DNA of 64,000 nucleotides from Symbiodinium natans (lineage: Eukaryota > Sar > Dinophyceae > Suessiales > Symbiodiniaceae): the NCBI GenBank assembly GCA_905221605.1, contig CAJNDS010002523.1, positions 2,161,609-2,225,608 of the forward strand, written 5' to 3'. Made by a program: the position numbers and the translations under genes. Below are positions 1-64,000 of this stretch, piece after piece. Within the stretch, counting starts at the first letter, position 1. Every line of letters begins with the position of its first letter. Below the pieces are notes generated by a model, which saw only the letters and a program-made list of their open reading frames with translations, did not search any database and was not told the DNA's origin.

Positions 1-42
1 AGTATGATGTAGAGAAATTGAAACAAACGAAGAGGAGAATAA

Positions 43-246
43 AGTCAGAGAAGGCAGCAGCAAGCGAAGAAGAAAAACAACAGCAGGAGGGCAAAACTGC
101 ACACCAACACGACGGCCTTCATCGAGCTTTGCGAGTGTTCGCCTGAGCAGTTGGACTTGGTCAAGGCGCTGCTCAGAAAGGCCAGGGAGAAAGCGGACAG
201 AGCAAACTTGCGAGACAGGCAACAGAGGAGACGAACGAGGAAATGA
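43..246 (+). CDS. possible 3'-terminal exon of an unknown gene, cut by the window edge
   Basis: The frame is open from just after a TAA near base 42 to a TGA at 244-246 and has no ATG. The last ~45 residues look protein-like: a stretch around ECSPEQLDLVKALLRKA is predicted helical, then a basic Arg/Gln-rich tail. A purine-rich AG-containing stretch upstream could hold a splice acceptor. I do not recognise a family. It could equally be chance in a purine-rich sequence. Confidence 0.2.
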   Translation, partial: SQRRQQQAKKKNNSRRAKLHTNTTAFIELCECSPEQLDLVKALLRKAREKADRANLRDRQQRRRTRK

Positions 247-639
247 GCAATCCAGTCGCTGACATCAACGAACCACCCGAAGTGCGAGCCGAGGCCCCAC
301 TCCATCCTCAGCACCACAACCATTCGAGACGCATTGCATGGGGTCACATGACTCAACGCTGGGTCAAGTCACGCAACGTCTCGCTCCCTCTGCACGGAAC
401 TGGCAACACTAGCCGGATGGCGAGCCTCGAAGATTCAACCTCCGTCTTTCCCGCCTCTAGAGCTGCTACTCCAATTCCAATTAGCCAACATGCTGCCCCT
501 TGTTTTAGAATAAGCCCTCAATGACATGACTCTCAAAAATGCAATGGCTGACCTTGTCGAACGATCTTCTAAAACGACTTCTGGAACATTGTTGCGCAAT
601 GTCTGGCCTTAAAGAGATCTTTGAGAACTAGAACAACAG
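247..639. other. no gene recognised
   Basis: Mixed-composition sequence. The short open frames here have no recognisable motif, and I see no repeat or RNA structure. Confidence 0.5.
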
Positions 640-1375
640 ACCTCGCAGCGACAGAAACTTCAAGCACTTGAGGCACGGCACAAAGGTTGAGGCACAGCGA
701 GTTTGAAGCACACGGCGACAGAAAACTTGATTGCACAGAAATTTAAGCCACACAGTGACCGAAACGTGAGGCACAGCAAATTTGAGACACAGCAAACTGC
801 AAGACACAAAAATAAGAATTATAGTGAGCCCGCGCAATGAGGTTCTCTCCACAAAATACGAAGTGGATTTCACGCATCATTTCATTCTTTGTAAATCCAA
901 TAATAAAATAGTGTTCTCTTCGTCTTTACACAGTACATTTACTGTATTACAGGGGCACTATAAAGACTTAGCATGAGGCACACAGCAACAAAACTTAAAG
1001 ACACAAGAATTTGACACACAGCGACAGACTGACAAGATCGTTCCATATTGTTCTTCATCTAGGAATTCCAAACCCCACTTCTGAAGCTGGAACAAAATTA
1101 TAGGACTAAGACTTTCCCCCCTGAAGAGAGGAGAGGAAGAGGAACACTTTTTGAGGCACGGCAGAGAAAGGCATAAATTTAAGGCACGAGGCACAGAAGT
1201 TTGGGCACACAACAATAAAAACTTGAAGGCGCAGAATTCATGGCACGTCTTAAGTATTTAAGAAACGCAGGGAAAAACGCACAGAATTTGAGGCAAGGCA
1301 CACGAGCGACGAAGACTTGTTGAAGGCACAGAACTGAGGCACACAACGATAGAAACTTGAAGAAGTGGAGGTCAC
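640..1375 (+). repeat. degenerate ~20-25 bp tandem repeat field (GAGGCACA..ACAGAAACTTG)
   Basis: Variants of GAGGCACAGCGACAGAAACTTG recur with substitutions and indels, for example near 640-760, 970-1030, 1150-1230 and 1290-1365. An AT-richer stretch without the motif lies at about 830-970. The repeat explains the low-complexity ORFs on both strands, which I do not annotate. Confidence 0.6.
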
Positions 1376-1847
1376 CTCACACATCCTCGATTTTTGTGCT
1401 TTTTGGGCTTGGAACGTGCTCACGTGGTTGATCTTTGCCGTGTGACCAGGAAAAAACAAAAACACACAAAAAAAACAACAAAAACAAATGTTGGCAATAT
1501 TGACAAAATACAGACCCAAAAAAAACACAGAATAAGAACAGGATCCAGATGCCTGGTAAGGACAAGCTCGTTTGCACGCGACACAGCTTGAAAGAACCAG
1601 TCGTCGTCTGTCTCAGACCTGACGGAACTCAAGCCCATAACCTGCAGGCCGGTAATAACAAAAGCAGACTCAGTACACCTTCTTGCGGTTTTGTTGACAA
1701 GAAAAATGCGAACGCACACTGAAAGCAGTGCGAATGCACACTGAATGCCAGAGAGGGCGCACCGCCTCCGCAAAGGAGGGGCGGGCAAAGGGCTGTAGCC
1801 ACGCACTTGTGCAGCAGCTCTCACGCATGCAAGGGCGCATACTCTGC
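1376..1847. other. no gene recognised; A-rich tract
   Basis: An A-rich stretch at about 1450-1530 (runs of A broken by C) is followed by ordinary sequence up to the target duplication of the copia element. The overlapping minus-strand frames are Phe/Cys-rich translations of this tract and are not convincing genes. Confidence 0.5.
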
Positions 1848-1852
1848 GATGT
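1848..1852. repeat. target-site duplication GATGT, left copy
   Basis: Identical to the 5 bases after the right LTR (10396-10400). Five bases is the usual duplication length for copia integrases. Confidence 0.93.
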
Positions 1853-1999
1853 TGAACCAACTCACGATCTTTTGCAACTCGATTCTGAGCCTGAATGTCG
1901 CATCACGATCTCATTTCAAGATGCTACTCCTACAAGGTCCAAAAGTCACATTCTGTTCAAGCAAAATATGGTTCACGGTACGGGAGAAAATGTTGATCA
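1853..1999 (-). repeat. 3' LTR of the copia element
   Basis: 147 bp, TG...CA on both strands. I found no difference from the copy at 10249-10395 by direct reading. On the element strand it starts TGATCAACATTTTCTCCCGT. It should carry the polyadenylation signals, but I see no obvious AATAAA. Confidence 0.95.
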
Positions 2000-2010
2000 C
2001 CCCGCCCAAA
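2000..2010 (-). promoter_or_regulatory. polypurine tract for plus-strand priming
   Basis: On the minus strand TTTGGGCGGGG ends exactly at the 3' LTR start. Its position and purine richness fit the copia polypurine tract; one C interrupts it. Confidence 0.75.
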
Positions 2011-2414
2011 TACGCTGCTGGCCCTCTTGGCTGCAGCGTGTTTGCATCAACCTCAAACATCAACATGATGCACGTTTGTGACGGACCTTGGGCTCAAGCG
2101 AGTATCAACTGTACACCTACATCTACCAACTGAACTACGCATGTCATGCCAGGCTGCATGACTGCTTGACTGACGCAAGCGGACGCCATGACACATCCGG
2201 AGATGTGTTGCACACTTGGTCACTGGGACCCGTAGTTGTGGAGATTGGGATGGCCTAGTTACCATCCGAATGATTGCTCATTCCTTCGGAGTTATGACTG
2301 CTCCACAGTCAACGCTTTCGGGTTGCATAGTACAGGATTGTCAAACACGCACCCATGCACAAGCTCTGCTGGCTGGTAAACATAAGTGTGGATTGAAGTG
2401 GTGAATCAAAACAT
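2011..2414 (-). other. 3' untranslated region of the copia element
   Basis: About 400 nt between the pol stop and the polypurine tract. No ORF on the element strand is convincing and no repeat is visible. Confidence 0.6.
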
Positions 2415-5400
2415 TCATCCAAAGCGGTTGCGGCACTCGGCACAAGGATGCAATGTTCGGATATTGCTGTCTCTGGTGGTGTGGCACGATGCATGGTGAT
2501 AGCATCGTCCAGCGGGCGTGACAACCACCCTGTTTGGCACAGTGGTTGCCAACCTCGGCACTTCCGTGGGCATACGCACGTTAATGTTCATTGTTGTCGA
2601 CGCATCTTTCTGCGACACGACATCTCCAAGAGGAGCATTTCTCAGTCGTCTGATTTCCTGATTAGCTCGCTGCAGCATCCACTGGGCATATCCAAGATAC
2701 ATCATGAGCATTATCCACAAGATATTCAGCTTGAAGAACTCGGCCCATGTAGTTTCGTGTTCGGGCACATCAATGCTCGGAGTCGTCGTAGTGGTGATGC
2801 TCGGATCAAGAGGGACCGCACACATAGCTTCGAAGTTCTCGCTCGCACAGCCATCACACCGGCTCCGTAGCCGCTCAAGGCTCACAAGTGTGAGTAGCAA
2901 CGCGACGCAAACCCCAAACGCAACGATCCACACATGTCGGATTCCACCACCCATCATCTCAGCTTGGATTCCCACACTCACTCTCGTAGCTGCTTCGGCA
3001 CCGGAAACAAGACTGAGCAACATGACCATCATGGCACCATTCAAGCTGTTGCTGAACCCATTCGTCTTCAAGGTTTTGCACACCAGCCTGCGCACACGTG
3101 CAGTTTCCATGCCATTGTCCACTGTTCGAACAAGGGCATCGTGCTCGTCCTCACCCACTGGCACCACATTGTCACCTACGCACTCCACAAAGTCATGCAT
3201 GCGCAGCAGGGCTTTCAGCCTGGTTCCACTTGCCGGAACCTTGGTTCCTAGATCTCCAGGGTTCCGCCGGCCATCGACGGATTTTACTTGGAGCGTGCCA
3301 TCACTGACCTTTTCTTGCACCCATAGGAAACGGCCGTCCAAATGTCTCACCTTTGACACTCCGCGTTTCAAGGCTATCTGTCTGCAAGATTGGTTGTCTG
3401 TTCGCATGACTAGCATTACCTCCTGCTGCAGTAGGAACTCCAAAATTCGCTTAAGGAAAATCCCATCGCATGCTGCGGAAACCAAAGCGTAAAACTCGGA
3501 TTCTGTGCTAGACAAGCTGACGCATCGCTGGCTGCGACACGACGTATGCACGCAACAAGTGTTGAGTAGGTAGGTACCGCTACTCATTGACCGTCTGTTC
3601 TGCTTGTTTCCCGACCAATCTGCATCGCAATACACTTCAAGAAGGACATCATGTGATTGCATGCTGCTGACGCATGTTGGCTCGAGAATGCTTCGGCGGT
3701 CAGAACTGGCATGAACCTTGCTCGCATAGTTGCTCGTGCAATCCAGGTAGCTGGCCAATCGCTGCGCAGCTGCCCAGCTCTTCTCAGTGGGATTCTTCAG
3801 TCGTTGAGACAGCACACGCACAGTGAAAGCAATGTCTGCTCTGTCTTGCGAAACGTACATTGCGATTCCCACAGCACTCCTGAACCGGGCGGCTCTGTCA
3901 GTGGACAACACTTTGGAATCGTCGGGCACAAGCAACTCCTTGACACTAGGCGTGGGCACCTTCCTACCTGACCTGACCTCCAACAACTGGCACATGTTGA
4001 CAGCATGGTCGGCAAGTGGCTTCACAAGCACTCCATCTTCAAGCAACACATGTTCACGCTTGAGGAACTTGAAGATGTCTCCAGGATTCACTGCAAGCTC
4101 ATATGACACTTCGAAATTTTCTTCGATGCTCGGCAGAAGCTGTTCCTTCAGCCATTTGACAAAGCCAACAAGGCACAAGTCATCCACATGGATCACTCCC
4201 GGGTTGCTACGGCCGGCGCCGTCAAGAATCTTGTACACCGAAGGGCATTCAGCGCACGCTTCAAGCTTGTGTCTCTCGCCTATGTACTTCATGATGAATC
4301 CATGCCATCTTGCTGTTCCATCCCTCTGGCCGGGGATCATGCGAAGGAATCGCATCTTGATGCCTTCGAAGCCTGGAAGCTTGGCCAACATCGGCTTCTC
4401 TTGCGGGACACACAAGAAAGCATCCTTTATGTCCAACGCTAGGATTCCCACCTGGCTTTCGTAGTCGCAAGCACCGGACTCATCTCTTCTGTGCTTCAGC
4501 TCGCAGTAAAGCCACGGGAGCACTTTCGTGGTGATTGAGGAAGTAGCAGGTGCATACAAACCTTCTTTATCCCTTTCCAACCACCGGTATTCCCTAGCCA
4601 CGAGTCTGCTTCTTCTGAAGAACATCTCACGGCCACAGCGCTTCTTCTTCCGCCAGGTGCGAACGAACTTGGAGGAAAGCTCTTTGTGATCTGAGGTGTC
4701 GAAGTCTAGGGCGACTTCTTCGATCACCTTCATTCTCTTCAGTCGCGCCACCTCAAAGCCGTCCGCAAGGATGTCAAGCTCGCTCAAATCCTGCTCGGAC
4801 AGATCAGGAATCTCATCGAACCACAGTCTTGCCTCGCTGTCCAGGGCTTCCACATCGTCTTTCCCATGGACATCCCATTCTGCATTGACTTCATCGCTCA
4901 TGTCCATGTACACAGCAGCATCTTCCCATTCGGGGGCTGACTCAAGAAGCTCGTCATTGATCGGGTACTCGCTGGCACCGATCCGGGCCACTCGCTGGTA
5001 CTTGTGCGCCTGTCCTCCAGGCGCCTCAGCACTCGCCTGCTCTGCCTCCTGAACACGTTTGGCAACATCGTTCACCATCTCTGCATCGGCGGCTGGTCTG
5101 GCAGACCCTTCAGGCGAGGATGGACTGGACGATGAAGATGAGGAGCTCGGGTCAGAGCCGGCAACATCCATGGGGGATGCGTTTGCTGGACGTGGAAGAT
5201 CTGGCAACACGCTTTGTGGCACACGCTCAGGACGATCAAGCAAGAGGGTCTTCCGAGAAGCTGGAGCGCTCTCGGGCACTGAAGCTGGCACAGGATTCAA
5301 GGCTGGCATCCCCGCCATGCTAGGCATGTCTGATGCTCGTGGTGCATCTGGCATTGGCTCAACTGATGCACTCTGCTCGAACACAGGTTTTGCCTCCTCG

Positions 5401-7859
5401 GCAGGCTTTGCCACGCGGTGCTTAGGTTGGGGAAAGGTCTTACTACCTAAAACCCCTAACTGGTAATTCCAGGGGAAACCCTTACCCTCTAGAACCAGAT
5501 TCTTTTCCTCAACCCAAGGCTTGGCGTTTCGGCGAATGGACCGGGTTGTCCACACTCCCTGTGCACTCATCAGGACATGCATGTCATTGCTGGTGGTTTT
5601 GGTCAAGAACACTGCGCGGTGCCACTTGCGATCACCCTTGGCCTTTCCTCGCCTAAAACCCCAAACAGGCTCCCCGAACATGGCTAACTCACCCGAAAAC
5701 CGGTACCCCGTGCAGCGCTCGAAGGCGGTTGCCCCGCCATGCACACCGAACCTGTTCAGGATGTAACTTGCATGCACATAGCTCCATGCCATCAACGGAT
5801 GCTCAGGTCCGACGGCTTCAGCGGCAAGGTCATATCGGGCTCGAACTTGATCCAACAGGACATTGGACAATCCTCTGATTAAGTCGACAGCCTTCTCAAC
5901 GTGTCCTTTGCTTGCATGCGAATCCACTGGGGCATTTCGGATCAGGGTCTGAAATCCAAGACCCACGATGAGGTCTTGCAAGGCCAGGGTAGATGGCTCG
6001 TTGTCTGTCTGAAGACACACAGAGTTGTGCCCTAGGTTCTGGATGAACCTCGTGAGCTCAACGGCAGTGAACCTCAAGTCCTCCTTTCCTTTGCTGGCAA
6101 CCGGCAAACCTAGCAACGAACCTGTTCCAGTATCATGGGCAACAAGGACGGTCAACTTGCGTTCATGACCACTCGGCTGCTCACTGCTCACACCCGTGTA
6201 GCAGTAGTCAAAGCTCACGACAGGGGTTGCACGATCGGGACTCAAGGGAATCTTCACATGCCTGTCCTCAACACCTCTCATGCTCAAGCAGTGGCTGCAC
6301 CAAGGCATGTATGGCCAGTGCGTAAGCTCATGTAGACGCCTCTCGGCTTCGGAGGGTTCCTTGATGAGCCTCTGGCCTTCAGCCACTCTCATGCCTTCAC
6401 TCTCAACTGTCTGAGCAACCTCACTTCTCAAGGCGATGTTCTGTTTGTCGATGTAGCCACGCAACCGGTCGTGGCATCTTTGCTTGCTGCCTGAGACAGA
6501 GACACCAGCGGACTTGCAAGCTGCCCGGATGACAGACAAGGTTGACTGCAACGACAGCTCGACACCATCAAACACAAGTGTGCTTCGGCCACCGCGTGCC
6601 TCCTCAGACTCAACCGGGATCACTTCAACATCAGGTATGGGCTCAATCGATGGTTCAACGGAGACCGCTCCGGGCTCGGCATCATCGGGACCCAACTCAC
6701 TCATCTCATAGTCGGATCCCTCAGGGTCTGGCTCGACATAAGGTTGCAAACCGCTCCAGTTGATGAAGTGATCAAGGCGTCGATTCGGGACAAACTTCAT
6801 GTCTTCCGGGGCTTCATGTCCAGAGCTCAACATGCAGATGATTTCGCACTCACCATTGGGAAGCTCAGCCACCGGATCACCCAGTTCCCCCCATGCACGA
6901 CAGAACTCAAGCAGCAGCCACTCAGTTTGGCCTGTTCTGCATGGTTTTACAAGCGTGGTGCGACAGGGCCAACATCCGACGGGTGCAACAAGCGAAGGGT
7001 CAACGAAGTGCTTGCCTCGGCCACGATACAGCATCTGGCCTTGTTCCGTCATTTGCCACCCATATGTTGCCTCAGCCCTGCTGGCATCCACCTGAGCTTG
7101 CACGAACCTGACGTGATTGTTCTCGGGAGGAGGAGCTGGAGTGACCTCTTGCCCACCAACACGAAAGATGGACGCACGAACACACAACGAGTTCCCCCGG
7201 AAGCTCATTGGGACTTTCACTCCACTCTCATGCTCCATGCACATGTAGGGCTCTCGTTTCGGCCACCAACCTGAACGCATAAGCTTGACTTTGCACAACA
7301 AGGGCTGAGTCACTGGAGCAATGGCGCACACTTCCTTCCAGATGACAGGTTCACCTGTCTCATCATGTACGATGAACGAGACCTCTCTGAGATCCTGCAC
7401 CGCCAACGACTCACCCTGTGCATCACGCAGACCCAAACTGGCTGAACCATGGCTGGAGCCATATTGCCCATAGGACAGTGGAAGGCAGCTCACATCGGCT
7501 CCTGAGTCCAGTATGACATCAGTCATCTCAGCTTCCGATGGCACGGTGTCAAGCGATTGCACAGCACACACAAAGCACGAGGACTCCATGCATGGATCCC
7601 AACTCAAGCTGTGCACATCGGCGCTGTAACTCCACAGACCTTTCGCATCACTCTGGGACATGTCGAAAGTCTCAGGTCCTCCTTGCTCGGACAGACTCAG
7701 GTGCAAACTTTCCTGTTGGGCTCTCAGCTGGGGAGCCTCAGGCGGAATTGTCGGTTTTGCAGGCAAAACCCGAGATTCCGCCGCCCCAGGCTGAATTGTC
7801 GGTTTTTCAGGAAAAAACCCGCGATTCCGCCTCTGCGGAACTGGGGCCCTGGGACTCAC
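2415..7859 (-). CDS. pol: copia Pol polyprotein (1814 aa) with C-terminal membrane/Cys-His extension
   Basis: Supplies the enzymes of the retrotransposition cycle. An aspartic protease motif DSGADVSCLP is at 118-127. The integrase has a compact zinc motif H510-x3-H514-x6-C521-x2-C524 and catalytic D551, D619, E655 (last spacing 35). The reverse transcriptase has LDIKDAF (D1143) and HVDD (D1226, D1227). RNase H has CDADWSG (D1412), STESE (about 1451-1455) and RTDNQS (D1488). The normal copia end is near residue 1550. About 260 more residues follow, with three hydrophobic segments (about 1606-1622, 1642-1662, 1711-1730), a Thr-rich linker and a final Cys/His cluster (C1786, H1788, H1789, C1792, C1806, C1809). 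The frame is +1 relative to gag. The listed ATG may not be used; frameshifting from gag is more likely. Confidence 0.93.
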   Translation of the reverse strand: MSPRAPVPQRRNRGFFPEKPTIQPGAAESRVLPAKPTIPPEAPQLRAQQESLHLSLSEQGGPETFDMSQSDAKGLWSYSADVHSLSWDPCMESSCFVCAVQSLDTVPSEAEMTDVILDSGADVSCLPLSYGQYGSSHGSASLGLRDAQGESLAVQDLREVSFIVHDETGEPVIWKEVCAIAPVTQPLLCKVKLMRSGWWPKREPYMCMEHESGVKVPMSFRGNSLCVRASIFRVGGQEVTPAPPPENNHVRFVQAQVDASRAEATYGWQMTEQGQMLYRGRGKHFVDPSLVAPVGCWPCRTTLVKPCRTGQTEWLLLEFCRAWGELGDPVAELPNGECEIICMLSSGHEAPEDMKFVPNRRLDHFINWSGLQPYVEPDPEGSDYEMSELGPDDAEPGAVSVEPSIEPIPDVEVIPVESEEARGGRSTLVFDGVELSLQSTLSVIRAACKSAGVSVSGSKQRCHDRLRGYIDKQNIALRSEVAQTVESEGMRVAEGQRLIKEPSEAERRLHELTHWPYMPWCSHCLSMRGVEDRHVKIPLSPDRATPVVSFDYCYTGVSSEQPSGHERKLTVLVAHDTGTGSLLGLPVASKGKEDLRFTAVELTRFIQNLGHNSVCLQTDNEPSTLALQDLIVGLGFQTLIRNAPVDSHASKGHVEKAVDLIRGLSNVLLDQVRARYDLAAEAVGPEHPLMAWSYVHASYILNRFGVHGGATAFERCTGYRFSGELAMFGEPVWGFRRGKAKGDRKWHRAVFLTKTTSNDMHVLMSAQGVWTTRSIRRNAKPWVEEKNLVLEGKGFPWNYQLGVLGSKTFPQPKHRVAKPAEEAKPVFEQSASVEPMPDAPRASDMPSMAGMPALNPVPASVPESAPASRKTLLLDRPERVPQSVLPDLPRPANASPMDVAGSDPSSSSSSSSPSSPEGSARPAADAEMVNDVAKRVQEAEQASAEAPGGQAHKYQRVARIGASEYPINDELLESAPEWEDAAVYMDMSDEVNAEWDVHGKDDVEALDSEARLWFDEIPDLSEQDLSELDILADGFEVARLKRMKVIEEVALDFDTSDHKELSSKFVRTWRKKKRCGREMFFRRSRLVAREYRWLERDKEGLYAPATSSITTKVLPWLYCELKHRRDESGACDYESQVGILALDIKDAFLCVPQEKPMLAKLPGFEGIKMRFLRMIPGQRDGTARWHGFIMKYIGERHKLEACAECPSVYKILDGAGRSNPGVIHVDDLCLVGFVKWLKEQLLPSIEENFEVSYELAVNPGDIFKFLKREHVLLEDGVLVKPLADHAVNMCQLLEVRSGRKVPTPSVKELLVPDDSKVLSTDRAARFRSAVGIAMYVSQDRADIAFTVRVLSQRLKNPTEKSWAAAQRLASYLDCTSNYASKVHASSDRRSILEPTCVSSMQSHDVLLEVYCDADWSGNKQNRRSMSSGTYLLNTCCVHTSCRSQRCVSLSSTESEFYALVSAACDGIFLKRILEFLLQQEVMLVMRTDNQSCRQIALKRGVSKVRHLDGRFLWVQEKVSDGTLQVKSVDGRRNPGDLGTKVPASGTRLKALLRMHDFVECVGDNVVPVGEDEHDALVRTVDNGMETARVRRLVCKTLKTNGFSNSLNGAMMVMLLSLVSGAEAATRVSVGIQAEMMGGGIRHVWIVAFGVCVALLLTLVSLERLRSRCDGCASENFEAMCAVPLDPSITTTTTPSIDVPEHETTWAEFFKLNILWIMLMMYLGYAQWMLQRANQEIRRLRNAPLGDVVSQKDASTTMNINVRMPTEVPRLATTVPNRVVVTPAGRCYHHASCHTTRDSNIRTLHPCAECRNRFG
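7741..7782 (-). repeat. second hairpin, near copy of the gag-pol junction hairpin
   Basis: GGCGGAAT...ATTCCGCC with inner arms CGGTTTTGC and GCAAAACCCG is almost perfectly palindromic. It lies 6 bp from the junction hairpin, shares most of its sequence, and is translated within the pol N-terminus. The pair looks like a tandem duplication. Confidence 0.7.
7789..7831 (-). promoter_or_regulatory. stem-loop at the gag-pol junction holding the gag stop codon
   Basis: Imperfect inverted repeat GGCTGAAT.../...ATTCCGCC with inner arms CGGTTTTT and AAAAAACCCG. The gag TGA (7807-7809) falls in the loop. On the element strand a run of six T (7812-7817) ends three bases before the stop. Pol is in the +1 frame, so this is a plausible slippage or frameshift site. 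The mechanism is inference. Confidence 0.55.
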
Positions 7860-9561
7860 CTTTCAGGTCTTGCCGGGGACACTCAACGATGCAGCACAGG
7901 TCATTATGATGACACTCGGACACGCTGCACACATCACATAAAGGACCACCTGTGGGGACTGGATCGTCCCGGGCTTCAAGCTTGCTCAGCACTATGCTGA
8001 GAGCTGCAACGCACTCGAATCCAGGGCTGCTCAAGCACTCAACATCTACACAGGCAACGCTCGGGCTTGCTAAGGTCTCTACACCTGTGGGGCACTGGAT
8101 CGTCCGGGGCTTCAAGCTTGCATCGGCACATGTCACAGCACGCACATGTCCTCCTGCGAACCAGCTGGCGACGTCACACGGCTCGCCTCCAAGCTCGAAA
8201 ACTTGCACTTGCCTCACAGCGCCAGAAACGCTCGATGAGGCTCCAACATTGCTGGCACCGCTTGAAACTGTGTCATGCTGTGCACTGGCAGTGTCGGCAA
8301 CCTGATTCACGTGTTTGCCTCGGCTCTTTCCGCCCTTCGCCTGCCAACAGTCTTTCGCAAGATGTCCTGGCTTCTTGCAAATGTGGCACGAACGAGTTTC
8401 TTTCTGCTGCCCAGCCTTTGCCTGATTGGGATGTTGATTGCCTCCCTTGCCCTTCTTTCCTCCATCGCGGCCCTTTCCACCCGGCTTTCCTTTGGGATTC
8501 TGTTGCCTTTCATGCTGCCAATCCCCTTTTCCTTTTCGATCCTTTCCTTTCCCGGCGCTCTTCTCATGTTTGCCCTTCCCTTTTGAAACACGATCAACAT
8601 CCATCGGACCTCCCGTGTCACCACCAGGCGGTGGCCCCTGCGGACTGCTCCCAACACCCAAACTCTGCTGGATTTTGCTGGTGGACCAGCTGCTCGTCGT
8701 GACTTCATACGACAACACAAACTGCTTGACCATCTCATACGTGGTGTCCTGGTTCATTTGCAGCTGTATGTGGTTTCTGAGGTGCGCAGGAAGAACCCGG
8801 ACAAGAGTGCCAAGCATGATGTCGGGAGATACGGCAAGGCCCGATACCCGCTCGTACTCCTGCGCTACCCGGTCGAGACCGTCGACCTGTTCGCGGATCG
8901 TCCGATCCTTGCTGAATGCTGGGAAGCTCATGATCGTGTTGAGAAGTGCTAGTCCCCTCACTTTTGACTTAGGGGAGTATATGTTGACTAGTTGGCGCCA
9001 GGTCTCCAGTCCGTTGCGGTTGGGGACTTGCCGGAGAAGGATCTTTGGTTTGTGAAGTAGAAGACTGCTGAGGATTGCATAAAGCCTCTGAGACCTTTCG
9101 GTGACATCTGGGGGCATAGCGGGGTTCTCAACCTGCAGGTTACGCTCTATGGTTTCCAAATCGCCTTCATATCGGGCATCTGCAAAGAAAAGCCATGCTT
9201 TGAATGCATGTGCCCAATCAAACCATGCTGAAAGGTCATAGTCATGAGACAAGCTCCCAAAACACGATGGTCTGTTGAGTATGCGGTTGGCGTCTGAGAA
9301 ACCTGCAGTCGATGATGAACCCTTGCTCTCCGAAGGACCAGCCTTCGCAGCTGAGGCCAAAACGGCCTGGCTGGCCATCTGCAAAGTGTCAAGCATCTTC
9401 TGAAACTCACCGGCACCAAGGACTATTTCCCTAGGACTGGCATTTGCAGCAGGTGAGGCTGCAACAGGAGAGAACGGGTTCCCCAACGGTGCTCCACCAC
9501 CCTCGGCTCCCCTTTGACCTCCTACATCACTAAAGCTGTCATCATCATCTACATCTGCCAT
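7807..9561 (-). CDS. gag: copia Gag polyprotein with CCHC zinc knuckle (584 aa)
   Basis: Structural protein that should assemble the virus-like particle and package element RNA. The capsid-like helical region spans about 95-300, followed by a Gly/Pro hinge and a strongly basic Lys/Gly-rich stretch (about 325-390). A perfect zinc knuckle C392-x2-C395-x4-H400-x4-C405 follows. About 175 residues beyond the knuckle form a Ser/Ala-rich and then Cys/His-rich tail, longer than a typical copia gag. A ~50-bp segment ending CTTCAAGCTTGC is duplicated in the tail region (around 7940-7985 and 8085-8130). The start is the first ATG after the leader ORF stop. It ends in a hairpin loop and overlaps pol by ~50 nt in a different frame. 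Confidence 0.93.
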   Translation of the reverse strand: MADVDDDDSFSDVGGQRGAEGGGAPLGNPFSPVAASPAANASPREIVLGAGEFQKMLDTLQMASQAVLASAAKAGPSESKGSSSTAGFSDANRILNRPSCFGSLSHDYDLSAWFDWAHAFKAWLFFADARYEGDLETIERNLQVENPAMPPDVTERSQRLYAILSSLLLHKPKILLRQVPNRNGLETWRQLVNIYSPKSKVRGLALLNTIMSFPAFSKDRTIREQVDGLDRVAQEYERVSGLAVSPDIMLGTLVRVLPAHLRNHIQLQMNQDTTYEMVKQFVLSYEVTTSSWSTSKIQQSLGVGSSPQGPPPGGDTGGPMDVDRVSKGKGKHEKSAGKGKDRKGKGDWQHERQQNPKGKPGGKGRDGGKKGKGGNQHPNQAKAGQQKETRSCHICKKPGHLAKDCWQAKGGKSRGKHVNQVADTASAQHDTVSSGASNVGASSSVSGAVRQVQVFELGGEPCDVASWFAGGHVRAVTCADASLKPRTIQCPTGVETLASPSVACVDVECLSSPGFECVAALSIVLSKLEARDDPVPTGGPLCDVCSVSECHHNDLCCIVECPRQDLKGESQGPSSAEAESRVFS

Positions 9562-9567
9562 AACTGC

Positions 9568-10140
9568 TCAATCAAGGTCGATGGCAGTATCCGCAGGCTC
9601 ACTTTGCAGGGGACAGGCAAATGCACACGCTGCCGCACTCGACGCACTGCTCGGTTCGGCACACAGATCAATGGGCTCTTCAAGGGTCGATTGAGGATTC
9701 AAGGAACTATCGAAAATTCCCAAGGCGTGGGACAGATGGCGCTCGAAGTCGGGTGCCTCCTCTTCCGTATGCACGAAAGCAGCTTGCACACTGTACGGGA
9801 TGCTATGCGAAGTGCAGATCTCAGCACCACCACACAAGAACTTCTCTTTCCACTCTTTCTCTCTCAAACACTTGCTGGCAAATTGAAAGACGTCGTTTGC
9901 GGAAAACAAAGTTGCAAGGCGGGCTTCGCAGGCTCGGTAGCTGGTTTCAAGGATACGGTAGAAGGACTCTTCGCTCCTGTAGCTTGGCTTAGGTCTGGAA
10001 AACAGTTGTTCCTGATACACACTCAAGAGGTGCTCTCGCAGCAGCTCTACCCCCAGTGCAGAGGTCGTGGCTCCGAAGCTGCCTGTTCGAACACAATATG
10101 GCTCTTCCGCAAGGCTGCGGGAACTGCAAGCTACGGGCAC
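9568..10140 (-). CDS. leader ORF (190 aa) upstream of gag, unknown function
   Basis: It lies between the primer-binding site and gag, on the element strand. Its TGA at 9568-9570 is 6 nt before the gag ATG and in the same frame, so readthrough of that one codon would fuse it to gag. The product is soluble-looking, with helices (RSEESFYRILETSYRACEA and the following stretch) and an acidic, Ala/Ser-rich C-terminus. I do not recognise a domain. Most copia elements have no ORF here. It may be a captured gene, a regulatory upstream ORF, or an N-terminal gag extension expressed by readthrough. The intact frame argues for function, but the element is too young for this to be a strong test. Confidence 0.6.
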   Translation of the reverse strand: MPVACSSRSLAEEPYCVRTGSFGATTSALGVELLREHLLSVYQEQLFSRPKPSYRSEESFYRILETSYRACEARLATLFSANDVFQFASKCLREKEWKEKFLCGGAEICTSHSIPYSVQAAFVHTEEEAPDFERHLSHALGIFDSSLNPQSTLEEPIDLCAEPSSASSAAACAFACPLQSEPADTAIDLD

Positions 10141-10236
10141 CTATCCTAGACCACAACCCTCAAACCACAGAAGCAAGCTCAACGCCTGGGCCCCTGAACT
10201 CAACCGAAGAACGTGTCTCGAAGCTTGGTCGGCCAA

Positions 10237-10248
10237 GCTCCGCTACCA
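10237..10248 (-). promoter_or_regulatory. primer-binding site for minus-strand DNA synthesis
   Basis: On the minus strand, TGGTAGCGGAGC directly abuts the 5' LTR. It is complementary to a tRNA 3' end ...GCUCCGCUACCA. Ty1 and many copia elements prime from initiator Met tRNA, whose acceptor end is similar (yeast TGGTAGCGCC). The assignment to initiator Met is inference, because no dinoflagellate tRNA is available here for comparison. Confidence 0.85.
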
Positions 10249-10395
10249 TGAACCAACTCACGATCTTTTGCAACTCGATTCTGAGCCTGAATGTCGCATC
10301 ACGATCTCATTTCAAGATGCTACTCCTACAAGGTCCAAAAGTCACATTCTGTTCAAGCAAAATATGGTTCACGGTACGGGAGAAAATGTTGATCA
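10249..10395 (-). repeat. 5' LTR of the copia element
   Basis: Right-hand copy of the 147-bp repeat. On the minus strand it lies upstream of all element ORFs, so it should contain the promoter. No TATA box is evident; dinoflagellate promoters commonly lack one. Confidence 0.95.
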
Positions 10396-10400
10396 GATGT
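10396..10400. repeat. target-site duplication GATGT, right copy
   Basis: Matches the 5 bases preceding the left LTR and fixes the right boundary of the element. Confidence 0.93.
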
Positions 10401-10970
10401 CCTTGCTCATAGTCGCATACAGAGGCCAACTGCTATAAGTTCAGCATTTCCTCAGCGTTCTCGCTCTGACTAACCCAAAGGAAGCATACAAAGCAGGCCG
10501 CTTTCCAAGCTGCATAGAAACACTGCAAGACAACTCTAAACCTCCAGAACTCAGGCAAGATGACTGAACTGGTGTTGCGGGCGGCGCACGCGGATGCTCA
10601 GGGTGGTTTTCCTAAGCAGTGACCACCTTGTGCCTGAGATTTTAAGACTCGCAAGATGCTCAGGTACGATGGGAACGCCGTATGCAGCGTGTGGGCAGTG
10701 TTATCTGCATCGTAGAAGCTTGTGGCTTCGCGCGTTCACGCTCTAAAAGTGGCGGTTTTCGTGCAGCTTTTGCTTCATGCACAACCGCTATGTTGTTTTG
10801 CCAAGAGTACTGTTGTTGAAGTGCCAACCGACAGGTTTTGCCCGTAGCCACAAAATCATAAAATTGACAATCTGCTGTTCAATGGCAGTAGACTGGGTTT
10901 CGGTTGTATGGGTGGAGGTGGAAGCAAGTCGCAACCTAAGAACTTTCCAGCTTTGAACAGCGAAATGTCA
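10401..10970. other. no gene recognised
   Basis: Unique-looking sequence between the copia element and the foldback. Short minus-strand frames lack motifs. Confidence 0.5.
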
Positions 10971-11429
10971 ACCCTCTCTCTGAGGCAGAAGTGTCCAAAC
11001 CCCCCCGCAACACAGCTGAGAGGATCGACGTTTGAGGAGTGTGGTTCTAGGACGTTTCGACGCTAAAATGCATCAGAGTGCAGTTTCAGCCCTCACAGGA
11101 GCATCGCTGCGGCCGATTTTGAGGCCAGAAATCTGCTCGTAATCGGAATCGCAACAGGATGCAGTTCTGAGCTGCGGAGCTGTGGAGTTCCACTGTGTTC
11201 CACTCCACAGCTCCGCAGCTCAGAACTGCATCCTGTCGCGATTCCTCCCCTCGCAGATTTCTGGCCTCAAAATCGGCCGCAGCGATGCTCCTGTGAGGGT
11301 TGAAACTGCACTCTGATGCATTTTAGCGGAGCGTCGAAACGTCCTAGAACCACACTCCTCAAACGTAGATCCTCGATCCTCTCAGCTGTGTTGCGGGGGG
11401 GTTTGGACACTTCTGCCTCAGAGAGAGGT
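10971..11429. repeat. large inverted repeat (foldback), arms ~220 bp
   Basis: The left arm from CCTCTCTCTGAGGCAG to about 11190 is repeated in reverse complement from about 11200 to ACCTCTCTCTGAGGCAG read on the minus strand at 11412-11428. The centre is near 11195, with CTGTGGAGT and ACTCCACAG flanking a short loop. The arms differ by scattered substitutions and small indels. No target duplication is visible and no ORF is inside. It could be a foldback or MITE-like element, or a hairpin RNA source. Confidence 0.85.
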
Positions 11430-11500
11430 GCGCTTTTGCTCCATGATGCTTTCATGATGCGACGTGAATGTCCCATGATGCTTTCATGACGCGACAAAAA
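11430..11500 (+). repeat. ~35-bp direct repeat (CATGATGCTTTCATGA)
   Basis: CCATGATGCTTTCATGATGCGAC is followed by CCCATGATGCTTTCATGACGCGAC, each then continuing with a similar AATGTTCC/AATGTCCC tail. Confidence 0.6.
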
Positions 11501-11509
11501 TGTTCCAGA

Positions 11510-11692
11510 ACGCACGTCGCGTAACACGTGCACATTTGCATGCCGCGAGACGCGTTCACGTTTGCAGGTCACGTCACGCGTTCACACATGCACGTCGCGT
11601 GACGCGTACAATTTTGCATGTCGCGCAACGCGTTCATGTGCATGCCGCGCAGCGCGTTCACTTTTGCATGTTGTGAAACGCGTTCACTTCTT
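11510..11692 (+). repeat. tandem ~30-bp repeat with CGCG..ACGCGTTCAC core
   Basis: At least five or six copies of a unit like TTTGCATGTCGCGCAACGCG followed by TTCAC. Each contains a near-palindromic CGCGxxACGCG core. Confidence 0.75.
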
Positions 11693-11734
11693 GGATGGGC
11701 CGGGTGGTTGCTTATATGTTGTAATTCATTAGCA

Positions 11735-11825
11735 TGTTTAAGAAGGTTAGCTAAGCAGGTTAGCTGCATTTAGGTGGTTTAGCAGAACAGTTAGCTAAAG
11801 CACTTACAACCAATAAACCTAGCTA
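11735..11825 (+). repeat. GTTAGC-rich short repeats
   Basis: GTTAGCTAAGCAGGTTAGCTG and further GTTAGCTAA variants within about 90 bp. Confidence 0.4.
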
Positions 11826-12199
11826 CTTACTAACCCGTTATCTTAACGAAGTTAACTCCTTTAGACAGAATTGTATATCCAAAACTGTGGTGCTTCGGAA
11901 ATTCAAAAACAGGATGATATGGCAGTTAAAAGCAGGCAAGAACTGGTCTCGAAACGGGCCAGGCACGAACAGGCAACGAATCTTAACCACAATTTGCAGC
12001 CTTGGGGAACACAAAACCAGCTTTGCCTTTTTCCTTTTAAGATGAAAGAACGAAGCGATGTGTACAGAAAGGAACTTGGCCTGTGTGCACGAAGTCGGCA
12101 AAGTTATAAATGAAAAATGTATAGGGGCCTCGGCCGGTAAAAATATGAAGCTTTGCGAAGCTTTAGGCTGCAAGGTTCTCTGCATTCGTCTTGTTTTTG

Positions 12200-12420
12200 T
12201 CGCTGCTTGCATGCATATGTTCATGCAAGTTTGCATGCGCTCGGAAGCATATATGCATGCCATGCAGCTTTGTGATTGCATGCATGAGGGCATGCATGGT
12301 GTTGCTACGCCAGTGTGCTGCATGCCTGCCTGCTTGCAGCACCATGCTTGCATGCGTGATGACATGTTCTTGCATGCCCCAAGAAGCATGGACATGGATG
12401 CATGGCATGATGGCATGGCG
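12200..12420 (+). repeat. CATGC/GCATG-rich low-complexity tract
   Basis: Dense overlapping GCATGC and TGCATG words, for example TGCATGCATATG and CATGCATGAGGGCATGCATG. The Met/His/Cys-rich ORFs on both strands are artefacts of it. Confidence 0.6.
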
Positions 12421-12479
12421 TGCTCTTGTGTGAGCATTCCTTGCTTCTCTCATTTTGACATTATTTCTCGTCCCTCCTG

Positions 12480-13240
12480 CAGCCAGGGTGGGTGAGACGG
12501 AGATGTGGAAAGGCAGCAGCGCGGTAATGGTTCCATCGGCAGCCTTGTTGTGCACCACTGGCATGAGCAAACGGTCCAGGTGGACGACTTCAAAGCTTGC
12601 TTGGCGAAATGGCGCTGCTGGCTCTGCTCCACCAAGTCTGTGACAGCGACGAGCGCAGCATGAACCTCATCTGCTTGTGCAGCAAGCAGCAAACTTCTGC
12701 GCAGCCATACAAGAGAGGCGGTGTAGCTCTGAAGAGGACATAGTCACCTTTCTTCACCATTGCCCCCGAAACCAATCTGGCCTCACTGCTCGTTGATGCG
12801 ATCTGGTGTCCAAGAACACCATGCTGAACCATCCATGTCTGCAGCTTCTTGTGCATGGGATGTGGCTGGACGAGGTGTGCAGTCAAGATGCACTTCTGGT
12901 CTTTCGTCAGGTGAGCCACATGGTCGCATGTGACCTCTTGCAGAACAGTGGCCTCGTATGTCCTCGTGTTAGCGACACCGGAACCATACTTTCGGATGCG
13001 CTTGTGCTTGCACGAAATCGCTGAATCTGGTCCTCGTAGGGTAAGGACCAGTGAAACTTTGGTATCATCTGATTGGCCCAGTTTGCATCGACACACAATT
13101 GCAGCGCATCCTCCACGCATTTCAAAAGCTTTGGAATTCGTGGATCAGCAGTAAGGGTTGGCTCGGAGGCTCTTATTAATTGGCGTCGGCACTGTGTGCC
13201 CAAGAAAGTATCTATACATGCCACCCTCGCTGGCTCCATG
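12480..13240 (-). pseudogene. frameshifted fragment of a dispersed dinoflagellate protein family
   Basis: Three minus-strand frames must be read in turn. The first (from about 13239) contains ANQMIPKFHWSLPYEDQ, the second continues with HKRIRKYGSGVANTRTYEA and a segment ending around ATPPLLYG (about 12700), and the last (about 12570-12480) holds NKAADGTITALLPFH. Order and spacing fit a family I recall as highly repeated in dinoflagellate genomes, with a [KH]-HW-L block followed by a basic helix; I think it is transposon-related, but that is memory. At least two frameshifts make it a pseudogene unless it is spliced. Confidence 0.5.
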
Positions 13241-13509
13241 CAGGCTGCACCAAAGACAGTGCCTACACATGCCGCCCTTGATCGCTCCAGGTTGTGCTCG
13301 ATCAGTCGCGGGAGTCAGCAGCCTCTGGCCACCAGACCCACCACCAAATCTCTGCGCCGCCGGGCAAGGTTGCTTTCTTCCAACACCATTTCCACATGTA
13401 CGATCGGTCGCGAGCGTCTGCCGGCATGACTGGGTCTGGAGCTGTGGATCAGTAGTGGGCACGAAATAGCTGAATGGCTGCATTGAAAGTTTGCGCGCGA
13501 AATTCGAAA

Positions 13510-13592
13510 TTCAGGCCCTGCACGAATGCATGACAAACAAACCCTGCATGAATGCATGACACACAAACCCTGCATGAATGCGTGACAAAAAA
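13510..13592 (+). repeat. three copies of a ~29-bp repeat
   Basis: CCCTGCATGAATGCATGACA with an ACAAA spacer recurs three times with minor changes (CACGAATG, CATGAATG, AATGCGTG). Confidence 0.75.
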
Positions 13593-13627
13593 AGACAGTG
13601 CAGGCAGCGGGCGCTACGAAGCACGGG

Positions 13628-14064
13628 CTAAACCATACCCTAAACCCTAAACCCTAAACCCAAAACCTTAAACCCTACACCCTAAACCCCAGACCCGAAA
13701 CCCTAAACCCTAAACCCTGAACCCTAAACCCTCAACCCTCAACCCTCTACCCTAAACCCGAACCCCAAACCCCAAACCCCAAACCCTAAAGCCGAAACCC
13801 CAAAACCTAAGCTCTAAACTCTCAACCCCTAACCCTAAACCCTATAGACCCTAAATCCCAAACCCCAAGCCCTCAACCCTAAATCCTAACCCCTAAACCC
13901 TAAAACCCTCAACCCTAAACCTAAAACCTCAACCCTAAACTCTGAACCCTGAATCCTGAACCCTAAACCCCCAACGCGGAACCCTACACCCTACACTCTA
14001 AACCCCAAATCCTAAGGCCGAGACCCCAAACCCTCAACCCTAAATCCTGGGCCCTGAACCTTAA
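13628..14064 (+). repeat. degenerate interstitial telomere-like array (CCCTAAA)
   Basis: Dozens of CCCTAAA, CCCCAAA, CCCTCAA and CCTGAAC variants run head to tail. CCCTAAA is the C-strand of the TTTAGGG telomere repeat used by plants and reported for dinoflagellates. High divergence shows an old interstitial array. Confidence 0.9.
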
Positions 14065-15203
14065 TTCCCATGAACTAACCTTCGAATTCACCTCGGCCTG
14101 GGCCCTGAGGGAGTTCAGTCTACTGAATTCACTTAAGGCCCGGAGCCGAAGCAAATTCAGTGTACTGAATTTACTCAGGTGCCCAAGAACAAGCTGGCCA
14201 ACGCCCCCTTCCCGCTGCCTGTTCTGCCCCCTGGCAGCATCCGGCCTTTGTGCGGAAAGCGGGACGGGCTTGTTGTGCCACATCGGCCCGGGGTGGTGAG
14301 CAGGCGGTGGCCTTCATGCTGGGTGGATCTTTACCGGCTCTGCGCTACGGCCCCACATGGATTCCAACTGGCTGGAGAGTCTGGCCAAAGGGCGAACAGC
14401 ACTTTGCAAAGCTTGACGTGAACGCGCTTATGGTTGAGAGGCGCACTCCACCATGCGGGCCGAGCAGCCACAAGGCGGACGGCTGGAACTCCACCGGTCC
14501 ATGCGCCCGACTTGTGACTTCGTGATGGCCTGCAAATTCGTGGAGATGGCGATTTACGGCGCACTGCAGAAGGTCACTACTAAAGACGGCTGCCTTGCAG
14601 AACCTGCCAAAGTACCGCTTTAAGACAATTGGTTAAATCCATTGTTTGCTGGGCTCAAGTTTCACCGTGTTCGCTTGTGAACGCCAATTCCTTGGCATTC
14701 TAGAAGCCTCTTCAATTGCTTGTGCGTTCTGCACCAACCAAGCGGCAAGTGGGTCAGAAACCACAAATGCCCAGTTCCTGCACACCTGGCGCAGGGCACT
14801 GACCACTGGAAGCCAGATCTCAAAGCGGCACGCATCGCACCCTGCGACAAGGCACTTATGGCCTGCGCTGCGACTGGATTTTTTGCAAAATTCTCTAAAA
14901 GCAAAGCAATTTGGAGATCTTCTGGTTTAAAGTTTCACAACTGGCCTGCTGACGCAGACTGGAAGCCAGAACACTAGCGCACCATAGACACCACTTTGCA
15001 CAAGTTGCTTGCACGGTCTGCAACCACGGCAAGTGCAGCTTGAAAGTCTCACAACTGCCCGCAGCCCTGCCCACCACTAAGGTCCAACGGGAGAAAAGGA
15101 GACGCGTTGATGTTACAGCTGTTCCGCGTAGGGGATTGTGGGTAACACCCCCCTCGTTGCGATGCGTGTAGTCCCCATTTCAACCACCCTCCCTCTTTCG
15201 TGA
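14065..15203. other. no gene recognised; short repeated words
   Basis: Contains two copies of TTCAGTsTACTGAATT (about 14117 and 14157) and a repeated ACTGGAAGCCAGA block (about 14810 and 14955). Open frames on both strands are short and have no motif that I recognise. Confidence 0.45.
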
Positions 15204-15254
15204 TGGCGGCACCTTTGGCTCAGACCGGTTGTGAACGCCCGGGCACAACCAAAC

Positions 15255-15890
15255 ATGCTCGCCGCCACACGCTGCCTCCTGGCTTGGCGTTACCATGAAG
15301 CCATTGGTAGTCACTCCAGCACAGCTGACTTCGAGCTCACAGTCCTCCCTGCTGCAGCGGGAGGGATCCTCGTGGCTCTCTTAGAGGAAAGCAAGTCGAA
15401 CGAAGCCCTTTCCCCGTACCATAAGGATCGTTTATATCGAGGCGTCTCTTTCGGTAATCCACAGATCATTCACGAGATCGTCGAAGATCTGGATGAGGAA
15501 AAACTCCTACTTGCATGGACTCTCATTGAAGTCATTGCAAGGCTAGACGCTGCCACTCAACCTCGCGCTAACGTGTCAATGGAATGGAAAATAAGTTCAT
15601 CAAATCTCCGTGCCATCTCGTGCGTTGGAGAACGTGCGCTTGCCCAATCACTTTCGGAGCACTTTTCTTTGACCCCCAAGTGGTCTTCAAGAGTTGTCGG
15701 GGCTTTAATCGGGCACAAAACTGGATGGGGTAGGGTAGATGCATTGCTCCAGGTCTTAACGCCAAGAGCAACAGTCATTGCCCGTGAACTGCGTGAGTGT
15801 GAACAATTCCCCTATCACTTCCTTTGGCCGTGGTATTCATACCTTGTTTCCTCTCACACAATAGATTCAGAGCCACGTAATTGGCTTTAA
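15255..15890 (+). CDS. unknown protein, ~211 aa
   Basis: The frame is open from 15204; the first ATG is at 15255. The product has an acidic helical middle (EIVEDLDEEKLLLAW) and a tryptophan-rich end (FLWPWYSYLV). No family is recognised. It precedes two further unknown ORFs and a reverse transcriptase fragment on the same strand with short gaps, so the four may be parts of one decayed retroelement, or exons of one gene. The composition is ordinary, not repeat-derived, which favours real or recently real coding sequence. Confidence 0.4.
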   Translation: MLAATRCLLAWRYHEAIGSHSSTADFELTVLPAAAGGILVALLEESKSNEALSPYHKDRLYRGVSFGNPQIIHEIVEDLDEEKLLLAWTLIEVIARLDAATQPRANVSMEWKISSSNLRAISCVGERALAQSLSEHFSLTPKWSSRVVGALIGHKTGWGRVDALLQVLTPRATVIARELRECEQFPYHFLWPWYSYLVSSHTIDSEPRNWL

Positions 15891-16183
15891 TGCCCCTGGC
15901 TGGACCCACCTCACTTTGGCCATCTGTTCGCAGACAGTGGAGCTATGTGCCAATGTGTCCACTGAGTGAGGGTGTGGTTGCCCCTTGTACTTTGTGCTCG
16001 GTGGGCTTTATTGCCGCTTATGGTACTTGTACCTTTACGTGCTCCTCTGTTAATTGCTTCGTTGGTGGATCACTGCTAACATTGTGATCACCTACCCCTC
16101 CCCATCCGAATATAGTTAACACATGCATGGCAGTTATTTTGCTCAAGCGCTCGTTATGGGAGCACTGACCCTTAACCCGCGCA
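15891..16183. other. spacer between unknown ORFs
   Basis: About 290 bp without a convincing frame; could be an intron or a decayed coding segment. Confidence 0.4.
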
Positions 16184-17482
16184 ATGGCCTTCTGTCTGGA
16201 TTTGGCGCCGGATCATCTTAGGAAGATTCTTGGCTCTTCCATCCACACTTCGCCCTGCCTCTTCTCGTATGACAACAAATTCTGCATCTTGGAGACCAGT
16301 ATTGCCTTTTGCATTATGCAGCTGGCTGGCACGGTCTCCATTCGTGCACACTTGGATGCCGATGTAAAGTCCTCCGAATTGGTTGGGGCTGCTCTCCAGC
16401 TTATCCACCGCTGTTGGTCCAAGGGACTTGCCCTCCAGTTAAGGGAGATAGATGGATGCGGATGCCTTGAGTGGCAGCAATGGGGGTTGCAAACTCTGCG
16501 CGCTGTGGGTTCGGTGAGTGTGGCGTGGCATAATGTACTTGCTGGCCACATCGGGCAGGCGTATATAATTGCGCTCCCGGTAACATTGCATGCATCTTGC
16601 AGAATTGCCACTACCACCCTGGGCAGCTACGAGGTGTTCTTTCTTCGGTTGAGCTCGCTGCCCTGTCTGCCTGTCTTCCGTCTTCATGCACCTCTTCTCG
16701 CATACCAAAGGTCACCTCCCACCCTACTTGCTCGTGCCACCCATCATGGTTTTTGGCCTGGCGTTCTTAAACGCCCCTTTGGGCCCCTCCCAGCTGAGAA
16801 TGGCACCGGTGCGCCACGAGTGCAAGAGTACCAGTTCACCACCCAAACGGCCTGCGCCTTTCACGAACAGGGTCTTGGTGCGACCTGTGCTTTCGTTGGC
16901 CAAATCGCCACCTTCGTCCTCGTTGAAGTTGGACTCGAGTTTGGATGTATGCTCAAGTACACCATGTGTTGCTCACCCTACACGCACGGAGAGTGGTACC
17001 TCCTCGAATCTACCCAACTAGGCGCTGAACTTCTTCCGCTCCTCCTGGAAAACATGGCCTTCCGACTTGATCTCAATCTGGTGCAAATCCAAGTAGTTGT
17101 CCAGGGACTGACCTTTGCTGTCCCTTTCGTCAGCTTTCTTGTTGATTGGCCTGTTGGCACGGTCTTGGTAGGGTCTTACTTTAGTAGGCGCCTCTGTATT
17201 GTCAATCCGCCTGATGGGATGCTCCCTCTCAATCTCACAATTGATCCAATGCTGCCGGTGCTAATGCTGCAAATACTAATTGTGCAACACATGCGGCAAC
17301 GGAGTGGTTACCTTGAAAGTCGGGCTTTCGTACTTTGCGATGAGCAGGGCTTTGTTGCGGACACGTGTACCAAAATCCAAACAGCGTTCCATGAGGATGC
17401 GAGGGTACTTCTTAAGTACAAGCGCCTCACCTTCGAAGGTCACCTGTTTAGATTGGTCTCCGCCTCCCACAGCCTGCTTTGA
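16184..17482 (+). CDS. unknown protein (432 aa) with the VDWPVGT domain, copy 1
   Basis: Starts at ATG and is open to 17482. It is hydrophobic-rich without clear separate membrane helices. Residues about 236-344 align by eye with residues about 277-386 of the next ORF: a segment VGQIATFVLVEVGLEFGCML, a Leu-rich block, and the shared core VDWPVGT (321-326 here) followed by aromatic residues and a Pro-Pro turn. I know no family with this core. Context (next to a paralogous ORF, then a reverse transcriptase) suggests a retroelement-associated protein. Function is not assignable. Confidence 0.45.
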   Translation: MAFCLDLAPDHLRKILGSSIHTSPCLFSYDNKFCILETSIAFCIMQLAGTVSIRAHLDADVKSSELVGAALQLIHRCWSKGLALQLREIDGCGCLEWQQWGLQTLRAVGSVSVAWHNVLAGHIGQAYIIALPVTLHASCRIATTTLGSYEVFFLRLSSLPCLPVFRLHAPLLAYQRSPPTLLARATHHGFWPGVLKRPFGPLPAENGTGAPRVQEYQFTTQTACAFHEQGLGATCAFVGQIATFVLVEVGLEFGCMLKYTMCCSPYTHGEWYLLESTQLGAELLPLLLENMAFRLDLNLVQIQVVVQGLTFAVPFVSFLVDWPVGTVLVGSYFSRRLCIVNPPDGMLPLNLTIDPMLPVLMLQILIVQHMRQRSGYLESRAFVLCDEQGFVADTCTKIQTAFHEDARVLLKYKRLTFEGHLFRLVSASHSLL

Positions 17483-17643
17483 TGCTAGGACGGCTGGCTT
17501 TGCTGTTGGCAACGTCTCCTTGCCGCCTTTTGGCTCACACTAGCGTAGTAGTGCTTTGGCTCATGGGGGTCTGAGGTTGCTCCGCAACGTCACTTTCCTG
17601 CCGCCACACTATACGACTCGTTGCCTTGCGGCTAAGTTTGAGC

Positions 17644-18834
17644 ATGTCAACAGAGGAAGATTGCCTTGACAGCGACCCAAGGCAGCTTGAGTACGCCCGT
17701 ACTCTTGCTCTGCCGCAAGCTCTGTCTTTGGATCTGTCCCCCGTGGCCTTGATGCTGGTCCTAGGCAATGATCCTCTAATTCCTCTTTGCGGAGGTGGAG
17801 AGGACCCTGTGCAACGACTGACATCGTCAGTCGCGCAACGCCTTCTTGTGGATCTCTGCAACATCAAAGTTGTTCTTGCCCTGCCATTGCAGAGTGTTCA
17901 TGGCACTGAAAATGCCGCTGATGCCTTCCAGGCTTGGCTGGGATGGAGCATAAGCCAAGAAATAAAGATTGGCCAGGTCTCGGGCGGCCTAGACTTTCAT
18001 TGGCACATGCTTCATTGGCGCCAATTGGCTATCCAGTCTGTGGCCTGTCTTGCATCAGTTAATTCGCATTGGTTCCGTCTCCTCTCTGAAGGTCTGAGGG
18101 GAATGCCCTTCTTTGCGATTCCCACGGGGGAACACGCCGGAGCGTTCTTTGGAGTCACGCCTCTTGACGAATGCACTTACGACGTCCATGCAGTTGGAGA
18201 CTTCCCACTCGCGAGCCTCCGCCTCCTCCGACTGCGTTCACCGTTTACAGCTGACTTTGCCAATCAAACTCCTGCAAGACAGCTTCTGGGCGGGCGACTT
18301 GCTCATGAGCATCATTGGCCTGCCCAAATGGACTCTCCTCACCCGCAGGCAGAGGGCCACTGTGGCAGTCTATGGCCTCGCACACAGTCCACCTTGCAGC
18401 GTCACGTGCCTGCCCCTTGGTCAGTCCGTGAAGCAGCTTCTCGTTGTAGGGTAAGGTACGCTGGTCTTGTTGCCAATCTCACCCTTGTCCGTGTTACTCA
18501 ACATCGAGGTTGTATGATTCAAATCGTTTGGTGTGTTGCTCCCTTTCGACAAGAAGCTCTTGAAGGGGATACTCTCCAACTTACCACTCAACTTTTCCCT
18601 GCCTTATGTGCTTTGTGCCCGAACCGCCTGCAGCCAGATCTTCTTGGGGTCTTCGCTGTCTCGCAGCTAAGCCACCTACCTGTCCCTCCGTGCTGTGCCC
18701 TGGTAGATTGGCCTGTGGGCACACCGTTCACTGTATATGCCTACAATGATCTCCTGGCTGTAAGAGCTGCGCATCCACCCGTCACTGTTGGCTGGCCGTC
18801 CTGGCACCTGCAGCTCCTCAACCCAAGCGATTAG
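17644..18834 (+). CDS. unknown protein (~396 aa) with the VDWPVGT domain, copy 2
   Basis: Open from 17626 with the first ATG at 17644; the stop is immediately upstream of reverse transcriptase coding sequence. The C-terminal ~110 residues repeat the domain of the preceding ORF: LVANLTLVRV...GCMIQIVWC, an LTTQLFPALC block and ALVDWPVGT. The N-terminal ~270 residues do not align clearly with its neighbour. The reverse transcriptase begins in another frame after ~20 nt, as expected for a multi-ORF retroelement or one broken polyprotein. No signal peptide or recognised catalytic motif is seen. Confidence 0.45.
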   Translation: MSTEEDCLDSDPRQLEYARTLALPQALSLDLSPVALMLVLGNDPLIPLCGGGEDPVQRLTSSVAQRLLVDLCNIKVVLALPLQSVHGTENAADAFQAWLGWSISQEIKIGQVSGGLDFHWHMLHWRQLAIQSVACLASVNSHWFRLLSEGLRGMPFFAIPTGEHAGAFFGVTPLDECTYDVHAVGDFPLASLRLLRLRSPFTADFANQTPARQLLGGRLAHEHHWPAQMDSPHPQAEGHCGSLWPRTQSTLQRHVPAPWSVREAASRCRVRYAGLVANLTLVRVTQHRGCMIQIVWCVAPFRQEALEGDTLQLTTQLFPALCALCPNRLQPDLLGVFAVSQLSHLPVPPCCALVDWPVGTPFTVYAYNDLLAVRAAHPPVTVGWPSWHLQLLNPSD

Positions 18835-18835
18835 A

Positions 18836-19709
18836 CAGCTCAGTTTGCAATGTGAACCCACTTTGCTCATTGCCTGAACGCGTCTGCTTGCCCACATCTG
18901 CAGACGTCAGGGCCTCCTTCAAGCCCAAAGACCCTAAATACGCCTCCCAAGGGGCCGCCCTAAACTTCAAAGCCGCCCATAAGCGAGTCAAAGTTAAGCC
19001 TTCAGATCAAGGCCTATTGCTTTTCAGGCGGACGCCTCTTCGCCTACGTTGTGTGCCATTTTGGCGCACGCTTTTCAGCCTACTGGTGGCAGAGGGTTGG
19101 AGCCCTGCTCCTGCGACTGCTGCACAATGTCCTAGCCCACGAGCCCCACAAAACCTGGCTCTACGTTGACGACCTACTGCTATGCCTCCTCAGACACAAG
19201 GCCCCGGAGCAGCTAGCCCGTGGCCTTCCTCACGGTCATTGGAGCACCAATCAGCTGGAGCTCGAATCTTGCCTCGACCTACTGATGTGGGCCACGTGCG
19301 TAAGTTCTCACTTGCGCTGTTTCGCCGCTCCGCTATATGCAGATTTGCACAGCCCGCCTGGGACCCAATATCCCATTCCACCTCGCAGCTGGTCACAGTT
19401 CCTGTGGTCCCAGTGCCGGGTCACAAAAGATGCCTCGTTCCTACAATTGCCAATCAAAGCCAGGGTAATCGAGGTCGAAGGCAAGCCGGTGTCGTCAAAA
19501 ACGGACATCTGGCCCATCCCAGCTGCAGATGGGTGCGCATCGCGGACCCAAACGCACAGGAAATCACTTTGCGCAACGACAGCAAAGCCGCCCTGCACTG
19601 GCTCGCCCAATGCTTTACCCACGAATTCCGCATGCCCCTAGCCCAGCCGCCTCTACTGCCATGTGTCTCAGCCGCGGACGCCATGGCAGATGGCTCTCCC
19701 AGACCCTAG
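18836..19709 (+). pseudogene. reverse transcriptase/RNase H fragment of a dinoflagellate retroelement
   Basis: Frame 1 (18852 to ~19022) carries NPLCSLPERVCLPTSADV and LNFKAAHKRVKV, which I align to RT motif A with Asn in place of the catalytic Asp. The frame then shifts to CHFGARFSAYWWQRVGALLL and TWLYVDDLLL, the YVDD catalytic motif. A second shift near 19180-19450 leads to an RNase-H-side region ending VSAADAMADG. These blocks match a reverse transcriptase family I recall as common in dinoflagellates. Two frameshifts and the lost Asp make it a pseudogene. Confidence 0.75.
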
Positions 19710-20544
19710 ACCCTGAACCTTAACCAACGAGCTGATGCTTTGCAAGCTGCCCGCATCTGCAGCACTAGGAAGGGCGGCACCTATGATTTGCAGCTCGAAG
19801 CGATCTACGCAGAATCCTGATTTGAGGCCTCATCATAGTGCTAGATGGACGCATCCTGCATTCTAAACCCTTAATCCCACTTGTGACACCGGATTGATAT
19901 GTTTTTTGGGCTGTGTCAGGGCACGTACACAGCACGATTCCAAAAATGTGCCCGCCTGGAATTGGACCAGGCCTTATCTCACAAGACCGAACACACCGAT
20001 GGCTTTCGAAAGCCACAGGCGTAGACCAACAACTTTGTTACTTTGCAAGCTTCCTGCTTCCGCAGGGCAAGGACACGGCGAACCTCCGTTGTAAGATCGG
20101 AGCAATGTCACGAAGCCTGTCTATAGAAGGGACTACCTTGGTTTGATGCATCATGCAACTGGCAAGAGGCGAGGGTTCGTGATTCCAGCCAAAAGCACCG
20201 GAATATCTGACCTTAAAGAGGCGGCCCGTTCTTGCAAAAAGGATTCCGCGGCCAGGGCAGCCGAGGCGGCAAGAGGGGCGGAAGAGCGTGTTGGAAGTCC
20301 TAGGTCATGCCACGCCGTCCAGGCGGTGCTCTGGAGGCTGGCATTATTGCCTTTCAGAAGAGGTCCCGAGCTGGTGTATCCAACGCCATGCACGTTCCCA
20401 GACGTGCATGTTGTGCAATCTGAGATCACAAGACAATGCTGCCTCACAACCACGAATGCCTACTTGGATTTGAGCAGTTGAAAAGCTGGCTGCAAGACCT
20501 GCAACAAAGTTGGTTGTGCCATCAAACCTTAGATGCATCAGCTG
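19710..20544. other. no gene recognised
   Basis: Short mixed sequence, including a brief CCCTAGACCCTGAACC telomere-like remnant near 19703 and a purine-rich GGCGGCCCG..GGAAGAG tract near 20220-20290. No ORF or RNA structure is supported. Confidence 0.4.
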
Positions 20545-21109
20545 CTAACGGCCCCACCTAAACGTTTTGAAGCCCTTTTTTCTAGCCCTGAGCAATAAAC
20601 TTGGCGCGATCCAAGTGAAAGCGACGCGCAAGTTCTTCACAAAGTCCGAAAAGTCAGACCACAAACGCAGGACCTCTGCATTTGCACGTAGCAATTGGCA
20701 GACCTCATCAATTGATGGCTTCTGGTCCGTCAAAAGCAAGGTGATAGAAGCATCCTCAATCTTCGACCAAGACCCACTGTAGCAAAACATGGTGCCGCAT
20801 CCACGACATGACAACAACACGGGTTCCTGGACGATGGGTGTTTCTGTCGTCCAGCTTGCCAGGAGGGAGCGGGCCGCTGCTCGCAAGTTCTGCGGGACCT
20901 GGTCTTGAACACCTTCCAAAACGGCGCTTTTGTCCGGTTTGCTGCTGATCCACCCTCAGACAGCCAAAGGGGAGGCCACACACGCAAGTCCATTGTGTAC
21001 CGGCATTTTCTTGGCCAAGCAACTTTTCATCGGTTTCCGCAGAGCATGCTTTGCAAAGGTGTACAGGCATTTCCATGTTTAGTGGAAATTCCTTGCACGG
21101 CTGGCGCAC
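20545..21109 (-). pseudogene. broken zinc-binding-like protein fragment
   Basis: On the minus strand one frame gives PVHLCKACSAETDEKLLG and TWTCVCG-like Cys pairs. After a shift near 20920 another frame continues with LLSCRGCGTMFCYSGSW and a helical tail to a stop at 20545. Paired CxxC units spaced through ~120 residues suggest a zinc-binding fold. I cannot name the family. The switch of frame could be an intron rather than a mutation. Confidence 0.35.
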
Positions 21110-21579
21110 TTATTTTCTTCTAACTACACAATGCCATGTCGCCTACTTCCCTTTGCATTGATTTGAGGGAGGTAGTCTGCACGGGTAAATAGATGGCATA
21201 ACCCAATGCAGGCGCCGATGTGGCATCACGTTCTGTGATCCACGGCCACCATCTGCGTTCCAACATCAACAACATCGTGCACAGGAACATCAGGACACGC
21301 GCTCTTCTGCTGTTCCTCGTGCCAAAGCTTTTGAGTAGCCTGCCCTTGCTGACGCAAGAGTTCAAGTGTGGACTGGTTCTACTGACGTAGCATTTCCAAC
21401 ACACTGCTAAGTTGGTTGCCGAAGCTGCCAAAGTTGTTAAGACTGCCGACCCGTTTTCTGGACCTGGTGCCACAGCAGCGACGGAGTCGTCTTCTTCTAC
21501 TTGTTCGTGGTTGGCTTTTGCAAGACGAGTCTTTCGTTCGGAAGCTTCAGCTGTGTGTGAAGGTGAAACACGAGATACT

Positions 21580-22153
21580 TCAGAAGGATCTCAGTGTGGA
21601 GGTTGTAGGAGCGCTCAGCTGTTTTTCTACCTGACCCAAAGCTCTGGCAAAGTGGAAAAGGGGTCTGGAGTTGCTACGCTCTTGCTGGACAGCACTTGGC
21701 CTGGTCCATGATAACCTTCTCGTTCCCTTCTCGGATAGCACCACCGTAATGGTTGTAGAAGCTTGCCACGGAAGAGTGGAGGGACGCTTGCAGTTGTTCC
21801 TCGCGCCCCTCCAACTCCTGAGCCCACTTCCTCCAGATGAGGTAGAGGTCCAACCTGCGTCGAACAACAGTCAAAGGACATCGAGGAGCACGACCTGTTC
21901 AGATAGGGCTGTGGCTACGTCAAAGAGGTGTTAAGGTGAGGGAAAGCTTGGCAAACTGCAAGAGGTCTCTGTGCACACCACAAGTGATTGATGCCACAGC
22001 AGAGTGGCCAGCCATCAAGACCTGATCTGCCAGCTTGCTGTCGGGCGAGGGCGCTTCGGGAAAACCTTCAAACTTAACCCCCGGAGAACCTTTAGAACCG
22101 ACAGGCACGGGGTCCAACTGGTCGGACGGAAGGGGGCACAGTGACCTAGTCAC
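21580..22153 (-). CDS. possible coding fragments (coiled-coil-like), minus strand
   Basis: Overlapping minus-strand frames; the most protein-like is LDLYLIWRKWAQELEGREEQ followed by a further helical stretch (about 21674-21874). No ATG-to-stop gene can be drawn. It may belong with the minus-strand ORFs on either side as exons of one gene. Weak evidence. Confidence 0.2.
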
Positions 22154-22466
22154 CCTTGTCTAGAAGATCCTACTTCACCGGCGACGAATTGCAGACCGGT
22201 GTTGGACTAGTAGGGTTTGCAGAGGGGTTTCAGTTCTAGCCAGTAGGAACTTCAATCTAGCAAGCAATTGTCAGCGGTACCTGTCTGCTAGCCGGAAGGA
22301 GACTTGGCAGCATTGTCGGCGAACAGATGCATGGCCATACACCGAGTGACAAGGTGATAAGATGAAGTTCAAGGTCCGTGGCTGAGGAGATCGGTCAGCT
22401 CAAGGCGGCTCTTGGAGCTTTGCAGTGGCGTGCTTACAGCACGTTGTGCAGCTCAGCATGCTTCAG

Positions 22467-23051
22467 TCAAGCGTGAACAAGGCGACTGTCCGTGCCCTGA
22501 AGCAGACCAACAAACTCATCAGGGAGGCCTTCCATGGACGTTTCCTGCACATGAAGATTATGGATCTTGATGGCATCTCCCCGGAACAGGTCGGTAACTT
22601 GTGCCTGGGCCGATGCGGCTGTGGGCAACCGCCCTGACTTTGGATCAACGGGCGGGTACATGATGTGTGCCAGTGCGCCGGCGATCTTGAAGAGAGACAT
22701 GGCCTCTGTCACGTCTATCTCCTTGCGCTCAGGGCGCCTGAAGCGAGTCGCCAGATCGAGCCTGGCAGCCTTGATGCTCGTTCGCATGCAGTGGAAGGAA
22801 AGCCCGGATAAGAGATCACATCGATCCCGGGTGTCCTTGTGACGGACGCCAAGATCAATGCGATGTTCCCAAGAAGGAGGATTTGAACTCAGCTGCCGGG
22901 CTTCAGGAAAGTACAGTGCGCTCGAGATTCTCTGACGAAGCCCACCAAGCCAGGATCTCTCCATCAGCTGCTGTCTGCAGGGTGATGGACTTTGGCCTAC
23001 GACCCAGACTTCACGAGTGCTAAGAGACTCAAGCAGCTCCAGTTGTGGCAC
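22467..23051 (-). CDS. unknown protein, 194 aa
   Basis: One uninterrupted minus-strand frame with a mixed, protein-like composition, including KDTRDRCDLLSGLSFHCM, a basic helix (LATRFRRPERKEIDV) and DLFRGDAIKIHNLHVQE. No family is recognised. It is the 5'-most of several minus-strand frames between 20.5 and 23.1 kb and could be the first exon of a decayed gene. Confidence 0.35.
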   Translation of the reverse strand: MPQLELLESLSTREVWVVGQSPSPCRQQLMERSWLGGLRQRISSALYFPEARQLSSNPPSWEHRIDLGVRHKDTRDRCDLLSGLSFHCMRTSIKAARLDLATRFRRPERKEIDVTEAMSLFKIAGALAHIMYPPVDPKSGRLPTAASAQAQVTDLFRGDAIKIHNLHVQETSMEGLPDEFVGLLQGTDSRLVHA

Positions 23052-23692
23052 AGTTTTCCAGTCTTCGTCTGCAGGCTTTTGGGCGTGCAGTTTCCGAAGG
23101 AGACTTTGCTTCAGCCTCTAAAGACATGTCCCCTGCGCAGACTCCATGTCAAATGCACCTGCAGCCTTCCGCTGCCGCTGTCTCTCAATCGTGCCCTTTT
23201 TTGCCGTGGCATGCAATGCATGCCGGAGCTACATGTGTGAGCGGAAAGCTCAAAGCATAACCAAGGGTCCGCTGCGTATCGTTCTTCGAATAACTGGAGA
23301 AGATAGAGCTTTATTGTTCAAAGGAAAACAACATCGGAAATGTTGTAGTGAACTAAACATTTGCTTGTTGTTTTAGTGCCTTGCCTATTTGCACAACTTC
23401 AATTTCACCTTTTGGTCAGTTTCATGCTTGGTCATGTAGTGTTTTGTACTTACGACTAATTCACGGAACGTGATAATGTTGTCTTTTGATTTATAGTCGC
23501 TGCAACAGCGACGCAAAACTGCAAGTGGTTTCATGTTTTAACTGTGTTGACACGGAATGTTCCAAAAACGGAGCCACGTGTTGAGCGTGTTTTGTAAATC
23601 AATAAGACTGCATATACCCGTCGCAGCAGGACTTCTCAAGGGGCAGGATGCCCGGAAAGAGCTGCTAGATCATTGGTGTGAGGCCACTTTCA
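23052..23692. other. no gene recognised; presumed 5' end of the old DIRS-like element
   Basis: AT-richer sequence upstream of the recombinase ATG. No repeat of this stretch was found near 39.6-39.9 kb, so I could not define the terminal repeats of the old element. Confidence 0.4.
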
Positions 23693-24036
23693 ATGGCCAC
23701 CCCAACCGCTGAGACGCAGTCTTCGACGAGCGTAGCAGCTAAGGCAGCGTCGCATTGCCAGGCCTGGACTCGTGCAGTTAAGGCCCGCAGGGGAACGAGC
23801 TCGCGAGACCGTCAGCACGAGGCTTATCAGAAGGTTTTGACTTTACTGCAATCTTTCTCGAGTTTCTTTGACTTGTGCACTCTCATGGAGGATGATGCAG
23901 AGGATGGTCAGGACTCATTGCAGGCAGTTTTGGCCGGCAAATCCCCAGCCACTGTCTTGAAGCATGTTGGGCCGATTAGAACATTTTGTGAGTGGTTGGT
24001 GAAGTCAGGGAACCTTCCTCCTTTCCCGGAAAAGGC
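23693..24036 (+). pseudogene. tyrosine recombinase of the old DIRS-like element, N-terminal part
   Basis: ATG at 23693. The frame encodes a Ser/Thr/Ala-rich start and then a helical core-binding-like region with AGKSPATVLKHVGPIRTFCEW and NLPPFPEKA. It stops making sense exactly at 24036, where repeat A1 of the inserted element begins. The frame resumes at 33642 (GCC GTC TGG ...), continuing in phase into PRTAASTLDTCLRAIKWSFH. The gene was therefore cut by the 9.6-kb insertion. In DIRS-like elements this enzyme integrates the circular DNA product. Confidence 0.75.
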
Positions 24037-24162
24037 GGTTCATGTGTTTACTCATGTCTGTTTACTGTTGTGAAAGATCACCGTACTTTGTTGCTTTTGG
24101 TTCAAGCCACACACCAAATCATGCAGCTTGCATTACATCGCTGGGTAGCTTCGCTTTTCGAT
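24036..24162 (+). repeat. split direct repeat A1 (left end of the element)
   Basis: 127 bp starting CGGTTCATGTG, identical to 32873-32999. The first C is shared with the target and may not belong to the element. Confidence 0.93.
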
Positions 24163-25277
24163 GATCGTATTAGTATTGCTTTTCTCACTAGCTTTGTCTA
24201 CAGGCCTTGTAAGCTACGGATTTGGCACTAGGCCTCGTGCACGGCAGCTGCGATCAGCTGCCAGATGGAGCAGGCCTTCAAGGTGGCCTCGCCTGTCAAT
24301 GCATCCTCCAGTGATGCCAGCACTAGCAGCTTGAGTTTCTTGCAAAGAGAGCACCTTGCTCACGGACGTGCACTGTGTTCCCACCTGTCGGCACGTGTTG
24401 AGCGCCCCAGGCAACACTGCTTCGCATCTTTCATGCTTGGAAGACGGTTAGGCCATGAGGGCGCCTTACGCCTTTCCAGCCATTCAGTGCATATGTCTTC
24501 AGCGGGGTGCTTGGAAGCTCCTTTTTCTGGCGTACCTGCTCAGGACCCGGGCTCCCTCATAGCAGGCTTTGCTCCTGTTGAAGAAGTCTTTCTATAACAT
24601 TCTGCGGGGTTTTTCGGCTGACGCGTGCCCCATGGTGACTTGCTCCATGAACTTTGCAGTTACATGCTGCGCAGTGCGAAAGCCCGCTCATCAGCCAGCT
24701 GCTTGCCCTATTGTGCACATGACACACTCACCCGCAATTCCTTGATTGCTTGATTACTGCTGCATTGGTTCTGGCGATTCCAGCTCAGGGTGTTTGCTTT
24801 GCACACCTTTTACAACTCGCGGCCATGGCCGAACAGGCCCGAAGCTGCGCTTGAGCTTGCTGCGATGCGAGTATGCGAGCTAACAGCGTCGACGGCAGCA
24901 CAAGGATTCCGTTTGGCCTACTTCTGCAGGGCACTGCCCTGGTTTAGCAATCCACACTTGGCTAGGCATATGCCGTTTTATGTTGCGCTTTTGCTAGGGA
25001 CCTGCCTCGGTCTGTGCTTTGTCCTTGGTGCACAACTGCAGGAGCTTGGCGCATCTCCTCACATCAGAGCTTTCGACATTTTGGCCTTTCCTTGGCAGGC
25101 AGGGACCTTGGAGTAATGATATCCGCCTTTTGCTTTGTCTGCCTTTCTGCGTTGGAGCATAGTCGCATGCAGTTTGTCTTTGTGGCCCGCTGCTTCCTCT
25201 CAAGAGGTCGCCCACTTAGATCTTGCTTTCTAACGTTATTGTATACTCTTTTTCTTTTCGGAATCCCCGTTGGGTTA
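24163..25277. other. element leader, no gene recognised
   Basis: Open frames are short and have no motif. T/C-rich sequence typical of this element. Confidence 0.4.
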
Positions 25278-25992
25278 TGCCGGGGCACAAACGTCCAGCT
25301 GCGAAACCCCTTGCTTCAATTTTGAGACGGGGCCGCTTTGCTGGGTTGCCTACGCCCAAGCCCCGCATGCGGGACGCCAGCTCTGAGACCGAGGAGGTTC
25401 CGTCCCCGCCGGGCGGCCCCCCCCCCCTACGGGGGACAGCACTTCAGTCAGATCCAAGGCGGGATCTGTTTCGTCTACACCCTCGTCCAGAACTGCTTTG
25501 GCTTTGCGCCGAGGAATGGAGAGTCTTCGAGCCAGGTCGACAGATGGTGGGCCTCCGTCAGGTGCCACGCCCCGTCCATCTTCCAGCTGCGGCGGTACCT
25601 CAGACATTCCTTCTGGCCCACCTGGTTTTTCCATTGCGCTGTCACACCCCGCGGCGTCCACGCCGGGAGCTGTCACTGGCTTAGCTACATCTGCACTAAG
25701 CGCTCCTGGCTCTGCCGGACCATCTGGCCCTCCGCCCCCACGACCGGCTGCTGTTACTTTGCCTTTCATAAACGTTGATGGCTTTGCTACCGTACAATTG
25801 CCTTTTGGCGTGTACGCGGTCCCTCACCCTTCAACTCCGACCCTTCCATCGGCTACGGCTTCTTTCATGGGTCTTGCATCGCCTCCAGCATTGCCGAAGA
25901 GCGCTGGGCCACCTCCCACGTCAGCATCTCCTGGGTCTCCGACCACACCCGCTGTGCTGCAGGATGAATCCGCTGACGATTATCCCAACTGA
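25278..25992 (+). CDS. element ORF a: Pro/Ser-rich disordered protein, frame broken at C11
   Basis: Starts ATG (MPGHKRPAAKPLASILRRGR) with a basic N-terminus, then an acidic and Pro-rich segment up to a run of 11 C (25417-25427). Beyond it a different plus frame is open to 25992 and reads as a Ser/Thr/Pro/Gly-rich chain ending DESADDYPN. Together ~238 residues, gag-like in composition but with no zinc knuckle. The C-run may be a sequencing or assembly length error, a mutation, or a slippage site. The element context supports a real ORF; the function is unknown. Confidence 0.45.
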
Positions 25993-26039
25993 TATCTCGG
26001 CAGTTAGGCAGCATTTGGCTTTTAGTGGCCCCTCTTCCG

Positions 26040-26330
26040 CTTCGCTTTCTCTGCGTTGGCAGGGGTAGTACATAGGATGTTTTTTGGCTTTGTCTCGCCG
26101 CATTTTCCCTCCTGAGCTTTAAGCTTCTTAGGGGCGATTGGCATCGGAGCTTGCCAGCCAAAAAAAAAATATCAGAGCTTCAGTGCTTCTTCTGAGCTTC
26201 CTTCGCTTTCTGCATGCAGCGCTTCTTTTCATGCATGCTCCCCTGCCCAGGTCTGGCCCGGGACGCCCTTCACATTTTTCCGGGTGCACTTCTCGGAGTG
26301 CTTCCTTTGTCTTTTCTTTGATGGGCTGGT
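26040..26330 (+). repeat. internal diverged repeat R1 downstream of ORF a
   Basis: Resembles 28745-29030: GTACATAG.. TGTCTCGCCGCATTTTCCC, GAGCTTTA, GGGCGATTGGCATCGGAGC and CCCAGGTCTGGC occur in the same order and spacing in both. R1 also has an A9 run at about 26161. Confidence 0.7.
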
Positions 26331-27974
26331 AACTTGGCTTTAGGGTTTGTTCGTGCGTCAAGTGCTGCTCTTTTCTTTCCCTTTCATGTGTGGCATGAAC
26401 ATGCATGGCCCACGTACACCCGTGTTGTGCGTGTTTGCCAGTGTTGCACTCGGGCTCGCACAGGTCCCATGGCCGTCCCGGCCTCGTTTTGCTTCGTCAT
26501 GCTGTGCGCGGGTGTACCACTGCAGGCTTCGGCGTTTGTGTCCTTGCTTTAATGCTTTCCAGGTTCGGTGTTTCCGAGCTTTGGTATATCTGCTCTTTGC
26601 ATTTCAATGTTCTGCCTCTCAGAGTGGGCTCCCTTTGCCTTGCTTCAGGTCCCAGGGGGTTCTGGGGGTTCATGCCCCTTCGGCTCTGCGCTCAGAGCGT
26701 CTGCTTGCCGGGCATACCTTCGGGGCCTTCTGGACTTGACGAGCTTCCTTGCCATTTCATGCCTGGTGCCCTCACGCATATATCATAAGTTCATTTCTCG
26801 CTTTGTCGCTGCTTCCGATCTTTGGAACCGATAGATCCCTCCTGTGCTTATTTGCAGCTTGAGGCCCTTGATGATTGGCCTCTGTCAGTTGCTGGCCTCG
26901 CCACGCAGCGCTTTTACCTTCCTGGCATCATCTCCGCGCCCGTCCTGAACTTAAAAGGGGGGGGTGCCTTCCGGCCTCGGTGGGCCTTTTCTTCGGGCGT
27001 CGCACATTACTCAGGCAAAGCCTGCGTTTCAGAGTTTCGCGACCCTCTACGGCTTTGGTGGGTTGCATCTCTGCGGCTTTGGTTTTCTCCCTCTGGGCAT
27101 CAGAATCCCAACAGTGCGATACTTAATCGAGCCGCTCAGGTCTGCCTCGCGTCGCTCTTGGCTTGGTCTCTGAAGGGGTTCCACCAGACTTTCTCTTCAC
27201 GTTCAGCGCCCAGTTTTGTCGAATACCGTTCAATCCTTCGGGGTCCTGCAGTTATCCCGGAATTTGCAGTCACGTCCCCGTATTGCATTTTGCGGGTCTC
27301 ACTCCAGCTCATGCATTAAGCAGGACAGCTTCCCCTTTTGCAAGGCTTCGCATGGCTCCAGCTACAAGGAGACCCTCTATCGAGAGGCCTTTTGTCAATT
27401 TAACCTTGCGTTCTTTGTTGTGGACATGCTTTTCATGTGCATGCCAACAGCCTCAACCAGCCCCGCATCCGTTCCCTTTTGGTCATTCCTTTTGGGCAAT
27501 TTCAGCTTTACCCTTTTAGTCGATGCAGGCCGGGTTTGGCAGTGGCCTCTGCCTTCGAATTCGGTCCATCTTTTTGCCGCGAGTCTGAGCAAAAGGAGTC
27601 TCGACTTCGGGTAGTCTTGAATCACTCTGCCCTTGGCTCTGTCTGCTTTGCATTTTTAGGCGGTGCTTAAATCGGAGCTTCAGTGCTTACTCGCATCGAC
27701 ACAGCTTTCGGCTCCTACCTCCTGGGAGGGGTAGATTGGGATTGCAGAGCTTTTTCCCTGGGTCTCGCACTCAGAGATTCAGAACAGCCGGTGAACGTCG
27801 TGTGTAGTAACTACACAGCATTTCAGAGCTTCGTTCTTTCGGCACTCAGAGCTTGTGCGTCACCATTTCGTTGCTTTACCTCAGAGCTTTTGGGCTTTGC
27901 TTTAGCCCTCTCATTGTTGATACGGAGTTGTCTTTTGCTTCGGTGGCCTTGCCCACCCTCGCTTATCGCTCGCA

Positions 27975-28562
27975 ATGGCCAATACTGACATGTTCTTGGG
28001 CCTTGCAGAAGCTGATGTGAACAAGGCGGTATCCTGGCTGGAAGACGCGCGCCACATGCCGGCGACGAGCGGTTTCTCACCAACGCAATGGCTGTGGCAC
28101 TGGCTTTCGTCTACGCCAGCCTTTGCGCCTTTGTCTGAGGCTGCTGAGAAGATGGATACCGTCTTTGGCTTTACCTCTGGCGATTGGGCTTTTCATTGGG
28201 TCGAAGAGATGGAAAAGGCCTCCCTGAACCCGGGCCTAGCTGCTTCGCCAGTCAGTCCGGCGCAGCCTGCTTTGGACAGCAATTGGCCGCATTTTCCTAA
28301 TGGCCACTGCTCCCTTGGACTGGCCCCTGCTGATCTTCTCCGTGCACATGCATGGTGGGAAGAGGCCGCTTCTTTCGACGGTGCCATGGGATGGAAGAAG
28401 GACGACTGGCTTCGCTTTTGGATGGAGCAGGATTCGGCCTTTGAGACTTTGCTTCAGCGCGCCAAGGAGGCTGGCCATGGCTGGAACATTGGCCAATGGC
28501 TTTGGCTCTGGGTGTCGCGGGTCCCAACGCTTATCCGCTCAGCCAGCACAATGAGACAATGA
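27975..28562 (+). CDS. element ORF b: 195-aa protein with two Trp-rich repeats
   Basis: Clean ATG-to-TGA frame. Two ~75-residue halves can be aligned by eye: LGLAEADVNKAVSWLEDA with QWLWHWL, and LGLAPADLLRAHAWWEEA with DWLRFWM, each followed by an AF..L...A helix and a second W...W(V) helix. This gives four W-x(2-3)-W helices in all. It is probably an all-alpha repeat protein. No known family is recalled. Its place in the middle of a young split-repeat element suggests a structural or RNA/DNA-binding role, but that is speculation. It is the best-preserved ORF in the element. Confidence 0.6.
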   Translation: MANTDMFLGLAEADVNKAVSWLEDARHMPATSGFSPTQWLWHWLSSTPAFAPLSEAAEKMDTVFGFTSGDWAFHWVEEMEKASLNPGLAASPVSPAQPALDSNWPHFPNGHCSLGLAPADLLRAHAWWEEAASFDGAMGWKKDDWLRFWMEQDSAFETLLQRAKEAGHGWNIGQWLWLWVSRVPTLIRSASTMRQ

Positions 28563-28744
28563 TTGTCCATCAAATTTACTGCCGCTCCACGTGCCAAGAC
28601 TGCGGTGCTGGCCATTGCGGGGTCGTTCTTACACGCGAGGATTTGCCTCATCGGCACCGCTGTGGCATTTGTTACAAAGCTTTTAGGAGGGCACAAGGGC
28701 AACCCTGAGAAAGCCCGTACATCAGCTTTGGCTCTTATTTTGCC

Positions 28745-29030
28745 CCCCTTTGCTTTGGCTTTGCCCGTTTTGACGGGCACAGTACATAGAGTGTTGTTGG
28801 CCTTATCTCGCCGCATTTTCCCCCAGCGAGCTTTAGGCTGCCTGTGGGCGATTGGCATCGGAGCGTGCCGATTGAAATCAGGCTTGCGTGCGGTTTCGGA
28901 GCTTCGTTCATTTTTCGCTGTCGGGTACTTTCCCTCAGACATGCTCTCGCACCCAGGTCTGGCTGCGGATGCTTCTCACGTTTTTTTTCCAGGCGCACCT
29001 CTCAGAATATTTTTGTCTTTTCTTTGGCCC
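28745..29030 (+). repeat. internal diverged repeat R2 downstream of ORF b
   Basis: Second copy of the module seen after ORF a. Both follow an ORF stop within ~200 bp, so they may be duplicated 3'-flanking or RNA-processing sequence. Confidence 0.7.
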
Positions 29031-30404
29031 AGCGCTATCGTCCCTACACTGGTCTTTCGGCCCCTGGTTCACGTCACGTGCTTCTATCTGTACTGCGCAT
29101 GTTTGGAGTGCCTCACTCGTGTCTACACAGCAGTGCAAGATCACAACCTGGGCTCGCGCCTTCCAGGTCCGTCCGCCCTGAGAGGTGTACGTTATCTTCG
29201 GGCCATCCGGGCCTCGCGCTAAGCTGGCCTTTGTTTCGCCAAATACATGGATGACATTCGGGGCAGCTTTTTCTTTCCATAATGGCGTTTTCCCTTTGCG
29301 GCGGCGCACGATCTTATCGTGCTCTTAGGGTCCCTTTCCCGAAGCTGCCCTCTCCCACTCCCAGCCCCCCTCCCTTTCCTTTTGGAGTTTTCGGCCTCGG
29401 CTTGCTGATGCTTTGATCCCAGCTTGTGGGGAGAGCAACATGGGGGGCCTTTTTCTCAGCATGGTCCCCGGGTCCGGACGTTTTGGAACCTTGGGCATCT
29501 TCCTGCCGCTGCCTTGTCACAGGAAGGTTGGACCAGTCAGTAGGCCTCGTGCTGGCTTCATTTCTTCCCAGCTGCATACCAGCCGGTTCGGAATCCAGAT
29601 GCCGGGTCGGTTTCGTGTGTGATCGGACCACCTAGACTTTGCCTTTCCCGCCCTGGGAGGCTTCGACCTGGCAAGTGCGTGCCTCAACGAGTCTTGCCCT
29701 CTTTGGGCGGGGTTTTCTTCTCCTTGAGTCTGCAACTCGACTCCAGCTTGTCTGCAAAGCTTCCTTTCTTGAGCGTCAGATTCGCATCGGTCTGCATACT
29801 CTACCGTAATTGAAGAGGTTCCTTACGGGTGGTTTTAGGCTTTTTGGTACAATTCGAGGCCGTCGGCCCCCTTGGCTCTGGGATTCCTTTTTCTTCCAGG
29901 CGTCCATGACTCAGAACGCCAGTGCATGTCAGCGTCGCTGAATCCTTGCAGATCCTTCGTGCACTGCGCATTGGTATGTCATCTTTCAGAAGCTGTCACC
30001 GCTGGGCACTCATGTCAGCCCTAGCTTTCGGGCCCAGAGGCCTCAGCTGGTAAGGTTAGCTTTCCTTTCAGGGTCATTTCTTTTCTTCCACAGGTCTCGG
30101 CCCCTCGCCACTTCTCACCGCCACCGAGACGGCTTGTCCTTGGAGCTGCTCTCACTGCGTCCATGGCTCAGAGCGACTCTGCCAGTTTTTCGCCCTTTAC
30201 ACCCCAGACGGTCAGTGCGTCGCATTGGGTCGTTTGCTTACCAAGCTTTCGTTCTCCCCAACCTTCGGACTCTGCCCCACTGCAGCGCCTATGAGACGTC
30301 ACTCGCGTTTGTGCTTTCTCCTCGAGCCTTTGGGGTCCCGATTCTCCCAGGGACTTTTTGGCGTTCCTGCCGAAGGGGCTAAGCAACTTTGTCTTGCCTT
30401 TGCC
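29031..30404. other. element interior between ORFs b and c, no gene recognised
   Basis: T/C-rich stretches with repeated CAGAGCTT and TTTCGG words. Frames are short or hydrophobic by composition. Confidence 0.4.
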
Positions 30405-30713
30405 ATGATGTCGTCCCAGGATGAGCCCATGTCCTACGCGCGCTTCTATCAGATCCGCGATGCTGCGGATGGGCCGCTTTGGACTGCTTTGACCAAGGAT
30501 CGGTCCTTTGCGTCTGCCAGGCAAATACTAGCGCACAACTGGAAGGCGCGCTGGAGTGTCATCCGCCTCGAGAACGACCTAGTCAAAACCCTCTTGGACG
30601 CTTTGGCACAGCATCCTGAAGAGCGGGCTCTTTTTGTCCACCACTTGGCCGAAATGTCCCCGGAGTCTGAGCAAGAGGAGCTTCCTCCCGCCGAAGCACC
30701 AGTCAATTCGTGA
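30405..30713 (+). CDS. element ORF c: 102-aa acidic helical protein
   Basis: ATG at 30405 (the frame is open further upstream) to a TGA at 30711. Mixed charged and aromatic residues (SYARFYQIRDAADGPLW, KARWSVIRLENDLVKTLLDA) and a Glu/Pro-rich tail suggest a folded helical core with a disordered end. No recognised domain. It lies in the same orientation as the other element ORFs, ~1.8 kb downstream of ORF b, with no coding signal that I can see between them. Confidence 0.45.
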   Translation: MMSSQDEPMSYARFYQIRDAADGPLWTALTKDRSFASARQILAHNWKARWSVIRLENDLVKTLLDALAQHPEERALFVHHLAEMSPESEQEELPPAEAPVNS

Positions 30714-32144
30714 GGGTGACCCTCGGGCCCTCTGGGCCTTTCTTTCAAGTGTGCTTTGTTACGCAGGCTTTCAAACAGCCATTGTACTTACACACGCTTT
30801 GTTTTGGCTGTCTCGACCGTTCCCTGACACTCTGTGCTTCGGCTCCTGGGCTAGCCTTACTAGGCTTACACCGTGAGATTACGCAGTCGACATCTGACCT
30901 TTCAGTAAGCCTCTGGCTTTAAAGATCCCTCCTTGTGATCTTCTTTTTGGTTTTTGTTGAGCAGGTCTCACATGCTCAGGCAGTCGGCCGGCTTTGGTGC
31001 CTGCGCGGAAAAATGCAAGCAGCAGCGTAGGTATTATTCATTCAGGCTATCGCCACCTGGCTCTCCCCTTTGATAGCGTACCATCCGCCATCTTCATGTT
31101 TTGCTCCCTCTCTGCTTTGGTTCGCTCAGGCCTTGGCCGCTTTCGGCCACCAAAGCTCCGATCGCGTCTCCCCCCTTTCTCGCTTCTGCAGGCACGGCAT
31201 TTGCCCGAAACTCCATAAAGCCCGGTTGACCCTAAGTCGCTACCTTGAGCCTTCGGCGTTCGCCCGCTTACAGGGACGCACTCCGACCCGTAAATACACC
31301 CTGGGCTGTGCTTTGCTCTAGGCGTTTGCTTTACTGGCTGTTAGTATGGGGCCTTGCCCCCGCCTTTTCCTGTCAAAGAGTCAGGCTTGCTTCCTAATTC
31401 TGCCAGTACAGAGCGTTTTATAAGCCTTCAACCGTGTCACACGGTCATCAGTCTTTGGCTCGTCGCAGTTTGGTCTTTCAGCCCTGCGCGCCAGGACTTC
31501 ACAGTCCGTGGGGGCCAGTGCACGTTCGGCGAGGAGGATGGCTCCATGCTTCTTTTGCTGTTCACTGTGAGTATCCGGCACAGCACTTACCCCAGCCCGC
31601 GGCCTTTCTGTAGCGGGCATTACAGTGCTTATCTAGGGCGGTCCCTTCTGTCTGGGGAAACTCGCACTGCTGGCACGACAGAATTCCTGCGTGCGACTTC
31701 TCCCGCCCCTTTTTCTTGGGCACTGTCCCTAAGCCTAGGTGTCCCACATGCCGGGTTTTCCGGGGGGTAGGATAGGATCCTTCGCACTGGTTTAGGGGCT
31801 TCTGCCTGCGACCATGTCAGGAGACTTGCGCCGCTCAGTGGTTCGGATCCGCCGCATTGTCTTTTGGAGTAAATGAGCGGATGCAATGCTTTTCTCCTAG
31901 TACTTTCCTACTTTTGGGAAGGCAGTCAGCCATTTCTCGTGCTTTGGAGCGGTCTGGCGGGCAGCGGCAGAGCCACAGCGCATTCTTTTCCCCCGCGCGG
32001 CCCCCGGCCCTTGTGGCTCTCAGGGAGCCTTAGAGCACTTGCGTGTTACTTGCATTTGAACATGGAACACTTTGCATATCCTTTACTATACAATCACTTT
32101 GAGAGGGTTTCAACAGCTGGTTTACCTGCCCGCGGGTCGGGCAC
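30714..32144. other. element interior between ORFs c and d, no gene recognised
   Basis: Same T/C-rich character; no convincing frame or repeat. Confidence 0.4.
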
Positions 32145-32444
32145 ATGGACCACTCCGACGAGGTGGCTTTTCTGAGGGAGGAAGTCTCTCGTCTCAGGCA
32201 TCAAGTTGCCATTCTGCAAGGGGACCTGTCGGGCGCTCATCTGACTGCAGAAGGGCTTCTCGCGCGTGTCCTCGCTCTGGAGCAATCGTCCAGCGGGCAC
32301 AGCGTCCGGCTGTCTGACATGGAGGCTGACCTCGAGCTTTGCAGCACTCGTCTGGCAGAGGTCCAGGCCTCCCTTTGTGCAGTCATCCAAGGCATTGGAT
32401 CTGTCCTTTGCTCTGTGCTCCGACAGTTGGGAAATCGACCCTAG
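32145..32444 (+). CDS. element ORF d: 99-aa coiled-coil protein
   Basis: ATG-to-stop frame with clear heptad spacing (DEVAFLREEVSRLRHQVAIL and two more Leu-rich stretches to about residue 90). Probably a dimer or trimer coiled coil. It is the last ORF before B1. Coiled coils occur in gag-like and nucleic-acid-chaperone proteins of other retroelements, but no specific homology is claimed. Confidence 0.5.
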   Translation: MDHSDEVAFLREEVSRLRHQVAILQGDLSGAHLTAEGLLARVLALEQSSSGHSVRLSDMEADLELCSTRLAEVQASLCAVIQGIGSVLCSVLRQLGNRP

Positions 32445-32685
32445 CCGTGACCTTCGCCTACCTCATCCGCGGAGGATCGGGTTGTGACACGCCCTTCTAC
32501 CAGACGACCGGCTTCTGTGGAGCTGTTTTGGTTTTGGCTCTGCATTTGGAGCTTTGATTTCACTGGAGCTGCGTTACAATACTCGGCTTGAGCCACCCAG
32601 AGACTGGGGGCATGCCTGGCACGTCTTCGCTCACTTTTAAAAATTGGGCTGTTCGATGCGAGCTTTGACTTTGCCAGTGTTAAAT

Positions 32686-32873
32686 TGGTGGTAAGATTTG
32701 TTGCCAGCTTTGCCAATAATTCGATTGCATGCTTTGTGCTTCGAACTCTGAGCTGCATTTCCGGCAAAGTCAAAAGGGAAGGAGCGAGAGCTTGTGGTAG
32801 GTGCTCACTTAGCCTGGACTTTCCCTAGGGCTTGGTAGTGGCTTTGGTAGTGTGGCTTGAACTAGCTGTGAAC
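32686..32873 (+). repeat. split direct repeat B1
   Basis: 188 bp from TGGTGGTAAGAT to GCTGTGAAC, repeated at 33453-33641 with one substitution and one extra T near the left edge. Confidence 0.93.
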
Positions 32874-32879
32874 GGTTCA
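32869..32879. promoter_or_regulatory. palindromic B1/A2 junction, candidate recombinase crossover site
   Basis: TGAAC G GTTCA is a perfect inverted repeat around one base, exactly where B1 ends and A2 begins. The two outer ends of the element (GGTTCA at left, TGAAC at right) are its halves. The role as a crossover core is inference. Confidence 0.6.
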
Positions 32880-32999
32880 TGTGTTTACTCATGTCTGTTT
32901 ACTGTTGTGAAAGATCACCGTACTTTGTTGCTTTTGGTTCAAGCCACACACCAAATCATGCAGCTTGCATTACATCGCTGGGTAGCTTCGCTTTTCGAT
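32873..32999 (+). repeat. split direct repeat A2
   Basis: Identical copy of A1, directly abutting B1. The join forms TGAAC-G-GTTCA (32869-32879). Confidence 0.93.
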
Positions 33000-33079
33000 C
33001 CCACCCGCCACTCCCATTATGAAGCTTCATTCCTTCATTTGGGACGGGTCTCGGGACCTTTGTACAGCCGGAGCTTGCT

Positions 33080-33310
33080 CATCTTGCACTCGTGTCACAT
33101 TGTCCTTGCTTTCTGCTTTGGGACATGTTCCCTACTCTGGCTCTCAGCCGGGTCATCCCAAAAGGGCCCCCGTCTTCTAAACGGCTGTGATAGCTCGCTG
33201 TGCAACCGTGTCGCAGTAGTGTTTTGTTTTCTGCTTTGGAACTTGTCCCATACTCGCGTGCTGTCAGCCGATTCAATCCTGAGGCGCACCCGTCCTCTAA
33301 ACGGCTGGAG
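33080..33310 (+). repeat. two tandem ~115-bp copies in the A2-B2 spacer
   Basis: Both copies carry TTTTCTGCTTTGG or TTTCTGCTTTGG, then a divergent middle, and end CTTCTAAACGGCTG or CCTCTAAACGGCTG. Confidence 0.8.
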
Positions 33311-33452
33311 CTAGCCTTGTTTCACGAGAATCCACGAGATCGCTTTTCGATCGCTTTTCCTGCCTTGGTTAAGGTCTCTTCTGTTTTGCTCCTGTGTTTT
33401 ATCGTCATGGCGCGTTCAGATTCTCTGCGTTGGCACAATTCATCTGCTTGCA

Positions 33453-33641
33453 TGGTGGTAAGATCTGTTTGCCAGCTTTGCCAATAATTCGATTGCATGC
33501 TTTGTGCTTCGAACTCTGAGCTGCATTTCCGGCAAAGTCAAAAGGGAAGGAGCGAGAGCTTGTGGTAGGTGCTCACTTAGCCTGGACTTTCCCTAGGGCT
33601 TGGTAGTGGCTTTGGTAGTGTGGCTTGAACTAGCTGTGAAC
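33453..33641 (+). repeat. split direct repeat B2 (right end of the element)
   Basis: Copy of B1 ending GCTGTGAAC. The next bases CGTCTGG are the resumed recombinase coding sequence. Confidence 0.93.
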
Positions 33642-34835
33642 CGTCTGGTCTTTTGTCAATTGTGTCTTGAAGATGCCCCGCACAGCTGCATCAACTTTGG
33701 ATACGTGCCTCAGGGCTATCAAGTGGAGTTTTCACTCCCTAGGATTACGTGTGCGCCTTGAGGTTTTTCAGAGTGCACGTGTCAACGGGCTGGTAGCCAA
33801 AAGCTTTGGCCAACAAGAGTCCGTGGGACCCGGCTCCTCCTCTGCAGGTGCATGAAGTGTTGCAACTTCACGCAATCGCTCAGGACGAGGGCGTCTCTCT
33901 TATTGATAGATGTGGCGCAGTGCATTTTTTGGCCATGCTTTATGGTAGGGCCAGATCCTCCGATGTTCGATGTATCCAACTTTTGATCATTGACAAGAGT
34001 GGCTCGGATTGGAGTCACGGTTTCATTGAACTAGGTACCCTCCACCATAAAACTTCCCGGCTTGATGCCCAGCGGCGACGAATTCTTCCATTGGTGATTC
34101 CGGGAATTGGCATAGCCAAAGTCCCGTGGACAGCTGCTGCTGGAGCTAAGGGCTGAGGTTGGTTTGCCGAATGATGGCATTGATGTTCCTTTCCTGCCGG
34201 CGCCACGACCCGATGGTAGTTGGTCCTCTGACCCCTTGTCATCTAGCGAAGTGACTCGCTGGCTTCGATTTCTGCTCCCTCGTCCCGATTCGGAGAAGCC
34301 TCTGTCTAGTCACTCTCTCAAGGTGACTACTCTGGTGTGGTGCTCTAAGTTCGGCATGCTTCGGGAAACTAAGCGTGTTCTTGGTCATCACGCTGACGCT
34401 GCAACAGGATCGGACGCGGTGTACGGTCGGGAGCTGCAGAGCGCCGCGCTGCGAGAGTACATTATTATCCTGGAAGCAATTGCTTCAGGAAAATTCTTCC
34501 CTGACCAAACCAGGAGCAGCCATTTTGCTCAAGGATGGAGCCGTCAGACAATCATGCAATCAGCTGCGGTCACACCTGGCGCCGATGAGACCACTCTGGT
34601 GGACGCGGCGGATGATCAGGATGATGCCTGGGCTGTTGTCTCGGATGTGTCGGATTCTGAAGAGGACGAATCGGAGGACCCCTCGTACTGGGCTCACCCC
34701 ACGCGTCAGGTTCTGCACAGAACCACACTAGGGTCTGCTATGTTTTTGTGCGGCCGAGCTTTTGGAGACCACTACCGCCGCGTCCCTATGGTTAGGGCAC
34801 ATGCTTACCCTCAGTGCTCTAAGTGTTTCTCTTAG
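33642..34835 (+). pseudogene. tyrosine recombinase of the old DIRS-like element, catalytic part
   Basis: Continues the gene interrupted at 24036. The first frame runs to ~33825, a second (about 33825-34130) contains YGRARSSDVR with the first catalytic Arg, and a third (from ~34130 to 34835) contains SSHSLKVTTLVWC, LGHHADAATGSDAVYGRE and an acidic tail. The catalytic set reads R...H-x-x-K...H...Y, with Lys where most tyrosine recombinases have the second Arg; I recall the same Lys in related dinoflagellate sequences. Two frameshifts and the insertion make it inactive. It lies upstream of the gag, which is unusual for DIRS-like elements. Confidence 0.8.
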
Positions 34836-34974
34836 AGCCAGCCTTTTTGAAGCGCTGAGCATGAGCTCCGCATGGAAAATAGCGGCGAGAGTTTGAAATT
34901 ATGTAGTTTCATTGACAGAGGAGTGATGTCCCTGCCTGCGAGTTTTGTTCGGCTCATGTCAGCTTGCAGTAGCC

Positions 34975-36235
34975 ATGACGAGTTCCGTGGATTCGGCCCC
35001 TTATTTCCTCCAGCGAGCAGAGGAAATCTTGCTCACCAAGCGAGTCACTGATGCGCTGAATGCAAAAGTGGTCAAAACCTTGGCTCAGTTAGCCTTCTGC
35101 CTGGGTCAGCCGGGTCAGCTCCTGGCCCAGACCGACTTCGATGCATGGAGTGACTCAGTTTTGACGGGCCTTACGGTAGGCGAGAAGGCATCGTTGAGAC
35201 GCCTGATTCTTGAAGCCCAGACGATGCTGGTGGCCTCCCTCAAGGATATGGCAGAGCCATCTGAAGGTGCTTCGCCCAAGAAGGTGGGACTCGCTGAGCG
35301 CAATGCACGCATGGACCAGTTGCGCACTCAGCTCTCGGGGATTTCCTTGACTGGCCAGTTAGAGCCCAGCCATGCGCTGTTGGACATGACAGTTCAGCAG
35401 TGGGAGAACCGATGTCTTAAGTACATTGGCCCGGAAAAATGCCATAGCCGCGAAGAGGAAGTTCAGAACCTGAAGCCATTGACTACCAGCCTTTCTCTTG
35501 AAGGGGGCAAACTCAAGGTTACGGAGTCTTCTGGTATGGAGGATCGTGACATAGAGGGCTCTCTGCAGGTGTTGAACGCCCTTCGGCGGCGCGGCGTTGC
35601 ATACGCCTTTGCCCGGTTGATTACGTTTCCTTGCTTTTCAAGTACCTCACGAAACCAGCTCAGCAAGGTTATCGCAAGGTTTCCCTGCGTCAGATTCTAC
35701 GAGCAGACAAGTTGGCTTTCGCGAAGATGTCGGAGGCAGGAGAGGATGTTCGTGCAGACGCTTCGGGGACTTTGCCCTTGGATGCCAGGATTTCCTCGGT
35801 GTTGCAGGATTACGATTTGATTGTTGCTCTTCTCCCTTTGGGGGATCTGGAAAGCGGAGGCAAGCTTCGATTGCAGCCATCCGTACGAGAATGCTCCAAA
35901 CAAAGGAAAGCAGGGCAAGGGAAGACCTTTTTCGAGCCCTAGTTGCTTTGAGTCATGGCCCAGTAAGGGTAAGCCCTTGCCGAAAGGCAAGGAGAACGCT
36001 GGAAAAGGGAAAGGTTACGGGGCCGGTAAGTCGGAATGGCTACCTGAGGGCCTACGTTACCAGGGAGCATCCGCTTGGAACCAGAAAGGCAACAAAGTCT
36101 GCTATGGATTCAATCTCGGCGGGTGTAATGACGCCAATTGTCAGAGAGGTGATCACGGTTGCGTCATCTACAAATGTGGTGGTGACCACCCGGTCACCAA
36201 GTGTCCGCTGAAGCCTAAGAAGCTGGTGATCCTAG
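34975..36235 (+). pseudogene. Gag-like protein of the old DIRS-like element
   Basis: ATG at 34975. The helical capsid-like region begins SSVDSAPYFLQRAEEILLTK and contains LDMTVQQWENRCLKYIGPEK. The frame shifts near 35630 (continuing YLTKPAQQGYRKVSLRQIL) and shifts back near 35880. A Lys/Gly-rich basic region follows, then a Cys/His cluster (VCYGFNLGGCNDANCQRGDHG, C-x-C-G-G-D-H and a final TKC), a zinc-finger-like nucleic-acid-binding module as in other dinoflagellate gags. Two compensating indels indicate decay. Confidence 0.75.
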
Positions 36236-36519
36236 CCTTGATGCGACTTCGCTGGCCGATGGTTCCTCAGGATGAACCCGTTAGGGGCGTCATCTCTGCT
36301 CCGGCCCAGGAGGTCGATAGGCAGGCCTTGCCTTCAGGCGCGGGATTGGACCCCGCATCTGAGGATAGGGTTACCGGCGGTATCGATTTTGGTTTCGAAT
36401 TTCCTCCTTTGATGGCTTCGGCGCTGTCAGCTACAACGCTGCCATTTTTCCAGACCGGTGATGAGGCATCTTCCCGGGACGCGCAGTGTTCTTCGGCTGC
36501 AGCGCCGCAGCGAGTTTTC

Positions 36520-37050
36520 TCGGATGCGTCGCACGGGGGTCCTGCCCGCGCGATCCTTCAATGCTTTGCAGGGCAAGCCCGGGTAGCTTCAGCTCTGATT
36601 ACGCAGGGTTATTTTGCTTATGGAGTGGATCGTGTTAAACACAAATCTGCTATGGCACCTGTTTTGCAAATGGACCTGTCCTCTCGGACATCTTGTGATT
36701 CTATTCTTACTTGGTTGGACAAACAGAAGATTGCGGGGGTACTGATTTGCATACCGAAGCATGCCATCTCCGCGGCATTTGTTTTCGCGGTTATCAACGG
36801 ATGCCTCGATAGAGACTTGCCGCTAGTGGTAGAGGGCTCTTGCAAGTCCCCCTTTTGGACGAATATGAGCCAACTTCCAGACGCTCAGCAAGCGCCCCAT
36901 TGGATTGAAGTCGAGTGGGGGTGTTGGATTCCTACGAGTCAGCAGCGGAGTTTTGTGATGTCGAACCTCCCAGAAATTACCACAGTTAGGCGTGAAGGGC
37001 GAGAACCGGCTGGGAAATCGACAGTACCTGAAGTATCCTCAGCGGGATAA
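36520..37050 (+). pseudogene. methyltransferase-like domain fused downstream of gag
   Basis: In frame with the zinc cluster: AILQCFAGQARVASALITQG then FAYGVDRVKHKS, an LQMDLSS segment and GVLICIPKHAISAAF. This is the layout of an SAM-dependent methyltransferase fold (glycine-containing first loop, acidic residue after strand 2, DL loop, catalytic loop). The catalytic PP[CN]-type tetrapeptide expected after strand 4 is replaced by CIPKHA, so activity is doubtful. Several DIRS-like elements carry a methyltransferase domain, though usually elsewhere in the element. The domain call is by motif reading only. Confidence 0.5.
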
Positions 37051-37283
37051 CCTCGAGGTTTTGCCACTGCCTTGGCTGAGGTTTTTGCGGCTGGCGTCAC
37101 AGCGAGGAAGCTTCTGTGTAGCAACCCTTCTTTGGCCAATAAGGCCCTCCGAGTGTCGGCCATGCACCAGCCTCGCGGGCATTTGAATGAGGTCATGCCC
37201 GAATGGAAGGTGGTCGTCTATGTGCTGCTGCCTCGCGCGGTAACTGAGGACCCCTTCTCAGGGTGCAAACGTCTTAAGCAGGA
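37051..37283 (+). pseudogene. coding link between methyltransferase and reverse transcriptase, frameshifted
   Basis: A frame from 37072 (MAEVFAAGVTARKLLCSNPS..) reads like continued polyprotein and overlaps the reverse transcriptase ORF start, so at least one frameshift lies around 37050 and another near 37300. Confidence 0.4.
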
Positions 37284-38864
37284 GTGGCCACCCTGCCGGC
37301 AGATTCCCAGCTTTTGTCGCGGACTCAGACAGGGGGGCACTTGAGCCCGCAACTTCAGCAGGAAATGCAGAAACTGGATGGCGCCTCAGTGCTGAGAGTG
37401 GGGATTCCTTGGGATCCGATTGAATTTATTGGGAAGGCAGCAAAGCTAGGCCACCCTTATCATCAACTCTCTAAATGTAACCAACCCTTAGAGAAGTTGA
37501 TTGAGCAGCTTGTACATAGACCAGGCTCGGTGAGATCACAGAGAAAGCTTTGCCTCGAGAGATGGGCTAGAAGAGCCAAAGAACTGGAGCCAGAGGAAGC
37601 CCAGTTGAAGGCTGGCATGTCTGCTCATCGGGGAAAGATCCTCGGACCAAAACGTATCCTCCTCTTTCAAGAAATGCTTAAAGACATTCAATATGACGAT
37701 ATGGACGTGGTGCAGGAGCTCATTCATGGAGCCACGCTGACGGGCCCTATCCCGGTGACGGGAGTGTTGGATGCGAAGCTTAAGCCAGCCAGGATGGATA
37801 TCGAGCAACTTGTGGACATGTCCGAGCAGGTGTGTGAACAGATTTTCGCCAGGACAACATCCAGTGGTGATAAAGACATGGACACACTGTTGTGGGAGAA
37901 AACTTTGGAAGAGGTTGAGAAGGGTCACCTCACAGGCCCTTTCGACATTAGCCACCTCCCGAAAGGTTGTTTAGTGAGTTCCCGATTCCCTCTGCTGCAG
38001 GGAGGCAAACTCCGGCCTATAGACAACTACTCGTCCAGCCTCATCAATGACACTGTCACTGTGTCTGAGAAACCTGTCACACATTCAATTGATGAGATCG
38101 CACTTCTTATTACCAAGCTGTCGAAAGCAGCTAGGAAGAAAGGCCTGTTGGAGCTCTTCGGGAAGACTGCCGATCTCAGAAGCGCCTATCGGCAGTTGGC
38201 CATCTCGGATGAAGGTTTGAGATTCTCGTACTTGGCAGTGTACGACCCTGCCGAGGGGAAGCCCAAGCTGTTCCAGCAACTGGCAGTGCCTTTTGGTGCC
38301 ACGAAAGCAGTGTATTTCTTTTTGAGGGTTGCGAGGGCACTTTGGACGATCCTGGTTAAAGGAGCTCGGATCCCTACGACGAGTTACTTTGACGATTTTG
38401 TTCTCCTCGCATTGAGTGGTGACAGGAGTTCATGTTCGGACACCTTCGACGAGGTCATGAAACATCTAGGCTGGAAGTTGTCATCAGACAAGGCTACCGA
38501 GTGGAGTACGAACTTCGAAGCGTTAGGCGTTTTGTTCGAGCTGGATTAGACAGGGACAGGGGTCTTGAAGGTCAGGAACACAGAACGAAGGCGCCGCGAA
38601 CTGGTAGCCGCCATCAGGGGTTTCTTGGAGAATGGTTCAATGAGCCAGAAGGAAGCTTTACAGCTGAGGGGCCGGTTGCAGTTTGCCCAAGCCCAATTCT
38701 TTGGCAGATTGGGCAGGAGGTGTTTGGTTGAAATCGCGAGACACGCCTATGGTGGTAGACGGAAAATTCCGGGATACACCAAAGACCTTTTGGAAGATTT
38801 TAGCAAATTCTTGGACGCTGCTCAACCCAGGTTGGTGGGACAGGTGTCTGCAGATCTTTCATGA
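37284..38864 (+). pseudogene. DIRS-like reverse transcriptase with start of RNase H, one in-frame stop
   Basis: Open to TAG at 38547-38549 (421 codons) and then open again in the same frame to 38864. The RT motifs are intact: KLRPIDNYSSSLINDTV, motif A ADLRSAYRQLAI, motif B QLAVPFGATKAVYFFLRV and motif C TSYFDDFVLLA. The stop sits just after ALGVLFELD, followed by TGTGVLKV.. and RRRRELVAAIRGFL, the thumb/connection region. A single stop in an otherwise clean ORF may be a recent mutation or, less likely, readthrough. Motif style (FDD, GVLF) fits the DIRS/Ngaro side of reverse transcriptases. Confidence 0.8.
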
Positions 38865-39615
38865 TGCTTACTGATGCAGCCGTGGTGTGCTCCTTACAGG
38901 GAGTGGGTCAGCACTGTCGTTCTTCAGTGTGCCGATCTCTGACCTACAAACTCAAGCGTTGTCTAATCCCCCACCCCTTAATAAATGTAAATAGGGGGGG
39001 GGGGGGGGCGCATATATGCAAAACAATATTTTTTACATTTTCCGGGTTGTGGCAGAAGGGGTGGACTGTGGGGGGGGGGGGGGTAGGTAGCTTTTTCTGT
39101 CAGTGTGCACTTCTTTGCTGTGCTCGCATAGGATTTTACATTTACTGTTTCTCCTCGTCCCCCGAGCCCGAAAATGTAATTTACATTTTCCGCCCTTATC
39201 TACAGAGGAAGAGCAAACCATTATCTATGAGTTGTAAATGCTCGGGGTTTTGGTTGGTTTAAAGTTACTGACGCACAAGACCGCAGCCTTCGCTGAATCA
39301 TATTCCCAGCATGGAGCGACTGCTGGAACTGGGGTAATCATTTACCTCGACAATGATGCGGCGCGACATGCTTACATTTCGGGGTCTGCCAAGAAAGGAG
39401 TTGCTGGAATGCTGGTCGATGAAGCGAACTTCTTGGAGTATGTTCACGGCATTTTGCCGTGGTACGCAAGGGTTGCCTCGCCCGCGAATTTAGCGGATCA
39501 ACCTTCAAGGTTGCAACTTGATTTGGTTAGGAAGTTAGGATTCCAGGATGAATCACTCGAGGCAGGCGAGATCGTTTCGGCGATTGTAAAGAGAGCCTCG
39601 CAGCTGAGAGTTTGA
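38865..39615 (+). pseudogene. RNase H region broken by a G-rich insertion
   Basis: A remnant LLTDAAVVCSL-like start lies just after 38864. About 230 bp of G-rich sequence interrupts, and coding resumes around 39199 with EEEQTIIYEL, a TAA at 39235, MLGVLVGLKLL, then GVIIYLDNDAARHAYISGSA and NLADQPSRLQ to the stop at 39613. IIYLDND and PANLADQPSR are the RNase H hallmarks of this element class. The TAA falls where the catalytic Glu codon of the E-x-L block would be expected, which is inference. Confidence 0.65.
38975..39195. repeat. G-rich insertion with G15 and G14 runs
   Basis: G runs at 38994-39008 and 39070-39083. TTACATTTTCCG recurs, and the palindrome GAAAATGTAATTTACATTTTC lies near 39170. 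It interrupts RNase H coding sequence. It may be a small MITE-like insertion, but its ends are not defined. Confidence 0.5.
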
Positions 39616-39914
39616 CGCACGGCTCAGGTGAGTGGGGGGAAGGAGCCTTGTGTCTCACAGGACATTTCGAGACTTGACAACAGTCTTGGGTCTTACAGGA
39701 GGGATTGAGATCCAACCAGCCGTGCTCGGTACTGATTCCCCATCATGTGAAAAGAGTCGAGTGCGAGCCTAGTGATGCGAGCATACTGATGTTTGAGTGT
39801 GAGAGTGTTTACACTTGAAGTGCTCAAACATGACACGACGTTGCAAAACAAGCACGGTCTTTGAACAATAATCCGTGCTCTGCGCTGCGCTGAGTTTGGG
39901 CCTTAGGGGCCTCA
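39616..39914. other. 3' region of the old element, short palindrome
   Basis: ATGTTTGAG (about 39789) and CTCAAACAT (about 39823) can pair. It could be a terminal structure of the old element. No split repeat partner was found upstream of 23693. Confidence 0.35.
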
Positions 39915-40579
39915 TTGCTACCAGCAATTCGTGACGCTGTGTTTACCTGGGCACAACGAGCCTGCCTGCATCCTGAACGTGAGCGCCCAGGTCTGTTGCT
40001 GCCGCAGTCCTTGGAAGACACGAGGGCTGGAGGGCGCCGCCCCGCCGACTTGTACTTGCCTGCCTCACTTGGACCTGTTGCGTTTGATTTCGCCGTCACG
40101 GCGCCGCAGCAACAGGCGACCCTTGCTCAGGCCAGCATACAGGCCAGAGCCGCGGCGGAGGCTTATGCCCGCCACAAGGAGCACCACCTTGGTACGACTG
40201 CGGCGCGCCAAGCGCAAGGTGTCCAGTTCGTTTCTGGTTGTTGAAACGACTGGGCATCGGGAAGCTGGCGCCGGCCGCGTCCTCAAGCAGATTGCTGGGG
40301 CCGTTGCTGCCCGCGCTGGCGCGGAGCCAGGCCCTCTGCAAGATTCGCGAGCTTAGTGTCGTTGTGCGCTCATTCCCCCTGCGGCGGCGCGCGGAGTTGG
40401 AGGCGTCATTGCCTTGCCTTCTGATTGCTTCGGCCTCCTGGGGTGGTCGCCCGGGGCGCCGCGGTGTCAGGGGGGCTGATAGACAGTCCATGGCGTGGGC
40501 CTGCCGTGTGCTCGGGTTGACAAGGGAAGGCCTCGTAGTCGACAGGCTTTGCTCTGCTCGGGCAATTGTCACGCTGTGA
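39915..40579 (+). pseudogene. C-terminal fragment of a non-LTR (LINE-like) retrotransposon ORF
   Basis: Three plus frames in turn: ERPGLLLPQSLEDTRAGGRR PADLYLPASLG and DFAVTAPQQQATLAQA; then ETTGHREAGAGRVLKQIAGA; then LCKIRELSVVVRSFPLRRRA. The order and the RRPAD(L/V)-LP and DFAVTAP signatures match the C-terminal part, after the reverse transcriptase, of a retroelement ORF family I recall from dinoflagellates and other microalgae. The reverse transcriptase itself is absent, as expected for a fragment. At least two frameshifts. Confidence 0.55.
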
Positions 40580-41040
40580 CGCAGTCCGTGTTCTCCTAGT
40601 GTTCTTTTGCTGCGGCGGGCGCGGATGGCGGCTCCTGAGCACACAGCTTTACCTTTGTTTATGCTCCTTTCACATGCGTTATGGCACAGATATATCTTTG
40701 TTTCCGCGACTTCCACATGCGTTGTAGTGCCAGAGTCCTTGTATTCTATTTGTAAAGTCTTGGCTGGACTCATGTCAAAATGCAGCATATCGGGCAGCGG
40801 CGACCCCACTTTGAGTGTCCCTTGCGAAAAAAAAAGGTTCCTCTACGCGTTGCGAGAAGGGTTACTATAAGGGTTGCTATGAGGGATTATGGGGTTCTGG
40901 ATTGCCAGTGGGAAGCGAATGGCAAGACTGGCGGATGAGCGCCACAAGCCCTGGACGGCCAGCAATGGAGATCACCAGGATCGTGGAACCACAGCCCCAG
41001 CTGCAAAGGCCGCGACCGCGAAGGCGACCAAGACCAAGGG
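40580..41040. other. no gene recognised
   Basis: Mixed sequence with an A9 run near 40830. No convincing frame. Confidence 0.4.
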
Positions 41041-41250
41041 AGTCGGTCCAGCTCTTCTTGGACAGGCCAGGATGACAAGTGGGCATGGGGTTAGAAAGAC
41101 CGTGGCGCCATGAACAGCACCAGCATGCAAGGAACAGCAAAGAGTCCAGCTCTTCCTGGAAAGGCCAGGAAGACAAGTGGACATGGGATCAGAAAGACCA
41201 TGATGGTCGGCGCCCTGAACAGCAGCATGCAGGGAACAGCAGCGAGTGGA
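41041..41250 (+). repeat. two tandem ~98-bp copies
   Basis: Both contain GTCCAGCTCTTCxTGGA, GGCCAGGA.GACAAGTG, ATCAGAAAGACC (or TTAGAAAGACC) and CATGCA.GGAACAGCA. In one frame they encode SSSWKGQEDKWTWD-like repeats, so they could be part of an exon, but no gene can be delimited. Confidence 0.75.
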
Positions 41251-44200
41251 AGAAGTCTTGGGGCGACAGTGGCCAGTAACTCTTGGTGATGCTGCGGCCG
41301 TCCCGTCGAATCCTAATGTTCTCATCTGAGCTGTGTGTGTAGTCTACAGTGAACCCTCGAAAGTTGGAACATGGCTTAAGGATGATAAGGACCTGCTAAG
41401 ATTCCTTATACTGTTACCTTGGAAGCTAATGTTCCAACTTTCTGGCTTCTACCACAAGCCCAAGAGAGAGCAGCACTTCGTTTTCGCAGTCTCACCTAGA
41501 GGATCATGGGACTTAGTAAGTGCGGTTACAAGTACCCTAATTGGATTATAAAAATTTTGTGAAAAACCCAGCCTCCAGAGCGAACCACAAGTTCCATTCG
41601 TATCAGCGTCAACATGTCTGAGGAATTTCTGCAGAGCCTTGTGTACGTGCGATCTGCATGCCTATGCCAATGCTTCGTTGCACAGGCTGCTAAAGGCTTT
41701 CCTACAGGCTTTCTATACCAGATCCAGCAGAAGATACCTTCTGTTTTGGGTCCGTATACTCGCAATTGCGAAGGTCCTACTTGCTCAGTGTCCTTACCAA
41801 CGCAGCAGTGTTTCAACTAAATGAGGGTTCTCCAGACATTGCCCGGCGCCGCTATGCAGGTGCTAGCGATGCCGGCGGAGCCAGCTGCAAGGAAATTGGA
41901 TTTCGTAGCCGTGCCTGCTTGAACTGGGGCTGCCATCAGCTCCGCGTAGCGCGTCCAGGTGCTAGGCACCATTTACAAATCTCCGCAAAGCCCATATCAA
42001 AGTTAGTAGAGCGGTCGTAAGACTGGAAAGGCTTGTGGTCGTTGCATGTCATAATACGAGTCACTAGTCATGTTCATATGGCAAGTCTTAGAAATTTAAT
42101 AGCCATAACAAGGAGAAGAAGGAGTTCTAGAGATGGCCATAGAACCAGCGCTAGCAACTTACTGACAGCAACAATGGTAGCAGTACTTTAAAAGCTTCAG
42201 AGGCAAAGGATCAGCAATCGGAACAGTAGTGAGGAGAGTTAGTGGCACAAGCAGGCCGACGAGAAGCAATGTAGGGGCCTTATAGTACGCACGAGTATTA
42301 TTCGTTGCAGGTCCTTCATATGTTCAATATAGTTTACCGCTAAACCCCATTCGAGTTATCCAGGCCCTTTGTACAAGAACCCTACAATAGCCCTCACGGT
42401 AACGCTGTAAAGAAACTTTGAGGAAACCTGGTAGAGAAGCCCTACTCTAATTGGAAAGGACTCCAAGCCTGTAAGCTAGCTTTGCCGGAGTTTGAAGGGT
42501 ATCAGAGGCGGTAGAGAACAGTTTGGCTTTTGAGTTAAATAAAGGCTCACGTGCATTCAGCTCGGATTGAATTCAGAGGTATCAATCGGCACAGAGAATA
42601 GCTCCTCACGCGACGATAAGATGTGGAGCCCTATAAGATCCTATAATTATGACCTCGTTTCATCTCTGGGCCTCCGGTGTACCAGCTTCAGGCTGGAAAA
42701 ACCTGCGCTAGACAGACATGGCACGTCATAGTCATAACAAATGCTATCTGCTCGGCGACACGCCGGATCTTAGGATTTTGCGGATGGGGCCTCGGAAGCC
42801 CTTGGCGCGCGGATGCTTCGCGTGCTGCGTGGCAACGCGCGGCACTTCACTGAGGCGCAGATGCGGGATCTTGCACAACTGTGGCGCTGTTGAATCGCAT
42901 CTGGAATTTGAACTATATACACTCGCAGAAGCAGGAGAAGAATGAGTTTAGTTTGGGGAGAGCCGACCGCAGCTGTGGATGCCGTCAAGATTGCTTGCGC
43001 GCGTGGTAAGTGCAGAAGTTTTCTAAGCTCCTGAATCCCTGTGTGCATATGTTGGACCAAGCCCAAACTCGGAACTTGAAGGTTCAAAGTTCAAAGCATA
43101 TGTAATTGATGATGCGTGATGGTCAGTCCATGCTGCAGCATACGCGAGGAGCAGGCCCGCGTGTTGCAAGAAACGTGCCGCCCGGCATGCAGGAAGTTCA
43201 CCAGCTTGACAAGTTGCGAGCTTCGTGTTTGTTTGATCGTTCCGAGGTTCGCAGCAACTGGATAGAAAGCTCGAGCCCCTTGCAAGACAGACAGCGCCAC
43301 TGCATCAACAGAGGGATTCTGAAGACTCGAAGCAGCACGAGGGGCCATGCATCTGTTCTGACTTGTCAGCAGCCATCCAACGAAGGTGCTGTGGCCCAAC
43401 GCTTTGGGAGTGCCATTTCTGCGGGAGATTCCAAGAACGAGGCTTCTCGGCATGCCGGTCGCTTGATCAACACCGCCGCCAAGATCAACGTCTTCGGGTG
43501 TGGTTTTGCAGTTTCGGGTTTAGGGTTCAAGAATTTCGGGCTTAATTGTGTTCAGGCTTTGGAACCTCCTGGTTTTTGTTGGGCGTCTGGTGGCTTAGGG
43601 GCTTGGGCTCCAGGGCTTCAAGTCCAGCCGGGAAAAGGGGAGCCTTTGCCTTCTTGGAAACGATGCAAGAGGGCCGGATACGCAGAGTCACAGGTGGGGC
43701 AAGTGATCTTCGGCTGGATGCAATAAGCTTCCCTGTAGTTCATGTCTTGGGGGTATTTTCGACACATCCTACCACAGTAAGTAGACACCACTTCTGCGCA
43801 TGCTCTGTTGGTTCTACCCAAGCAAGCAAGCGCGACTATTGCCAGTGTTTGTATTTCTGCCAGGTGAACGCCACCACTGTACAGCATAAATCGCAACGCT
43901 TGAGGCTGTCACGCGGGTGACAGTCCTAATTCGCTCCGCGCCTTTCGCCGTGCCCGGTGGTGACGTGATGCAGGGGTCGGTGTAAGGACATTCGATAGAC
44001 GCGATATCTTCGAGTTTAAACAGCTGCCTATGCATACCACCAACACGACGACGTTGGTGACATCCGTGAATCTTCAGGATCGACGTGACGCGATTCGGGT
44101 TCGTGGGTCCTACCAGGGTTTTGCTCAGGGGCGTGGTACATTGATTCCTTCACGCTGCAAGCTCTTACTGAATAGGGGTTTAGGGTTACGGCTTTGGGGA

Positions 44201-44469
44201 GTCAGGTGATGCAAGTATTCAGTAGATTGTAGCCAGTACCGAGCACTGGGCAGCTAGTAACTTGTACTGCTGCACCTCGAACCTTGTACCAGTAGTGCCA
44301 CTAGAGGCGACGGGCAAAAATTGAATTTTCTGATTGTTGAAAATCAAGGATCTGAACTTTCCTCGTGAAGCTTCGGCAAAGGCTTCGAGAGCCTGTGCCG
44401 ACACCACCAGCAAGTACTTGCAGAAGCCCTCCGAGGTGGCTGTTTGCTGATTATGGTCATCCTGCATCA
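41251..44469. other. no gene recognised; small telomere-like remnant
   Basis: About 3.2 kb of unremarkable sequence. GTTTCGGGTTTAGGGTTCAA near 43510 is a TTTAGGG remnant. A 206-codon frame at 43106-43726 runs through it and has no motif. Confidence 0.4.
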
Positions 44470-44665
44470 TGCCTGCATGTTGCAATGTGTTTCAGCATGC
44501 TGGGTATGCAGCTGCGCAGCCGTCGAGCTTCGGATTATTCACGACCTTTCTTCCAGCTGGCAGCAGCCATGGCTTTCTTCCAGGTGAGGTCACCCTGCAT
44601 GTTGCTATGTGCTTCAGCATTCTGGGACGCAGCTGCGCAGTCGTTGAACCTCAGAGTGTTCAGAA
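44470..44665 (+). repeat. two ~68-bp copies 127 bp apart
   Basis: CTGCATGTTGCAATGTGTTTCAGCAT and CTGCATGTTGCTATGTGCTTCAGCAT begin the copies; both continue through GCAGCTGCGCAG and end TTATTCAC or GTGTTCAG. Confidence 0.8.
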
Positions 44666-45280
44666 GACCTACGTATCCCCAATGCTGGCGGTTTTTCATG
44701 TTCTATCCGAAGAAGTGGGGAATCGAAGTACATTCCCCGCGTGGGATAGGGAGTAGTCTTTTCTTCGTGCTGTTCAAGACATAGGGATTGTTCTTGACTG
44801 TGAAGAGAATCATCTGAAAAATCTGAGGGATCATCCCTATGGGCAAATGGGAGCTGCGCCACCAACGCATGTTTATGACACCTACATGCCCGGACAAGGA
44901 TCGCAGCAGCCTGGGTTGTTTCGTTCAGTGGTGGTGTCCGGATGGGAGTGCAATTTTGTTGTGGAAAGATGGCGCTCTTGTTTTGACTGAAATCTGGGAA
45001 CTTCGATGCCTCCCAAACAGGGAACTGGCATCAGGACAGATGTTTTCTTGCTTGTGAGTTCCGATGCAGCCAAGGCAGGCTTTGCCACCTTCCGGTGTCG
45101 ACGGCAGCTACACCATAGTGGACCATGGAACACAGCAAGATGTGATGCCGCAGCTTGCATCGCCAAACTATCCCTACGTGCCCAGGACAGCCAGCGCACC
45201 AGAGGGGCAAGGTGAGACTCCCGCGTCTGGTCAAGGCCGGGCAAGTTCAGCGCCGTACCTTGTACTTGTTGTTCTTTCAG

Positions 45281-45850
45281 GGTGCTCAGCAAACCCGAGG
45301 TCTGCTGGAGTTTGTGAAAGCCTACTGGAAGCTGGCAGTGGCAGCACTTGGCTTTTGGGGTGCTTGGAAGGCAGCTCGCAAATTCCTTTGCCCCGTCAAC
45401 AAGCCATACTTGACTATTGATGATACTACAAACGAAGTCGTGCTATGCCTTGGAGATGACTTGGACGCCGGAACAGTAAAGAAGGGCAGGAATTTTTGCA
45501 TCCTTGACGTTGACAAGAGTCGATGGAAGAAAGTCCAGTTGACGTCGACGACTCGCAGCGACTCCACGTGTCCGCCAGGTCTCTTCCCGTCATCAAGTGC
45601 AGACCATGACAAGATAAACTTCAAGTATCCGCATGGTCGGGACTGGGTGCATTGCGAAGCATCCTTGCAACAATTGCAAGGAATGGTGGCAGACAGTCAC
45701 CGTGCTGATGCCCCCGCGCCGCCAGATTTAGATTTCTGCGGCGCTTCTTGCTTTGAGGCGGAGACTGCAGATCGACATCCTCACCTGTCTGATTTCCACA
45801 TGCAGCAGGCGCGCGGGCACGATGCCCGTCGGGCCCGGGTTAAGCCTTAA
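45281..45850 (+). CDS. possible exon of an unknown protein with one membrane segment
   Basis: The frame is open from about 45155 but lacks an ATG. A good splice acceptor (TTGTTGTTCTTTCAG) ends at 45280 in phase, so coding probably starts at 45281 with GAQQTRGLLEFVKAYW. A hydrophobic stretch WKLAVAALGFWGAW is followed by a soluble region with NEVVLCLGDDLDAGTVKKG and an acidic, then basic end. No family is recognised. The 5' exons were not found. Protein-like composition and the acceptor make it better than chance. Confidence 0.4.
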   Translation, partial: GAQQTRGLLEFVKAYWKLAVAALGFWGAWKAARKFLCPVNKPYLTIDDTTNEVVLCLGDDLDAGTVKKGRNFCILDVDKSRWKKVQLTSTTRSDSTCPPGLFPSSSADHDKINFKYPHGRDWVHCEASLQQLQGMVADSHRADAPAPPDLDFCGASCFEAETADRHPHLSDFHMQQARGHDARRARVKP

Positions 45851-46630
45851 ACGTTTAAGGCAACCGATGTCACCGATGCGTTACGCGTGCCTGGGAACCA
45901 GGTGGGCATGCATCAGGACTCTGTCCCAGTTTCATCATGCAAGTTTGTGACCAGGGTCTCGTACGTGGTGCTGGAAGGATAGACCTCACGGGATTTGTCT
46001 TCTCCTGTGTTTCGCTTGTGTGATATAATTCTGTGGTCGCCCTGAACTGACTTGCATCATCTACGACAGGTGTCTTGCACTGCAAAGCTTTATGTGCAGA
46101 AGACTGTCAGTGGGCCACATGGCTCTTCATTTTCTCCTGAGAGACGGGTGTGAGGACCCGAGTCCGATGACAAGCTGAGCAGTCCTTGCTGAGACGTCTT
46201 CTTGGAATCCTGAAATGACCCGTGCCGCTATATCACATGAAGCTTTCGCACGGAATAACATAACCCGTATTGTCCTCGTATGACTAATGTGAACTAAGGT
46301 GCAAACAGCATCATTATTGTTGGTCCTGCCAGTGCTGATTGGTACTGCTTGCTGTGGCAGTTTTGCCAGAATCTTCAGCCAGGGCGAGACAGATTCCGGC
46401 CTTGGCGCCGGCACCAACGCGCAGGACGCTCAAAATCTGTGGGCGTTGCAGGTTGAGAGCCAGTGGATTGGGATGGTGTTAGTTTAAATATATCCGAGTC
46501 AGGCTGCGGGCACGTGCCCATGCTGAGAAGAGACATGGACCAGTTGGGCACACGACAAGGAAATGACGGCAATGTTCCAGTGAAAACGAAGGTTCAAGTT
46601 TTGATTACAACGACCTTTCTGAAGAGCCCA
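45851..46630. other. no gene recognised
   Basis: Unremarkable sequence with no supported frame. Confidence 0.4.
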
Positions 46631-46705
46631 ATATAAGCCCTAAGAGACCTATAACTAAACTTAAAACCCTATAAACCAGCCCTGAAGCCCTAAACCCCGA
46701 TGCAG
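46631..46705 (+). repeat. short degenerate CCCTAAA-like stretch
   Basis: Words such as AGCCCTAA, ACCTATAA, AACCCTAT and GCCCTAAACCCC within 75 bp. Confidence 0.5.
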
Positions 46706-47254
46706 AGGAGGAACCTTCGGCAGCAGCAGCTTCAGGACATGCAGGCCATGATAGGCGTACTACACGGCCCTCTGTCAGAGGAATTGGGTTTTGGGATACA
46801 ACGTTGTACTGCAAGAACGTAGGGCTATAGTGGGGGTTGTGTTACCTACCGATCATTCAGACCTCCTGCTGTTTGCCCCCCCAAATGGACCCCAGTAACT
46901 TATCCGACCCTTCTCCAAGATTGCTAGAGGAAAACAGCGGCTTGTAAAGGTCCTTCTGAGGGTTGATATACTATGAGGGTAAGTAGCTATAGGGGTAGAA
47001 GTTATTATTCGTACCTTTACGGGCTAGCAAGACCACGAAATGTCGAAGCCCTACACAACGAGTATGTAAGGGGGTTCTTGTTGCACACCTCGCCAAAAAC
47101 TCTCTAAGCGCTGAAAGACTAGTATATAGAGTGCTTTGTTGCGCAGCTAACCATGAAATCTTTAATGCGCTAAATCATCATATATAGGGATTCTGTTGCG
47201 TAGCTCCCATTTGCACGTATGGATTTCGAGCCTCGACTGTATAATCCTTCAACC

Positions 47255-47585
47255 CCAAACCAAAACCCTAAACCTAAGCTCCAGACCCTGAAAGGAACGC
47301 AACCCTCATCGGAACCCTGTAAATCCTAAGCCTTAAATCCATCTACACCCTATATAAACCAAGAACCCCAAGCCTGCAGTGCCACTGCGAAGGCTGCAGC
47401 TACGGCACGGCGGCAGCGGCTCATCGACGTGGCGTGCTGGGGCTTCTAGGATTCCTTATCCCAAACCCTCAACCCTAAACCGCAACTAAACCTTAAGCCC
47501 CTAAACCCTAAACCCTAAACCCTAAACCCTAAACCCTAAACCCTAAACCCTAAACCCTAAATCCTAAAACCCTAACCCCCTAAAA
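47255..47585 (+). repeat. interstitial telomere array (CCCTAAA), partly perfect
   Basis: Degenerate copies to ~47490, then about nine perfect CCCTAAA units at about 47498-47561. A run of 13 C follows at 47594-47606. Confidence 0.9.
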
Positions 47586-47689
47586 CTTAAACACCCCCCC
47601 CCCCCCGGAGCGCAATATAAGGGTGCTCGAGAGCAGGCTTTCGCTTGGAGTGCTGGGCTCGAGCTTCGTTTCGCGCGTTTAACAGCGAT

Positions 47690-47835
47690 GCCTAGGGTTT
47701 AGGGCTTGAGGGTTTAGGGCTTAGGGTTTGGGGTTTAGGGCTCTTGGGGTCTGGGGCGAGGGCTCTTAAGTGCCTACTGTAGGGTTTTGGGGCTCTTCGG
47801 GTCTGGGGTATAGAGCTTTGAAGAGGTTTAAGGAC
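47690..47835 (+). repeat. interstitial telomere-like array in TTTAGGG orientation
   Basis: GGGTTTAGGGCTTGAGGGTTTAGGG and decaying variants, opposite in orientation to the array ~110 bp to the left. Confidence 0.75.
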
Positions 47836-48570
47836 TCTGTCGGCAGAGCAGACTTGGCAGAATTGAGAGTGCCACCTCACTGAAACTTTTCACCCTAAGC
47901 GCTAAGCCCTACAACCCTAAACCCTTACAAGTTCCTCAGAAAACCGAAGAATAAGTTTTGTAGACGCTTTTGTCATAGGAACCCTAAGTCTTGTAGTAGC
48001 CCTGAAATCTGACCCGTTGCTTTTGGCCCTGATCTGTCGGCGTTTCATCTGTCGGTAAGAAGTAGTCTGGCATGTAGCGATTGATCCTGTTCAAAAGTTT
48101 TATCATAAGCTTTTGTGGGTTCTCTAAGGATTTACATGGTTTGTCTTTTCTGGTAGGACTGCCAAGATGTGAAGGGAGATCGTCCTGAAGGGAGTACTTT
48201 AACACTTACACAACAGATTAGGGCCGCCCCTCTTTGGAAGCCGTGTTAATTCTCCTTAAACCCAAACCCAATATCCGTAAACCCAATGCCCAAGCTGCAG
48301 GAGCAAGCGTCTGCCAGTGAGCCGCCGGCAAAAAAGGCTTCTGTGCGCAGCTTGAGTTTGCGGTGAATCGGCAGGTTCGACTGCCGTGCGTATGACTGAA
48401 CTAAGGTTTTCGGGCTCCGAACCAGTTGAGAATGCTCCATGCAAGTATGGCTACCCGACTGGCGATGGCCTTTCAGGTGTTTTGCAGAAGGACCGACCTG
48501 TTGTTGTTCCACGAAAAGTATTCTCCTGCACTCACTTCGTGGGAATTGAAACGTCAATGCTTGAAGAGCT
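47836..48570. other. no gene recognised
   Basis: Unremarkable sequence; minus-strand frames of 60-130 codons lack motifs. Confidence 0.4.
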
Positions 48571-48957
48571 ATGAGACGAACAGTCATCATTGTCGGCGAC
48601 CTTTGCGAATTCAGCATGAGCTTGGAAAGCGGGAGAGCATTCACAGATCAAGAGGAAGCCGCTCTCCACTTACAAAACATCTCTTTCGAGGTCGTGCAGT
48701 CGAAGTTTGTCGAGGCTGGTGGTGGCGCGAAGCGAACTCGTGAAGATCGCGAGCAGTCCCTTACAAAGGCCATGAGTGACATCGCTCCTTCGAACCCGTT
48801 CGCAGCCACCCTCCAGAACTTCTACAACGAGGTGGCGACCAACAACCCGAACAACATCCTCGAGAGCTTCATTGGGAACTTAGGCCGTTGTCAGTGTCAA
48901 GTCTTGAGTGAAGAGTGGTACAACTGCAGACAAACTGACCCTTCACCGTGTTGCTGA
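48571..48957 (+). CDS. unknown protein, 128 aa
   Basis: Starts ATG and ends at 48957. Mixed protein-like composition: a hydrophobic start (RRTVIIVGDLCEF), a charged helix around KRTREDREQSLTKAMSDI, and FAATLQNFYNEVATNNPNNI. No family is recognised, and no promoter or neighbour supports it. It could be an exon of a larger gene. Confidence 0.3.
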   Translation: MRRTVIIVGDLCEFSMSLESGRAFTDQEEAALHLQNISFEVVQSKFVEAGGGAKRTREDREQSLTKAMSDIAPSNPFAATLQNFYNEVATNNPNNILESFIGNLGRCQCQVLSEEWYNCRQTDPSPCC

Positions 48958-50090
48958 GCGTGTTTAGAACCTATTTGTCGTGCGTGTCGAACATGACGAC
49001 GATGATTGATGATAATGGAGTTCTTGTTAAAATTACGCTGGGTTCTCCTCCAAACTACACAGAGTCTACGTTGAGCAGATCTGTCACCATCGCCAAAATT
49101 GTTGCTGACGCAATACGCGATTTGCTGCGCCATTGCGGCCTGCTGAAGGCATTTGAGCACTTGTGGTGTGCACCTTTGCTGCATCGACTCCTTCGTGCGT
49201 ATTGTTAGCGATCCCATGATAGTCTTCGCGAGTCAAGTTAAGTGTTGCGCAAGCATTGCCTTCTTTTTAACCTCCTGCCAGGCGTGAGGCGAAGAGCGCG
49301 GCAGCCCAATCGCAACCTGTCGCGACATGCAGCGCTGGACAGATGTTTCCATGCCGAGCGAAGTTACCGAGAGTTGCAAGCTCGCCATGCAATGCACCAA
49401 ATGGAAATCGCACCCTAAACAATAAACTTCCCTAAGCCTTTCAATGATTCAGCCGAGTGGCAGAACCCTTTTTTGAGCAGGTAGGGGTTTGGAAGAAGCT
49501 CTGCTCGGCGACCCAGGCTTTGCTGAAGTCCGGGGATGTCGGTTTCAGCAATTTGCTGGCCATCTTGGCCTCCTCGTCGTTGGCTTCGCTCATCACGTAC
49601 TGCACAACTAGATCAGATAGCTCAGTGCAGCAGCCTCTCAAACGAGGAAGCCCACGTGCTTGGAGCCAAAGCAGTTGCATGCTTCTCGACTACAAGTTTC
49701 TTGCGAACGCGATGGCAACTATAAAGGTGCATACCTCGGAGAGGCCAGAATGAAGCCAACGTGATCGCTGAAATGGGCATCCTGAAACATCTCGCACCGA
49801 CACACAAACTCAGCAACACACACGCGGGAAGAGACAAACGTGCAGAAGTCGTTGCTGTGTGTGGGCGGTCTTGACACGCAGGCACCACGGCACGGAGTGT
49901 TTATCCGGAACCGCAGCACGCTTGTTCCATGCTCGGTCAGGATGGCTCATCAAACGACCCAAACGACCCACCGCATATGGCCCGGCATAGTGTTTCTGTA
50001 AAGCGAAGATCCCAATGGAGATACAAGACTGTGCCTCCAGATGTTCATCTTCCCTCGCGCCAAATCATCCCGCAGTAGTCGTGACAATAT
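48958..50090. other. no gene recognised; probable 3' end of a decayed copia element at the right
   Basis: On the minus strand CCCCCAAAGGGTGGAATATTG near 50090-50105 resembles a polypurine tract followed by a copia LTR start. No second LTR copy was found, so the boundary is not defined. Confidence 0.35.
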
Positions 50091-50123
50091 TCCACCCTTT
50101 GGGGGTGATATGAAGATCATCTC

Positions 50124-52119
50124 TCATGCTGGCCGCTGCCTCACAACAGCTGTAGTTGTGACATCATATCGAAAAGCAGCCACCAAAACCACTATGTTGC
50201 ACAGGTGAATGTGCGCCCGTCGTCCACAAGCATGCCACTTCCTCACCACGTCACAAGCCTGGTTGTACAAATGACGTTCTTGCATGCTTTGAACCACACC
50301 TGCATACGGAATGTTCTGTCGACGACACTCCTGCGCAAGTTCAGAGTCCACTGAGCAACACACCTCAAGTAGTGCAACATGGGCTTCCTGGTGCACATCA
50401 ATCCTGCCACGCTGCAACGACAACTCAAACAGGCTTTCTGCTGGACTATCGCGCACAGTCACAAAACCCAATCGGCTTCGGTGAAGGTTAAGCAAGGCGG
50501 TGGTGACGTTTTTAGTGAAGATATCAGCAGGATTCAAGGTCCCTCTGATCCATTCCAGGCGTACCTCCCCCGAGGCCATCTTAGACCTCATCCACTGAAG
50601 GCGTATTTCAACGTGCCTGGACCTCCTCGGGACGTCCTGACCATTGAAGAGGTCGATGGCAGCTTGACTGTCACTGATCAAGTCAGTAACAAGCTGAGTG
50701 CCTTCCCATTCACTCGCCGCCTCATCCTCTATCCAATCACCAACATGAGCCTGACTTGTGATGGTCACAGTGGCTCCATTCAAACTTGACAGCACTCTTT
50801 CAAGCAGCAAAGTAAGCCCAACGCTCTCTTGACACATGTACTGCAAAGCATGAAGTTCAGCCTCGCAAGATGACAAGGAAACTACTCCCTGAGCTTTTGC
50901 AACAGTTCGAAGCAGACATCCAGCATAGCACATGGCTCCACCAGAGACCCCCTTTCTCCCCAAGTAACGATATGGCGCGTGAGAAGCATCAGTGAAGACA
51001 TGAAGGTGTGTTCGCAGGTGGTCTTCGGGACATGCCAAGAAATGTGCATCGAGTTCCGGCGATGGCAACTGAAGCACGAGATCCCTGTCCTCAAATAAGA
51101 CTCTCAGGAGAGCTCGCAATCCGGACTCAGTGGCCTGAGTGGGCACTGCCTGTTGGGTGCTCAGGAGCCCAACTGCAAATTTGATATCCTGTCTCGTTTG
51201 CGCCAACCGCAGGATTTTGCCTAGTGCCCGACGGAGTCGTGAGTATGACTCAGGTGTAAGCGGCTTGCTGGTAGGAGATTCTTCAAGCATCGAGGCGATG
51301 TTTGGATATGCGCTGGATCCCTTCTTGATTTGATAGGCTTCCCAGCAAGGCACAAGGTAGTCCGTACGAACGAACACTTCAATCGACTTGGAATTTGGCC
51401 ACCTTCGGATGGTACGGCCGATGAAGGTGATAGAACCCCCACCACTCATGTCTTGAAGCACTCTTCCTGTGATCTTCACTCGCAACACGATGCTGAGTTG
51501 CGGAAATGATGCGCCTCTCGATGGACTCAGCGTCGGAGGCAATCAAGATGTCATCCATGTAGCAGAGCACAAGGGCCTTACCTCCAGGACAATCACCATG
51601 AGTTTCAAGCCAGCCCGAAAACAGGCATGGTTCACGATCATCACTGAACAACCCCAGAGGTTTAATGAGGTCCGCCAAGAGGTGAAGCCACGCTTGGGAG
51701 GCATCCCTCAAACCGTTCAAGGCAGCATGCAGCAACAAGAAAGCGGGTGAACCATCAACCAAGCTAACCGAGAGTGGAAGCTTGAGCACAATCGGAACCT
51801 TCGAGGTGAGAGGACTGTGCATAAAAGCATGACTGATGTCCAAGCCACAGCCTCGAAGGTTGTGCACAGCGAGCATCACAAGAACCAACATAAAGGCGTC
51901 ATGACTTGGTGTAGGGCTGCTAAAGCCCTCCTTTCGAGCTGAGCCGTGCGCAATGTCTTTGGCGACAATGCGGCTACGCACCTTGACTGGAGACTTCCGT
52001 GCACACACCCATCGAGCAGGAGTCAAGCGCATCTTCGGATGTTGTTCCCGCATCTTCTGCGCTTCTGAGTGTCGGATGATCTTACCAGTCTTGCACTTCT
52101 CTAGAGTGATGAGCAACAT
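50124..52119 (-). pseudogene. 5'-truncated copia reverse transcriptase/RNase H
   Basis: The minus strand begins about 52119 inside the reverse transcriptase: VKVRSRIVAKDIA, LDISHAFMHSPL (motif A), HAALNGLRDASQAWLHLLAD and VLCYMDDILIAS (motif C). Near 51450-51540 the frame shifts, then runs 472 codons. RNase H blocks LHVFTDASHAPYRYLG, VSLSSCEAELHAL and LISDSQAAIDLF are followed by the copia end signature SRHVEIRLQWMR and NPADIFTKNV. Gag, protease and integrase are missing; the sequence breaks near 52120 with a stop just upstream. It is a different copia lineage from the complete element at the left. Confidence 0.88.
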
Positions 52120-52329
52120 GCCAGTGTCACAAAACTGCAGGTGCTACCTGGCGGTGGGTCCGCCCCACTCTGGGCATGCAACTCTTGGAGTGCCCATAGA
52201 GGATGGCCCAATGGAGGCTCCCGGGTTTCCTTCTCGACCTTGCCCTGGTGTTGCTTCTGGGTCTAGTTGTCCTGGGGCACTGGCAGGAATCCTGGCGGGT
52301 TCTTGTTCACCCAACCAGCTGAGGCCTGC

Positions 52330-53047
52330 GACGTGACTGAGGCAGATGACCCTCGGATGGAGTTAGTCCAGGAATGGCTGGACAGCGATAAGCTCAAGCA
52401 GGAGGATGTCCGTACTCCTGACTTGTGGGCAGCGGGGATCTGCTTAGCCCACCGAATGCTGTGCAGAGTGCAAGTGACCCTCGCACAAGAGCAGCTATCT
52501 TTGCTCTAGCGGCGGGCCCCGCCTTCCTTAAAACCTCTGCTACACATTTTGGGGTGTGCGCTTATGGGTGCCTGCACCTTCGGGCTGGGGGCCAACCGAT
52601 CGTCCGTATTTGTCACGGGTTTGAGGGAGTGCAAAACGCGCGTGCGCCTTTCTTGGCATTCTAATGACCAGCCTAACCCCTCGGAGCATCCTTTACACTG
52701 CGCGCGGCAATGAGTCGGTCAGGGCCTTTGTGGAAATGGTCGGACAGCTCACAGCCAGGAGCAATGAGTTTGTCCGCGATCGTGTTGCTCGTGTCCCTGC
52801 TAAGCGGGAGAAAGACACCCACCAGCTTCCCTTTGATGTGCGCAATATTGGACACGCCACGCTTGTTGCGGCCACACGCGGAAGCATCGCGGCCCACTTA
52901 GAGTTTGCGTACTCCTCCTGGGCTCAATTCCTCAGTAGAATCGAAATCGCTCTATGCGATGAGGCTCAACAGTTGGGAACGCCAGGTGCGAACTGTGTCT
53001 TGGCCCACATTAGGCAGGCGCTAGATGTCATTATTGGAGATGCTTAA
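52330..53047 (+). pseudogene. SF1 (UPF1-like) helicase fragment
   Basis: Plus-strand frames in turn: EADDPRMELVQEWLDSDKL; then IFALAAGPAFLKTSATHFGV, which looks like a Walker A loop (GPxGxGKT) with the central residues lost; then RSILYTARGNESVRAFVEM (motif Ia-like); and IEIALCDEAQQLGTP, a DEAQ Walker B box. The order fits superfamily 1 helicases. Frame changes near 52510 and 52650 are either introns or mutations. The damaged P-loop suggests a pseudogene. I recall similar DEAQQ helicase-like repeats as common in dinoflagellates. Confidence 0.5.
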
Positions 53048-54372
53048 AACGGTCTGCAACCAACCGAGCGGCAATGAGAGGTCTGCCACTTGACTGCCCC
53101 GCGTTACAGCAATGCGCAGGTTAGCAGAGCAAAACTCGCTGCTCCAAGGTCCAAGAGCCCATATATAATCTTCAGATTGCGATTTTCGTTGCCCAGGTTT
53201 TGAGGGAGCGTAGGCTCGCGATTGGTTTCCCTGCTTTGTGGCTTATAGGCTTCAGGTTCGCGATTTCTTTCCCTGCTACTTGCAGGTCTAAGAACTTTTG
53301 GTCACAATTTTCTTGGAGGCCCATTTATTCTTTTCAGCAGTTTCTATTCCTGGCAGGTCTGTCATCTTAGAAGAGGCATAAGTTCTGGTTTCCAGTCTAC
53401 ATTGGCGCCCAACGCCAGCTGCGCAAGGCAGTTGCAGAGACCTCTCACCTTTACACTTGCCAAGGTTGCAGACCGTTTAAGCAACCCGGAAGTCTTCCGG
53501 AAGCCGCGCAGTGAAGGTGGATAAGGCACAGTCCTGTCCGTTGCTCTGGTCCTCTTCTTTCCGGATAGACTTGAACCCGGAGACTTGCCAAGAGGTCTTC
53601 GTTTTTGACGAGTGCACAGAGAAGCTGTTAAGCATGTGGGGCGGGCCATTAGCCACACCTTTCGGAGGGAACGCCCATCCTCCCTGGCACACTTTTGGAG
53701 GTGGCGCGAGATCGAGTGTATCACTTGCAATGCTTGCGCAATACGCTTCTGGCAGGCACCACCGCTCGCCGGCATTCGGATTTCGCCATACAGTTTGGCA
53801 CGTCCAGTGCAAGGCTGGTCGGTGGAGTTTGTACTTGGGGACAAGGACCCTACGAACAAGGCTTCCTCTCACTCTTAGTGGGTTTCAGCAGCCCGGCATC
53901 ACGCCTTGCTACCCTTCCCGGGCCGGACCTGTTCATGGCCAATCGTTTTGCAAACACTGTCCCTCCGCCTTTTGCCATGGATACGGGGTTAAAGGGCGAG
54001 TAGTAGAGCTAGAAGCCTTGACTTGTTTGCTGATGGATGGAATTGCTCACGCTATTTGCTCCATATGCAAGTTGGACCATATCAGTGTCTCGGCCCTGCT
54101 TTGATGACAATTGGGAGATCTCCGTAACTGGACTCTCCGACTTCCTCCTCGTGTTCGAGTACTGAGAGTGAGAGAATGGTGCCGGTAGTTTTCTGTCTGG
54201 TCTTGGTCTCGCGTTGCTGGTCTTGTGTTTGGTTGTCTTGCGAAAAGGGCTTCTGCGCTAGCGGTTGCTTCTTTGTAGACACGACTTCCATTTCGCTTGC
54301 TAGTACGTTTCACCTAACACAAGCAATAGGCTTGACTCGCTTACTGCGCCGCTGATGTGGTAAAGAAGCTCA
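53048..54372. other. scattered coding-like fragments, no gene delimited
   Basis: Plus-strand frames such as QLQRPLTFTLAKVADRLSN (about 53424-53480) and MHREAVKHVGRAISHTF (about 53612) look protein-like and may belong to the helicase-like gene upstream. No motif was identified. Confidence 0.3.
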
Positions 54373-54930
54373 TTGCGAGAAAAAAAAGCCGTTGCAGCTC
54401 CTCTCATCTTTTCTGAAGATATCAAGGCCATGTTTTACAACATCGGAGATCCCTCGTCATGGAGAGCCCTCCTAGCTTTCGGGAGGGAAGTCCCTGATGA
54501 TCTCAAGCCTCAGGGAGCCACCGGGCCATACGTGCTGACGAGCAGAGTTTTGCCGATGGAGTTTATAAATTCGGTAGCAGTAGCGCAATCCTTACATAGG
54601 ACAATCGTCAACAAGGCTGTGGGTCAGCTAGGCCTGAGCCAAGCACAGGAAGTCAGGAAAGACCAACCCATCCCAGCTTCTTCATTGGCTTACCGGGTGT
54701 ATCTTGACAACTTGACAACTTTGATTTTCTTTTCAAAACCAATCGGGAGGCCGCCAGTCTCCTGGAAGGCGAACTGAGCCCTTTGGCTTCAGAGATTCGC
54801 AGTGTTTATCAGGAGCTTACGCTTAATGAGAAGAAGTCAACGAAGTCCGCGTTGGATGGGGGGAGTGCGGGGACTATCATGCCTAAACCTGAGAAGTTTG
54901 CTCGGTATCTCAGAGGCGCATGGTTCTTGC
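54373..54930 (+). pseudogene. reverse transcriptase fragment, dinoflagellate type
   Basis: SEDIKAMFYNIGDPSSW (motif A), YVLTSRVLPMEFINSVAVAQ (motif B) and ASSLAYRVYLDNLTTL (motif C as YLDN instead of YxDD). After a frameshift near 54740, EAASLLEGELSPLASEIRS continues. This set matches a reverse transcriptase type I recall from dinoflagellates, in which LPMGF-NSV and YLDN are typical. Both ends are missing. Confidence 0.7.
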
Positions 54931-55068
54931 TACAGAGCCGTTGAGCTGATTTGAAGCGGGTTCAAATGATTGCGGGGGGATTGGTCTACCTCTTTAGCTA
55001 TTGGCGTTGCCTCTAAACGAGGTGTGGACGTTCATTGCTTCTTTCGAAGGTCAACTCAGAGTGCTGAA

Positions 55069-55165
55069 CCCTAAACCCTCAACCCTCAACCCTCAACCCT
55101 CAACCCTAAACCCTAAACCCTGAACCCTAAACCCTAACCCCTAAACCCTAAACCCCCAACCCCCC
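55069..55165 (+). repeat. interstitial telomere array (CCCTAAA)
   Basis: About 13 units of CCCTAAA/CCCTCAA ending in a C-rich stretch. Confidence 0.9.
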
Positions 55166-55560
55166 CGCTTCTTTAAGCCGTTCAAGTTTTTTTCATCCCC
55201 CCTCCACCTGTTTTCGTAATGCAAGCTGGTTTCAAAGCATATGAATGCTTGAAAGCCATCATGCGAGCATTGTGTTGGCTGCGTCCCCCCCCCCCCCCCC
55301 CCCCCCCCCGCTTCTTTAAGCCGTGCAAGCTTTTTTCAAAGCATGCGAAAGATTGAAACCCATCATGCCATTTTTTTAAGCATATGAACGATTGAAGCCC
55401 ATGATGCGAGCATTGTGTTTGGAAATGGGAGGGGGGGGGGGGGGGCTGCGCCCCGCCTTCGCCCCGACCCCCATCTTCCAAGCTACGCAAGGTTCATTCA
55501 AAGCATATGCGTCGTTTTGAAACCTATCATGCGAGCACTGTGTTTGCCCCCCCAATGCCC
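55166..55560 (+). repeat. tandem ~120-140 bp modules ending in long C or G runs
   Basis: Each module carries a TTTAAGCCGT.CAAG box or similar, CAAAGCATATG-like words, and GATTGAAACCCATCATGCGAGCATTGTG variants. It ends in a homopolymer: C25 at 55285-55309, G16 at 55431-55446 and C7 near 55546. Confidence 0.7.
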
Positions 55561-55584
55561 GGCTTTTAACAGCCGTGCAAACTT

Positions 55585-55895
55585 GCGAGCAACATTTATA
55601 AGAATTCCTACGAAAAGCAGTACGAAAAACAAAGAAACTGGACCAGTTCCCATGAAAATCGCGAGGGAATGGAGGTTTTGCGGAAAACCCAAGAAAATCG
55701 AGCAATACTTATAAGAATTCCTACGAAAAGCAGTACGAGTCCTATGAAGGTATGGAGGGAATGGAGGTTTTCGTGGGAAGAACAAAGAAATTGGACCAGT
55801 TCCCATGAAAATATAAGGGAATGGAGGTTTTTCGGAAAACCCAAGAAAATCAACCAAATCCTAAAAAACTCAAAAGGGAATGTAGCCTTTCCTAG
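55585..55895 (+). repeat. interleaved minisatellite (TAAGAATTCCTACGAAAAGC and partners)
   Basis: ATAAGAATTCCTACGAAAAG occurs twice, GGACCAGTTCCCATGAAAAT twice, GGGAATGGAGGTTTT three times and GGAAAACCCAAGAAAATC twice, in consistent order. Long frames on both strands here are repeat artefacts. Confidence 0.85.
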
Positions 55896-56630
55896 GAAGA
55901 CCAGGGGACCAGCAGACCGGGGCAGCAGGAGACCAGGGGACCAAAAAAACAAAAACAAAAAAAACACTAAAAAGCTCTCCGCCCTTTACCTACAGTGGCT
56001 GCTTTGTGAAAGCAGTCCTTTGGGTATGAGGCACGCAGGCTTCAGCGCTTTGCACAACTAGCTTTTCAAAGTACAACGTGACCATAGCCCTAAACCCTAA
56101 ACCATGGTGGGCCCTTCACACCATGAGTTGTCGCCCCGCCCAAGTTTTTGAGTGGACCCTCTCACAACCACGGCTGTTTGCCAGGTTGGAGCCATGCGGT
56201 CGTTTTGCAACGACTTGCTGGGCCAGGGGGTTGAATAAATGAACTTGGATTAGTTAAGAATTTTAAAGGGATCAACAAAATTACCCTTGGAGCAAGGGAG
56301 GGGGGAGGCAGACAAAAACGAAGGAAAGAAGCAAGACAAAACCCTTCTTGTACAACCTTAGGCCCTAAACCCTAAAAACTTAAAGCCTACACACTCTTCT
56401 CATTAAGCCCTACACCCCAGACCCTACCCTTACACCCTAAACCCAGGGAGGGAGGGAGGGAGGCTACGCCTAAACTCTCAATCCTGAGCAGTGCGCCCGA
56501 AACCCGACCTGCCCCACCCACCGTTCCTGCAAATGCCTGCTGCCCACGAAAAACAGGCAAACCAACACACAAAGGAACAAGCAAGCAAGCGAGCAAGCAA
56601 TCAAACAAACGAACAAACAAACACGCACAA
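55896..56630. other. no gene recognised; short telomere-like and GGGA tracts
   Basis: CCCTAAA remnants near 56090 and 56365-56440, and GGGAGGGAGGGAGGGAGG at about 56446. Confidence 0.45.
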
Positions 56631-56641
56631 ACAAACGCACA

Positions 56642-56743
<102 letters not shown>

Positions 56744-56796
56744 CCCTAAACCCTAAACCCTAAACCTCTCCTACCATATAATTATAAACCTTAATG

Positions 56797-57106
56797 GTAT
56801 TCGTGGGCAAGGCCCGGATATTCGTGGGCAAGGCCCAAAGATTCGTGGGCAAGGCCCAAATATTCGTGCGCAAGGCCCAAAACCCGGATTTTGGGCCTTG
56901 CCCACGAAGTTTTGGGCCTTGCCCACGAATTTCTGGGGTTGTTGGTTCCTGGGCAAGGCCCAAAAATTCGTGGGCAAGGCCCGGATATTCGTGGGCAAGG
57001 CCCGGATATTCGTGGGCAAGGCCCAAAAACTCGTGGGCAAGGCCCAAATATTCGTGGGCAAGGCCCAACTTGCCCACGAATATTTGGGCCTTGCCCAAGG
57101 CCCAAA
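56797..57106 (+). repeat. ~20-bp satellite GGGCAAGGCCCAAATATTCGT with inverted copies
   Basis: More than ten units, most in one orientation; three copies at about 56890-56935 and 57070-57095 are inverted, so the array can fold into hairpins. Confidence 0.92.
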
Positions 57107-57115
57107 TGCCCTTGA

Positions 57116-58500
57116 GACCCTAAACCGTTGAGCCCCTAAACCCTTGAGACCCTAAACACTTGAGACCCTAATTAGGGTTTCAGGGCCTCAAGGCCTGGCG
57201 TTTAGGGTTTCAGGGCCTGAAGGGTGGCCCCAGGGCATGGTGTTTAGGGTTTCAAGGTTTCAGGGTCTGTGCTTAGGGTTTCTAGGATTTCAGGGCCTCA
57301 GAGCCTGTGTTTAGGGTTTCAGGGCCCAGCGTTTAGGGTTTCAAGGCCTCAGGGCCTGTGTTAGGGTTTCAAGGCCTCAGGGCCTGTCTTTAGGGTTTCA
57401 CGGCCCAGCGTTTAGGGTTTCAAGGCCTGAGGGCCTGGGTTTAGGGTTTCAGGGCTTCAGGGCAGCGTTTAGGGTTTCAAGGCCTCAGGGCCTGTGTTTA
57501 GGGTTTGAGGGCCTCAGGGCCTGTGTTTAGGGTTTCAGGGTCCAGCGTTTAGGGTTTCAAGGTGTCAGGGCCTGTGCTTAGGGTTTCAAGGCCTCAGGGC
57601 CTGTGTTTAGGGTTTCAGGGCCCAGCGTTTAGGGTTTCAAGGCCTCAAGTCGTGGTGTTTAGGGTTTCAGGGTTTCAGGGCCTGTGTTTAGGGTTTCAGG
57701 GCCCAGCGTTTAGGGTTTCAAGGCCCAGGGCCTGTGCTTAAGGGTTTCAGGGCCTCAGGGCCTGTGTTTAGGGTTTCAGGGCCCAGCGTTTAGGGTTTCA
57801 AGGCCTCAGGGCCTGCGTTTAGGGTTTCAGGGCCTCAGGGCCTGGGTTTAGGGTTTCAGGGTCCAGCGTTTGGGGTTTCAAGGTGTCAGGGCCTGTTTTT
57901 TAGGGTTTCAAGGCCTCAGGGCGTGTCTTTAGGGTTTCACGGCCCAGCGTTTAGGGTTTCAAGGCCTCAGGACCTGGGTTTAGGGTCTCAGGCCTTCAGG
58001 GCCTGTGTTTAGGGTTTCAGGGCCCAGCGTTTAGGGTTTCAAGGCCCCAGGGCCTGTGTTTAAAGGTTTCAGGGCCTCAGGGCCTGTGTTTAGGGTTTCA
58101 GGGTCCAGCGTTTCGGGTTTCAAGGTGTCAGGGCCTTTTTTTTAGGGTTTCAAGGCCTCAGGGCCTGTGCTTAGGGTTTCAGGGCTCAGCGTTTAGGGTT
58201 TCAAGGCCTCAAGTCCTGGTGTTTAGGGTTTCAGGGTTTCAGGGCCTGTGTTTAGGGTTTCAGGGCCCAGCGTTTAGGGTTTCAAGGCGTTTCAGGGCCT
58301 CAGGCCTTTGTTTAGGGTTTCAGGGCCCAGCGTTGGGGGTTTCAAGGCCTCAGGGCCTGCGTTTAGGGTTTCAGAACCCAGGGTTTAGGGTTTCAAGGCC
58401 TCAGGGCCTGTGTTTAGGATTAGGGTTTCAAGGCCTCAAGGCCTGTGTTTAGGGTTTCAGGGCCCAGCGTTTAGGGTTTCAAGGCCTCAAAGCCGTGTTG
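57116..58500 (+). repeat. composite satellite built on TTTAGGGTTTCA
   Basis: Starts with four CCCTAAAC..TTGAGA units, flips orientation at the palindrome ACCCTAATTAGGGT (57165-57178), then alternates TTTAGGGTTTCAGGGCCCAGCG with TTTAGGGTTTCAAGGCCTCA GGGCCTGTG, giving a ~50-bp higher-order unit with many variants. Confidence 0.92.
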
Positions 58501-58508
58501 TTGTTGTT

Positions 58509-58509
<1 letters not shown>

Positions 58510-58551
<42 letters not shown>
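58510..58551 (+). repeat. T42 homopolymer
   Basis: Uninterrupted T run after GTTGTTGTTG. Could be the A-tail of a minus-strand retroposed sequence, but no body was recognised. Confidence 0.85.
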
Positions 58552-58559
<8 letters not shown>

Positions 58560-58885
58560 CAGGGTTTTTCAAAGTTTTTCAATGTTCTTTTAAGGTTTTT
58601 CCATGTTTCGTCGTTTTTTTCGGGGTTTTCCTGAGGAGGGGCTGTCCCCGCGACCTTTTCACAGCCTAGTCTTGCTCAAGGGGGGGTCGTATTTTTCGAT
58701 TTTCAAGGCAAAATAGTCTTTGGAGCCCCCCCTTGCCTCAAACTCCCACCCTGCCTTGAGAGGGAAAGTTTGCCTCCAAAAACACCCCAAAGGACCTCAG
58801 GCTTGGCCTGGATCCGCAATGAAAATGCGAATTTTTAGTACTGAAATCGAAGGTCTGGGTGGCCTCTCGTTTTCTGGATTGCCTC
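58552..58885. other. unique-looking island in the satellite, no gene recognised
   Basis: T-rich TTTTTCAGGG/TTTTTCAAAG words to 58630, then ordinary sequence with a 60-codon frame lacking motifs. Confidence 0.4.
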
Positions 58886-59150
58886 AAGTCCATGGCGTTT
58901 AGGGTTTCAGGGTTTCAGGGCCTGTGTTTAGGGTTTCAAGGCCCAGCATTTAGGGTTTCAAGGCTTCAGGGCCTGTGTTTAGGGTTTCAGGGCCTCAGCA
59001 CCTGTGTTTAGGGTTTCAGGGCCCAGCGTTTAGGGTTTCAAGGCCTCAGGGCCTGTATTTAGGGTTTCAGGGCCCAGCGTTTAGGGTTTCAAGGGTTCAG
59101 GGCCTGTGTTTAGGGTTTCAAGGCCTCAGGGTTTCAAGGCATCAAAGCCG
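58886..59150 (+). repeat. composite TTTAGGGTTTCA satellite, second block
   Basis: Same units as at 57.2-58.5 kb. Confidence 0.9.
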
Positions 59151-59300
59151 TTTTTTTTCCAGTTTTTCAGGGTTTTTCAAGGTTTTTCAATGTTTTTTTT
59201 AAGTTTTTTCATGTTTCTTCGGGTTTTTGCAGGAGGCTTTTTTCTTTTCTCAGGGTTTTTCAGGGTTTCTCAATTTTGTTCAATCTTTGTCAAGGTTTTC
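59151..59300 (+). repeat. T-rich TTTTTCAGGG/TTTTTCAAGG short repeats
   Basis: Repeated TTTTTCAGGGTTTTTCAAGG and TTTCTTCGGG variants. Confidence 0.6.
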
Positions 59301-59615
59301 AGGGGCCCCAGGCCTGGTGTTTAGGATTTCAGGGCCTCAAGGCCTAGTGAATGCCAATGTTTAGGGTTTCAAGGCGGTTCAGGGCTTCAAGGCCTGGTGT
59401 TTAGGGTGTCAAGACCTCAAGGCCGTGTTCAAGGCTTCAGGGCCTCAATTAAGGCCGGGTGTTTAGGGCCTCAAGGCTTGGCGTTTAGGGTTTCAGGCTC
59501 AAGGCCTAATATTAAGGGTTCAAGGCCGAATGTTTAGGGTTTCAAAGCCTGAAGGTCTGGCGTTTAGGGTTTCAGGGCCTCAGTTTAGGGTTTCAAGACC
59601 TCAAAGCCTCGCGTG
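59301..59615 (+). repeat. composite TTTAGGGTTTCA satellite, degenerate third block
   Basis: GTTTAGGGTTTCAAGGCC and GGCCTGGTGTTTAGG variants with more divergence than the other blocks. Confidence 0.8.
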
Positions 59616-59778
59616 ATTTAGTATCTCTACCTCCTCGTTTGTTAAGTGGAAGTCATTCATTTTGTTATTGAACCATCCAAATAAAAAGAAGAAACTTTTT
59701 ATTTCTTAATGTTATGGGAACTTCGGGTGGGTGGGTATTTTTCGATGTTCTAAACACAGAGCCTAAACGAGAAACTGA

Positions 59779-59989
59779 CCCTAAACCCTAAACCCTAAAC
59801 CCTAAACCCTAAACCCTAAACCCAAAACCCAAAACCCAAAACCCTAAACCCTAAACCCTAAACCCTAAACCCTAAACCCTAAACCCTAAACCCTAAACCC
59901 TAAACCCTAAACCCTAAACCCTAAACCCGAAACCCGAAACCCTAAACCCTAAACCCTAAACCCTAACCTAAACCCTAAACCCTAAACCC
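59779..59989 (+). repeat. interstitial telomere array (CCCTAAA), nearly perfect
   Basis: About 30 units with a few CCCAAAA and CCCGAAA variants. Confidence 0.95.
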
Positions 59990-60064
59990 AGCTTCACCCT
60001 CCCTGGATCGAGGTCCCTTGAAGATCCTGGGCGACAGCAGTCTAACCTGGACCGCTGCCCAGGC

Positions 60065-60128
60065 CCCTGTCCCCCTGTCTCCCTGTCCCCCTGTCTCCCT
60101 GTCCCCCTGTCACCCTGTCACCCTGTCA
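60065..60128 (+). repeat. CCCTGT-based tandem repeat
   Basis: CCCCCTGTCTCCCTGT repeated, then CACCCTGT copies. Confidence 0.9.
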
Positions 60129-60232
60129 GCCTAAAGCCTAAAGCCTAAAGCCTAAAGCCTAAAGCCTAAAGCCTAAAGCCTTAAAGCCTAAAGCCTAAAG
60201 CCTACAGGCTAAAGCCTAAAGCCTAAAGCTTA
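60129..60232 (+). repeat. (CCTAAAG)n heptamer array
   Basis: About 14 units of CCTAAAG with single changes (a TTAAAG and a CTACAGG unit). Same length as the telomere heptamer but with an altered base. Confidence 0.93.
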
Positions 60233-60672
60233 AACCCATTGCAAGGGAGTCTGGGGAAGGGACTCTATGGGGTTTAAGGTTTAGGGTCTAGTGTAGGCTA
60301 GGATGAGGGTTGAAGTGTTTGGGGTAAATTTTAGAGACTCTGGCGTCTACGGCCTGTCTAGGGTTTAGGATTGAGTGACTCCATGTTTTTGGGATTGGTT
60401 AGGTGGAGCAACCGGGCACATTGGAAGGCGGTTTAGCTGAAACAGTACATGTAAGTATGGGTTTGGCGTTTAGGCTTTGGTGTTTAGGGCTTGCCCTGAA
60501 ACGTACAAGCTTATCTTCTGAATCCCAAGGCTCAAGGCCACTGCTTCCTGCCGCTGACGGAAGCTACCACTTCTTCCACGGACCTACGAATGCACACATG
60601 CGTAAGCATCCCCAGAAGAGACCTCCAGAAATCCCCAACCGTCCAGAGCCATCCCTCTGAACGTGTATACCC
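60233..60672. other. upstream region of the membrane/PAS-like gene
   Basis: G/T-rich sequence with degenerate GGTTTAGG words to ~60385, then ordinary sequence. A frame at 60403-60660 ends just before the gene and has no motif. Confidence 0.4.
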
Positions 60673-62484
60673 ATGCTTCACGCAACAACACGCGACAAAC
60701 AAATCCCGAAACCAGAGGCTTTAAAGGAACCGTCCCTGGGAATCATGGACGGAGCTCATGGGTCCCAGGGTCAGCCTCTGCTGCTTCTTTGTGGCTGTGG
60801 CGCTGTCATAATTTGGCTCCACATCCGGTGGACGTTTCGAGTTCGGCCGCTTCTTCGTAGCAGTATTTTTGCCAGTATATTTCCGATCGCAGGGGCCAGG
60901 AAAAGTAACGAGGGGGACAGTCATGAGCTCGACACATCATGCCGATTTGAAGATGAGCTATTCCGCTTGCAGGCTGAACTGTTTAAGCTGATGACTCTCG
61001 TGTTCGTGCAGCTGCATGTCCTCGTATTATTAGCATCGCTGGCAGACATCCTGAACAAGGGGGATGCACTTTCTTACATCTTGCTGGTCATCTACATCTT
61101 CAACTACCTCGCGTATTGGATGATCGTTTTGGGCACGCTTGTCCTGACACCATGGAGACTTAACGTGATCTGCTGTTCTCTGCATTCTGTCATCATTCTC
61201 GTGCTTCTTGGAGTCGGTTCCGCAAGCAAAGATGACTACATTGGTATCTTCGGCCTCGTGGTGCTTGGGGAAATCGTCTTTTGCTTTATCTGCCCAAGCA
61301 AAGGCGTAAACGCCTTCTTTGCGGCTTGCTACTTTGGAGCGCACTTTCTGGCGGCCTGGTGTGCCGGGATCTCAGCTCTCAGCCACTGGTTTATGCTCAC
61401 CCAGATCGTACTGCTCACCTTCACCGTTGCCATTCCGATTGGGGTTGAAAGTCTCTTCCGCGCCCATGTTGAAGAGTCCTTGCAATCGCAAGGTACGCAC
61501 TCCTTACTGAAGGCTTTCCGCCAGATGTTAAAGGGCATTTGCGACGGGGACTTGCTTCTGGATAGCAGCTTTAGGATCCGTGGGAATGCCAGCTGCTTGC
61601 AAAGGTTGCTAGGGCTGCAGGAAGATTTCTCAGGCCGCAGTTTCCTTGACCTGGCAGCTCCCCACCCAGACGCCAACACAAGAAGCTTATCGTCCTTCGC
61701 CCTGGACGAGAGCACAAGTCAAGCAAGCAACGATGGGGCTCCCCGATGCCTGCGCATGGTTCTTAAGGGTGAGTCGAACCGAGAGGTTGCAGTCGACGTG
61801 TTCCATGTTGCGCTCCCGCATCTTGGTGGCGCGGACTCACTGTATCACCTGATAGCCATGAGGGAAGACACTGAGTCACGTGCCCACCGCATGGATGGCG
61901 AAGCGGAGTGCGAAGCGGGCCTTGATGGGCATCACATCATCCCTGAGACTGTGCCAGTATCCTTCCCGCACGGAAGCCTTTTCCAACTTCCTGGCCGGTC
62001 GAAGTCAGCTGGCAGCGACCGTTCGAGGAAGTCAGGAAGCGAGGCCGAACCCTTCGAAGACCTCGACGAGGTCCACTTTCTTCTCAACGCCAGCACGGAG
62101 GATCTGGACATTGAGGAGGTGGAGCTACATTTTTCCCGCGGTTCACAGGATTCGGCGAAGCTGGCCATTCCAACCTTGCGACAGCTTTTGCGGCCCTTGG
62201 ACTGGCAACAATACCATGCGAAGATTCAGGAGTTTATCCGAGGTTCGAGCCATCGGCGGCGGTCCAAAACGAAGCGGCTGGCTCCCATGATGCTCTGCCT
62301 CCCGGGTGATCCCAAGACTTTCATTCGTGCGAGCAGCGTCTCCTTGGAGTGTGCCTGGCACAGCATCGGAGGCTTGATTTGGTCGCTTTTTGCCTACTTT
62401 GGGGTTCCGTTGCGTTGGGTCAGCCTTGGCTGCTTTGGGTTAGTTGGGTTGCTTGGGTTGTTTGGGTTGAGTTGGGTTGGTTGA
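60673..62484 (+). CDS. multi-pass membrane protein with PAS-like domain (603 aa)
   Basis: One uninterrupted frame from ATG. An N-terminal hydrophobic segment is at about 34-52 and about six more span 104-257 (for example SYILLVIYIFNYLAYWMIVL). Then comes a PAS-like region (about 280-398) with the pattern MLKGICDGDLLLDSSFRIRG, GRSFLDLA and FHVALPHLGGADSLYHLIAM. This layout matches a family I recall as expanded in dinoflagellates; it is likely a membrane sensor, but the ligand is unknown. An acidic, Ser-rich region with EDLDEVHFLLNASTEDL follows. The last ~30 residues come from a TTGGG-rich repeat, so the original C-terminus may be lost. No intron is needed, as in retroposed genes. Confidence 0.75.
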   Translation: MLHATTRDKQIPKPEALKEPSLGIMDGAHGSQGQPLLLLCGCGAVIIWLHIRWTFRVRPLLRSSIFASIFPIAGARKSNEGDSHELDTSCRFEDELFRLQAELFKLMTLVFVQLHVLVLLASLADILNKGDALSYILLVIYIFNYLAYWMIVLGTLVLTPWRLNVICCSLHSVIILVLLGVGSASKDDYIGIFGLVVLGEIVFCFICPSKGVNAFFAACYFGAHFLAAWCAGISALSHWFMLTQIVLLTFTVAIPIGVESLFRAHVEESLQSQGTHSLLKAFRQMLKGICDGDLLLDSSFRIRGNASCLQRLLGLQEDFSGRSFLDLAAPHPDANTRSLSSFALDESTSQASNDGAPRCLRMVLKGESNREVAVDVFHVALPHLGGADSLYHLIAMREDTESRAHRMDGEAECEAGLDGHHIIPETVPVSFPHGSLFQLPGRSKSAGSDRSRKSGSEAEPFEDLDEVHFLLNASTEDLDIEEVELHFSRGSQDSAKLAIPTLRQLLRPLDWQQYHAKIQEFIRGSSHRRRSKTKRLAPMMLCLPGDPKTFIRASSVSLECAWHSIGGLIWSLFAYFGVPLRWVSLGCFGLVGLLGLFGLSWVG

Positions 62485-62545
62485 GTTGGTTGGGTGGGTT
62501 TGGTTTGTCGGTTGGTTTCTTCGGCTGGGTAAGTATGGTTGGTTT
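62440..62545 (+). repeat. TTGGG/TTGGT-rich tract overlapping the gene end
   Basis: GTTGGGTTGCTTGGGTTGTTTGGGTTG and similar words supply the final codons and stop of the upstream gene. Confidence 0.8.
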
Positions 62546-62550
62546 GATTA

Positions 62551-62888
62551 CCCTAAACCCTAAACCCCAAACGCCCCAAACGCCCCAATCCCTAAACCCT
62601 AAACCCTAACCTAAACCCTAAACCCTAAACCCTAACCTAAACCCTAGACCCTAAACCCTAAACCCCAAACCCCAAACCCCAAACCCCAAACCCCAAACCC
62701 GAAACCCCAAGCCCGAAACCCTAAACCCTACACCCTAAACCCTAAACCCTAAACCCTAACCCTAAACCCTAAACCCTAACCCTAAACCCTAAACCCTAAA
62801 CCCTAAACCCTAAACCCTAAACCCTAAACCCTAAACCCTAAACCCTAAACCCTAAACCCTAAACCCTAAACCCTAAACCCTAAACCCT
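62551..62888 (+). repeat. interstitial telomere array (CCCTAAA), nearly perfect
   Basis: Close to 45 units with CCCCAAA and CCCTAAC variants in the left half and perfect units at the right. Confidence 0.95.
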
Positions 62889-62899
62889 TGGTATGGTTT

Positions 62900-63030
62900 G
62901 TTTAGCTGGTACTCCTTGGGCTGGTTGGGTTGGTCGGTTGGATTGGTTGGGTGGTTTTGGTTTGGTTGGTTGGGGCGGTTGGTTTTAGGGTTTTGAGTTT
63001 AGGGTTCGTTGGGTTTGTTGGGTTGTTTCG
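62900..63030 (+). repeat. TTGGTTGGG-rich tract
   Basis: GGTTGGGTTGGTCGGTTGGATT and variants. Same character as the tract left of the telomere array, as if the array had been inserted into it. Confidence 0.7.
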
Positions 63031-63534
63031 CTTGGCTGGTTTAGTACGCATCTGGTTTGGGATTTACTATAAACCCTTTTAGGAACCCGACTAATCCGTA
63101 GGAGTCCCTAGGAATCCCTTAACCCATTCCCAACTGGTAGAGGTGCTAAACCGCCTCGGCCTAGGCATCCAATTGATCGACGACGGTGAGTACGTGAGCT
63201 TGCGGTTGATGCAGTTTCATGACACCAAGTCGAACACTGGCCGTAGCCGCCACAGGCGATAGTCACTCACAGCTTGGTGTAGTTTGTACAGCCTGAGTCG
63301 TTGAGCATCTGTTTCAATTGTCAGGGGAGTGCACATAGTACTCCCCCCCTCTTTCGCCACGCAGAAAGGAATCCTATTTTTTTCGAGGGGTTTTTGCTTT
63401 TCGTTTTTGATTTATGGTTTAGGGGTGGTCACGCCTTGAATTCTTTTGGTTTCGTGGCAGTTTCCGACGAATTTGTCTCATTTTGACTATGACTTTCTAT
63501 GGTTTTTCCGACGATTCTTTATGATTTTCAAGGG
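63031..63534. other. no gene recognised
   Basis: Ordinary sequence, then T-rich TTTTCGATG words. Short frames only. Confidence 0.4.
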
Positions 63535-63625
63535 TTTTCGATGATTTAGGGTTTGGGCTTAGGGTTTAGGGTTTGGGGTTTAGGGTTTAGGGCTTCGGGT
63601 TTAGAGTTCGGGGTTTGGGGCTGCC
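63535..63625 (+). repeat. interstitial telomere-like array in TTTAGGG orientation
   Basis: GATTTAGGGTTTGGGCTTAGGGTTTAGGGTTTGGGG and variants, about 11 units. Confidence 0.85.
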
Positions 63626-64000
63626 ACCTAGGCCACCCCAGCCTAGCCCATAGTGACTTTGGGCGACTAGTGACTAGTGTTTCGAGCGAATGCGCCCTCG
63701 CGCAGCCCTATCAGATGTCACCACTCACTGTTCACCCACCTCACGGGCGAGTAGGATTCCAGGTATTGAGGTACCGATAGCAATACACCTTGATCTTGGT
63801 ATTGCACTCCAAAAATCCCGGATCATGTCCAGAGTGCCCTAGATAGATAAGGGCCGGCGAATGTCTTCCAGGGCCCCATGATGGAAGCGCTGAAGGTGGC
63901 CGTGAAGGCTACAAATTATCTGAACGACAGGAGAGGGCCTCATTGGGCGGGGGGGGGGGGGGGCGAATCTTATCAAGGACAGATGTGAACGACGATAGAG
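63626..64000. other. no gene recognised; G14 run near the end
   Basis: Unremarkable sequence to the window edge with a run of 14 G at about 63950. Confidence 0.4.

Follow-up and report, generated by a model that had tools for sequence, protein, structure and literature searches.

The locus analyzed here raises the question of how an element without recognised copying or integration enzymes could have entered the tyrosine recombinase (YR) gene of another retroelement in the genome of Symbiodinium natans. The element (9.6 kb, positions 24,037–33,641) lies in a window of 64,000 nucleotides, by which the whole analyzed stretch of DNA is meant. Repeat alignment revealed the order A1–body–B1/A2–455 bp–B2 (Table 1), which corresponds to the split direct repeats of the PAT/Ngaro type of the DIRS order and confirms the layout given in a preliminary description of this DNA. 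A1 and A2 do not differ over 126 bp (127 bp including a C shared by chance in front of A1), B1 and B2 are identical in 185 of 187 alignment columns and B1 abuts A2 exactly, without a gap. An Rfam search of the window gave no match.

Table 1. Features of the split-direct-repeat element and of the host element that it interrupts (positions in the window).
Feature	Position	Strand	Evidence
Interrupted host gene, left part (YR of another YR retroelement)	23669..24036	+	ORF reading, join-spanning copies
A1, left terminal repeat, starts GGTTCATG	24037..24162	+	Repeat alignment, end comparison among copies
ORF0, altered to 110 aa in window copy; six other copies have a conserved form of 72 aa	24265..24597	+	pN/pS 0.08 (two pairs of copies)
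ORF1, proline-rich; two frames in window copy, break at C-run near 25420	25280..25992	+	pN/pS 0.28 after C-run
Segment of ~90 bp 3' of ORF1, recurring 3' of ORF2	26066..26156	+	Repeat comparison
ORF2, tryptophan-rich; C-terminus of window copy altered by short deletion	27975..28562	+	pN/pS 0.16; common to autonomous-type element
ORF2 C-terminal CxxC..HxH..CxxC segment, other frame in window copy	28517..28705	+	Comparison with copies
90-bp segment, second copy, 3' of ORF2	28780..28869	+	Repeat comparison
ORF3, 101 aa, conserved	30408..30713	+	pN/pS 0.15
ORF4, 99 aa, conserved; coiled coil from weak Pfam similarity only	32145..32444	+	pN/pS 0.12
B1, internal copy of right terminal repeat	32688..32873	+	Repeat alignment
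A2, internal copy of left terminal repeat, adjoins B1	32874..32999	+	Repeat alignment
A2–B2 spacer	33000..33454	+	Found in 12/12 family copies with right end read
B2, right terminal repeat, ends GTGAAC	33455..33641	+	Repeat alignment, end comparison
Interrupted host YR, right part; motifs HSLK, GHH, Y; frame breaks near 33797 and 34116	33642..34835	+	ORFs, motif reading
Host element gag-like ORFs with Cys/His cluster	34927..37050	+	Authors' reading; no Pfam family
Host element reverse transcriptase	37278..38549	+	RVT_1 E 4.3e-5, below curated cut-off

The repeats had been proposed to mark real element ends, and a search for other copies showed that every end read coincides. The B–A–spacer–B end is common to 18 loci (12 read, 6 by position only), and two solo A–spacer–B units were found besides these; 15 family places were read wholly or partly, the remaining ones being positions only. 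The sequence GGTTCATG starts all 12 A repeats (the window included, one being the internal A2 at C602) and GTGAAC terminates all 13 B2 ends read, that of C1814 being placed a few bases further on owing to a deletion in B2. The A2–B2 spacer, described earlier as 453 bp long and as a departure from the usual layout, is present, but as a feature of the family and not as an oddity of this locus. Within a copy, A1 and A2 match at 120/125 to 127/127 positions (8 copies) and the B1–B2 similarity is 98.9% or more in 10 of 12 copies, the exceptions being C602 and C1814, which have a shortened B. Compared with the window, other copies diverge by as much as ~10% for A and ~18% for B. Comparison of nine copies revealed three subfamilies, all without reverse transcriptase (RT) and YR. 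Two family copies contain nested elements, and an internally deleted form of 4.5 kb (C1998) was also found.

The joined flanks of the window element read AAGGC/CGT, and this join is spanned at 39 places in the same genome besides the window's own (46 candidates, 40 scored). In all ten places read base by base the empty host site is contiguous, without a gap; therefore, the insertion neither gained nor lost bases. The exact insertion into the YR gene without target duplication and the possibility of reading both the empty and the filled site, as claimed previously, were thereby verified. The C1079 copy is located inside a copia gene, an uninterrupted copy of which lies in the window at 2742–2952, and its join is likewise gapless, while a solo unit (C2166) lies inside a minisatellite and is contiguous when compared with the neighbouring units. 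No consistent target-site duplication was found among the 10 places with both flanks: C319 shows a 2-bp AG flank match within a GA repeat, and the window shows a 1-bp C match, yet both Cs belong to the empty site. A target-site motif was rejected, the flanks of the 10 fully flanked copies being unrelated by eye.

The earlier assignment of the element itself to PAT/Ngaro was not upheld, since its body contains no recognisable YR, RT or RNase H, and the surrounding YR is that of the host element. None of these enzymes was recognised by Pfam on four body ORFs, and no body ORF reached the Pfam cut-off. At the DNA level, the body resembled neither the YR nor the RT part of C1790, the partner element described below, and a frame-by-frame selection scan revealed no further long conserved frame beyond five ORFs. 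On these three grounds a hidden RT or YR in the body was rejected. The DNA methylase families, which would correspond to the DNMT domain in Pol of SymbioDIRS-Dnmt3, were not found by Pfam among the body ORFs scanned. Integration by a YR via a circle, as suggested earlier, would be expected on account of the layout and of the related autonomous-type element.

The body holds five small ORFs of 72, about 237, 266, 101 and 99 aa (ORF0–ORF4), which were absent from the preliminary description. They are kept under strong purifying selection: the pN/pS values (Table 1) span three subfamilies and were obtained from disjoint pairs of copies with shared inner branches, two pairs only for ORF0 and the region after the C-run only for ORF1. 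No internal stop was found in any of 27 ORF4 matches; weak ORF4 matches elsewhere reach 34–36%. Single copies often have at least one damaged ORF, and the window copy has three (ORF0, ORF1 and ORF2). In the protein database, only seven relatives were found for each of ORF2 and ORF3, one being from Symbiodinium natans. A sixth ORF may be present beside the five scored. The 90-bp segment scored above 200 of 200 shuffles after ORF1 and ORF2 and in the partner element, where a related stretch lies 3' of ORF2. A regulatory segment behind every ORF was rejected, the 90-bp segment not exceeding all shuffles after ORF0, ORF3 and ORF4.

An element of autonomous type with related ends and with enzymes, such as a SIRE-like non-autonomous element would have as a partner, was found in the same genome. 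Two of its copies, C1790 and C1902, were read as DNA, C1790 alone in full; both are damaged, with the RT of C1790 in broken frames and an internal deletion in C1902. The ends of C1790 are homologous to those of the window family (88% identity in A, 79% in B), and it carries YR, gag-like and RT ORFs plus its own ORF2 (82% aa identity). At 14 mostly decayed loci of this element ORF2 lies 292–485 bp downstream of YR, with stops inside the YR match at 8 of them. Near-identical repeats within copies are common to the window family and the partner, and the sense strand is A-poor in both (AT skew -0.29 in the window element, -0.21 in the partner). The partner YR shows the residue pattern R, K, HSxK, GHH, Y; searches with Pfam and with PDB sequence profiles missed it, and it was seen through its predicted fold. 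A 711-aa protein (P0008) is a 100% match to the YR of C1790, and XerH, Cre, Flp and phage integrases made up the first 37 of 125 matches to its AlphaFold model, three at E up to 0.001; a XerH/Cre/Flp fold is thus predicted. No DNA methylase family was recognised in C1790 by Pfam; separately, a possible C5-methyltransferase-like stretch was noted there by our own motif reading. In a six-frame profile search that covered C1790, C1902 and family II, as well as a portion of the element nested in C1169 and the remainder of the window, the sole match was to ORF2, in C1790. An origin of ORF1, ORF3 and ORF4 from the partner was rejected on this basis, and ORF0 had no match in C1790 or C1902.

Since no enzymes were recognised and only five small conserved genes are present, the element probably moves on the machinery of a partner element. 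We consider it likely that it is a multi-copy non-autonomous split-direct-repeat satellite of the DIRS/PAT/Ngaro kind, mobilised in trans by the partner and keeping its own protein set. Its RNA would be copied by the partner's RT, with the internal B1A2 junction as the template that renews both ends, and the partner's YR would then integrate the resulting circle at sites that have little specificity. A role of the five small proteins might be to help the element's own RNA to compete for this machinery, through assembly of an RNP or particle or through a link to the YR complex by ORF2. End renewal is favoured by repeats that are almost identical within a copy and different between copies, while partner ends that are 79–88% identical and no closer count against trans-mobilisation. 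Strong selection on five ORFs also counts against it, since a mere hitchhiker would not usually show this, and so do the damage in both partner copies read, the stops in 8 of the 14 YR matches, the broken ORFs of many family copies and the failure of sequence profiles to find the YR. By analogy with virus satellites, which retain genes with which to exploit a helper, we tentatively propose, at somewhat below even chances, a satellite retroelement lineage without RT or YR, which has kept ends of the partner type and ORF2, carries four further genes and has been preserved by selection in several subfamilies with recent activity.

Mutual dependence of the five-ORF element and the YR/RT element, like two genome segments, would agree with the related ends, the common ORF2, the near-identical repeats in both and the five selected ORFs, but C1790 possesses an ORF2 of its own besides gag-like, YR and RT ORFs and gives no sign of needing ORF0, ORF1, ORF3 or ORF4, which makes such a bipartite system unlikely. 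Rather less probable is an internally deleted autonomous element with functionless leftovers. Internally deleted forms are known in both groups (C1998 and C1902) and damaged ORFs are frequent among the family copies; however, the profiles of ORF1, ORF3 and ORF4 found nothing in C1790, in C1902, in family II or elsewhere in the window, ORF0 had no match in either partner copy, three subfamilies lack RT and YR, and purifying selection on all five ORFs, with pN/pS far below 1, weakens this explanation. The failure of body ORFs to reach the Pfam cut-off and the few relatives of ORF2 and ORF3 could be taken to hide an unrecognised enzyme in a self-sufficient element, but the ORFs are small for an RT or YR and both the ends and the marks of the life cycle agree with those of the YR partner, so that we regard this as very improbable. 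An assembly artefact or segmental duplication is scarcely credible: the evidence comes from a single assembly, but the same ends occur at unrelated sites, empty sites of three kinds were read and two copies contain nested elements.

The preferred reading, a trans-mobilised satellite, was compared with known systems, using sections of the cited papers. The layout, the lack of target duplication and the solo A–B units are already published. SymbioDIRS-Dnmt3 and other Symbiodinium DIRS-like elements have the A-coding-B-A-B layout with YR in a separate ORF (PMC5890265). The likeness extends to the organism group and to C1790, with its YR, gag-like and RT ORFs and its possible C5-methyltransferase-like stretch; the window element differs in having no recognised YR, Pol or DNMT, and its five small ORFs are not mentioned in the sections of PMC5890265 used. 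SIRE, the short non-autonomous form of VIPER in Trypanosoma cruzi, corresponds to an A2-B2 unit (PMC6681497, PMC12278014) of about 185 + 30 + 220 bp, in which the stretch of ~30 bp is internal, as is the spacer of the window family (PMC6681497); VIPER makes no target duplication (PMC6681497, PMC12278014). It is likewise non-autonomous and resembles the two solo A–spacer–B units, but is a short unit compared with 9.6 kb and five conserved ORFs. In Cafeteria burkhardae, Ngaro elements share the layout A1-[ORFs]-B1A2B2, the insertion in other mobile DNA and the solo AB repeats; they encode putative Gag, RT/RH and a YR recognised as PF00589 (PMC8547959). The window element differs from them in having no recognisable enzymes of this kind, and here Pfam recognises neither the host nor the partner YR.

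Non-autonomous retroelements are usually gene-poor or carry remnants. BARE-2 and zeon are LTR retrotransposons of the non-autonomous type in which an ORF is retained and which exploit the RT and integrase of a partner; in elements of this kind the integrase is of the DDE type, the target is duplicated and the retained ORF is gag. They are similar to the window element as parasites of partner enzymes with some coding capacity and differ in belonging to another retrotransposon order. A literature search found no non-autonomous split-direct-repeat member with such a gene set. To our knowledge, no split-direct-repeat element of satellite design with its own five-protein kit has been reported earlier, and this one would be the first. 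Five small genes under selection without recognised copying or integration enzymes make it testable in one genome what a hitchhiker needs beyond partner-type ends. Exact empty sites, nested elements and solo units are all available in this genome, together with near-identical repeats by which insertions can be dated; with such material in one genome, the little-studied cycle of YR retrotransposons therefore becomes readable from sequence.

The repeats that the preliminary description had claimed for the element at 24037–33641 are real and lie where it put them, and the element's ends recur in other copies, with the start of A identical in 12 of 12 and the end of B2 in 13 of 13.

Repeats of the window element and its conserved body ORFs (pN/pS and neutral-binomial P from disjoint copy pairs; the P values are optimistic because these pairs have inner branches in common)
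Feature	Position	Length	Remarks	pN/pS	P
A1	24037-24162		left terminal repeat; identical to A2		
B1	32688-32873		internal; same as B2 at 185/187 columns		
A2	32874-32999		internal; adjoins B1 directly		
Spacer, A2 to B2		455 bp			
B2	33455-33641		right terminal repeat		
ORF0		72 aa	length from six other copies; altered in window copy	0.08	1.7e-16
ORF1		~237 aa	split over two frames in window copy	0.28	8.8e-24
ORF2		266 aa	tryptophan-rich, C-terminal Cys/His cluster; C-terminus altered in window copy	0.16	3.5e-54
ORF3		101 aa		0.15	2.0e-22
ORF4		99 aa	weak coiled-coil similarity	0.12	1.0e-20

The genome (759 Mb, 2543 contigs) was searched with both repeats, which gave 40 matches for A (best 40 of 84 candidates scored) and 41 for B (best 40 of 92). 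At least 18 loci of this family (family I) have a B pair. The two B repeats lie 624–834 bp apart at 16 of them and 9.9 kb apart in contig C602, because another element is nested between them; C1814 was counted once its shortened B2 had been read. Of the 18 right ends, 12 were read (the window, C2178, C2098, C1998, C1079, C602, C2365, C2038, C1814, C319, C1913 and C1169) and six were placed from positions alone (C2342, C1935, C258, C857, C212 and C2026). The DNA of 20 genome stretches and five more was examined, and seven copies of 4.5–9.7 kb were extracted entire. In eight copies, A1 and A2 agree at between 120/125 (C319) and 127/127 positions. The identity of B1 to B2 is 98.9% or more in 10 of 12 copies; the other two, C602 and C1814, have a shortened B. 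Compared with the window element, other copies reach a divergence of ~10% in A and 18% in B. Given this near-identity within copies that differ from one another, each round of movement seems to renew the repeats, and several of the insertions are recent. Solo A-spacer-B units were found at two places (C2166 and C2365:186755), and C1935, by positions only, has three B and two A repeats alternating, i.e., a tandem A-spacer-B unit. Solo and tandem units fit recombination between repeats, a process proposed for Cafeteria Ngaro elements (PMC8547959). In C1935 (G000:C1935:157322-158107), ORF2 is on the strand opposite to the repeats of its element, which suggests that an internal segment was inverted.

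The interrupted gene is part of another YR (tyrosine recombinase) retroelement with the order YR, gag-like ORFs, RT, and the insertion into it is exact. Uninterrupted forms, for which the preliminary description had proposed a search, were found using joined flanks: at least 39 places besides the window's span the join (best 40 of 46 candidates), and ten empty sites read AAGG[C/T]CGT[C/T]TGG, gap-free at the join. The C1079 copy lies in a copia gene, an uninterrupted copy of which is present in the window at 2742-2952; its flanks align at 91% with one 11-base gap elsewhere and zero gap at the join. The solo unit of C2166 lies inside a minisatellite, which stays contiguous.

Other elements were seen alongside. 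The one nested in C602 (stretches L018, L029 and L017) belongs to a second YR-retroelement family (family II), with the ends A' GTATCTTGTG and B' ...AATATAAAC and a 1266-aa ORF with RT (RVT_1 E 1.3e-8) and, by reading of the sequence, putative dioxygenase-like and methyltransferase-like stretches. It sits five bases inside the outer B1/A2 junction of the family I copy, and no bases were gained or lost, as judged against the outer B2. On the minus strand of C1169 (L030), a further nested element has an ORF of 941 aa, RT/RNase H-like by reading of the sequence, and two 321-bp repeats, the 100% identity of which indicates a very recent insertion. The window itself contains 158-bp direct repeats (1842-1999 and 10238-10395, 97% alike) that flank copia-like minus-strand ORFs and look like the LTRs of a copia element, and a degenerate stretch with YVDDLLL upstream of the interrupted retroelement (18964-19709), which looks like a DIRS-type RT. 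Telomere-like interstitial CCCTAAA arrays occur on both strands (13637-14048, 47463-47592, 55067-55155, 59778-59989, 62550-62888 and 63545-63620).

No RT, RNase H or YR was recognisable in the body in the Pfam analysis of four body ORFs. When six aligned copies were scanned frame by frame, the forward windows with a low ratio and few stops coincided with the five ORFs, which are under selection. The reverse-strand mirror frames of the ORFs had low scores too, some being stop-free, and B1/A2 and the spacer had a few low-scoring but stop-rich windows. The pN/pS was higher among close pairs (up to 0.73, with few changes); three subfamilies were distinguished among nine copies compared. ORF4 had no internal stop in any of 27 genome matches, 17 of which were 80% or more identical across 81 or more residues, 16 of these within the 18 family loci. 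A repeated frame of 117–121 aa with 34% identity to ORF4 (G000 C2380, C908, C1850, C2263, C345 and C606) may be a distant relative or reflect coiled-coil similarity. Individual copies often have damaged ORFs: in C2038, ORF4 and part of ORF3 are missing and ORF1 contains a stop, the right half of the body is missing in C1998, ORF2 is fragmented in C319, C1814, C258 and C2098, and ORF1 in C602 and ORF3 in C1079 are partially inverted. Seven relatives of ORF2 were found in the protein database, one of them from Symbiodinium natans; the genome is probably that of a Symbiodinium.

The partner of family I is an element of autonomous type, represented by C1790 and C1902, which were reached through two weak B matches. 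The C1790 element (9.8 kb) has the layout of family I, with A 88% and B 79% identical. It contains a YR frame of 803 aa, an ORF2 with 82% aa identity, a gag-like ORF containing a Cys/His cluster, a possible C5-methyltransferase-like stretch and RT in broken frames, for which the RVT_1 match (E 4.4e-5) does not reach the cut-off. Three blocks are clearly homologous between C1790 and the window element (A1, 1.5 kb including ORF2, and the right end). A further match of ~300 bp, after ORF1, comprises a 90-bp repeat and its surroundings. At the DNA level, the body does not resemble the partner's YR or RT part. C1902 is internally deleted and without ORF2. The sense strand is A-poor: the AT skew of the window element is -0.29, that of the partner and of family II -0.21, and that of adjacent DNA ~0.

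In a genome search with the C1790 YR (best 63 of 1766 candidates scored), ORF2 lay 292–485 bp downstream of a YR match, in the same orientation, at no fewer than 14 loci: C1790, C2460, C2184, C2285, C117, C62, C380, C118, C597, C311, C2350, C1945, C2387 and C2021. In C1945 the first piece of ORF2 matches weakly, C311 and C2350 seem to be duplicates, and eight of the 14 have stops inside the YR match. YR and ORF2 are therefore a constant pair; that gag and RT come after them was read in C1790 only. Among the same 63 matches, YR of at least 70% was without an ORF2 match in C2433, C1902, C73 and C555. Just the end of ORF2 is left in C2362, and the pair in C1832 is a distant one (YR 48%, ORF2 33–45%). 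In the ORF2 tree (11 proteins, midpoint root), the eight family I copies cluster with moderate support (89/87).

Sequence profile searches gave no tyrosine recombinase assignment for the partner YR. Its alignments show R, K, HSxK, GHH and Y, which we take to be the catalytic pattern of these enzymes. An AlphaFold model (22 sequences) of P0008, a 711-aa protein placed at C1790 with 100% identity by the genome search, has a confident core, although long disordered parts bring the mean pLDDT of the whole model down to 62.7. In Foldseek, ranks 1–37 of 125 matches were all tyrosine recombinases, including XerH (E 1.5e-4), Cre, Flp and phage integrases; three matches reached E 0.001, and TM-scores were low (target-normalised up to 0.48).

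The A-coding-B-A-B layout has been published for Symbiodinium (PMC5890265), and a classification of YR elements is given in PMC4157794; in VIPER/SIRE, A2-B2 units can be short non-autonomous forms (PMC6681497, PMC12278014). No gene-bearing non-autonomous split-direct-repeat element was found in the literature searched, mostly outside subscription papers. The RNA of the element would be copied by the partner RT and the ends renewed at the internal B1A2, after which a circle would be formed and inserted by the partner YR. Because ORF2 is a partner gene, our guess is that the role of the five proteins is most probably to give the RNA of their own element an advantage within a particle or complex shared with the partner.
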